In this document: positions 1-34,458 of the stretch, one piece after another
Numbering within the stretch: the stretch's first letter is position 1
How the letters are laid out: each line of letters starts with the position of its first letter
DNA from: Deltaproteobacteria bacterium
GTDB taxonomy: Bacteria > Acidobacteriota > Holophagae > Holophagales > Holophagaceae
Length of the DNA stretch: 34,458 nt
Assembly (NCBI GenBank): GCA_020048105.1
Contig: JAIFMW010000091.1
Span: 1-34,458, forward strand
Reading direction: 5' to 3'
Position numbers and translations under genes: made by a program
Notes under the pieces: generated by a model
The model's input: the letters and a program-made list of their open reading frames with translations, nothing else
What the model was told of the DNA's origin: nothing
Database searches by the model: none

Positions 1-283
1 GTCCATGGCGGAAAGCACCCCGAAAGGTTGGCTTGTCGGCGATGCCCTCGGCGCGGGCATTGATGGGTTTGGGTCCGCCTTCAGGATCCTTGGCCCAGCT
101 TGGAACCAGTCCCCATCGGGCGGCACCCAGGACCCGCTTCCACTCTCGGTCTGGGCGGATCACGATGACCCACTGTCCCGGTGCGATGTTGTAGCGTCGC
201 TCCTCTCGATAGCCCATCGGGATCAAGTCGAAAATCGACTGCAGGTCCTTGGTGGTGCAGGAAAGAGAGTAGCGGCCACACAT
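1..283 (-). CDS. yedK: SRAP-domain (YedK/HMCES) abasic-site protein, N-terminal part
   Basis: The minus strand reads from an ATG at 283 into the window edge with no stop, giving 94 residues. The sequence starts MCGRYSL, so Cys2 is exposed once Met1 is removed, as the family requires. It continues with NIAPGQ, WGLVPSWAKD and NARAEG in the usual SRAP order. SRAP proteins link covalently through Cys2 to abasic sites in single-stranded DNA and shield them from breakage; the bacterial gene is often SOS-linked. The later catalytic Glu and His lie outside the window or close to its edge. No strong ribosome-binding site precedes the start. Plus-strand reading frames over the same bases are shadows. 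The family call is firm from the motifs; only the 3' half is missing. Confidence 0.93.
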   Translation of the reverse strand, partial: MCGRYSLSCTTKDLQSIFDLIPMGYREERRYNIAPGQWVIVIRPDREWKRVLGAARWGLVPSWAKDPEGGPKPINARAEGIADKPTFRGAFRHG

Positions 284-555
284 GGACTCTATGGTGCGCC
301 CGATCTTTTTCTCGCTTCACAGTCCTCGATGCTGTCGAACGTTTTGGGCCTTCCAGACCAGCAATGGCATGGCCGCAAAGCGTGCCTACAACTCAGGATC
401 AACCGAGGTTCGTGTCTGGGTTTTGAGTGGGCCTGAGGGGGGCATTGGTGAAGGGTTTTTGAATCCAACTTAATGTTTCGATATTTTCCGATGTGACTAT
501 ACTGAAGCGAGCGCGGGAACCTTGCTTCTCGCGTCGTTCAGAAAGGATGCTTGGC
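284..555. other. Divergent intergenic region
   Basis: These 272 bases separate the leftward SRAP gene from the rightward arsR-type gene. I see no coding sequence that I can support; short plus-strand frames here show no family motif. The right end is AT-rich (about 470-503) and probably holds the promoter and operator of the arsR operon. The SRAP promoter should lie in the left part, but no clear boxes are visible. Confidence 0.5.
476..503 (+). promoter_or_regulatory. Candidate promoter/operator of the arsR operon
   Basis: A -10-like TATACT lies at 498-503, and a weak -35-like TTTCGA at 476-481 gives a 16-base spacer. The AT-rich stretch repeats CGAT at 479-482 and 489-492. ArsR-family repressors usually bind imperfect palindromes over their own promoter, so an operator here is expected, but I cannot define a clean one. 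The call rests on position and one good hexamer. Confidence 0.3.
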
Positions 556-948
556 ATGACGCAGAACTTGCGTTTGATGGTGGAGCGGTTGAAGGCGGTG
601 TCGCACCCACTGAGGTTGCGGGTACTGGCCCTTCTCGGCTCCGGGGAACTTTGCGTGTGTCAGGTGGCGGAAGTGCTCCAGGTGCCCCAGTCGTCCGTTT
701 CGGAGGCCCTGCGGGAATTGCGTCGGGCGGGTTTCGTGAACGAGCGAAAGGAAGGCCGCTGGGTCTTCGTGTCGGTGGTCCCGCAATCCGAAATTTCTCC
801 AGTGTTACAGGGCATCCTGGCCGAGGCCATGGCCCTAAAGGAGGTCCACCAGGATCGTGATCGGGTGGCGAAAGTTAAGATCCTCGGTATTCCAGCGGTG
901 TGTTGCAAGGCCCAGAAGGCCGCAAAGGCGGAGGCCGCCCATGTCTGA
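556..948 (+). CDS. ArsR/SmtB-family metalloregulatory repressor
   Basis: A 130-residue winged-helix protein. An N-terminal helix (MVERLKAVSHPLRLRVL) leads into GELCVCQVAEVL, where Cys33 and Cys35 form the ELCVC metal(loid) site typical of ArsR. The recognition helix follows (PQSSVSEALRELRRAG), then the wing (ERKEGRWVFVSV). A further pair, Cys116-Cys117, near the C-terminus could be extra ligands. The start at 556 is chosen because AAAGGA at 542-547 sits 8 bases upstream; earlier in-frame starts at 493 and 547 lack such spacing. The last 8 bases overlap the permease start, so the two genes are probably translationally coupled. Repressors of this type leave DNA on binding As(III), Sb(III) or similar ions; the actual inducer is inferred from the neighbouring permease. 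Confidence 0.9.
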   Translation: MTQNLRLMVERLKAVSHPLRLRVLALLGSGELCVCQVAEVLQVPQSSVSEALRELRRAGFVNERKEGRWVFVSVVPQSEISPVLQGILAEAMALKEVHQDRDRVAKVKILGIPAVCCKAQKAAKAEAAHV

Positions 949-2026
949 AAATACCGGCTGTGAATGTGCCTGCACCACGGGCAAGCCTGATGCGCCTCGA
1001 CCTTCTTTCCTTCGTCGGGGTGGGTGGGTATTGCTGGCGTTGCCCCTCTGGATCCTGCTCTATGCGGTGAATCACCGCGTTTCAGAGTGGATCGCCTTCG
1101 GCCTTTTTAAACTCACACCGAAATCCCATCTGGGGGAGGCCGTGGCCTTCTTCTTCTACGATGTGCCCAAGGTGCTGTTGCTGCTGACACTGATCGTCTT
1201 CATCGTCACCTTCCTCCAGACCTTTGTGAGCCCCACCAAGGTGCGCAATGCCCTTGCGCGGCGCACCCCCGGCATCGGCAATGCCTTGGGTTCGGTGTTC
1301 GGCATCATTACGCCCTTCTGCTCCTGCTCGGCGGTGCCGCTCTTCATCGGGTTTCTGCGGGCGGGTGTACCGCTCGGCGTCACCTTCAGTTTCCTGGTGG
1401 CTGCGCCCATGATCAACGAAGTTGCCCTGGGGATGCTCTTCGCCATGTTCGGCTGGAAGATTGCCCTGCTGTATGCGGGAACGGGCCTTTCCATCGCCTT
1501 CCTTTCGGGACTGATCCTTGGCCGCCTAAAGATGGAACGCCATCTCGAAGGCTGGGTGCAGGACGCGCTGAAGGCGCCTGCCATGGGTGAAAGCGAGGAG
1601 GAAACGCTCACCCTCACCCTGCGGATCGCTGAGGCCATCCAGGGCGTGAAGGACATCGTGGGCAAGGTGTGGCCTTACATCCTGGTGGGCATCCTGGTGG
1701 GAGCCTTTATCCATGGGTATGTGCCCGAAAGCTTCATGGCCGGGCTGTTGGGCAATAAGACTTGGTATAGCGTGCCGCTGGCCGTGGCTGTAGGGGTACC
1801 GCTCTATTCCAATGCGGCGGGGGTCATGCCCATCGTAGAAGCCCTGCTCGGCAAGGGCGCGGCGCTGGGATCAACCTTGGCCTTCATGATGGCCGTCATC
1901 GGCCTTTCGCTTCCGGAAACCATCATTCTGCGCAAGGTCATGCGCCCCCGCTTGATCGCCACCTTCGTGGGCGTTGTTGCTCTCGGCATTTTGCTAGTGG
2001 GCTATCTCTTCAACGCAATCCTCTAA
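941..2026 (+). CDS. arsP: ArsP-type (DUF318) permease, probable organoarsenical or metal efflux
   Basis: A 361-residue polytopic membrane protein of the ArsP/DUF318 permease family. The hallmark segment TPFCSCSAVPLFIGFLRAG carries Cys127 and Cys129 and is followed by the PMINEVAL motif; a matching half later reads GVPLYSNAAGVMP. The N-terminus adds a CECAC cluster (Cys7, Cys9, Cys11) that may present metal to the pore. The start ATG at 941 overlaps the arsR stop and has GGAGG about 8 bases upstream; the longer frame from 857 would run through the repressor gene. Characterised ArsP proteins export trivalent methylarsenicals, while related members have been linked to Cu/Zn efflux, so the substrate is uncertain. 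The thiol proteins downstream fit a substrate that must be kept reduced. Confidence 0.85.
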   Translation: MSENTGCECACTTGKPDAPRPSFLRRGGWVLLALPLWILLYAVNHRVSEWIAFGLFKLTPKSHLGEAVAFFFYDVPKVLLLLTLIVFIVTFLQTFVSPTKVRNALARRTPGIGNALGSVFGIITPFCSCSAVPLFIGFLRAGVPLGVTFSFLVAAPMINEVALGMLFAMFGWKIALLYAGTGLSIAFLSGLILGRLKMERHLEGWVQDALKAPAMGESEEETLTLTLRIAEAIQGVKDIVGKVWPYILVGILVGAFIHGYVPESFMAGLLGNKTWYSVPLAVAVGVPLYSNAAGVMPIVEALLGKGAALGSTLAFMMAVIGLSLPETIILRKVMRPRLIATFVGVVALGILLVGYLFNAIL

Positions 2027-2033
2027 CAGCAAT

Positions 2034-2149
2034 TACCACGGAGACACGGAGGGCACGGAGAAAATGAAGATGGGGATACAACTCCAGAATCTTTTTTCTT
2101 CTGTTTCTCATATTTCTTTCTCCGTGTTCTCTGTGTCTCCGTGGTGAAT
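2034..2149. repeat. Long inverted repeat of CACGGAG units (copy 1)
   Basis: The left arm (2034-2063) is built from phased copies of CACGGAG after ACCACGGAGA. The right arm (about 2116-2149) is its imperfect reverse complement, ending CTCCGTGGTGA. About 50 AT-rich bases separate the arms. It fills the gap between the permease and the mini-thioredoxin, inside an apparent operon, so a transcript would fold into a large hairpin here. It belongs to the same family as the repeats at 6491-6595, 25526-25595 and 34142-34308. Confidence 0.85.
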
Positions 2150-2179
2150 TTCCCCCCCTTCTCACTCTAAGGAGTTTCC

Positions 2180-2413
2180 ATGCTCATCGAAGTTTTCGGT
2201 CCCGGCTGCGCCAAGTGCGAAACCCTTCTTAAGCACGCCAAACACGCCGTTGAACAATCCGGTGGCGATCACCAGGTGGTGAAGATCTCCGACTACGCCA
2301 CCATGGCGATCCGAGGCATTCTCAGCACTCCGGCCCTGGCCATCGACGGCCAGCTCAAGTCCCAGGGCAAGGTCGTCAGTTCCGACGAAATCGCGGCTTT
2401 CCTGAAGGCCTAA
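2180..2413 (+). CDS. Mini-thioredoxin/glutaredoxin-like protein (TM0996/MTH895 type)
   Basis: A 77-residue cytoplasmic protein with one thioredoxin-like fold. VFGPGCAKCETL carries the CxxC site (Cys10, Cys13), and the cis-Pro region reads STPALAIDG. Length and motifs match the small redox-active disulfide proteins of the TM0996/MTH895 group. AAGGAG precedes the ATG at good distance. In other bacteria such genes sit beside DUF318 permeases, and the same arrangement is seen here. It probably reduces or hands over a thiol-bound metalloid to the permease, or keeps the permease cysteines reduced; that role is inference. Confidence 0.85.
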   Translation: MLIEVFGPGCAKCETLLKHAKHAVEQSGGDHQVVKISDYATMAIRGILSTPALAIDGQLKSQGKVVSSDEIAAFLKA

Positions 2414-2462
2414 GTTTTTGCACTTCTGAATCCCTTTTGTCCGACCTCACTTCGGAGTTTCC

Positions 2463-2849
2463 ATGTCCCTCTCGCGCCCGAGTGCTCTACTTTTCGCTGT
2501 TACTGCGGTGCTCTCTGCTCAGAGTTCTGTGCCAGCCTTGGATCCAGCGGGGCTTACCCAGATCCTTAAATCGGGTAAGTGGACCGTCATCGAATTCGGT
2601 GGCCCCACCTGCGTACCCTGCAAGAAGATGCAGCCGATCCTAGCGGAGCTTCAACAGCAGTTCGGGGACCGCGCCTTGGTGCGCAATTTCTATGTCACGG
2701 AGCACCCCAAGGAAGCCCGCGCCCACAAGGTTATGGCCATGCCCACCCAGGTGGTCTTCGATCCCAGCGGCAAAGAAGTGACTCGGCACATCGGGTTCTG
2801 GGAGAAGGGTGACTTCCTGGCAGCCCTCACCAAGGCTGGCCTGAAATGA
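2463..2849 (+). CDS. Exported thioredoxin-family protein
   Basis: A 128-residue thioredoxin-like protein. Residues 1 to about 20 form a signal peptide (hydrophobic LLFAVTAVLSAQS), so it should act in the periplasm. The active site is GGPTCVPCKKMQP with Cys50 and Cys53, followed by a strand and helix pattern and the cis-Pro loop MAMPTQVVFD. GGAG stands 5 bases before the ATG. Its stop overlaps the start of the CcdA-like gene in an ATGA, so the pair is translationally coupled. It is probably reduced by that membrane protein and passes electrons to periplasmic disulfides; the final client is unknown. Confidence 0.88.
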   Translation: MSLSRPSALLFAVTAVLSAQSSVPALDPAGLTQILKSGKWTVIEFGGPTCVPCKKMQPILAELQQQFGDRALVRNFYVTEHPKEARAHKVMAMPTQVVFDPSGKEVTRHIGFWEKGDFLAALTKAGLK

Positions 2850-3556
2850 CCGAATGGCTTCAAAACCTCGCTGAGATGATGGCCCAGGCTTCAGCGGCCA
2901 AGCAGCTCGGCATCGTCTTCCTCGGCGGATTGCTGACTTCGATGAACCCCTGTGTCCTGGTGGCCGCTCCTTTGGTCGTGGGCTTCGCAGGGGGGACCAA
3001 GGAAGGCCGTCACCATCCGATGCTCTTATCCGGTGTTTTCGTTCTAGGCTTGGCTGCCGCTTTTACGGTTCTCGGTCTGGTAGCGGCGGTCACGGGTTCG
3101 CTGCTGGGTGATATCGGTTGGGGTTGGAAGGCTTTGTTGGGCCTGATTCTCCTTGCCGTGGGGCTCCACCTGCTGGGCGTCTTCAACCTCCCCACGCCTT
3201 CCCATGGCTTCCTGGCTCGCTTCCAGGGTGCAGGGCTGATCGGAGCCTTCATCATGGGTGCCCTCACCGGCACCCTGAGTGCCCCCTGCGCGACGCCAGC
3301 CCTGGCAGCGGTGCTCACGGTTGTCGCTTTGCAGAAGAAGATCCTGTGGGGCGGCGTGTTGCTTTTTGTCTACGCCATTGGTCATGTGATTCTGCTCTTT
3401 CTTGCGGGTGCATCCTCTGGCTGGGCCAGCAAGTACGCCGAGAGTCATTTCTCGAAAATCGTAGGCCGCTGGCTACCAAGAGTCATGGGCACCCTGCTGC
3501 TGGGCTGCGCCCTCTGGGTGATGTGGCTGGCCTGGCAATCCAAGATCGCGGGGTGA
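2846..3556 (+). CDS. ccdA: CcdA/DsbD-like transmembrane thiol-electron transporter
   Basis: A 236-residue membrane protein with about six hydrophobic segments. The two halves carry the family's Cys-Pro signatures: SMNPCVLVAAPLVVGF (Cys36) and SAPCATPALAAVL (Cys148). CcdA and the membrane core of DsbD move electrons from cytoplasmic thioredoxin across the membrane through this cysteine pair to a periplasmic thioredoxin. The partner is almost certainly the exported thioredoxin encoded just upstream, whose stop overlaps this start. With the mini-thioredoxin on the cytoplasmic side, the operon encodes a full thiol relay across the membrane beside the ArsP-type pump. Cytochrome c maturation is the classic role of CcdA, but no other maturation gene is present here. 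Confidence 0.88.
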   Translation: MTEWLQNLAEMMAQASAAKQLGIVFLGGLLTSMNPCVLVAAPLVVGFAGGTKEGRHHPMLLSGVFVLGLAAAFTVLGLVAAVTGSLLGDIGWGWKALLGLILLAVGLHLLGVFNLPTPSHGFLARFQGAGLIGAFIMGALTGTLSAPCATPALAAVLTVVALQKKILWGGVLLFVYAIGHVILLFLAGASSGWASKYAESHFSKIVGRWLPRVMGTLLLGCALWVMWLAWQSKIAG

Positions 3557-3644
3557 GCAGATGCATCCCAGGGTGGCCTTCCTTGCGATGTCGCTGCTCT
3601 GGCTGCTTCTGGTTGGATGATTTTTCTTTTGAGTAGGTGCGGAT

Positions 3645-4142
3645 ATGAAAGTCATGGGCATCGTTGGTTGGAGTGGCAGCGGCAAGACAAGCTTGTTGAT
3701 TGAGGTGTTGCCCATCCTGCGGGCGAAGGGCCTTACGGTTTCAACCATGAAACATGCCCACCACCGCTTCGACGTGGATTCTGAAGGCAAGGATTCATTT
3801 CGGCATCGCGAGGCTGGGGCTTCCGAGGTCATGGTGGTGACCTCCAGTCGATGGGTGCTCATGCATGAATCGCGGGATGAACCCGAGCCCTCCATCGAGG
3901 CCCTGATCGAACGCATGACGTCGGTGGATCTGCTCCTTATCGAGGGCTTCAAGACCCATTCCCATCCGAAGCTGGAGATCCATCGCGAATCCGAGGGAAA
4001 GCCACTCCTATGCTCGGACGATTCGGAAATCGTGGCGGTGGCCAGTGACCAAACGCTTTTGGGGTTAAGCATTCCGCAATTGAATCTGAACGATCCTCAG
4101 GCCATTGCCGAATTCATTCTTGTCCATACTGGGTTTGCTTAA
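3645..4142 (+). CDS. mobB: Molybdopterin-guanine dinucleotide biosynthesis protein B
   Basis: A 165-residue P-loop protein of normal MobB length. The Walker A motif GWSGSGKTS covers residues 8-16, followed by the family pattern STMKHAHHRFDVD and a Walker-B-like stretch VDLLLIEGFK. MobB binds GTP and assists MobA in attaching GMP to molybdopterin for DMSO-reductase-type enzymes. No mobA or molybdoenzyme gene lies nearby, so this is a stand-alone copy. The ATG at 3645 is used; a second ATG three codons later is possible. It follows the ccdA gene after 88 bases and may be co-transcribed with it. Confidence 0.92.
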   Translation: MKVMGIVGWSGSGKTSLLIEVLPILRAKGLTVSTMKHAHHRFDVDSEGKDSFRHREAGASEVMVVTSSRWVLMHESRDEPEPSIEALIERMTSVDLLLIEGFKTHSHPKLEIHRESEGKPLLCSDDSEIVAVASDQTLLGLSIPQLNLNDPQAIAEFILVHTGFA

Positions 4143-4345
4143 GGTCGTGTCGTTCTGAATCCATTCGACAGGTGCAAGGCACTCTCGTCATGGAGCCATC
4201 GCGTTCTGTCATTGGGCCCGTCGCATCTGCATCTGCCCGACAGGTTCCAACGCCCCACCAAAACCGCGGTCTATTCAAAGTGCGACAGGGATCCCTGATC
4301 CGCCCCTTGGGCATGCTGCTTAAGGTGAAATTCTGGAGGTTCACC

Positions 4346-4609
4346 ATGAAATTCCGCCACTTCCTTACTTCCCTCTTCGTTCTTGGAACTCTGGCCGCTC
4401 CCGTGCTTCAGGCTCAGGCTCCTGCGCCCTCTGGGAAGGGCAAAGGGCAGGGCCACGGCCAACAGCTTCATAAGCGCGATGGCTCCGGCACGCCGAAGGG
4501 TCAGGGCCGTGGCCAGGGTCGTGGTCAAGGCGTTCGCAAGCAGGATGGTAGCGGTCCTCGCGCGGGCACGGCTGCTTGCCCGAAGACTCCCAAGGCTCCA
4601 GCTAAGTAA
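4346..4609 (+). CDS. Small secreted Gly/Gln/Lys-rich low-complexity protein
   Basis: An 87-residue protein that I cannot assign to a characterised family. Residues 1 to about 23 are a signal peptide ending AAPVLQAQA. The mature part is short, basic and low in complexity: GKGKGQGHGQ, then KRDGSG, then GQGRGQGRGQG, then RKQDGSGPRAGTAAC. Thus a DGSG-containing motif occurs twice around a Gly-Gln-Arg core, with a single Cys near the end. The DGSGPR part loosely recalls the small DGTGPxGMGPMTG proteins of metal-rich anaerobes (DUF5320), but the match is too weak to claim. GGAGG lies 6 bases before the ATG; in-frame starts from 4172 have no support. It lies 9 bases before the LytS-type kinase and may be co-transcribed with it. 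Confidence 0.75.
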   Translation: MKFRHFLTSLFVLGTLAAPVLQAQAPAPSGKGKGQGHGQQLHKRDGSGTPKGQGRGQGRGQGVRKQDGSGPRAGTAACPKTPKAPAK

Positions 4610-4618
4610 ACTAGAAGC

Positions 4619-5701
4619 ATGAACGCATCCCAGATCCTAGCCAGCACAGGCAAACGCCTCAGGCGCCCCGGCACCTGGGGCGCAGTGCTGTTGTTCGGTA
4701 GCCTCTGGAATGGTCTGCGATGGCTCACGGGGCCGCATAACTTATCCCCGGAAGAATTCCTGCTTCCCTTCGCCTTTGGCGTGCTGCTGCTTAGTTTGGC
4801 GGCGGCGCCTTGGCAGTGGACTGGGGATGACCGACCGGTGGCTTCGGGCCTGCGCGGGGTGCTTCAGGCGCTTCCATGGAATGCGCTGTTCTTGCTGCTG
4901 CTCATCGCCTTGCTGCCGGATCAAGGCGAGCACGGAAGTCGTGGCGGGCGCGGTGGCGTCACGCTGTCCTTCCTTCCTAATGTTCCACCTCGGATGTTGG
5001 TGCTCCTCATCGCCTATGGAGCCTTCGGAATGCTGGCCGGGTGGATCTTGGCGGATCGAGACCAGGAGGCCCTGCGGGCAGAAACACAATCCCTGCGCGC
5101 CGAAGCGCAGACTCGGCTGGCTCGGGAAGCCCAGGCCCGCGCGCTCCAAGCCCAGATGAATCCCCATGTCCTCTACAACACCCTGAGTGGCTTGGCGGAG
5201 TTGGCCCGCGAAGATGGCGCGGCCACGGAGGAAGCGTTGGTGGCGTTGGCGGCGCTCCTGCGCCAACTCCAAAATCACTCCGGCCAATTCCGGGTGTCCT
5301 TGGATGATGAACGTGGCCTGGTGGAAGGCTTTCTGGCCCTGGAACGATTTCGGCTCGGGGATCGATTGAGTGTGGAGTGGCTTTGGGATGCCCGGCTGGA
5401 GGATATCGAGGTTCCGCCCCTGCTGCTGCAACCGCTGGTGGAAAACGCCCTCAAGCACGGCATCGTACCCTGTCGGGAGGGGGGGAAATTGGAGATTGGA
5501 CTCTCGGGCGAAAACAATCGCCTGCGACTCTGGGTCGCCAATACCGGAAAGCCGTTGGATACCCAAGGTTCCTCGGGCACGGGCTTGGCCAACCTTCGGC
5601 AGCGACTGGCCCTGATGGATGACTTCGCCAGCCATCTCGATCTGCGCAGTGAGGGCGGACGCACGGTGGTGGAACTGATTCTGGAGCCTCGCCATGCCTG
5701 A
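4619..5701 (+). CDS. LytS-type sensor histidine kinase (His_kinase family)
   Basis: A 360-residue membrane kinase. Four hydrophobic segments occupy about residues 18-145, ending LVLLIAYGAFGMLAGWIL, then a coiled-coil linker rich in Arg, Ala and Glu. The phosphorylation box is QAQMNPHVLYNTLSG with His183, the form seen in LytS/YehU kinases. The N box is LLLQPLVENALKHGI and the glycine box GTGLANLRQRL. There is no separate sensor domain, so the signal is probably membrane-linked. The downstream LytTR regulator overlaps by 8 bases and is the expected partner. The start is 9 bases after the secreted-protein stop, with a weak Shine-Dalgarno. Confidence 0.93.
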   Translation: MNASQILASTGKRLRRPGTWGAVLLFGSLWNGLRWLTGPHNLSPEEFLLPFAFGVLLLSLAAAPWQWTGDDRPVASGLRGVLQALPWNALFLLLLIALLPDQGEHGSRGGRGGVTLSFLPNVPPRMLVLLIAYGAFGMLAGWILADRDQEALRAETQSLRAEAQTRLAREAQARALQAQMNPHVLYNTLSGLAELAREDGAATEEALVALAALLRQLQNHSGQFRVSLDDERGLVEGFLALERFRLGDRLSVEWLWDARLEDIEVPPLLLQPLVENALKHGIVPCREGGKLEIGLSGENNRLRLWVANTGKPLDTQGSSGTGLANLRQRLALMDDFASHLDLRSEGGRTVVELILEPRHA

Positions 5702-6419
5702 AACCCTGCGCGTGATCGTGGCCGAAGACGAACCCTACAATCGCAAACGCTTAGCCCGGCTGCTGCAAGAAGCCGGCTGCGAAGTGGTGGCGGAACTGCG
5801 CGATGGTCTGGCGGTGTTGGAGTGGCTCGAGGCCGGTGGCCAGGCGGATGCTGCGTTTCTTGATATTGAAATGCCGGGTGCCACCGGCTTGGAAGTGGCC
5901 TTGGATCTCCCCAAAACCTTGCCCGTGGTTTTTGTGACGGCCCATGCCGAACATGCAGTGAGAGCCTTCGAGACCGCCGCCCTGGATTTCCTGGTGAAAC
6001 CCGCGACGGCGGGGCGCATCGAAGTGGCCCTCGCGCGCATTCGCGAGCGCCGGGCTGGCCCCGCGCCAGCTGCCCGTCCGGCGGGTGCTCTGCGCTATCC
6101 CGTTCGTGCCGGCGATGGTCTTGTCTTCATGGATCTGGCCCGTACTAGTCATTTTCTGGTGGAGGACGAAGTCGTCTGGGCCTTTGTGGCCGGGGAGCGG
6201 CTCCGCACACCCTGGAAGAGCCTCACCGAGGCGGAATCATCCTTTCCTCAAGGCGTGTTGGTAAAGGGCCATCGCAACATGCTGGTGCGGCCCGAGGCCG
6301 TCATCGGGGTTAAGGTGGGCGAATACGGTCGCTTGCTCGTGCGGCTCCAGGGCGGGCTCAGCGTTGAAGTGAGTCGTGGGGCGGCGCCGGGTTTGAAGGC
6401 TCGCCTTGGGTTGGCGTGA
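5694..6419 (+). CDS. LytTR-family response regulator
   Basis: A 241-residue regulator. The receiver domain (1 to about 120) has the acidic pair in VIVAEDEPYNRKR, phospho-acceptor Asp57 in AAFLDIEMPG and the conserved Lys in FLVKPA. A Pro/Ala-rich linker leads to a LytTR DNA-binding domain (about 133-241), with the typical VKGHRNMLVRPEAVIGV segment. LytTR regulators bind paired direct repeats upstream of their targets. It overlaps the kinase gene by 8 bases (ATGCCTGA), so the two are made together. The target genes are not evident; the DUF4405/DUF2202 genes downstream are candidates by position only. Confidence 0.94.
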   Translation: MPETLRVIVAEDEPYNRKRLARLLQEAGCEVVAELRDGLAVLEWLEAGGQADAAFLDIEMPGATGLEVALDLPKTLPVVFVTAHAEHAVRAFETAALDFLVKPATAGRIEVALARIRERRAGPAPAARPAGALRYPVRAGDGLVFMDLARTSHFLVEDEVVWAFVAGERLRTPWKSLTEAESSFPQGVLVKGHRNMLVRPEAVIGVKVGEYGRLLVRLQGGLSVEVSRGAAPGLKARLGLA

Positions 6420-6490
6420 GCTCTTACATGCGTTCCTCTAACTGCGATTAAGCCCAACCAATGCAGTTGCAAATATAAAAACGAAGATGA

Positions 6491-6595
6491 ACCACGGAGA
6501 CACGGAGGGCACGGAGAAAGCTTGAGACACGGAAAGTCGATGGATTTCCCCTCTAACTTCTTTATTCTCTGTTCCCTCCGTGTCTCCGTGGTTAA
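6491..6595. repeat. Long inverted repeat of CACGGAG units (copy 2)
   Basis: The left arm at 6491-6519 reads ACCACGGAGACACGGAGG and onward in CACGGAG steps. The right arm at about 6561-6595 is the imperfect reverse complement, ending CTCCGTGGTTAA. The spacer of about 40 bases differs from copy 1. It follows the LytTR gene by about 70 bases. Confidence 0.85.
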
Positions 6596-6707
6596 GTTTT
6601 TTAGGTCAGCATCAAACGCAAAATCTGGGTTAAGAAGACCCGGCATAGAACCGCCGTGGCGAATTCGCGCCATTGCGACACGACGTTGCACCAGGCGGAT
6701 CTGTCAG

Positions 6708-6736
6708 TGGGCCCAGTAATCCTGTCTCTGGGCCCA
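6708..6736. promoter_or_regulatory. Twin TGGGCCCA palindromes, possible operator
   Basis: The perfect 8-base palindrome TGGGCCCA occurs at 6708-6715 and 6729-6736. The centres are 21 bases apart, two helical turns, so two dimers could bind the same face of the DNA. They lie 60-90 bases before the GTG start of the DUF4405 gene. A weaker AATGG/CCATT inverted repeat follows at 6744-6757. A binding role is inferred from spacing only; the pair could also fold as a hairpin in RNA. Confidence 0.3.
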
Positions 6737-6794
6737 TTTGTGCAATGGGATTCCATTCGCATGCGTCAACTAGAGGTGTTGCTGGAGGCATCTC

Positions 6795-7622
6795 GTGAAC
6801 TTGCGTCGGATTACATCCTTAACGGCACTGCTCTCCTTTACGGTGCTCGTCACCTCGGGGATTGTGCTCTTCCTAACGCCCCAGGGGCGGGTGGCCTACT
6901 GGTCCGAATGGCATCTCTGGGGCCTTACCAAGGAAGCGTGGGCCTCCATGCACATCCTGCTGAGCCTGCTTTTTCTGGTGGCGGGGATTGTCCACATTGT
7001 TTTGAACTGGCGACCCATCGTGCTGTACCTTCGGGATCGGCAGCGGCGTCTGCGGGTGCTTACTCCGGAGTTCATCGTGTCGGCGGTTCTCACGATTCTC
7101 TTTACGGCCGGACCGTTGCTCGGTTGGCCGCCATTCCGCTGGGTGATGGACCTGAATACCTTTGCCAAGGATCAGGCCAGCCGAGCCTATGGTGAACCGC
7201 CGTATGGGCATGCCGAACAGAGCAGCCTGCGCGCGTTTGCGCAGAAAACGGGCATGGATCTGGACAAAGCCCAGGCCTTGCTAAAGGGTCACGGAATCGC
7301 GTTTGAGGGGCCGCAACAAAGGCTCCAAGACATTGCCAGGCAAAATCACCTAACTCCCCAGCAGGTCTATTTGGCCATGAAGGGCGCCGAAACGATCAAG
7401 GCCGTCACGGGTCAGCTTCCTGAGGAAGTGGCTGCGGGCCTCGGCCGCAAGACTCTCGAAGATCTCTGCAAGGAATACGGCCTGGACATGGCTCGGGTTC
7501 GGGCCATTCTGGAAGCCCAAAAGGTGAAGGTGAAAACCGACCAGCCCCTGCGTGCCTTGGCAGAAGCCAATGGCACCGGTCCCCACGAACTCTACGCCGT
7601 CATTCGCGATGGTCTCAAATAG
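6795..7622 (+). CDS. DUF4405 membrane protein with C-terminal helical repeats
   Basis: A 275-residue protein starting at GTG 6795, with GGAGG 6 bases upstream. Residues 1-115 form a DUF4405 membrane domain of about three helices; His40, His53 (SMHILLS) and His67 (GIVHIVLNW) sit where b-type heme or metal ligands occur in related membrane proteins. From about residue 130 comes a soluble part with three similar helical units: SSLRAFAQKTGMDLDKAQALL, KTLEDLCKEYGLDMARVRAIL and QPLRALAEANGTGPHELYAVI. Each looks like a small helix-turn-helix-like repeat, and a further unit (QRLQDIARQNHLTPQQVYLAM) lies between them. It is followed 8 bases later by the DUF2202 gene, with which it should form an operon. 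A redox or electron-transfer role is a guess from the histidines and the ferritin-like neighbour. Confidence 0.82.
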   Translation: MNLRRITSLTALLSFTVLVTSGIVLFLTPQGRVAYWSEWHLWGLTKEAWASMHILLSLLFLVAGIVHIVLNWRPIVLYLRDRQRRLRVLTPEFIVSAVLTILFTAGPLLGWPPFRWVMDLNTFAKDQASRAYGEPPYGHAEQSSLRAFAQKTGMDLDKAQALLKGHGIAFEGPQQRLQDIARQNHLTPQQVYLAMKGAETIKAVTGQLPEEVAAGLGRKTLEDLCKEYGLDMARVRAILEAQKVKVKTDQPLRALAEANGTGPHELYAVIRDGLK

Positions 7623-7630
7623 GAGGTTCG

Positions 7631-8095
7631 ATGTTTACGCCTTTCGTACTCTGCACCCTCATGGCTCTGACACCGCTAAGTGCTGCGCCAGCCAAGCCGC
7701 TCCCCAAGGCCAGCGTGGAGGCCCTTCAGCTCCTGCTGGAGGATGAACAACGCGCCGAGGCCCTGTATGCCGCCGTGCTTCAAAAGCACGGGGACGTGCG
7801 TCCCTTCTCGAATATTATCGAGGCGGAACGGCGCCACCAAGGCTCGCTGGAAGGATTATTCGAAGCCCACGGTCTGAAGATTCCGGCCAATCCGTGGAAG
7901 GGGAAGAAGGCGATAGCGCCCGACACGTTTCAAGCCGCCTGCAAGGCTGGCATTCAGGCTGAAATTGAAAATGTGGCTCTGTACGACCGCTTGATCAAAA
8001 CCGTTAAGGAGCCGGATCTTCTCGAGGTTTTTGAACGCCTGCGATGGGCCAGTCAAGAGCGGCATCTCCCGGCCTTTCAGCGACACCTGGATTGA
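7631..8095 (+). CDS. DUF2202 ferritin-like protein, exported
   Basis: A 154-residue protein with an N-terminal signal peptide (about residues 1-20, ending LSAAPA). The mature part is a ferritin-like four-helix protein of the DUF2202 type. Carboxylate/His motifs recur on the helices: LLEDEQRAEALY, NIIEAERRHQ, QAEIENVALYD and SQERHLPAF. These are the positions expected to hold a di-iron or similar centre. AGGAGG stands just before the ATG. The partner upstream is a membrane protein with candidate heme ligands, so the pair may handle iron or oxidants in the periplasm. The biochemical function of the family is not established. Confidence 0.85.
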   Translation: MFTPFVLCTLMALTPLSAAPAKPLPKASVEALQLLLEDEQRAEALYAAVLQKHGDVRPFSNIIEAERRHQGSLEGLFEAHGLKIPANPWKGKKAIAPDTFQAACKAGIQAEIENVALYDRLIKTVKEPDLLEVFERLRWASQERHLPAFQRHLD

Positions 8096-8490
8096 TGACC
8101 ACACTGAGCAGCGTTCCAAAAAATCGAGCCCGAAAGGGACAAAGGCCGCTTCGTGGATAAACCAAGGATGCTTTTCCCTTGGTGCCCAGGCCTAACCAAA
8201 AATATTTGAGCCAGGATGGAGGGGATGCACAGGATAAAGCCATTTAGTGCTTGACCACAGTCTGAACGAGTGTCGTCGGCTCTTCGGAAAGGCCTCCCGA
8301 TTTAGTCCGAAGAACCAGCTCCGCGAACATCCCGCTGATCTCATCCCCTTCATCCTGGCTAAAGGTCTTTTCCTTGGCTGATTCCGGTGAATTTGGTTTG
8401 TGAATTGCACCTCGGTATCAGAGCAAACAGAGGGGGTGCGCCATTCTCATGGCAGCACCCCCTTCAGCTTTTATTCTGTGAACGTGGTGT
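8096..8490. other. Convergent intergenic region
   Basis: This 395-base stretch lies between two converging operons. It holds a hairpin at 8161-8183 (ACCAAGG/CCTTGGT, 9-base loop, no T-run) and a stronger terminator-like hairpin at 8431-8463. A minus-strand open frame at about 8254-8410 reads like protein (for example SQDEGDEISGMFAEL) but has no good start or known family. It may be a decayed gene end. Confidence 0.5.
8431..8463. terminator. Probable bidirectional intrinsic terminator
   Basis: AGGGGGTGC (8431-8439) pairs perfectly with GCACCCCCT (8455-8463), with an extra GCC/GGC inside the loop. On the plus strand it is followed by TCAGCTTTTATT; on the minus strand by CTGTTTGCTC. It begins 28 bases past the RND gene stop, so ending the minus-strand efflux operon is its likely main job. 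Confidence 0.7.
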
Positions 8491-11400
8491 TCACTCCTTA
8501 ACCGGCACTCCATCGGGCTTGGGGCGACCCACCCAGGCATAGAAGCTGGGTAGCGCCAGCAGTGTGAACAAGGTGCTGGTGAACAGGCCACCCACCATGG
8601 CAATGGCCAGGGGGCGTTCCAGTTCGGAGCCGCCGAAGCCGAAGAGCATTGGCATCAGGCCTAGGATCGCGGCACCAGCGGTCATGAGCTTGGGGCGCAC
8701 GCGGCCCAGGCTGGCTTCCCGCAGGGCTTCCTCGAAGGGCACGCCCTTCGCCATCAGATCCTTGGCTTGGGTGATGAGCACTAGGCTGTTCTGCACGGCC
8801 ACGCCAAAGAGCCCGATCATGCCGACGATGGAACTGATGTTCCAACTCTCTCCGGCCAGCCAGAGCGCGAAGAGCGCCCCGGCGAAGGCATCGGGCAGGG
8901 TGGCGAGTACCACGAGCACTTCGCGCCAACGTTTCAGCGCGATATACAGTAGACCTACCACCAGTGCGAGAGCCGCCGCGATGGCGATGGCCAGGCGCTG
9001 GTGCGTTTCGCGGGCTTCCTCGATCTTGCCGCCCAATTTGATGAAGGTGCCCGGCGGTAGCTTGATGCCCTCCAGCGCTTTTTCGATGCGCAGGGCCGTG
9101 CCGCCTAGGTCGCCCGTGGTGCGGACATTGAGCCCCAGGCGACGCTGGGCGGATTCGCGCCGCACCAATGTGGGGGTCGAGGTTTCCTCAAAGCGCATGA
9201 CCTGACCTAGCGCCAAGGCTCGGCCATCTTCCAATACGAGCGGTGTGTCCTTCAGGTTCTCGGGGCTCATGCGGCCATCGTTGGGAAAGCGCACGATGCG
9301 CCCGATGCGCTGGGGACCCTCGAAGCGAATCTCGGATTCCAGGCCTTGGAGGGCCGCTTGGAGGGTCATGGCCACCAGGGGGCGCGGCACGCCCAAGCGC
9401 CGCAAGGCTTCCTCATCCAGCGCCACGCGCCATCGCGGCATGGGATTGGGCGTATCTGGGGTCACGCTGCGTACGCCTTCGAGTTTGGCTAAACGCTCCT
9501 GGATTTCCTTCAATGCGGCTCGAACTGGCTCCAGATCGCGATTGAAGAACTTCACCTGGATATCGGCGGGTGTGCCACCGATGCCTTCGGCGATGCGCTC
9601 CTGCATGGGCGTGTTGACCTCCACGGGGAAGGGCATGGCCTCGGCGGCTTCCAAGACTTCGCGGCCCACCATGCGCTCGTCGGCGTCGGGCGTCAGGATC
9701 ACCATGATTTCGCTATCGGTCATGGGGCATGGGTCTTCGGTAACATCCGCGCGACCGCTGCGGCGGTATACGGATTCCACGCCGGGGATGGCCTTCACGC
9801 GGGCATCCAGCTGCAGATTGGCCTGATCCACGGCCTCCAGACTGCTTTCGGCGGGCACCTTGGAAAGCATCATGAATGCACGTTCATCCAGGGTTGGCAG
9901 GAAGTTCGTTCCCAACTGAAAGGCCAGCCAGATGCTGGGAATGGTGAGCCCAAAGGCGAGCACGCGCACCAAGGGGCCATGGTGCAGCGCCCAATCCAGA
10001 GCCGGTCGATAAATGCGTTTGATGGCAAGGACCAGTCGGGGCTCCTGCAGCGATGCGCCGGGGGGCAGGAAGCGTTCCACCAGGGCAGGCACCAGCGTGA
10101 AGGTGAGTACCAGGCTGATGGTCATGCTGGCGGCCACGGCCACGGCCAAGGGCGCGTAGAGTTTGCCCGCAATGCCACCCATGGAGAGCAGGGGAATGAA
10201 CACCGCCAGAATCACCAACACCGCAATCAGGATTGGCGTGGCCACTTCGGCTGCGGCACGGGTGAGGGCCACCCGGCGTGGTTCTACGTTGTCCTGGTGA
10301 TCCCGCAAGCGGTGCGCCAGGTTTTCCACCATGATCACGGCCGCATCCACCAGCAGGCCCACGGCGATGGCCAGCCCACCCAGGGTCATGGCGTTGAGAC
10401 CAAGCCCCGCGAAATGGAGAGGGATCGCGGCTCCCAGCGTGGCCAAAGGCAACACCGCCAAAACCAATAACGCCCCTCGGAAGTTGCCCAGGAGAAGGAT
10501 CAGCACCATGGCCACGAAGACGCCGCCCACCATTAGTGCCAGCGACACGCCGCTCAAGGCATTGGTGACGAGACGACCCTGATCATAAATCAGCTCCAGG
10601 TGCATTCCTTCGGGAAGCCCCTTCTTGAGTTCCGCCACAGCGGTGCGGACACCCTCGGCCACTTCCAGCGTGGCCGCATTGGGCTGCTTGACGATGCGGA
10701 TACTCACATCCTCATGCGACCCATCCATGGGTCGCACCCTTCGGGCGATATTGCCTTCGGCAATATCGTGGCCCTTCGCTCCTGCTGCGGGCTCATGCGA
10801 CTCTCGGGTAGGTTCCGAACTTCCTTTTCGGGGCTCATGCAACGCTCGGGCAGGTTCCGCACTTCCTGCTGCGGGCTCGTGCTCGCCGATGGCATGGCGG
10901 GCTAGGCCGCGGCGGAAGGCGGGGGCTTCGCGGATTTCGGCGATGTCGCCCAGGGTGATTATGCCCCGAGCAGCTTGCACGGGTAGTTGCCGCACTTCTT
11001 CGGGGGTGGCGGCTAGGCTGCCTACGGACATGTACCAGCCTTTGTCTTGGATCTCCAATACGCCTGCGGCGAGGTCCTGATGGCTTTGTTCCAAGGCCGT
11101 CATGACTCGGCTAAGGCTCACGCCCTGGCTGCGGATTTTTTCGGGAATCAGGGTGATTTGCAGGGAGCGTTCCTGGCCACCCAAGCGCTCCACTCGCGCC
11201 ACACCCGGTACCGATTGCAGCCTTGGGGTGAGCACCTGTTCGGTGTGATCCCGCAGCTTCATGGGATCGATATTTTCGCCTTCCAGCACGATTTCCATGA
11301 GTTCGTGCAATCGCCCGGAGGCACTGCTCATGAGCGGTGGGCGGGTGCCAGAGGGGTAGCTGCCAATTACTCCAGAGAGGCGTTCGGCGACGAGTTGCCG

Positions 11401-11763
11401 GGCGCGCCAAGGATCGGTATCACCTTCGAAGGTCACAACCACCTGCACCAATTCGGGCAGCACCAGCGTGTTAACGCGCTTAACGCCGGGCATGCCGCCC
11501 AAGGCTTGCTCCGTGGGTTGGGCCACGGAGAGTTCCAATTCCGGGGTGGCGCGGCCAGGACTCTGGATGAGCACACTCAGGATCGGCAGGCTCATGTCGG
11601 GGAAAAGATCCCGCTTCAGGCTCTGGAAGGTAAAGAGACCCGCCAAACCCCAGGCAATGCTCAGGGCGAAGACCCAGCCCTTGCGGGGCAGGAGCCAATC
11701 GAACCAGCGGCGAATCAGGGCGCGGTGATGAGAGGTGGATTCCGGCTGGAAATCAGTGGCCAT
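8491..11763 (-). CDS. Heavy-metal-type RND efflux pump (CusA/CzcA-like)
   Basis: A 1090-residue inner-membrane proton-driven pump of normal RND size. Helix 1 is followed by the family pattern DLFPDMSLPILSV; the helix-4 segment VGLLVDAAVIMVENLAHR matches the VDAAxxMxEN form of CusA and other heavy-metal RND pumps rather than the DD pair of drug pumps. A porter-domain stretch RSGRADVTEDPCPM also fits the metal branch. It follows the adaptor gene with an 11-base overlap; the start at 11763 (MATDFQPES) is preferred to 11775. Unusual: residues about 294-352 are an inserted His/Glu/Pro-rich tract absent from relatives, lying in a periplasmic hairpin of the porter domain (see the repeat entry). Substrate is probably a soft or divalent metal ion; which one cannot be read from the sequence. 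Confidence 0.92.
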   Translation of the reverse strand: MATDFQPESTSHHRALIRRWFDWLLPRKGWVFALSIAWGLAGLFTFQSLKRDLFPDMSLPILSVLIQSPGRATPELELSVAQPTEQALGGMPGVKRVNTLVLPELVQVVVTFEGDTDPWRARQLVAERLSGVIGSYPSGTRPPLMSSASGRLHELMEIVLEGENIDPMKLRDHTEQVLTPRLQSVPGVARVERLGGQERSLQITLIPEKIRSQGVSLSRVMTALEQSHQDLAAGVLEIQDKGWYMSVGSLAATPEEVRQLPVQAARGIITLGDIAEIREAPAFRRGLARHAIGEHEPAAGSAEPARALHEPRKGSSEPTRESHEPAAGAKGHDIAEGNIARRVRPMDGSHEDVSIRIVKQPNAATLEVAEGVRTAVAELKKGLPEGMHLELIYDQGRLVTNALSGVSLALMVGGVFVAMVLILLLGNFRGALLVLAVLPLATLGAAIPLHFAGLGLNAMTLGGLAIAVGLLVDAAVIMVENLAHRLRDHQDNVEPRRVALTRAAAEVATPILIAVLVILAVFIPLLSMGGIAGKLYAPLAVAVAASMTISLVLTFTLVPALVERFLPPGASLQEPRLVLAIKRIYRPALDWALHHGPLVRVLAFGLTIPSIWLAFQLGTNFLPTLDERAFMMLSKVPAESSLEAVDQANLQLDARVKAIPGVESVYRRSGRADVTEDPCPMTDSEIMVILTPDADERMVGREVLEAAEAMPFPVEVNTPMQERIAEGIGGTPADIQVKFFNRDLEPVRAALKEIQERLAKLEGVRSVTPDTPNPMPRWRVALDEEALRRLGVPRPLVAMTLQAALQGLESEIRFEGPQRIGRIVRFPNDGRMSPENLKDTPLVLEDGRALALGQVMRFEETSTPTLVRRESAQRRLGLNVRTTGDLGGTALRIEKALEGIKLPPGTFIKLGGKIEEARETHQRLAIAIAAALALVVGLLYIALKRWREVLVVLATLPDAFAGALFALWLAGESWNISSIVGMIGLFGVAVQNSLVLITQAKDLMAKGVPFEEALREASLGRVRPKLMTAGAAILGLMPMLFGFGGSELERPLAIAMVGGLFTSTLFTLLALPSFYAWVGRPKPDGVPVKE
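10708..10884 (-). repeat. In-frame tandem repeat and double-hairpin element inside the RND gene
   Basis: Read on the minus strand, three units each begin CA(C/T)GAGCCC. The first two are 42 bases (10881-10840 and 10839-10798) and encode HEPAAGSAEPARAL and HEPRKGSSEPTRES. The third is 81 bases (10797-10717) and holds two perfect hairpins: GATATTGCC-GAA-GGCAATATC and TGCGACCCAT-GG-ATGGGTCGCA, joined by GCCCGAAGGG. A closing CATGAG follows. All keep the pump reading frame. The third unit matches the cheA/cheW junction element at 24872-24951 in arrangement and in conserved blocks. Confidence 0.85.
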
Positions 11764-12892
11764 GGCCGCCCTCACCTTCGGGTTGGCTGCGTTTCTGCTG
11801 GTAGGCCTTCAGGAGGTAGGCTCCCTCCGTCACAACTGTGGTGCCGGGTTTCAGTCCATCCACGATCAGGACCTCATCCTTCACTTCCATGCCGCGCGTT
11901 ACGGCGGTAAAAACCGCGCGCTCCTTCTCCACCACAAAGACTCCCCAGCGGCCATCCACCTGCTGCAGGGCGGCCTGGGATAGGTAGATGCCCTTGCCCA
12001 GTGGCACCTTTACTTCGACAGGTGTGCCGGGCATGGGCAGGGCGCCACCCAAGAAACGCAGGCGATAGCTCAGGCGCTGAGTGTCAGTGGTCAGGGTCGA
12101 AGGGGTGCTTTCGAGGCGGGCCTTCCAGGTGCGGCCGTTGGCCTGACGGACCTCGCTTTCCGCACCGGGGTTCCAGCCGATTGGTCCTGGCTGGGAGAGT
12201 TCCAGGCGAATGACTCCGGCCTGGGCGGCCTGGAATTGACCTAATTCTTGACCGGCTTCGACGCCTTGGCCCCGCTGCACTTTCCAGGCCACCACCGCAC
12301 CATGGGCAGGAGCCTTCAACAGGTAATTGGCCCCCGCTTCGCCGGGCTTCAGGCCCACGGCCTCCAAGCTAAGGCGTGCGGCCTCTTCTTCGGCCTTGGC
12401 CGTGGCCGATTCGCCCTGAATGGCTTCGAGGTCGCGACGGGCACCTGCGCCCGCTTGGAAGAGTCGGTCTTCTCGCGCCAGATCCAATTGAATTCGGTCC
12501 AGCTTGGCCTTGGAAGCGATCCACGCCGCCTTTAGGTGGGCCAACTCGGGGCTCTGAATCATCACGAGGGTTGCGCCCGTCGGGCGGTTTTGGCCTGGGA
12601 TCGCCAGCACCTGGCTGACAATGCCCTTCACGGGGCTGCTCAGCAGCGCCTGGGCGGCCTCGTCGCCCACCGCTTCGCCGGGCACCCAGCGGCCCTCGAG
12701 GCGCGGTTCGGGCACCTTGGCCAGCCCGAGGCCACGAATGCCCTCCAGATGAATTCCGGGGCCTTCGGATTCCGCTGCAGCGTGGTCATGGCCTGCGTGC
12801 GGATCGGCATGTTCGGGGGCGGATTTTTTGGCGCAGCCCTGTCCTGCGAGAAGCACAAGAAGCAGGGGAAGAATCATCACCAAGCGGTTCAT
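11753..12892 (-). CDS. RND efflux adaptor lipoprotein (CusB/CzcB-like)
   Basis: A 379-residue periplasmic adaptor. The N-terminus is a lipoprotein signal, LLLVLLAGQGC, with Cys20 as the lipidated residue. A His-rich segment follows at once (EHADPHAGHDH), and the C-terminus ends GEGGHGH, so both ends could bind metal. The core shows a barrel-sandwich half (SSPVKGIVSQVLAIPGQ), a helical hairpin (about residues 110-180) and the second half (LLKAPAHGAVVAWKVQRGQ). The adaptor bridges the RND pump and the outer-membrane channel and, in CusB, also delivers the metal. Its start overlaps the channel gene stop by 4 bases and its stop overlaps the pump start by 11, giving tight coupling. Confidence 0.92.
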   Translation of the reverse strand: MNRLVMILPLLLVLLAGQGCAKKSAPEHADPHAGHDHAAAESEGPGIHLEGIRGLGLAKVPEPRLEGRWVPGEAVGDEAAQALLSSPVKGIVSQVLAIPGQNRPTGATLVMIQSPELAHLKAAWIASKAKLDRIQLDLAREDRLFQAGAGARRDLEAIQGESATAKAEEEAARLSLEAVGLKPGEAGANYLLKAPAHGAVVAWKVQRGQGVEAGQELGQFQAAQAGVIRLELSQPGPIGWNPGAESEVRQANGRTWKARLESTPSTLTTDTQRLSYRLRFLGGALPMPGTPVEVKVPLGKGIYLSQAALQQVDGRWGVFVVEKERAVFTAVTRGMEVKDEVLIVDGLKPGTTVVTEGAYLLKAYQQKRSQPEGEGGHGH

Positions 12893-14073
12893 GGTTTTAC
12901 CTCGGGCAGTAGGGTCTGGAGTTCGGCAAGAAGCAGGTGTTGGGTGTAGACCTGCCGGAGGGAGGCCATCTGGGCTTCCAGAAGTTGGCGGCGGATGGGG
13001 AGTGCCTCCGAAGGGCGCTCACGGCCTTCCTTCAGGCGCAGGCCAACGGCTTCTAGGGCCTGCGTGAAATCGGGCACCGCGGTTAGGCTTCCGGCGTTTT
13101 GCCATTGCGTGGCGGCTCCTTGGAAACGAGCCTCCAAATCGGCCAGGGCCTGGCGGGCTTCGCCTTGCACCATGCGCAGCTGGGCTTCGGTGCTGCGCCG
13201 TATGGCTTCGGTTTCGCCGGGTCTGGGCAGGCGGACAGCCATGCCGATCCGCGTGACTTTTTCGTCGCCTTCTTGGGCATGGCTGCCCCGGAGGCTCCAG
13301 CGGCTTAGGTTCTGGGCTTCCTTTAGACGAAGGCTGCGGGCTTCCAATTCTGCTTGAGCCACAAGGGCCTTGCGCAGGGGGCTCTCCTTCAATCGCTGGT
13401 CGAGGTCCGCCAAGGGGAAATTGGGCATTGGGCCTGGGTCTGCCAAGGGCGCGGCCTTCTCGGGCACTTCGGCCAGGGCCACCAAGGCGCTCCAGGCTTG
13501 CAGGGCCTGAAGCTGAGCTTCGTTCAATTCCAGTTGCACCTTCAGGCGCTCGCCTTCGACCAAGGCCACCTGGAAGGCTGGATCGGCTCCCGCGTCGAAG
13601 CGGGTCTTGGCGACCTTAAGCCAGCCCGCCACGGTGGCGAGATCCGCTTCCCGCAAGGTCAGCAGACGCGCGCCCAGCCAAGCGTTTAGATAGGCCTTGC
13701 GCAACCGCAAGGCACCTTCCCGCTGGGCCGCCTCCTTGAGCAAAGGATGCGCTGCGCCAAGACTGGCTTCGAGGTCTGTGCGCAGGCGGGGCGACAGGAA
13801 GAGCGGTAGATCGAGCTCAAAGCCCTTGTCGGTGCTGCCCGGTTCACGAGGGCTGCGCCTCGGCCCGATTTGAAAAGAAAGGCTAGGTCCCTCGCGCAGA
13901 AAGCCACGGCTTTCCTGGAGGCGAAGATGATGTTCCGCGAGCAGGCTCTCGGTTCGCCAGTGCTCGGGCGTGGGTCGCGCCTTGGCCTGGAGGATGTCGT
14001 ATGGGATGGGCGTCTGGGCCGCTGCCTGCAGTGCCTGCAGGCAGAGCAGCGCCCCGCAAAGGGGAAGTCGCAT
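12889..14073 (-). CDS. TolC-family outer-membrane efflux channel (CusC/CzcC-like)
   Basis: A 394-residue protein with a signal peptide (LCGALLCLQALQAAAQ). It then shows the long amphipathic helices of the outer-membrane efflux family, in two similar halves (about residues 40-200 and 220-394), rich in Leu, Ala, Glu and Gln. Barrel-like strands appear at PSLSFQIGPRRSP and TRIGMAVRLP. It would form the trimeric exit duct for the metal pump encoded next. No Cys follows the signal peptide, so it is not an obvious lipoprotein, unlike CusC. It lies 61 bases after the small His/Cys-rich gene and overlaps the adaptor gene by ATGA. Confidence 0.9.
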   Translation of the reverse strand: MRLPLCGALLCLQALQAAAQTPIPYDILQAKARPTPEHWRTESLLAEHHLRLQESRGFLREGPSLSFQIGPRRSPREPGSTDKGFELDLPLFLSPRLRTDLEASLGAAHPLLKEAAQREGALRLRKAYLNAWLGARLLTLREADLATVAGWLKVAKTRFDAGADPAFQVALVEGERLKVQLELNEAQLQALQAWSALVALAEVPEKAAPLADPGPMPNFPLADLDQRLKESPLRKALVAQAELEARSLRLKEAQNLSRWSLRGSHAQEGDEKVTRIGMAVRLPRPGETEAIRRSTEAQLRMVQGEARQALADLEARFQGAATQWQNAGSLTAVPDFTQALEAVGLRLKEGRERPSEALPIRRQLLEAQMASLRQVYTQHLLLAELQTLLPEVKP

Positions 14074-14134
14074 GGTGTCCTCGAATCGATGGAAAGGGCG
14101 ACCCTTAAACGGGTCAAAAGTTGGCGCTAGGGCA

Positions 14135-14434
14135 CTAGGTCCGAGGCGGTGTCTTTTCCGGTTCGAGGTCGAGGTTCAGGATGGGAGGACTCAGGGTTTC
14201 GATATAGCTGGGCTTGGGCAAAGCATCAGCCGGGGGTGGCACGGGCGCCTGGGGAATCATGGCCGGAGCGCAGTCATCGAGACAAAGCAGATGCTGGGAC
14301 TGAGGCCCGTGGGCGTCGGCCCCTTCATGGCAATGATCCTCACCGGCCGTAGCTAAAAAGGTGGCCACCACGACCAGCAGCAACACGGCGGTCCAGCGCT
14401 TCACACTCCTTGAAAGCCAGCCCTTGGATCGCAA
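14135..14434 (-). CDS. Small exported His/Cys-rich protein heading the efflux operon
   Basis: A protein of about 99 residues with no family that I recognise. After a basic start, RWTAVLLLVVVATFLATAG forms a signal peptide or single membrane anchor. The next stretch, EDHCHEGADAHGPQSQ then HLLCLDDCAP, packs four His and three Cys in about 30 residues, and a Pro-rich tail follows. Position and composition suggest a periplasmic metal sensor or chaperone for the pump. The start is uncertain: TTG at 14434 has AAAGG about 9 bases upstream; a GTG at 14404 has AAGGAG too close to it. The longer frame from 14557 has no support. Confidence 0.7.
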   Translation of the reverse strand: MRSKGWLSRSVKRWTAVLLLVVVATFLATAGEDHCHEGADAHGPQSQHLLCLDDCAPAMIPQAPVPPPADALPKPSYIETLSPPILNLDLEPEKTPPRT

Positions 14435-14628
14435 TGGAGAGTGCCTTTCTGGGACAAGAGGAGGGGATTGAACGATGCCATCAGCAGGTCTGCAACCCCT
14501 GCGTTGGGTTGAATCATGATACGGCGAATGAAAACCCAAAGGCCCACAGATCGGCAATCAAGGCCCTCGCTTTGGACTATGTGATCATTTGAGACCAGAT
14601 ATTGGGATTGGACCGAGGAAAGAAAACG
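14435..14628. other. Divergent promoter region of efflux operon and PAS kinase
   Basis: 194 bases between the leftward metal-efflux operon and the rightward kinase gene. Both promoters must lie here. It is more AT-rich than the flanks around 14505-14600, with a TTGGAC at about 14571, but no pair of boxes is convincing on either strand. No gene is seen. Confidence 0.45.
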
Positions 14629-16200
14629 ATGAACCAGCTCTCTCCAAGCATCCGTGAACGCAACCTGCACGCCTTGTTTGAGCACATTCCCCTTCCGACC
14701 TGGGTGGTGGATTTTTCGGCGGTGAAGGCTTGGTGCGAGGCCGGTGCTTCCCGTGGAATTCAAAATCTTCGACTTCATTTTGCAGAGCACCCTCAGGATT
14801 TTGCCCTTTGTGCCTCCTTGATCCACATTCAGGCAATCAACCGGGCCAGTGGGGCGTTTTTTGGAGAGGTTCGCAAGGAGGATCTTCCGGCCGAGTTTGC
14901 CTCCTATTTCGATGAAGAATCATGGATGGCACTGCGGGAGGGTCTGATAGCAATCCTTGAAGGGGTTTCAACCTTGCAGACGGAGATGCCCATTCAGAGC
15001 CCTAAGCTCGGGCCACGCCTCCTCCAGGTCCACGTGACCGTTGCCGAAGGTTTTGAAACCAGCCTCGGCCAGGTGCTGATTTCCTTCGCCGATGTCACCG
15101 ATAAAAAGCGGGCCGAACAATCCCGTCACGCCGCCGAACATCGCTACCACTCACTCTTTCAAAACATGCAGGAGGGCTCCCTTTACGGGTTGGTGCTCTA
15201 CCGTGGTGAGGAACCTCGGGATTTCATGTTTCTGGACGTGAACGATGCGTTGGAAACTTTGACGGGCTGGAAGGATGTAACGGGTCGAAAGATCAGCGAA
15301 GTGGTGCCCGGCATTCAGCAGGCACATCCAGAATTTCTGGCGCTGGTGGGTCGAGTGGCCGCCACGGGAAAACCCGAACGCCTTGAAATATGTTTTGATT
15401 CCCTGGGTTTCTGGCTGGAAATCATGGTGCATTCCCCCGAAAAGGGCTATTTTCTCGCCCTGTTTGAAGACACTACCCAGCGCAAACAGCAGGAACTTTT
15501 ATCCAAGGAAAGCGAGGCCCTGACGGCCAAATCCCAGATGGCCGCCTATGTGGCTCATGAAATCAATGGGCCCTTGGCAGGAATCAAAAGCGCCTTTGCG
15601 CTGTTGCAAACGGCGATCCCCAAGGACCACACCTATTTTTCATACGTGGCGCTGGTGGACCGAGAGATCGATCGCATCACCGCCATTGTTCGAATGATGT
15701 ACGAACTCTATCGCCCCAATGAACCCAAGGCGCAAAATGTGGCCGTGGCCACCCTCTTGCAAGACATCGCCACGCTACTGGCACCCCGCTTTCGGAGTCA
15801 TCGACTAAGCCTGGTGCTGGATTCCGGTGAGCCCGGCCTGCGAGGTACCCTGCGCGCCAATCTCCTGCGCCAGGTGCTTTTCAACCTGCTACAAAACGCC
15901 ATCGAGGCGACTCCGCCGCAGGGCATTGTGCGGTGCTGTGCGCGCAGAGATGGGGCAGATCTAGAAATCCAGGTCAGTGACGGCGGTCCGGGAATTCCTC
16001 CCGGCCTCGCGGAAAAGGTCTGGGAGTCGGGCTTTACCACCAAGCAGAACGCCCTTCAGGGGGGCATGGGCTTGGGGTTATCCACCTGCCGACGCTTGCT
16101 GGAGAGCTTGCGTGGCTCCATCCACTTCGAAAATCCGAACACGGGTGGCTGTGTCTTTACGGTGCGAATTCCCCTGGAGTGGGAGTCCGGCGTAGACTGA
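14629..16200 (+). CDS. PAS-domain sensor histidine kinase, soluble
   Basis: A 523-residue kinase without membrane helices. Residues about 10-155 form a PAS-like domain (ending LISFADVTDKKRAEQ), and about 171-285 a second one (YHSLFQNMQEG to FEDTTQRKQQ). The H box is YVAHEINGPLAGI with His310. The ATP domain shows NLLQNAIEATPP, DGGPGIPPG and GGMGLGLSTCRRLL. The second PAS closely resembles the third PAS of the giant kinase at 17201, hinting at common origin or signal. The ATG at 14629 follows GAGGAAAG at good distance; a TTG at 14602 is possible. The response regulator follows after 27 bases and should be its partner. Confidence 0.92.
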   Translation: MNQLSPSIRERNLHALFEHIPLPTWVVDFSAVKAWCEAGASRGIQNLRLHFAEHPQDFALCASLIHIQAINRASGAFFGEVRKEDLPAEFASYFDEESWMALREGLIAILEGVSTLQTEMPIQSPKLGPRLLQVHVTVAEGFETSLGQVLISFADVTDKKRAEQSRHAAEHRYHSLFQNMQEGSLYGLVLYRGEEPRDFMFLDVNDALETLTGWKDVTGRKISEVVPGIQQAHPEFLALVGRVAATGKPERLEICFDSLGFWLEIMVHSPEKGYFLALFEDTTQRKQQELLSKESEALTAKSQMAAYVAHEINGPLAGIKSAFALLQTAIPKDHTYFSYVALVDREIDRITAIVRMMYELYRPNEPKAQNVAVATLLQDIATLLAPRFRSHRLSLVLDSGEPGLRGTLRANLLRQVLFNLLQNAIEATPPQGIVRCCARRDGADLEIQVSDGGPGIPPGLAEKVWESGFTTKQNALQGGMGLGLSTCRRLLESLRGSIHFENPNTGGCVFTVRIPLEWESGVD

Positions 16201-16227
16201 AGGCCCTCTCCTGAGACTGCGACCACG

Positions 16228-16974
16228 ATGAGTCTTCATTCCCAAGCCCCCGCCCGCATCCTGATGGCCGACGATGAAGAGATTTTTCTTCTCGCCACGG
16301 CCGACCTGTTGCGCATGGAAGGCTTCTTGGTCGACACGGCTCGGGATGGCTTCGAAGCGGCGGATTTCCTACGCGAGAACACCTACGACGTGCTGATCTC
16401 CGATATCCTCATGCCCGGTAATCAGGATCTGGATTTCATCCGAGTCGCCGCAGATCTGAGCCCCGATTTGCAGGCCATTCTGGTCACGGGGTATCCCTCG
16501 GTGGGCACAGCCGTCCAGGCCATCCACCTGCCCGTGGCTGCCTACTTGACCAAGCCCATCGTGTTCGAGGATTTCCTTGGGCATATTCGCCGCGCCGTTT
16601 CCAGCGTGCGCACTCAACGTGCCATGGGGCGCTCCAAGGAGCGGTTAACTGGCTGGCTGGAGGATCTGGATCGTGTTCAGGAGGCCATTCGCAGCGCTCC
16701 CCAGGCGCCCGACCGCTATGCCTCCCGGGAGGTCCTCGGGTTATCCCTCGGCAATATCGCTGGCGTGCTGTTGGACATGAAGGCCCTGTTTGAAATGACC
16801 CTCGAACAGGATTCCGCTCCCGAACATTGCACCATCTCGACCTGTCCCCGGCTTGCGGATTACCAGCTGGCCGTGCAGGACAGCATCGATGTTCTGGAGC
16901 GCACACGCACCGCCTTCAAATCCAAGGAACTAGGGCAGTTGCGGGAGCGGCTGGAACTGCTTTCGAAGGCATAA
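16228..16974 (+). CDS. Response regulator with unrecognised C-terminal domain
   Basis: A 248-residue protein. The receiver domain (about 8-128) has ILMADDEEIFLL, phospho-acceptor Asp59 in VLISDILMPG, a conserved Thr in ILVTGYPS and Lys in YLTKPI. The rest (about 135-248) is mostly helical, with RLTGWLEDLDRVQEAIRS and a C-terminal coiled coil. It has no helix-turn-helix, GGDEF, HD-GYP or other output signature that I know. Two Cys lie close together in EHCTISTCPRL. It probably acts by binding a protein partner, perhaps one of the signalling proteins downstream. A terminator follows, separating it from the giant kinase operon. Confidence 0.88.
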   Translation: MSLHSQAPARILMADDEEIFLLATADLLRMEGFLVDTARDGFEAADFLRENTYDVLISDILMPGNQDLDFIRVAADLSPDLQAILVTGYPSVGTAVQAIHLPVAAYLTKPIVFEDFLGHIRRAVSSVRTQRAMGRSKERLTGWLEDLDRVQEAIRSAPQAPDRYASREVLGLSLGNIAGVLLDMKALFEMTLEQDSAPEHCTISTCPRLADYQLAVQDSIDVLERTRTAFKSKELGQLRERLELLSKA

Positions 16975-17089
16975 AAATAATATTCAAGTACCGATTCAGC
17001 CCGGTCGATAGAGTCCCAGTCTAGGTTCTGTCTTTTTGGGCAGAACGCCTTGATGGGCAGTCATTAGGTCTGCAAGTCGAAGGCGCAAC

Positions 17090-17127
17090 CAGTCAGGTCC
17101 CAACGGATCGGCGCGGTTGCGCCTTTT
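17090..17127 (+). terminator. Intrinsic terminator after the PAS kinase/regulator pair
   Basis: AAGGCGCAACC (17090-17100) pairs perfectly with GGTTGCGCCTT (17115-17125), giving an 11-base stem with a 14-base loop, and TTTT runs over its end at 17124-17127. It lies 115 bases after the regulator stop and 74 before the giant kinase start. The giant kinase therefore needs its own promoter or read-through. A weaker hairpin, GTTCTG/CAGAAC, stands upstream at 17025-17046. Confidence 0.75.
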
Positions 17128-17200
17128 CCTATTTTCCCCCGCAACCCTCGCCATCGTCGACGGGGTAGGGGGTGGTGAGTCCGCGGAAGGTTCGTGTGCC

Positions 17201-20200
17201 ATGGTTGACGATATTTTCAAAAAACAGTCCCAAGAGCGTTCCAATCCCGGGGCCTCCTCCGCAAAACCTCGAGGCCAGGGCTTTTTCGAGGCCATGGTCG
17301 AGCATCTGCCCGAGGCTGTGGCGGTCCTGCGCGAAGGCACCCATGTTCAATGCAACCCGGCCTATGCTCGGCTGTTTGGTTTCACCGCCCCGACCGAACT
17401 GATCGGGCGTAGCCTGATGGAACTCCTGGCCCCACGCCATGCGGGGGATATCTTGGCTCGCCTGCGAAGCCCTGGGGATACCCTCACGGGATCCTGGCTT
17501 CAGGAAGTGGAAGGGCTCACCCAAGAGGGCGGGATCTTGGCCCTGGAACTCAGCGGGCACCCATTCCGCCAAGGCAACACCGTCTATTACGTGGTCTCCG
17601 CGAAGGACCTTCGCTTGGCCCGGCGAGCCCAGCAGGTCATCAAAAAAGGGGAACGTTGGTGGCGGCACCTGTTCCGCATGTCCTTGGTGGGCATGGGGAT
17701 CTTGGGCAGGGATGGCTGCATTCTGGCCGCCAACGAGCATTTTTGCGCCCTGGCGGGGCTGCCCCAAGCCGAGCTTTTGGGCCGAGAATGGGGTGAATTT
17801 GTTCCGGACCAAAATCTTGCGGACTTGTTTGCCACGTTGGATCAGGTCGGCGAGGAATGGTCCTTTGGACCGCGCGAGACCTTTTTCTGTCATCCCAACG
17901 GCAAGGTTATTCCGGTTCGAATCGATATCAGCCCGGAATTCCGTCCCGATGGGCAGGTCGATCACCTCACGGTTCTCATTCAGGATCTGCGTGAACATCG
18001 GCGCACGGAAGGGCGGCTTTGGGAGACTGAGGACCGCTATCGCCGTCTGTTCGATGAGATGAGTGAAGGCTACGCGCTGCATGAAATTATTTGCAGCGAT
18101 GCCGGTATTCCGATTGATTACCGTTTCCTGGAAGTTAATCCCGCCTGGGAGCAGTGCACCGGCTTGACTGCTGCCGAAGTGATTGGCCGCACCGTGCTGG
18201 AAGTGCTGCCTCAGACCGAAGCCTATTGGATCGAAGCCTACGGTCGCGTGGCACTTTCGGGTGAACCCATGCGGCTCGATCAATATTCCGGCACCCTCGA
18301 CAAACATTTCAGTGTGTTTGCGCAGTGCCCGCGCAAGGGGCTTTTCTCCGTCGTCTTTTTGGATATTTCGGAATTAAAAAAGCAGGAAGAAAAAACGGCT
18401 CTGTTGCTTGCCGCCGTGGAGCAAAGCCCTACTTCAATCGTGATCACCGACACCATCGGGGCCATCGAGTACGTGAATCCAAAGTTTTCGGATCTCACGG
18501 GCTACACCGCCGAAGAAGCCCAGGGCCAGAACCCTCGCATTCTTAAAACGGACGTGCAAGGGCCCGAGGTCTACAAGGAACTCTGGCAGTGCCTGCGGGA
18601 TGGCCGAACCTGGAAAGGGGAATTCTGTAACCGAAAGAAGAACGGGGAGCTTTACTGGGAACAAGCCACGATTTCACCCATCTTGCACGAAGGCCGCGTA
18701 ACCCATTTCCTGGCGGTGAAAGAAGACATCACGGACCATCGCGCCCTTCAGGCCTCCCAAATGCGGCTCGCCGAAGCAGTGGATCAGGCAGCGGAATTGA
18801 TGGTCATTGCCGATTCGCGCGGGGGGCTTATCAATGCCAATCAGGCCTTTCTCCGACTCACGGGCCTTGAGTCCTGGCTCGGCAAGAGGGCACTGAGCCT
18901 CCTACCCAAAGAGGGACGGAGTGCGTTGAGTCGGACCATCTTGAAGCGCTTGCGGGAAGGCCAGCCCTGGCAGGGTAAGTTGCGCCTGCAACGGGCCGAT
19001 GGCACGCCTTGCACCCTCTCGGGAACAATTTCCAAGCTCTGTCCGGTGGGCAACGAAGCCTTCTACACCTGCGTATTCCGGGATATCACCTCCGAGTTGG
19101 AGATGGATCGGCACCTGCGGCAGGTGGAGAAAATGGAAGCCCTGGGCGCCTTGGCCAGCGGCGTGGCGCACGATTTCAATAACGTGCTCACCGCCATCAT
19201 GAGCTCCGCTGAACTCATCGAATGGCAGCTGCCCGAAGATAGCCCCGTCCGTCCCAAGCTCAGCGTCATCATGCAGGCGGCGAATCGTGCCAAGGATCTG
19301 AATCGCCGCATTCTGACCTTTAGTCGACCCACCGAAGAACGGCGGATTCCCTTCGATCTCACGGCCGTGGTCAAAGAGTGCCTTCATCTGCTCAAGTCCA
19401 CGATTTCGAGAGATGTTGAAGTGCGCAGTGAACTGAGTTCCTCGGTGTGGACCTTTGGGGATCCCGCCCAGATCCACCAGGTGGTGATGAATCTGGCCGT
19501 CAATGCCGTGCAGACCATCGATGGCAAAGGCCTACTGGAATTGAGCCTAGTGGAAGTTGATATCGAAGAAGGTTTTCTGGCTCCCGGGTCGAAAGCCCTG
19601 CGGGCAGCCCTCTTGTCCGTGCGGGATAGCGGTCGGGGCATGGATGCCGAAACCCTGGATCATGTGTTCGAACCCTTCCACTCTGACAATCTCGCTGAGG
19701 GTGGCACAGGGCTGGGGCTTTCCGTGGTGCACGGGGTGATTACCCAGCATGGCGGGGGCGTTGCCATTACCTCCGAGCCCGGCAAAGGCACCCTAGTCAA
19801 GGTCTACTTGCCCAGCGCCGCAGCGGAAAGTTCCATGCGGGATGAAACACCCACCGATGCATTGCAAGGCACTGAGCATATTTTGGTGGTGGATATCGAG
19901 GCCATACGGGTGGCTCTGACCAAGGAATCGCTTCAGCACCTGGGTTACCATGTGACCGCCAAATCCGACCCCTTCGAAGCGCTGGATGCCTTCAAAGAAC
20001 ATCCAGCGATCTACGATGTGGTCTTGTTGGAATACTCCAAAGGCGCCCTTTCCGCGGAAGATTTCGCCGCTCGGATTCGAAAAATTAGGCCCACGATTTC
20101 TATCATTCTCGCCTCGGGCAACTCGGTCCCGGCTGGGGTGGAATCCCCCTTCGATGCCCTGCTTCCCAAGCCCTTCTCCAATCGCGATCTGGGTCATGCC

Positions 20201-21781
20201 CTGCGCAAGGTCTTGGACGCTCGCAAGCGGGCCGCTCGGGTGGAAGTCAGTGCCGCGCCGACCCGAGATCGTTCGCGCACCGGAGAAATCCTGATCGCGG
20301 AAGATAGCCCCGTCACCCTCAGCCTGCTGCGCTCCTGGCTCGTCAAGGCTGGCTATCGAGTGCGCGAAGCCCGGGATGGCCAAGAGGCCTGGGAGATCTT
20401 CAACGAACCCGGAGCCGGGCCCTTCTCGTTGGTACTTTCCGACCTCGTGATGCCCCGCATGGATGGAATTCGCTTGGTGGAACGGATCCGCGAAGTGGAT
20501 TCGGAAATCCCCGTGGTGCTGCTGTCTTCTTCCGAAGATGTGGACTCGATGAAGTCGGCCTTGCATCTGCAGGTCAGCCAATTCCTGACCAAGCCCTTCG
20601 ATTCCGGGGTTCTCATTGCGTGTGTGGAGCGATTGGCTGTAGGGGTGAGTGCGCGACAGCGATCGGCCGAAACGGCCCAGGCCGTGCGCATGGCCCAGCG
20701 CGCCTTGGTGGCGGTGCCTGAAAAAGATCTGCCGCTCTATTCCGTGCACCAATCCCTTACGGATGCTGGAGGCGATGTCTTCCGGTGTTTCAAGCAGCCG
20801 GATGGTTCAATTCTGTTCATTCTGGCGGATGTGGCGGGGCATTCGGTCATCAGCTCCTACGCCGTGGCCGCCTTCCTGGGGTTGCTGTCCAGCCTGATGA
20901 TGCAGGCTACCGACCTCGCGACCTTGGCCTCGCGTCTGAATCGTGGCATTCAGGATGGCCCCTTCTCCGAAGTACCCGTTTGCATCTTACTGGGCCATTG
21001 GACGCCCCGCACGGGTCGTTTGCATGTGCTGAACGCAGGCCTTCCCCACGGTCTGTGCGGTGGTCCTGCGCGAAGTGTCCGCATCGCTGTCAACGGAACT
21101 CCACTGGGCGTTTTCGACGAAGCCATGGTGGAAGAAAAAGTGGTCCGGTTGTCTCCGGGCGACCGCGTGTTTTTCGCCAGTGACGGCTTTTTCGATATCC
21201 GCAATGCCGACGGCGAACTCATGGATGATTTGGCACTGAAACTTTGGTGCGAAATGGCCGAGGTGCCCATCCAGCAAGCTGTGTCGATCCTGGCGGGCAT
21301 TGCGCAAACCCTGGCCGAGGGTGGGCTGGAGGATGATCTCTTGGCGGTTGGCTTCGAGCAGCCCGCCTTGGATCCCGATTGCTTGAGCCTAGTGCTTCCC
21401 TCCAATGCGATTGCCATCGATGGAGCCATCGAAAAGCTCACGGAATATCTGGCCAAGGCGCCCCGCTCCATCCCGCTCACCCACTCGCGCACCTTCGAAA
21501 TTCTGTTGGCGGCGCGCGAAGCCCTTACCAACGCCATGATTCATGGCAATGAAGGTCGACCCGAAAGCCAGATCGGGCTGCATGCAAGTTGGCGGCAATC
21601 CCCACCGGCCTTCCTTCTCAATGTCGTGGACGAGGGCCAGGGCTTTGAATTGAAAAAATTAGAATCCCCCACGGATCCCCTTTCTGAGCGCGGGCGAGGC
21701 ATTCCCTACCTTCGGCACTGTGCCAGTTGGGTGGAGATGGTGGGCGGCGAATTGAGTATCACCTTTAGCTGGGAGGCCTAA
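17201..21781 (+). CDS. Giant hybrid kinase fused to PP2C phosphatase and RsbW-like kinase
   Basis: A 1526-residue soluble protein. Order, by residue: PAS-like about 27-145, 152-270, 278-395, 403-510 and 520-635; histidine kinase with His657 in SGVAHDFNNVLTAIM and ATP site to about 880 (TGLGLSVVHGVI); receiver 1 at 887-1010; receiver 2 at 1029-1150 with Asp1081 in LVLSDLVMPRMDG; SpoIIE/PP2C phosphatase at about 1175-1390 with intact metal motifs DAGGDVF, LADVAGHS, SDGFFDI and LEDDLLAVGF; and an RsbW-type anti-sigma kinase at 1400-1526 (EALTNAMIHGNEG, DEGQGF, GRGIPYLR). Receiver 1 is degenerate, with Glu944 at the phospho-acceptor position. The ATG at 17201 has GGAAGG 10 bases upstream; the TTG at 17117 overlaps the terminator arm. 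One base separates it from the STAS gene. The layout implies that phosphorelay controls the phosphatase, and the kinase and phosphatase ends act oppositely on the STAS partner. Confidence 0.95.
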   Translation: MVDDIFKKQSQERSNPGASSAKPRGQGFFEAMVEHLPEAVAVLREGTHVQCNPAYARLFGFTAPTELIGRSLMELLAPRHAGDILARLRSPGDTLTGSWLQEVEGLTQEGGILALELSGHPFRQGNTVYYVVSAKDLRLARRAQQVIKKGERWWRHLFRMSLVGMGILGRDGCILAANEHFCALAGLPQAELLGREWGEFVPDQNLADLFATLDQVGEEWSFGPRETFFCHPNGKVIPVRIDISPEFRPDGQVDHLTVLIQDLREHRRTEGRLWETEDRYRRLFDEMSEGYALHEIICSDAGIPIDYRFLEVNPAWEQCTGLTAAEVIGRTVLEVLPQTEAYWIEAYGRVALSGEPMRLDQYSGTLDKHFSVFAQCPRKGLFSVVFLDISELKKQEEKTALLLAAVEQSPTSIVITDTIGAIEYVNPKFSDLTGYTAEEAQGQNPRILKTDVQGPEVYKELWQCLRDGRTWKGEFCNRKKNGELYWEQATISPILHEGRVTHFLAVKEDITDHRALQASQMRLAEAVDQAAELMVIADSRGGLINANQAFLRLTGLESWLGKRALSLLPKEGRSALSRTILKRLREGQPWQGKLRLQRADGTPCTLSGTISKLCPVGNEAFYTCVFRDITSELEMDRHLRQVEKMEALGALASGVAHDFNNVLTAIMSSAELIEWQLPEDSPVRPKLSVIMQAANRAKDLNRRILTFSRPTEERRIPFDLTAVVKECLHLLKSTISRDVEVRSELSSSVWTFGDPAQIHQVVMNLAVNAVQTIDGKGLLELSLVEVDIEEGFLAPGSKALRAALLSVRDSGRGMDAETLDHVFEPFHSDNLAEGGTGLGLSVVHGVITQHGGGVAITSEPGKGTLVKVYLPSAAAESSMRDETPTDALQGTEHILVVDIEAIRVALTKESLQHLGYHVTAKSDPFEALDAFKEHPAIYDVVLLEYSKGALSAEDFAARIRKIRPTISIILASGNSVPAGVESPFDALLPKPFSNRDLGHALRKVLDARKRAARVEVSAAPTRDRSRTGEILIAEDSPVTLSLLRSWLVKAGYRVREARDGQEAWEIFNEPGAGPFSLVLSDLVMPRMDGIRLVERIREVDSEIPVVLLSSSEDVDSMKSALHLQVSQFLTKPFDSGVLIACVERLAVGVSARQRSAETAQAVRMAQRALVAVPEKDLPLYSVHQSLTDAGGDVFRCFKQPDGSILFILADVAGHSVISSYAVAAFLGLLSSLMMQATDLATLASRLNRGIQDGPFSEVPVCILLGHWTPRTGRLHVLNAGLPHGLCGGPARSVRIAVNGTPLGVFDEAMVEEKVVRLSPGDRVFFASDGFFDIRNADGELMDDLALKLWCEMAEVPIQQAVSILAGIAQTLAEGGLEDDLLAVGFEQPALDPDCLSLVLPSNAIAIDGAIEKLTEYLAKAPRSIPLTHSRTFEILLAAREALTNAMIHGNEGRPESQIGLHASWRQSPPAFLLNVVDEGQGFELKKLESPTDPLSERGRGIPYLRHCASWVEMVGGELSITFSWEA

Positions 21782-21782
21782 T

Positions 21783-22115
21783 ATGACAGTCGCGAAATCC
21801 CCCATGAAGACCCAGAAGGCCGATGGGACCCTGCGTCTCAACCCCAATGGCGATCTGGTGGCCAGCACCGTGGAAGTTCTGCGAGACAGCATGCTCAAGG
21901 CCCTGGAGTCGGCCAAGATCGCCGTGGTGTTGGATCTGGCCTCCACCAAGCAGATCGATTCCTTGGGCATCACCCTGGTGCTGGGTCTGTTCAAGAGTTG
22001 CCAGAAGAAAGAGCTCGCCTTCTCCATCGAAGGGGCCAGTACCGATCTCCTGCGGGTGTTCAAACTCTTCAACCTGACCAAATTCTTCCCCATTGCGGAG
22101 GCGATTCGTGAGTAG
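21783..22115 (+). CDS. STAS-domain anti-sigma-factor antagonist (RsbV/HsbA-like)
   Basis: A 110-residue single STAS domain. The core strand and switch helix read IAVVLDLASTKQIDSLGITL, with Ser60 in the DSLG motif that RsbW-type kinases phosphorylate and PP2C phosphatases clear. Both activities are encoded at the C-terminus of the protein immediately upstream. GGAGG precedes the ATG. The stop overlaps the cheA start by 8 bases, so output is made together with CheA. By analogy with HsbA of Pseudomonas and SypA of Vibrio fischeri, its partner may be an anti-sigma factor, a cyclase or another protein; the operon suggests something in the chemosensory array. Confidence 0.93.
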   Translation: MTVAKSPMKTQKADGTLRLNPNGDLVASTVEVLRDSMLKALESAKIAVVLDLASTKQIDSLGITLVLGLFKSCQKKELAFSIEGASTDLLRVFKLFNLTKFFPIAEAIRE

Positions 22116-24876
22116 CTTCGCAGACGAGAGCATCATTTCGGATTTCGTAGCCGAGAGTCGCGAACATCTGGCGACCATCGAGCCTGATCTGCTCCGCATG
22201 GAGCAGGAAGGGGCCAAGGTCAGCTCCGAAGTCATCAATCGGGTCTTTCGTGCCATCCATTCAATTAAGGGCGGTGCGGGCTTTTTCGCCTTCGAGGCCC
22301 TAAAGAAACTCAGCCACGCCATGGAAGGCGTGCTCATGCAGGTGCGGGACGGCAAGCTAAAGGTCTCGGCCGAACTGATGGATGTGGTCTTTGCCAGCCT
22401 CGATCGGTTGAAGGCCATGCTGGACGATATCCAGGCCAGCGATACCGTGCCCTATGCCAAAGAATTAGCCACCCTGGAAGCCATTCTGAGTGGGCAGGGC
22501 CTGATCATTGGCGAAACGGTCAAGGGCCGCGAAAAGGGCGCCCAGCGCGATTTCGATCTGGATGCCGAAAGCGTGCGGTCGGCCCTGCGCCGAGGCATGA
22601 ATATCTTCCGCGCCATCGCGTTTTTGCATCGGGATATCCGCGATAAGGGCATGACACCTTTGGCCTTCCTGAATCACGCACTGTCGGTGGGTACCTGCCT
22701 GGATGCCTTCATCGATATCGAAGCCATCGCCGATCTCGAACACTGCCTGGATCAGGACCTGCCCGTCACCTTGCTCTTTGCCACCGTGCTCGAGCCGGAT
22801 CTCGTGGCCCTGGGCCTCAAGCTGCCCATCGAACAGATCAAGGTTCTGGAGCTGGAAGCCCTGCGCAAGGAAGTCAAGGCCAAGGCCAAAGGCACCACCG
22901 AAATCGCAGTCGCGTCGGCTCCGGTGATGGAAGCCGCCGCCATCCAGCCCGAAGTTGAACCGGAAATTGTTGCGGACGCGGAAGCCGACCCAAGCGCCGA
23001 AGGTGAGGCGCCCTCTGAACTGCCGACCAGCGACAAGGCTGCGCGGGATATGAACAAGGACTCTGGCAACGAAACCCTGCGGGTGCGGGTGGATCTGCTG
23101 ACCAACCTCATGAATTTGGCGGGCGAATTGGTGTTGGGCCGCAACCAACTGGTGCGGGCCGTAACCGACTATCAGCACGAAATTCCGGGCCTGGGCGCCA
23201 TTTTGCAAAACGTGAACCAGGTGACCACCGAAATGCAGGAAGGCATCATGCAGACCCGCATGCAGCCCATCGGCACGGTGTTCAGCCGCTTCCCGCGCAT
23301 CATCCGGGATATGAGCCGCCAGCTTTCCAAGCAGATCGAAGTCAAGATCGAAGGCGCCGAGGTGGAACTCGACAAATCCATTGTCGAAATGCTGGTGGAT
23401 CCCCTCACCCACATCATTCGCAACTGCGCCGATCACGCCATCGAAACCCCGGCGGAACGCGCCAAGGCCCGCAAGGATCCCTCGGGCACCATTCACCTGC
23501 ATGCTTTCCACGAGGGTGGTCAGATCAATATCGCCGTCCACGACGATGGTCGGGGCATCGATGCCAAGAAGGTGCTGGCCAAGGCCATCGCCAAGGGCTT
23601 GGTGACCAAGGCGCAGGGTGCGGAAATGACCGAGCGCGAAATCGTGCATCTGGTCTTTGCACCGGGTTTTTCAATGGCCGAAAAGGTCTCCGAAATTTCC
23701 GGCCGTGGCGTGGGCATGGATGTGGTGCGCACCAACGTCGAAAAGTTGGGTGGCCATGTGGAAATGGAAACGGAATTGGGCATGGGCACCACCGTGCGTC
23801 TGCGCCTGCCGCTGACCTTGGCCATTATTCCCTCCATGATTGTGGGGATTACCGAGCATCGCTTTGCCATTCCCCAGGTCAACGTGGTGGAGTTTGTGTG
23901 GGTCAAGGCCTCCGAAGTCGCACAGCGCATTGAACAAGTGCAAGGCGCCCTGGTCTTAAGACTGCGGGACAAGCTATTGCCCCTGGTGCGCCTCGCCGAT
24001 GTGCTTGGCATTCAGCGTGTTTTCACCGATCCGGTCACCGGCGAAAACGTTCCCGATCGTAGGGAATCCTTAGCGGATCGTCGGGGGGAATTGCCCGAAG
24101 AGCCCGAGAATGCAGCGGAACGCAAGGGCGATCGCCGGGCCGATTGGCGCAGCGATCACAACATCATCGTGCTGCGAGTCGGCAAGAATCATTACGGTGT
24201 GATCGTGGACGAACTCTTCGATATCGAAGAGATTGTGGTCAAGCCGCTTTCGGGCTTCATCCAGGGAACCAAGTGCTTCAGCGGCGCCACGATCCTGGGC
24301 GATGGCCGCGTGATCATGATTCTGGATGCCGGTGGTCTCGCCAGCGCTGCCAATCTCCATTTCACCGATTTGCAGGCCGAGGAATTGCGCCGAGCCGAAG
24401 AAGAAAAACGCAACCTTGCGCTCAAAGCCTCACGACGCCGCTCCGTGATTTTGTTCGAAGCTGCCAAGGGCGAGCGCTTCACGGTGCCCCAGGATCATGT
24501 GTTGCGGCTTGAGCGCATCGTCAAGAGCAAGATCGAATTCATCGGCGACCGCGAGTACATCGAATACCGTGGCGAAGGATTGCCGCTGGTGCGCCTGGAT
24601 CAGCACTTGGAGGTGCGGCCCCTCAAGGCCGATTTGGAGGAGCTGTTCCTGGTGATCCCCAAGATCCCCGGCCAGAACTCCACCGCCCGGCCGCCTGCCG
24701 GAATCCTGATTTCCGAAATTCTGGATGCCTTGGATGTCGAGGTGGAATTGAAGGCCGTGGAGTTCAAAGGCCCCGGCCTGCTGGGCTCGGCCGTGGTGCA
24801 GGAGCACCTGACCTTGTTCCTCGATCCCGTGGCGCTCTTGCAGGCGGCGGGTCTTATGGGAGGAGACACAGAATGA
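22108..24876 (+). CDS. cheA: CheA histidine kinase with two CheW-like domains
   Basis: A 922-residue kinase, longer than the usual 650-700. The HPt domain (1 to about 110) holds His51 in AIHSIKGGAGF. Residues about 130-260 form an uncharacterised segment, then an Ala/Glu-rich linker, then the dimerisation domain from about 321 (LTNLMNLAGELVLGRNQL). The ATP domain shows HIIRNCADHAIE, HDDGRGID and GRGVGMDVV. Two CheW-like domains follow, about 568-765 and 775-922; the first is split by a charged insert around 640-690 (RRESLADRRGELPEEPENA). GTG 22108 is chosen because GGAGG lies 7 bases upstream; it overlaps the STAS stop. The gene ends in the double-hairpin element at the cheW junction. Its array partners are CheW and the two receptors downstream; no CheY is seen. 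Confidence 0.95.
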   Translation: MSSFADESIISDFVAESREHLATIEPDLLRMEQEGAKVSSEVINRVFRAIHSIKGGAGFFAFEALKKLSHAMEGVLMQVRDGKLKVSAELMDVVFASLDRLKAMLDDIQASDTVPYAKELATLEAILSGQGLIIGETVKGREKGAQRDFDLDAESVRSALRRGMNIFRAIAFLHRDIRDKGMTPLAFLNHALSVGTCLDAFIDIEAIADLEHCLDQDLPVTLLFATVLEPDLVALGLKLPIEQIKVLELEALRKEVKAKAKGTTEIAVASAPVMEAAAIQPEVEPEIVADAEADPSAEGEAPSELPTSDKAARDMNKDSGNETLRVRVDLLTNLMNLAGELVLGRNQLVRAVTDYQHEIPGLGAILQNVNQVTTEMQEGIMQTRMQPIGTVFSRFPRIIRDMSRQLSKQIEVKIEGAEVELDKSIVEMLVDPLTHIIRNCADHAIETPAERAKARKDPSGTIHLHAFHEGGQINIAVHDDGRGIDAKKVLAKAIAKGLVTKAQGAEMTEREIVHLVFAPGFSMAEKVSEISGRGVGMDVVRTNVEKLGGHVEMETELGMGTTVRLRLPLTLAIIPSMIVGITEHRFAIPQVNVVEFVWVKASEVAQRIEQVQGALVLRLRDKLLPLVRLADVLGIQRVFTDPVTGENVPDRRESLADRRGELPEEPENAAERKGDRRADWRSDHNIIVLRVGKNHYGVIVDELFDIEEIVVKPLSGFIQGTKCFSGATILGDGRVIMILDAGGLASAANLHFTDLQAEELRRAEEEKRNLALKASRRRSVILFEAAKGERFTVPQDHVLRLERIVKSKIEFIGDREYIEYRGEGLPLVRLDQHLEVRPLKADLEELFLVIPKIPGQNSTARPPAGILISEILDALDVEVELKAVEFKGPGLLGSAVVQEHLTLFLDPVALLQAAGLMGGDTE

Positions 24877-24951
24877 GCGCGCAACAGGAGTGGAGCACCA
24901 CTTTACCGCAGGTAAAGCCCGCAGGGTGCGGGACAGGAGGTCCCGCATGAG
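24872..24951 (+). repeat. Double-hairpin element at the cheA/cheW junction
   Basis: From ATGAG at 24873 to CATGAG at 24946-24951 the junction matches the third unit of the RND insert: 18 of 24 bases after the first ATGAG, then hairpin CTTTACC-GCA-GGTAAAG (24901-24917), then GCCCGCAGGGTGCG (13 of 14), then hairpin TGCGGGAC-AGGAG-GTCCCGCA (24927-24947). Hairpin stems differ in sequence between the copies but pair in both. The element supplies the cheA stop (TGA 24874-24876), the cheW Shine-Dalgarno in the loop of hairpin 2, and the cheW ATG. CCCGCA at 24918-24923 can also pair with TGCGGG at 24927-24932, competing with hairpin 2, which would free or hide the Shine-Dalgarno. Confidence 0.8.
24873..24950 (+). 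CDS. Possible 25-residue linking ORF between cheA and cheW
   Basis: ATG at 24873 overlaps the cheA stop as ATGA, and its own stop at 24948 overlaps the cheW start as ATGA. The peptide reads MSAQQEWSTTLPQVKPAG and ends CGTGGPA. It has no family and lies wholly within the double-hairpin element, so it may only serve to carry ribosomes through the hairpins from cheA to cheW. A functional peptide is not supported by the sequence. Confidence 0.3.
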   Translation: MSAQQEWSTTLPQVKPAGCGTGGPA

Positions 24952-25408
24952 CCAATTCGCGACTTTCAACGTGGGCGATCGCCTGTTCGGGCTGGATATC
25001 CTGGGCGTGCGTGAAATTATCCGTGTGTTCACCATTACACCGGTTCCGCGGGCCGAGGCCCATATCCGAGGGCTGATCAATCTGCGCGGTCAGATTGTCA
25101 CCATCCTCGATCTCTCCGTGCGGTTGGGCCATGATCCGCTGCCGGTCAAGGATTCCAGCCATATCGTGATCTTGAAGCATGGCGCCAACACCGCCCAGGG
25201 CAACGGCCGCAACCAAGGCGGCACGCAGGACCTGATGGGCCTACTGGTGGATGCCATCGGTGACGTGGTGGAGGCCGAAGCCGCCCTGGCCGAGGCCCCT
25301 CCGGCCAACCTCACCGATGCCGAGGAACACTTTCTCTCTGGTGTGCTCAAGACCGACCAGGGACTGCTGGTGCTCCTGAATCTGCAAGAACTGTTATCGA
25401 GCGGGTAG
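24947..25408 (+). CDS. cheW: CheW scaffold protein
   Basis: A 153-residue CheW. It starts MSQFATFNVGDRLFGLDI and shows the family segments VREIIR, PRAEAHIRGLINLRGQIV and LGLLVDAIGDVV-like LMGLLVDAIGDVV. A Gly/Asn/Gln-rich insert (GANTAQGNGRNQGG) lies between two strands. CheW couples receptors to CheA. The ATG at 24947 has AGGAGG 6 bases upstream; the longer frame from 24890 reads through the repeat element and is rejected. The extra upstream reading (ARRVR) matches the RND insert because both come from the same element. Confidence 0.93.
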   Translation: MSQFATFNVGDRLFGLDILGVREIIRVFTITPVPRAEAHIRGLINLRGQIVTILDLSVRLGHDPLPVKDSSHIVILKHGANTAQGNGRNQGGTQDLMGLLVDAIGDVVEAEAALAEAPPANLTDAEEHFLSGVLKTDQGLLVLLNLQELLSSG

Positions 25409-25651
25409 CCCATGTGATGCGGACGAAAAAACGAATTTCACATGTGCCAAATCTACTGACATGACATCAATACTTTCCCTGGTAACACCGTGATTCCTTC
25501 CTCTTTCTCCTCTTTCCCCTCTTTTTCCTCCGCGTTCTCCGCGTCTCCGCGTGAAACAGCTTTTCTCACGCGGAGGCGCGGAGGGCGCGGAGAAAGATCT
25601 TTCGTTTAATCCATTTCTTTAAGTGAATGACCCTCAAACAGGAGATCCACC
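25409..25651. other. Intergenic region before the first receptor gene
   Basis: 243 bases. They hold an inverted repeat CATGTGA/TCACATG (25411-25417 and 25438-25444), a pyrimidine-only tract of about 35 bases (about 25495-25530) and the CACGGAG-type repeat copy 3 (25526-25595). The AT-rich end (25596-25640) probably holds a receptor promoter, but I see no clear sigma-70 or flagellar sigma-28 boxes. Confidence 0.55.
25526..25595. repeat. Long inverted repeat of CGCGGAG units (copy 3, diverged)
   Basis: The left arm (about 25526-25554) reads CTCCGCG in phased steps; the right arm (about 25565-25595) reads TCACGCGGAGGCGCGGAGGG and onward. The family unit CACGGAG has become CGCGGAG in both arms, so pairing is kept: compensatory change. 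The loop is only about 10 bases, much shorter than in the other copies. Confidence 0.85.
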
Positions 25652-28504
25652 ATGCGCTTCCTCGATAACATCAAGATGGGCCCCAAACTCATCACTTCCT
25701 TCCTGATTACGGCAGCCCTCGCTGTCATCCTCGGCTTCTTTGCGATCAGCAAGATGCAAGCTGCCGACGACGCCGACACCCTGCTCTTTGAAAAGGGCGC
25801 AGTACCCATTGGCGAATGGATGGATGTTGCCCAGGCCACCTACCGGATCCGATCCAACATGCGCGACATCGTGCTGGGCAAGGATTACGAGGCCTATAAC
25901 AAGCGCATTGCGGACCGCATTGCTGAGCGGACCAAAGCGGAAGAGGCCTTCGAAAAGACCATCGTTTCTGATGAAGCCAAAGCGCTATGGAAGCGCTACA
26001 AGGAAAACCAGGCCGCCATCGGCGATGGCAACCGCAAAACGCGGGAACTCGCACGGGCTGGAAAAAGGGCTGAGGCTGAAGCCTTGATGTATGGCGAGGT
26101 GGACAAACTCCAGCAGGAACAAAACAAGATCTACGATGAGATGACGGCCGCCAAACTGAAATTCAGCAAAGATATTGCCACCGAGAACACCACTAACTTC
26201 CTTGCCGCCAAAAAGGCCATGTATTTCATGATGGTCATCGCCGCTGGTCTGGCTGCGGCGCTGGGCGTTATCATCGCCCGTTCCATCGCCCAGCCTCTGG
26301 CCAAGGGCGTGGACATGATGAACGAAATGGGCAAGGGCCATCTGGGTACCCGCTTGAAGCTGGAGCGTAAGGACGAGATCGGTGAACTGGCCCGCGCCAT
26401 GGATGTGTTCTCCGAGGATCTCCAGATCAAGGTGGTCGGCACCATGCAGAAGATCGCCGTGGGCGATTTGACCACCGAATCCAAGCCCGTGGATGGCCAG
26501 GATGAAATCAACCCGGCCATGATCCAGATGACCAACGCCTTGCGCGCCATGGTCGCCGAGACCCAGGGGCTCGTTCAATCTGCCGTAGAAGGCAAGTTGG
26601 CCACCCGCGCCGATGCCACCAAGTATCAGGGCGATTACCGCAAGATCGTGCAAGGCGTGAACGAATGCCTGGACGCCGTCATTGGCCCCCTCAACGTCGC
26701 AGCTGGATATGTGGACCGGATTTCCAAGGGCGATATCCCCCCCAAGATCACCGACAAATACAACGGTGATTTCAACGAGATCAAGAACAACCTGAACACC
26801 TGCGTGGATGCCGTGAATGCCTTGGTGGCGGATGCCGTTCTACTCAACAAGGCTGCCGTCGATGGCAAGCTGGCCACCCGCGCCGATGGCAGCAAGCACC
26901 AGGGTGATTTCCGCAAGGTCGTGCAGGGCGTGAACGAATGTCTGGATGCCGTCATTGGGCCTCTGAACGTTGCGGCTGGCTACGTGGACCGCATTTCCAA
27001 GGGCGATATCCCGCCTAAGATCACCGATAACTACAACGGCGATTTCAATGAAATTAAGAACAATTTGAACACCTGTGTGGATGCCGTGAATGCTTTGGTG
27101 GCCGATGCCACCATGCTGGCTAAGGCCGCTGTGGATGGCAAGTTGGCCACCCGGGCCGATGCCACCAAGCATCAGGGTGATTTCCGCAAGGTCGTGCAGG
27201 GCGTGAATGACACGCTGGATAACGTGATCAATCCCATCAACGAAGTGCAGCGCATCATGGGCGCCATGGAACAGGGTGATCTCACGGCGCGAATCACCAC
27301 CGAATATAAGGGTGATCTCCAAACCCTGCGCAATGCCGTGAACAATAGCGCCACCAAGCTGGCGCAGACCCTCACCGAAATCAGCGGCGCCAGCAACACC
27401 CTGGCCAGCTCCGCCGATGAACTGACCGCCACATCGGCCACCATGAGCAACAGCGCCGAGCAGATGACCCAGCAGGCCAATACCGCCGCTGCTGGCACCG
27501 AGCAGGCCTCCGCCAACGTGAAGAACATGGCCGCAGGCGTGGAAGAAATGAGCGCCAACGCCAATACGGTGGCCTCGGCCTCGGAAGAAGTAACGGCCAA
27601 TCTGCGCACCGTGGGTGCGGCGGTGGAGCAGATGTCTTCGAACATGAAGACCATCGCCGCCAACACCGAGCAGATGACGAGTTCCGTGAACACGGTGGCC
27701 ACGGCCATCGAGGAAATGAGTGTGAGCTTGAACGAAGTCTCCAAGAACTCCGGCCAGGCCGCATCTGTCGCGGGCAAGGCCTCCAGGAGCGCCGCCAGCA
27801 CCGCCGAGACCGTGAACAAGCTCGGCAAGAGCGCTCAGGAGATCGGCAAGGTGGTGGACATGATCAAGGGCATCGCCGCGCAGACCAACCTGCTGGCGTT
27901 GAATGCGACCATCGAAGCTGCCAGCGCCGGGGAAGCGGGCAAGGGCTTCGCCGTGGTGGCCAACGAAGTGAAGGAACTGGCCAAGCAGACGGCCAGTGCC
28001 ACCGAGGAGATTCGCGCCCAGGTGGAAGACATGCAGGGCAATACCCAGCAGGCGGTGAAGGCGATCGACGATATCGTTCAGATCATCGGCGAGATCAACG
28101 CGATCTCCGGCAACATCGCCGCGTCGGTGGAAGAACAGACTGCCACCACCAATGAGATCTCGAAGAATGTAGGCTTCGCCGCCCGGGGCGCCGCCGAAGT
28201 TTCTCGGAACGTCCAGCAGGCCGCCACCGGCACCAATGAGGTTTCGCGGAACGTGCAGGAAGCCGTGAAGGGTGTCACCGATATTTCGCGCAACATCAAT
28301 CAACTGGCCACGGGTGCCGGTGATGTGGCGAAGAATGCCGGAGAAGCTTCCCGTGGGATGAACGATGTGAGCCGCAACGTGGCCCACGTCAGCACCGCCG
28401 CCAAGGATACCACGCGGGGTGCCGGGGATACCAACAACGCCTCCAAGGAACTGGCGCGGTTGGCCGAGAAACTGCAACAGACCGTATCGCGCTTCAAGCT
28501 GTAA
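25652..28504 (+). CDS. Methyl-accepting chemotaxis protein with poly-HAMP repeats
   Basis: A 950-residue receptor. Membrane helix 1 spans about residues 12-33, a four-helix-bundle-type periplasmic sensor about 36-185, and helix 2 about 188-210, then a HAMP domain. Next come HAMP-like repeats of exactly 91 residues (starting at 314, 405 and 496), each with [18 protein letters not shown] and [14 protein letters not shown]. The signalling domain occupies about 585-950; its tip includes [20 protein letters not shown] and [15 protein letters not shown]. The protein ends QQTVSRFKL with no CheR-tethering pentapeptide. The ATG has AGGAGA upstream. From about residue 500 onward it is nearly identical to the second receptor, so the two probably arose by duplication with gene conversion. 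Confidence 0.95.
26591..27230 (+). repeat. 273-base tandem repeats in receptor 1
   Basis: Units begin at 26591, 26864 and 27137, exactly 273 bases (91 codons) apart; the first two are full and the third turns into a different HAMP after about 90 bases. The units are very similar at DNA level, for example GGCAAG(T/C)TGGCCACCCG at each start. They encode the poly-HAMP linker. Such close similarity invites repeat-number change by recombination. Confidence 0.85.
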
Positions 28505-28510
28505 ACAAAA

Positions 28511-28568
28511 ATTCACCAGGGAGCAACCGCGCCGCAAGGATTGCGGTTGCTCTCTGGTGAATCTTGTT
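28511..28568 (+). terminator. Strong intrinsic terminator after receptor 1
   Basis: A 20-base left arm (28511-28530, ATTCACCAGGGAGCAACCGC) pairs with 28543-28562 with one G-T wobble; the loop is 12 bases, and CTTGTTTT follows. It starts 7 bases past the receptor stop codon. It should end the giant-kinase/cheA/cheW/receptor transcript and leave receptor 2 on its own promoter. Confidence 0.8.
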
Positions 28569-28677
28569 TTGGCTGAGCCCGGCCAAACGGAGTGCTGCAT
28601 CGCGTTCGGATTTTGGAACTACCCGAATGAACACCACGAAACCAATCCCAATTGGTGCATTTCGGCTCGCATGGCTT

Positions 28678-28838
28678 CTTTGCGTTTTTTGTGTTCTTTG
28701 CGGCCATTTTTAGTTTTGATCGTTGGCATTTTTCAAAATATTTGGAACCGCGAATAAATACCAATGAACCCCGCGCAGGTCATTGCCGCAATCAAGAGCC
28801 AAAAACATGGCCACAAAGAACACAAAAAACGCAAAAAG
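28678..28838. repeat. Long inverted repeat of a second family
   Basis: The left arm (about 28678-28711, CTTTGCGTTTTTTGTGTTCT and onward) is the reverse complement, with few changes, of the right arm (about 28800-28838, GGCCACAAAGAACACAAAAA then CGCAAAAAG). About 90 bases lie between, including AACCGCGAATAAATACCAAT, itself similar to a short stretch after receptor 2 (about 31843-31870). The design resembles the CACGGAG repeats, but the unit differs. Confidence 0.8.
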
Positions 28839-28849
28839 GAGATTCCGTT

Positions 28850-28996
28850 ATGGCTGTCGCCTTGATCATCCGCCGAGTGCCAAAAGGCGATTTTGTGAGT
28901 GCCCGAGAAAGGATTGGCCTGTCCCGTGAATATCTGCGGAAATCGGCGGCGGTGATCAACCTCATAGGGACCTCCGGCATCGAATCGAATAACTAA
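28850..28996 (+). CDS. Small protein of 48 residues before receptor 2
   Basis: AAGGAG at 28837-28842 stands about 7 bases before the ATG, so initiation is plausible. The product begins MAVALIIRRVPKGDFVSARE and ends GTSGIESNN. The first residues recall small antibiotic-biosynthesis-monooxygenase-type proteins (MAVxxIIxRxVPxG), but the rest does not continue the match and the length is half of normal. It may be a truncated remnant spliced next to the repeat. The stop is 15 bases before the receptor 2 start, so read-through translation could help that gene. Confidence 0.45.
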   Translation: MAVALIIRRVPKGDFVSARERIGLSREYLRKSAAVINLIGTSGIESNN

Positions 28997-29011
28997 TCAG
29001 TGAGGATTGCG

Positions 29012-31834
29012 ATGGCCAAAAAAACAATTCTCGGAAAGGCCCTGACCGCCATCATTAGCGGCTTGGTGCTGGTCTTCGGTATTGCCATGGTCATCCAATG
29101 GCGCCAGATGGGTGATCAGACCCAGCGACGCCTTCAAGACAACGGGGCATCCATGGCTACGGTCATGCTGGCGGCCCTGCATAACGACATGCTCAAGGGT
29201 GATAACGAAGGCGCCCAGGCCATGACGTCCAAGGTGGGTAGCGCAGGCGTTGTTCGCACGGCATTTGTGCTGAGGGACAGTGGCAAGGTCTTTGTTGCTT
29301 CGGACCAAGCCATGATCGGGAAGGACTACGCCTTGGAAGATGTTTCGGTGCTGCGGGGAGGGCTGTCGAGTTCCTTCAGCCTTTCTGCAGAACATGGCCG
29401 ACCCTATTCCAGGACCCTCCTACCCATTCGAATGGAAAGCGGCTGCCTGGATTGCCATCCAGGGGTCAAGATCGGTGATCCGTTGGGTTACCTCGGGGTG
29501 GAGCCCTGGGCCGAACGCGATTTTCAGGAAGCCGGGATCGCCAAGCGCAACCTGGTGATCTTCAACCTGCTGATTGTGATTCTCGTGACGGGTTCGATAT
29601 TTATTTTGCTGCGCTGGATCACTCGGCCACTGGGAGAAATCTCGGCGGTTTCCGCTCTGATGGCGCAAGGCGAAATCAATCAATCCATTTCGCATCATTC
29701 CAACGATGAACTGGGCACCTTGGCCGATTCCTTCCGGGACATGATGGGCTATATCAAAGGCATAGCCCAAAGTGCCGATGCCATCGCTGAGGGTAATTTG
29801 CAGGTGGAAATTTGCCCAAAGGGTCCCCAGGATTTGCTATCCCACAGCATGGTCGGGGTTACCCAGGTGCTACGGGGAATGACGGAGGAGACTTCACGCA
29901 TTAGCCATGCCGCTGAGGAAGGTCACCTCAATACCCGGGGAAATGCAGACCGTTTCCACGGGGCTTATGGGGAAATCATTCTTGGGATGAATCACACGCT
30001 GGATGCGGTCACCGGTCCCTTGTTCGTAGCCGCTGGTTATGTGGATCGAATTTCCAAGGGTGATATTCCACCCAAGATTGCAGATACCTACCACGGCGAT
30101 TTCAACGAAATAAAACACAACCTAAATACCTGCATTGATGCCGTCAATGCCTTGGTAAACGATACCGACCTGCTTAGCAAGGCAGCCGTGGCGGGGAAGC
30201 TTGTCACTCGGGCCGATGCCACCCATCACCAAGGCGATTTCCGCAGGATTGTGCAAGGGATCAATGACACGCTGGATGCGGTGATTGGACCCCTCAATGT
30301 GGCCGCTGGTTGCCTAGATCGAATTTCCAAGGGCGATATCCCGCCCAAGATCACAGACAACTACCAAGGGGATTTCAATGCCATCAAAAACAACTTGAAC
30401 ACCTGCGTGGAGGCCGTGAGTGCCTTAGTTCTAGATGCTGCCATGCTTAGTAAGGCTGCGGTGGATGGCCAGCTGGCCACCCGGGCCGATGCCACCAAGC
30501 ATCAGGGCGATTTCCGCAAGATCGTGCAGGGCGTGAATGACACGCTGGATGGCGTGATTAATCCCATCAACGAAGTGCAGCGCATCATGGGTGCCATGGA
30601 GCAGGGCGATCTCACGGCGCGGATCACCGCTGAATACAAGGGCGATCTCCAGACCCTACGCAACGCCGTGAACAATAGCGCTGCCAAATTGGCGCAGACC
30701 CTCACGGAAATCAGCGGCGCCAGTAATACCCTGGCCAGCTCCGCCGATGAACTGACCGCCACCTCGGCCACCATGAGCAATAGCGCCGAGCAGATGACCC
30801 AGCAGGCCAATACCGCCGCTGCGGGAACGGAGCAGGCCTCCGCCAATGTGAAAAACATGGCCGCAGGCGTCGAGGAAATGAGCGCCAATGCCAACACGGT
30901 GGCTTCGGCCTCGGAAGAAGTATCGGCCAATCTTCGCACTGTGGGTGTGGCGGTGGAGCAGATGTCTTCGAACATGAAGACTATCGCGGCCAATACCGAG
31001 CAGATGACCGGTTCCGTGAACACAGTAGCCACGGCCATCGAGGAAATGAGCGTAAGTCTAAACGAGGTTTCCAAGAGCTCGGGGCAAGCTGCGTCCGTGG
31101 CTGGGAAGGCCGCCAAGAGCGCTACCTATACCGCCGAAACCGTGAACAACCTGGGCAAGAGTGCTCAGGAGATCGGCAAGGTCGTGGAGCTGATCAAGGG
31201 CATCGCCGCGCAGACCAATCTGCTGGCGTTGAATGCGACCATCGAAGCCGCCAGCGCCGGTGATGCGGGCAAGGGTTTTGCCGTGGTGGCCAACGAGGTG
31301 AAGGAACTGGCCAAACAGACCGCCAGCGCCACTGAAGACATTCGCGCCCAGGTGGAAGACATGCAAGACAACACCCAGCAGGCCGTGAAGGCGATCGAAG
31401 AGATCGTGCAGGTCATCGGCGAGATCAACGCAATCTCCGGCAATATCGCGGCCTCGGTGGAGGAACAGACCGCCACCACCAACGAGATTTCCAAGAATGT
31501 AGGCTTCGCCGCTCGCGGGGCCGCCGAAGTTTCCCGCAATGTTCAGCAGGCCGCCACGGGCACTAACGAGGTTTCGCGGAATATTCAGGAAGCCGTGAAG
31601 GGTGTCACCGATATTTCGCGCAACATCAATCAACTGGCCACGGGCGCTGGCGATGTGGCGAAGAATGCCGGAGAAGCCTCTCGTGGCATGAACGATGTGA
31701 GCCGCAATGTGGCCCATGTCAGCGTGGCTGCCAAGGACACCACGCGCGGCGCAGGCGACACCAACAACGCCTCGAAGGAGTTGGCCAAGCTCGCAGAGAA
31801 ACTCCAGCAGACGGTGTCGCGCTTCAAGCTGTAA
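29012..31834 (+). CDS. Heme c-binding methyl-accepting chemotaxis protein with poly-HAMP repeats
   Basis: A 940-residue receptor. Membrane helix 1 is at about residues 8-28 and helix 2 at about 180-203. The periplasmic part between them holds SGCLDCHPG, a CxxCH heme c site at residues 145-149, in the position seen in the Geobacter heme-PAS receptors GSU0582 and GSU0935. HAMP and 91-residue HAMP-like repeats follow (units at about 29909, 30182 and 30455, 273 bases apart). The signalling domain then reaches the end [12 protein letters not shown] 29012 has TGAGGA 6 bases upstream; the GTG at 29000 is less likely. Such receptors sense redox potential or small ligands at the heme. The C-terminal 450 residues are almost the same as receptor 1, while the sensor halves are unrelated. 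Confidence 0.94.
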
Positions 31835-31907
31835 AGAACGACCTGGAACCCCGAATGAACGCGAATGAAAAAGGCAGATTGGAGGTCTCGATCGTGGGTG
31901 GATTCTG

Positions 31908-33035
31908 TTGCTGAAGCCTGGGCAGTGTCTGCGGCTGTGCTTGTGTCTCTGGTCCTTCTTTGGCGTGGCGCAGGAGCCTGTTCGGACAGTTCCCGCGCCC
32001 TCCTCGGACCCGAAGGTCGATCCGACGCTGCGAGTCTCCTTCGACGCGTGGCGGGATAAATTGGCAGAAGCCATGTTCGGTATCAGGCCATCGGCCTTTG
32101 GCGATGTCCTGGTGGCCCCGAATGACGAGGGCAAGAAAAAGCTGGACTGGGGAGCCTTCGAACTCGACCTGGAAGGCAAGCTCCACGAGAACCTGGATGC
32201 CGCGCTGGCCGTGGTCGCTACCCGGGATGCAACCCAACTGCCGGTGGCCTTCCTCGACTTCCATCCCTTCGGCGGCGGCATCGCGCCCCGGGGGCGCCTC
32301 TGGGTGGAGAAGGGGTTTCACATTCAGGTGGGCCGCTTCGATGTACCCTTCGGCAATGATTGGCAGTTCTTCGCGAGCAAGGACAGCGCCTCCATTTCCC
32401 GCCCGCTCACGACCGATGGGATCATGGACGGCGGCTACAACGACCTGGGACTTCGCGTGCTGGGCAACAACGGGGCCGTGAACTTCAACACCTTCATCCT
32501 GCGTGGCTTCGGGGAGGGCCGCCTCGTGGGTGGACGGTTCGGCCTCACCCCTTTCGGCAACCCGTTCTCCCTCAGGAAGACGCGGGAACCCAAGATAGCC
32601 GAATTCGGCATCTCCCTGCTCTACGATACCGATCGCAGCCGGAAGCGGGAATTGGCCTGGGCCGCCGATGCGGAAGGACGCCTGGGCCCCTACCAAATCA
32701 GGGCGGAATATCTCTGGCGTCGGCGTGAACCCGGAGACTCCGAGGAAGGCTCCACGAAGCAGGGTTGGCACCTGACCCAGGAGTTCGCCTTTGCGGATCT
32801 CCCCTTGCCCACCACGATCTTCCTGCGCTATGACCGGATCACCGAACGCTCATCCCTGCTGCCGCCCGAAGATGACCGTGATACCCGGCTGACGGCAGGT
32901 GCCAGCGCCGGTCTGGCGGGCTTCCTGCAGCTCAAGGTGGAGTGGCAGCATAGGCTCCAGGCCAGGACCGCATCGCGGGAGACGCCCGGCTACAGTCGGA
33001 ATCTCTGGCTCGCCCAACTGGTGGTGGTGTTCTGA
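31908..33035 (+). CDS. Porin-like outer-membrane protein
   Basis: A 375-residue protein. A signal peptide (LRLCLCLWSFFGVAQ) is followed by a mature part made of alternating polar and hydrophobic strands ending in aromatic or charged turns, for example GFHIQVGRFDVPFGNDW, FGISLLYDTD and LPTTIFLRYDRI, and the last residues are LAQLVVVF with a C-terminal Phe. This is the pattern of an outer-membrane beta-barrel. The start is unsure: TTG 31908 is the only good in-frame choice after a stop at 31866, and GGAGG at 31881 is too far away. The tetraheme cytochrome gene overlaps its stop by one base, so the two probably work together, perhaps in electron passage through the outer membrane. I cannot name the family. 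Confidence 0.72.
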   Translation: MLKPGQCLRLCLCLWSFFGVAQEPVRTVPAPSSDPKVDPTLRVSFDAWRDKLAEAMFGIRPSAFGDVLVAPNDEGKKKLDWGAFELDLEGKLHENLDAALAVVATRDATQLPVAFLDFHPFGGGIAPRGRLWVEKGFHIQVGRFDVPFGNDWQFFASKDSASISRPLTTDGIMDGGYNDLGLRVLGNNGAVNFNTFILRGFGEGRLVGGRFGLTPFGNPFSLRKTREPKIAEFGISLLYDTDRSRKRELAWAADAEGRLGPYQIRAEYLWRRREPGDSEEGSTKQGWHLTQEFAFADLPLPTTIFLRYDRITERSSLLPPEDDRDTRLTAGASAGLAGFLQLKVEWQHRLQARTASRETPGYSRNLWLAQLVVVF

Positions 33036-33469
33036 TGCGCTGGGTGATGATCCTGTTTGCTTCCCTGTCACTCGCCGCCCAGGAACCTGCGGACATGCCC
33101 GGGAATAGAGCCCTGAAGGATGCCTCGGCCTGCACGGCCTGCCACCAGGACGCGCAGAAACGCTGGACGACTCACCGAGCGCGACCGTGCACACCCTATT
33201 GCCTGACCTGCCACACCCAGGCCGCCATGGCCCAGCATCATTCCGTGGATGTGCCGCTCCTAAAGTCGCTGCCGACACCGCTTCCCCTCACCAAGGAGCA
33301 GCGCATGGGCTGCTCCACCTGCCATGACCTGTCCCGAGCGCGGGAAGATCTCGTTCCCTGGAAGGCGGAGAGCCTCTTCGATCGCATGTTTCGCAAGCAA
33401 CGCCGCTATAAGACCTATTTCCTCGTCCAGCGCAATGAGCGCGGCCAACTATGCCGCACCTGCCATTGA
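33035..33469 (+). CDS. Small periplasmic tetraheme c-type cytochrome
   Basis: A 144-residue protein with a signal peptide (about residues 1-15, ILFASLSLAAQ). Four CxxCH heme sites are visible: CTACH, CLTCH, CSTCH and CRTCH, the last forming the very C-terminus. Additional His residues (for example in AQHHSVD) could be distal ligands. ATG 33035 overlaps the porin-like stop as TGATG. It is short for its heme content, like periplasmic electron shuttles in metal-reducing bacteria. It does not match NapC/NrfH types because there is no membrane anchor beyond the signal. The CcdA-like protein at 2846 could supply reduced apocytochrome cysteines, but that link is speculative. Confidence 0.88.
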   Translation: MRWVMILFASLSLAAQEPADMPGNRALKDASACTACHQDAQKRWTTHRARPCTPYCLTCHTQAAMAQHHSVDVPLLKSLPTPLPLTKEQRMGCSTCHDLSRAREDLVPWKAESLFDRMFRKQRRYKTYFLVQRNERGQLCRTCH

Positions 33470-33477
33470 GGGTCATC

Positions 33478-34032
33478 ATGTTTCCCAAAAAAGCACGCCG
33501 CATCGTCCTGATCGATACCCGGTTCCAGCTCCGCCTCGCGGGCGCCTTTCTGGTGCTCCAGGTCATCCTCACCTGGCTGTTCGGGTTCGGCCTGTATCTG
33601 TTCATGGACAGCGAACTGAAGACCGGCCTGGCCTCGGCGCATGCCAGCTACCGCAGTCTTGAGCAGATGCTGCTCCCCATCGTGCTGGTGCTGGCCGCCT
33701 TCAGTTTGGCCCTGTCCACGGCGATGGTGACGGGCTTCGTGGTGATCCTCAGTCACCGCATCGCAGGCCCTCTGTTCCGCTTCCGCACGGTCCTGGAGGA
33801 CCTCGCCAGCCGCAGGCTCCCGACCCACACGCAGCTTCGCCCCGACGACCAGCTCGTGGAAGTCGCCACCTCGCTCGGGAGGGCCGTCGATACCCTTGCC
33901 AGCGATCTCTCTGCCCTGCATGCCGCCGCCGCGGAACTGCGACAGGCGGCCGCGCCCCTGCAGAATTCCGCCCTGGATGCCGCCGTGGCGAGGCTGGACC
34001 AGACCCTCGCCTCCTGGCAATGCAGTTCCTGA
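33478..34032 (+). CDS. Two-helix HAMP-domain membrane protein without output domain
   Basis: A 184-residue protein. Membrane helices are at about residues 18-43 (LAGAFLVLQVILTWLFGFGL) and 62-88, with a very short periplasmic loop. A HAMP domain follows (HRIAGPLFRFRTVLEDLA), then a helical tail rich in Ala, Leu and Gln that could form a coiled coil. There is no kinase, cyclase or receptor signalling domain; the gene ends naturally. It follows the cytochrome gene by 8 bases and the ATG has GAGGG close upstream. A stand-alone HAMP protein beside a cytochrome may relay redox state to another signalling protein; this is inference. Confidence 0.82.
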   Translation: MFPKKARRIVLIDTRFQLRLAGAFLVLQVILTWLFGFGLYLFMDSELKTGLASAHASYRSLEQMLLPIVLVLAAFSLALSTAMVTGFVVILSHRIAGPLFRFRTVLEDLASRRLPTHTQLRPDDQLVEVATSLGRAVDTLASDLSALHAAAAELRQAAAPLQNSALDAAVARLDQTLASWQCSS

Positions 34033-34087
34033 TCTGCTTAAAGAAAGAGGCAATGGCTGATAAAAGCGTAGGTTATTCGATGTGCTG

Positions 34088-34129
34088 GTCGAAAAACTCC
34101 AGCAGACTGTTTCGCGCTTCAAGTTGTAA
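34088..34129 (+). pseudogene. 3' remnant of a third chemoreceptor gene
   Basis: The frame reads [13 protein letters not shown] followed by TAA, which is the exact C-terminus of both complete receptors. At DNA level 36 of 40 bases match the end of receptor 2 (31796-31835). Nothing receptor-like precedes it. The bases after it (AAACAAAAA then TTCACCA) also resemble those after receptor 1. Confidence 0.85.
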
Positions 34130-34141
34130 AACAAAAAACTT

Positions 34142-34308
34142 TCACCACGGAGAACACAGAAATGTTAAGTAGCGGTTTCGACGCACTCGACGTAGGCCCC
34201 ATGGGCTGCTAAGCGGCCTCGCCTTGGGTGAGCCATGGAGCCAACTCGCGACAAGCCCATCTCTCGTTCGTCCCCCTCCTTCTCCGTGCTTTCCGTTGCT
34301 CCGTGGTG
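34142..34308. repeat. Long inverted repeat of CACGGAG units (copy 4, decayed)
   Basis: The left arm starts TCACCACGGAGAACACAGAA (34142-34162). The right arm (about 34278-34308) reads CTCCGTGCTTTCCGTTGCTC then CGTGGTG. The spacer is about 115 bases and contains no gene that I can support. The arms are less well matched than in copies 1-3. Confidence 0.75.
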
Positions 34309-34333
34309 TTTTTTTAAAGGACAGGAACTGACT

Positions 34334-34458
34334 ATGTTTGATACCACCTCTACCGGACTCAGCATAAAAAAATACTATCCATTCTGGATGAGCTGCAGGC
34401 TCTTTTGGTGGATTTAGACTTGGCATCGCACGCTTCTCGCGCCCGGAGTCTGCTGAGC
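34334..34458 (+). CDS. Start of a helical protein, split by a -1 frame change, cut by window end
   Basis: ATG 34334 has AGGA 7 bases upstream and reads MFDTTSTGLSIKK before a stop at 34415. At the run of seven A (34366-34372) the -1 frame continues as ILSILDELQALLVDLDLASH and on to the window end without a stop. That frame looks like genuine amphipathic helix and has no start of its own after a TGA at 34339. The heptamer A AAA AAA is in the right phase for -1 slippage. So either the gene uses frameshifting, it is mutated, or the run was misread. Family unknown. Confidence 0.45.

Follow-up and report, generated by a model that had tools for sequence, protein, structure and literature searches.

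The window analysed here is the entire contig C202 (34,458 nucleotides) of a draft genome that is 82% complete, and among named relatives Holophaga sp. and MAGs of the Holophagaceae (phylum Acidobacteriota) are closest to it. Members of the Holophagaceae are soil and groundwater bacteria. On the plus strand we found a gene for a large fused protein, followed by genes for a STAS protein, CheA and CheW (Table 1). The fused gene and the STAS gene are separated by one base, and the STAS and CheA genes overlap by eight bases, both as stated in the original prediction. The four-base overlap also claimed between CheA and CheW is absent in the window, where the ATG at 24873 opens a frame of 25 codons in another register; CheW starts at 24947 behind an AGGAGG sequence, which leaves a gap of 70 bp after CheA. 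Such a four-base overlap is present in eight relatives. Moreover, the unit extends past the four genes first described, with a histidine kinase and a response regulator on the 5' side and two methyl-accepting chemotaxis proteins (MCPs) with multiple HAMP domains on the 3' side.

Table 1. Coordinates of genes and domains of the cluster in the window.
Feature	Position	Strand	Basis and remarks
PAS-HisKA-HATPase histidine kinase, 532 aa	14602..16200	+	Pfam; upstream neighbour of response regulator and fused gene
Response regulator, REC and helical C-terminus of ~120 aa, 248 aa	16228..16974	+	Pfam; upstream of fused gene
Fused sensor/partner-switch protein, 1526 aa (PAS x4, HisKA, HATPase, REC1, REC2, PP2C, RsbW-type kinase)	17201..21781	+	Pfam, homologues, dN/dS
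HisKA (His657) and HATPase_c, histidine kinase core	19142..19816	+	Pfam, residue table; intact in window, degenerate in G011 and G019
REC1, acceptor Asp replaced by Glu944	19877..20230	+	Residue table
REC2, canonical (Glu1034-Asp1035, Asp1081, Ser1109, Lys1131)	20288..20626	+	Pfam, residue table
PP2C (SpoIIE-type), predicted Ser phosphatase	20756..21358	+	Pfam, residue table, fold match to RssB PP2C and SiaA-PP2C
RsbW-type HATPase_c_2, predicted Ser kinase/anti-sigma-like	21428..21769	+	Pfam; fold match to Rv1364c RsbU-RsbW
STAS (RsbV/SpoIIAA-like), 110 aa	21783..22115	+	Pfam, 9e-13
CheA, GTG start	22108..24876	+	Pfam: Hpt, H-kinase_dim, HATPase, three CheW stretches
CheW, 153 aa, corrected start	24947..25408	+	AGGAGG upstream
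MCP, 4HB sensor and multiple HAMP	25652..28504	+	Pfam; kept after CheW in relatives
MCP, multiple HAMP and N-terminal CxxCH motif	29000..31834	+	Homologue in L038

The response regulator is kept upstream of the fused gene in most relatives (L044-L047, L050, L054, L056 and L058), and in two other genomes (L054, L056) it is adjoined by a homologue of the upstream histidine kinase. Its helical C-terminal region, which belongs to no identified family, contains two cysteines, and in G008 the response regulator itself appears as the C-terminal part of a larger upstream frame.

Pfam searches of the fused protein returned four PAS domains, HisKA (residues 648-712), HATPase_c (753-872), two Response_reg domains, SpoIIE/PP2C (1200-1381) and HATPase_c_2 (1410-1523; 3.7e-15), which bears out the PAS sensors, histidine kinase, phosphatase and RsbW-type kinase originally listed for it. 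The first of the two receivers on that list does not, however, qualify as canonical, since Glu944 occupies the acceptor site of REC1 and Ile replaces one acidic-pocket residue; in the window we therefore regard REC1 as a pseudo-receiver, while in genus g6 it is canonical and the acceptor Asp is present. The histidine kinase core carries His657, Asn768 and both glycine boxes, and the features expected of a hybrid histidine kinase (the HisKA His, N, G1 and G2 together with a receiver) are found in the window and in most relatives. All 13 homologues that include REC2 have it in canonical form, the switch position being Ser or Thr, and the domain directly precedes PP2C, as in regulators of the HsbR/CrsR type. 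The PP2C metal-binding Asp residues (1188, 1192, 1210, 1328, 1378 and 1379) are invariant across the homologues, as are the N-box, G1 and G2 of the RsbW-type domain, and the predicted active sites of phosphatase and Ser kinase are both intact in one chain. A structure model of the REC2-PP2C-RsbW part (mean pLDDT 80) gave Pseudomonas aeruginosa RssB (REC-PP2C) and Rv1364c RsbU-RsbW as best fold matches. Between the window and its near relatives dN/dS ranged from 0.005 to 0.22 for every domain and gene tested, and thus nothing is decaying in the genus of the window.

The profile of the STAS protein matches SpoIIAA, and Ser60 (codon 21960-21962), within the motif DSLGIT, aligns with the SpoIIAA phospho-Ser motif; motif and residue are invariant in 14 of 14 STAS sequences. 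The CheA of the window has an intact P1 His51 and intact ATP-binding motifs, and it contains several CheW-like stretches.

We surveyed 77 Holophagaceae genomes, taking as cassette CheA any CheA with at least 60% identity to that of the window. Such a CheA is present in 14 genomes, all other CheAs being at most 46% identical, and the fused protein occurs in the same 14 and is missing together with it from the remaining 63 (p ~1e-15, phylogeny ignored), a co-occurrence that is therefore not due to chance. The STAS gene is present in all 14 genomes and adjoins CheA in every locus. Across several genera the genes follow the order fused protein-STAS-CheA-CheW-MCP, preceded in most by the histidine kinase and response regulator pair. 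Together, the shared distribution and the conserved order uphold the view that the sensor and phosphorelay, the two opposing Ser enzymes, STAS and the core of the array are one inherited unit. Further downstream, genes for CheB, CheR and a CheY-like receiver are present in several relatives; the window genome has the three together on another contig, C77. Contig ends cut the loci of G001, G003, G061, G055 and G019, and in G029 the reading frame of the fused gene is broken, probably through an assembly error. The CheA of G061 (genus g4) is 89% identical to that of the window; we make no claim of horizontal transfer of the cassette between genera, the RpoD comparison being ambiguous.

Outside the family, a REC2-PP2C-RsbW profile run on 396 Acidobacteriota genomes gave full-length matches only in Holophagaceae, and a wide scan of genome contigs with short exact peptides yielded three true relatives only, its other matches being short, partial and without the cassette. 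A tblastn search of plasmids returned no histidine kinase fusion among the matches listed. Two further loci were rejected as relatives: H2 is an operon of another kind, PP2C-STAS-ATPase accompanied by a large response regulator, and H10, which is not a che cluster, has on reading of the ORFs a REC-PP2C gene, a STAS gene and an RsbW-like gene that stands apart from them.

Partner-switch genes inside a che cluster are a trait shared with che1 (class F7) of Shewanella oneidensis, in which CrsR and CrsA are encoded with CheA, CheW, CheR, CheB, CheY and MCPs and probably control RpoS (PMC9855816, PMC6482189). As in the cassette, a receiver-PP2C-kinase/anti-sigma regulator and a STAS protein share a che locus, but for CrsR no histidine kinase, PAS domain or second receiver is reported, whereas the fused protein has all three. 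The most ancient F7 clusters likewise encode one or more anti-sigma antagonists and a serine phosphatase (PMC7184735). In a FastTree phylogeny, a small tree from which Shewanella CheA1 was left out, the cassette CheA grouped with those of Azospirillum, Rhodovastum and Nostoc, apart from the F7-type CheA of Proteus. An F7 assignment of the cassette CheA is not supported by this tree, and its position outside the F7 type suggests that the union of switch and array probably arose separately.

Opposing PP2C and kinase domains in a single chain are known from HsbR (PMC6482189), SypE (PMC3999984) and Rv1364c (PMC9138534). The HsbR-HsbA pair of P. aeruginosa resembles the cassette in its REC-PP2C-kinase/anti-sigma protein, its STAS partner and a receiver fed by a phosphorelay (PMC6482189), but there the phosphorelay is provided by hybrid kinases distinct from HsbR, together with HptB. 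Rv1364c of Mycobacterium tuberculosis also joins PAS, PP2C and an RsbW-type kinase (PMC9138534); it differs in that STAS is fused as well, that histidine kinase and receiver are lacking and that it controls SigF. Within the Acidobacteriota, one chain in another genome (L127; domains read by eye) combines HisKA, HATPase, REC and PP2C, but with one receiver and no RsbW-type domain. The claim that the arrangement is without precedent thus holds in part: we found no described example with a built-in histidine kinase, but unions of switch and che cluster (CrsR-CrsA, ancestral F7) and PP2C-kinase fusions are known. Two features are new: a histidine kinase built in ahead of the opposing PP2C and kinase domains, and the constant linkage to a CheA that falls outside the F7 branch. 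Judged from its sequence, the fused protein is a complete hybrid histidine kinase joined to the CrsR/HsbR layout, and the Holophagaceae unit shows, in more self-contained form, a kind of wiring of which Shewanella had given a first glimpse.

Our preferred reading is that a partner-switching module has been incorporated into a chemosensory operon and receives two inputs, one from the PAS histidine kinase and, probably, one from the array; taken as a whole we judge it to be evenly poised. By analogy with RssB, RsbU and HsbR, the RsbW-type kinase would very probably phosphorylate Ser60 of STAS and the PP2C domain remove the phosphate, with phosphorylated REC2 setting the balance through the helical linker between REC2 and PP2C. 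In RsbU and RssB the signal reaches PP2C through such a linker (PMC12143880). REC2 itself is likely to be phosphorylated by the protein's own PAS-histidine kinase. That the linked CheA would act as a second REC2 kinase, so that cytoplasmic signals from PAS and signals from the MCP array would converge on one receiver, is a step for which we see the chances as equal either way.

Genus g9 (G011 and G019; loci L051 and L049) bears on this second input. Here the fused protein has lost the HisKA Pfam match and, from its histidine kinase, the N-box, G1 and G2; REC2, PP2C, the RsbW-type domain and STAS are intact despite this pseudo-kinase core, and the CheA of G011 retains its P1 His and N-box. Since REC2 outlived the histidine kinase, another kinase must feed it; the adjacent CheA would most simply be that kinase, although a histidine kinase encoded elsewhere could also supply the phosphate. 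We rejected the idea that REC2 is the sole phospho-target of CheA, since the cluster in relatives also holds CheB and a CheY-like receiver, and CheA thus has other targets.

The output is the weakest step of the preferred reading. Tentatively, and by analogy with CrsR-CrsA, the target of STAS would lie outside the array; its likeliest mode of action would be to compete with one of the two alternative region-3 sigma factors (RpoS/RpoH-like or FliA) for the RsbW-type domain. The window genome encodes RpoD, an RpoS/RpoH-like factor (288 aa) and FliA, whose gene neighbours that for FliM, and three region-3 sigma factors are present in each of the six genomes checked; the cluster itself includes neither a sigma nor an anti-sigma gene. 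FliM occurs in 14 of 14 cassette genomes vs 41 of 63 others (p 0.005, uncorrected for phylogeny), a distribution that fits a link between the cassette and motile life. Because a separate STAS-RsbW-PP2C set lies on contig C204, the cassette is not the sole partner switch of the window genome.

Somewhat unlikely, in our estimate, is that, as originally suggested, STAS instead acts on the array, the phosphorylation state of Ser60 deciding whether it binds CheA (or CheW) and so altering kinase activity or CheY specificity, like CheS of Sinorhizobium; the fused protein would then be a cytoplasmic gain control on the array. That STAS immediately precedes CheA in the cassette loci, with an overlap or only a few bases between the two genes, favours such a target, although adjacency of genes is no proof of binding, and encoding in a che operon is a feature of CheS-type STAS proteins. 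In Sinorhizobium and Agrobacterium the small STAS protein CheS, likewise from a che operon, binds CheA (PMC12654446). In Aeromonas, too, STAS adjoins CheA, and in Vibrio and Shinella the two are one gene apart. Moreover, in second che clusters of G008, G024 and G011 (L102, L103 and L104, respectively) a Thr-type STAS (DTAG; two in tandem in G008) lies directly upstream of the paralogous CheA with neither PP2C nor Ser kinase, which hints at a direct relation of STAS and CheA and not at a sigma output. The same clusters speak against this target in one respect: CheS, the paralogues and other STAS proteins beside CheA have no known PP2C or Ser kinase partner in their clusters and work without a dedicated pair, so that the coupling would be new. 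The degeneration in g9 points to the reverse flow, from CheA to REC2, at least as strongly as the CheS precedent points to one from STAS to the array. Were both to operate, a Ser-His-Asp feedback loop would close within one operon (the fused protein setting Ser60, STAS tuning CheA and CheA phosphorylating REC2), which we consider unlikely.

Control of a further enzyme, for instance a diguanylate cyclase, in the manner of HsbA-HsbD or SiaC-SiaD, would connect the phosphorelay to c-di-GMP and the choice between motile and sessile life, and it has precedents in P. aeruginosa (PMC6482189, PMC8457831) and agrees with the restriction of the cassette to genomes with FliM; we hold it improbable, as no diguanylate cyclase was recognised in the clusters of relatives examined, which were scanned with the window proteins and not with a GGDEF model. 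Equally improbable is that partner switch and array are mere operon neighbours sharing expression and not signals, for although the rate of evolution is higher in the fused protein than in CheA (identities of about 50-62% vs 82-89% in the same genomes), their presence and absence coincide in all 77 genomes, gene order is constant in several genera and REC2 is retained where the histidine kinase core is degenerate.

STAS proteins beside CheA have been recorded in several phyla and, to our knowledge, are scarcely explained. In the present unit STAS, its predicted kinase and phosphatase and the controlling receiver are all encoded beside one CheA, and some lineages have dispensed with the built-in histidine kinase, which together make a direct biochemical test simple. 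If CheA phosphorylates REC2, chemosensory arrays can drive Ser-based partner switches outside F7; if STAS binds CheA, arrays have a Ser-phosphorylated regulator.

Finally, we note some features of the surrounding genes. The N-terminal sensor part of the second MCP contains a CxxCH motif (residue 149), as does that of its homologue in G007 (L038, 17563-19839), and the protein is probably a c-type haem chemoreceptor. At 31908-33469 lies the gene for a protein that matched no family and may be of outer-membrane or porin type; a small multihaem cytochrome c with weak likeness to GSU2203/MtrC-type families follows, and the two may be linked to extracellular electron transfer. On the minus strand, positions 8491-14073 hold an AcrB-type efflux operon (RND pump, membrane fusion protein and outer-membrane protein) that is unrelated to the partner-switch unit.

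Follow-up and report, generated by a model that had tools for sequence, protein, structure and literature searches.

A stranded chemoreceptor 3' end behind a porin-cytochrome-HAMP gene block in a Holophagaceae genome: very likely a recombination scar

The last 13 codons and the stop codon of a chemoreceptor gene lie, detached from any receptor, behind a compact block of porin, cytochrome and HAMP-type genes, and this orphan tail (34086-34129) is very likely a recombination scar. An initial annotation had called it an insertion scar, left when the block entered or replaced most of a third receptor gene or when a receptor array collapsed. Comparison with relatives supports the scar: the block occupies other sites in related genomes, receptor clusters occur without it, its right end meets 5'-truncated genes in both the genome studied here (G000) and its closest relative (G003), and the order of block and fragment is not common to all relatives compared. 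Insertion thus stands in outline; the third receptor has not been found and is not needed. A single exchange that dispenses with it would explain both the tail and the gene order, and is our preferred reading, to which we give a little less than an even chance.

Results

Gene order and the two receptors

The window analysed is the whole of contig C202 (34,458 nt) of G000, a MAG of 2.95 Mb in 246 contigs that is 82% complete; its nearest block-bearing relatives are Holophagaceae and Geothrix MAGs. The window runs from a che cluster through receptor 1 (R1), receptor 2 (R2), the three-gene block and the receptor tail to the start of a hemerythrin-like (HHE) gene (Table 1). Upstream of R1 the cluster comprises genes for a PAS-rich hybrid kinase, a STAS protein, CheA and CheW, and the CheA-CheW order is conserved in G092, G007, G024, G008, G017, G011 and G003.

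Table 1. Features of the window around the receptor tail, with the basis of each assignment
Feature	Positions	Strand	Basis
CheA and CheW genes, che cluster 5' of the receptors	22093-25408	+	Pfam Hpt, H-kinase_dim, HATPase, CheW
Receptor 1 (R1), MCP, 4HB sensor and repeated HAMP	25652-28504	+	Pfam 4HB_MCP_1, HAMP, HAMP_2 x3, MCPsignal
Receptor 2 (R2), MCP, periplasmic sensor with CLDCH (c-heme type) motif	29000-31834	+	Pfam HAMP, HAMP_2 x3, MCPsignal
R2 3' end matching the fragment (36/40)	31796-31835	+	Own-genome DNA search
Left seam, between the R2 stop and the onset of G003 block homology; holds the GAATGAACGCGAAT dispersed repeat	31835-31877	+	Homology with G003 block locus L022 starts at 31878
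Porin, 375 aa, signal peptide by eye, predicted 16-strand barrel	31908-33035	+	AlphaFold model, PDB match
Small c-type cytochrome, four CXXCH	33035-33469	+	Cytochrome_C7, sub-threshold
Membrane protein, 184 aa, hydrophobic stretches and HAMP-like segment by eye	33478-34032	+	Alignment of 9 sequences
Right seam, without homologue found	34033-34085	+	Homology with L022 ends at 34029
Orphan receptor tail, its final 13 codons plus stop	34086-34129	+	Own-genome DNA search, tail alignments
Fragment 3' flank resembling the R1 3' flank	34130-34155	+	Score 25
Dispersed CCACGGAG inverted-repeat pair	34145-34306	.	Repeat scan
Hemerythrin-like (HHE) gene, 5' part	34334-34458	+	Pfam Hemerythrin, E 6e-4, below its cut-off

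Across their last 1440 nt, R1 and R2 are 80-94% identical in each 120-nt step. Both receptors also contain a 273-nt (91-codon) tandem repeat (26537-27242 in R1, 30140-30572 in R2), whose units are highly identical within and between the two genes. The CLDCH motif of the R2 sensor lies at 29444-29458. The sensor gives sub-threshold matches to sCache_3 and Tll0287-like domains and no sequence match in the PDB, and its predicted structure (pLDDT 46) is too poor for use; judged from its sequence, R2 is likely a heme-bearing chemoreceptor. Because CXXCH is conserved in the R2 of both G092 and G007, where no block adjoins in the sequence seen, the motif is independent of the block.

The orphan tail is a third receptor 3' end

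The last 40 bases of R2 recur at 34091-34130 with 36 identities (90%; E 8e-9 against 31796-31835), a match not due to chance, and the fragment ends in TAA at 34127-34129 as annotated. It also matches the end of R1 (28461-28523) at 82% over 63-67 nt (E 5e-11), and the G000 assembly holds no further copies besides the R1 and R2 ends. The fragment is an orphan rather than a gene: it encodes only 13 residues, two in-frame stops stand a few codons upstream, and the features of a functional chemoreceptor (start codon, sensor, HAMP, signalling domain) are absent from it.

R1 and R2 differ from each other at 4 of their last 40 bases, and since the fragment stands at that same distance from R2, it represents a third tail and not a fresh copy. 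Over the last 39 nt it agrees with R2 at 35 positions and with R1 at 33, and is therefore slightly closer to R2; both receptor tails of G007 match it poorly. The 39-nt ends of R1, R2, the G003 receptor tail and the fragment all encode one 12-residue sequence. Every difference in the fragment is synonymous (4/4 to R2, 6/6 to R1, 5/5 to the G003 tail), where 23 of the 108 possible single changes in the tail would be so, although some of these changes are identical among the three comparisons, which are hence not independent tests. Divergence restricted to synonymous sites indicates that the tail evolved within a working receptor gene and was severed recently. The sequence following the fragment resembles the 3' flank of R1 with a score attained only by 9 of 20000 shuffled sequences and 15 of 18944 further 40-mers taken from the genome, as against a score of 10 for the R2 flank; because a CCACGGAG dispersed repeat starts within this flank, its likeness to that of R1 is only moderate evidence.

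The tail and the block might have separate histories, if a small segment comprising a receptor 3' end and its flank was copied to a place before the hemerythrin-like gene, and the block came into the gap at another time. The resemblance of the fragment flank to that of R1 would fit such a duplication, and a hotspot in this intergenic stretch is plausible given the dispersed repeats that lie at or close to each seam, but a dead duplicate would not be expected to show 10-15% divergence that is exclusively synonymous, nor would separate events account for the right end of the block meeting a truncated gene in G003 as well. We consider this explanation unlikely.

The porin-cytochrome-HAMP block

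The block is as compact as initially described, with open reading frames that overlap or nearly so (31908-33035, 33035-33469, and 33451-34032 or 33478-34032); a GAGGG upstream makes 33478 the likelier start of the third. The porin belongs to no Pfam family, and its AlphaFold model (pLDDT 73) finds its best PDB match in OprP (2o4v, TM 0.62), with OprO also among the best matches, so that an OprP-like barrel is predicted. All four CXXCH motifs of the cytochrome are kept across 9 aligned sequences. The third protein matches no Pfam family at 0.001 and has no signalling domain, its HAMP label coming from reading of the sequence alone. MtrAB is a porin-cytochrome electron conduit, and conduits of the MtrAB/PCC type have a large barrel of 20 strands or more; the block, with a barrel modelled at 16 strands and a cytochrome with 4 CXXCH, does not fit such a conduit with a decaheme-type cytochrome. 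No description of the block was found in the literature searched, which, even with the missing Pfam family, falls short of proof that it is absent from print.

Of 77 Holophagaceae genomes, 9 (G000 included) encode the porin, as do 5 of the 158 from a Gallionellaceae-group family; the three genes stand together in every examined locus long enough to show all of them. Plasmid- or phage-borne cargo was rejected, since the porin has no match in either the plasmid or the phage collection. The raised use of C- and G-ending codons noted at first sight is real, block GC3 being 0.80 against 0.73 in the two receptors and 0.71 in the 26 other G000 genes counted, but the shift is small, and because the fit of the block to host codon preference is positive, it does not mark foreign DNA. 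Between G000 and G003 the block is 84% identical in nucleotides, and its three proteins are 82%, 79% and 87% identical, compared with 86% for CheA, 87% for gltX and 86% for the RND gene of the window. Divergence at the level of core genes fits vertical descent within the genus and later relocation, not a recent arrival from a distant source.

The block lies at different sites in relatives

As proposed at the outset, the block is found at other sites. Five genomes (G006, G023, G065, G073 and G007) carry it immediately 3' of an RND gene, which where checked is preceded by OMP and MFP genes, although three of these pumps (G006, G023, G065) share 99-100% identity and amount almost to a single case. 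In G094 it sits between DUF1003 and peptidase S46 genes, and in G079 at a contig end among neighbours without a family. The RND pump of the window (8491-14073) was rejected as a lost partner of the block, being a paralogue (64%). A closer relative of the block-linked pump is encoded on contig C24 of G000 (77% over residues 1-297); the operon there (L136 1-3181) resembles that of the block-linked RND pump of the Geothrix relatives and runs off the contig after residue 297.

In G003 the block is flanked on one side by a gene that by eye resembles rsmA/ksgA and on the other by an OprM-type gene (L022 3218-3985) that lacks about its first 200 residues and aligns to OprM 205-448. Homology with the window ends at base 3217 and the truncated gene begins immediately after; this junction is a second scar. 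Within one genus, therefore, the right end of the block has been joined into the interior of two different genes. The G003 porin, with two stops close to its 5' end, is possibly a broken gene.

At 1-3 kb past the block, the G003 contig encodes a response regulator 79% identical, and a kinase 46-57% identical, to products of genes that in G000 stand 7-12 kb past the block on contig C77. On the basis of this response regulator, the block may predate the seam in this neighbourhood, and the receptors may be the arrivals.

Seams of the block

Homology between the block and G003 is confined to 31878-34029, starting 44 nt past R2 and stopping 56 nt before the fragment, and for 34030-34085 the loci examined offered no convincing homologue. 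The two seams share no direct repeat of at least 6 nt, no tRNA and no junction repeats were found, and no recombinase gene is present among the scanned genes of the window and C77. Judged by recombinase genes, tRNAs and junction repeats, the block does not look like a transposon, integron cassette or integrative element. Paired CCACGGAG inverted repeats also occur at 2036-2144, at 6492-6591 and in C77 (L029 1042-1123), and form a dispersed, REP-like family; the GAATGAACGCGAAT family is represented both at the left seam and in C77.

Contig C202 ends 330 nt past the fragment, and the HHE gene continues in C77 (L029 1-388) through a 91-nt identical overlap. At a run of seven A (34366-34372), just where C202 and C77 part, the body of this gene falls out of frame with its start codon, which would be strain variation, phase variation or error. 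The nearness of the contig end (34458), in a MAG of so many contigs, might raise the suspicion that unrelated contigs were joined. Such an artefact is scarcely credible: at 40 nt, the 90% repeat falls short of the 91 nt by which the contigs overlap, neither seam lies at a long repeat, and the contig is unbroken across both.

Receptor loci in the family show no third receptor

With the receptor 3' half as query (E<=1e-60), matches occur in 11 of the 77 family genomes, G000 among them, at one or two per genome; pairs are confined to G000, G007 and G092, and no genome has three. The key comparison is G092, where the same che cluster is followed by R1, HHE and R2 (the last cut by a contig end), so that a receptor tail stands directly 5' of the HHE gene, as the orphan tail does in G000. 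In G007 a tandem R1-R2 pair precedes CheB. A single receptor is followed by CheB in G008, G011 and G019, with CheB about 1 kb on in G017 and G077 and 6.5 kb on in G024; in G032 a contig end interrupts the receptor, and G083, one of the 11, was left out of the locus comparison. G003, which falls below the threshold, has CheA-CheW-R1 running into a contig end and, on another contig, a receptor tail followed by gltX. As a receptor neighbour in G000, gltX was discarded: it lies there on another contig with no receptor near. No block was seen beside the receptors of these relatives at the loci examined. Six more distant genomes show no receptor 5' of the HHE gene within flanks of about 1.5 kb; in a seventh, G001, the HHE gene is cut by the contig end.

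These loci bear on the possibility that a true third receptor once stood between R2 and the hemerythrin-like gene and that the incoming block removed all of it except the final 13 codons. Such a gene would account for a tail as distant from R1 and R2 as these are from one another, with synonymous changes throughout; the receptor preceding HHE in G092 and the tandem pair in G007 provide parallels. Against it, none of the 77 genomes yields a full third receptor at this threshold, G000 itself has just two receptors of this type among its 9 MCP-like matches, and the explanation requires both an extra gene and its near-total deletion. We regard it as a real but somewhat doubtful possibility.

The block recurs beside chemoreceptors in the Gallionellaceae group

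At five Gallionellaceae-group loci (L159, L160, L161, L162 and L028), an MCP gene adjoins the block in four, with gaps of 98, 18, 118 (convergent) and 55 nt, and at the fifth it is adjoined by cheB of a che cluster, so that all five have MCP or cheB as neighbour; these are raw counts. Two of these genomes share the MCP-porin-cytochrome-HAMP order of the window, with gaps of 18 and 98 nt against 73 nt in the window. Among Holophagaceae loci, adjacency to an MCP gene is seen only in the window, the other eight having none in the flanking DNA examined (two are short contigs).

The shared order might indicate that block and receptor form an old, operon-like unit, behind which a tandem receptor duplication and collapse left the tail. 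This is highly improbable. The two MCPs concerned are 55% identical to each other over their length but match R2 only in the cytoplasmic part, the other Holophagaceae loci have no MCP in the flanks examined, and collapse of a receptor array alone, as the initial annotation had it, would not place a three-gene block between the tails.

Discussion

A single exchange is the most economical explanation of the locus, in that it yields the observed order and makes a third receptor unnecessary. DNA with the block at its end, newly arrived or relocated, would have paired by homology inside a receptor gene, while its other end, the right end of the block, was joined illegitimately, without homology, into the resident receptor standing before the hemerythrin-like gene, 13 codons short of its stop. 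The remainder of this receptor copy would have been lost, its 3' end surviving at the seam, and the product would read receptor(s), block, receptor tail, hemerythrin. The tail itself, its synonymous-only divergence, the abrupt ends of the block, the other sites at which the block occurs and the receptor before HHE in G092 are all observed, and at the right seam a junction lacking homology is accompanied by what is left of the resident gene. The R1-like 3' flank of the fragment also favours the exchange. The anchoring by homology, the polarity of the exchange and the succession of its events are inferred. The long homology of R1 and R2 could serve as anchor, and no mosaic breakpoint was found; nor did the other eight Holophagaceae loci, in the DNA examined, offer a donor in which an orthologous receptor immediately precedes the block. 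Against the exchange stand the overlap of the R1-flank match with a dispersed repeat type, which may make the match partly convergent, the slightly closer relation of the fragment to R2 than to R1, the G003 response regulator some 3 kb from its block, and the contig end so near the fragment in an incomplete MAG.

The recurrence of the block beside receptors in both Acidobacteriota and Pseudomonadota might reflect function. The porin, tetraheme cytochrome and HAMP-only protein could constitute a redox module of the envelope, so far undescribed, that acts together with chemoreceptors in redox or metal taxis, the HAMP protein relaying the state of the cytochrome to the neighbouring receptor, in which case landing beside a receptor with a c-heme motif would have been selected rather than accidental. 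We hold this to be quite improbable; were the pairing functional, it would tie a taxis system to envelope redox chemistry in iron-cycling bacteria. The scar adds a further clear example of displaced genes leaving a short 3' remnant, an ordinary genome rearrangement. What is of lasting value is the cassette: a Pfam-less porin, a tetraheme cytochrome and a HAMP-type protein, present at many sites and often by chemoreceptors.

The block invites comparison with the porin-cytochrome conduits MtoAB, PCC3 and Uet, which likewise set an outer-membrane barrel gene beside a gene for a multiheme c-type cytochrome; it differs in its predicted 16-strand, OprP-like barrel, its mere four hemes and its HAMP-type third gene, and nothing similar is named in the excerpts of that source used here (PMC10734462). 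The R2 sensor resembles the heme c MCP sensors GSU0935 and GSU0582 of Geobacter (PMC3460858) in being periplasmic with one CXXCH. It shares the single CXXCH for which we compared it with the sCache_heme domains (PMC12889525), although R2 has no sequence match to solved structures.

For the scar, the closest parallels are the effector-immunity arrays of the Vibrio cholerae T6SS and the Rhs loci with their orphan 3' ends. The G000 locus differs from these in that its remnant amounts to 13 chemoreceptor codons, the donor arrangement was not found, and selection of the remnant is without evidence. In both (PMC5361080, PMC3240628), a new module stands behind a shared upstream gene with the displaced 3' remnant downstream, and the displaced 3' ends of the Vibrio T6SS and Rhs loci offer a precedent for homology-facilitated illegitimate recombination (PMC5361080).
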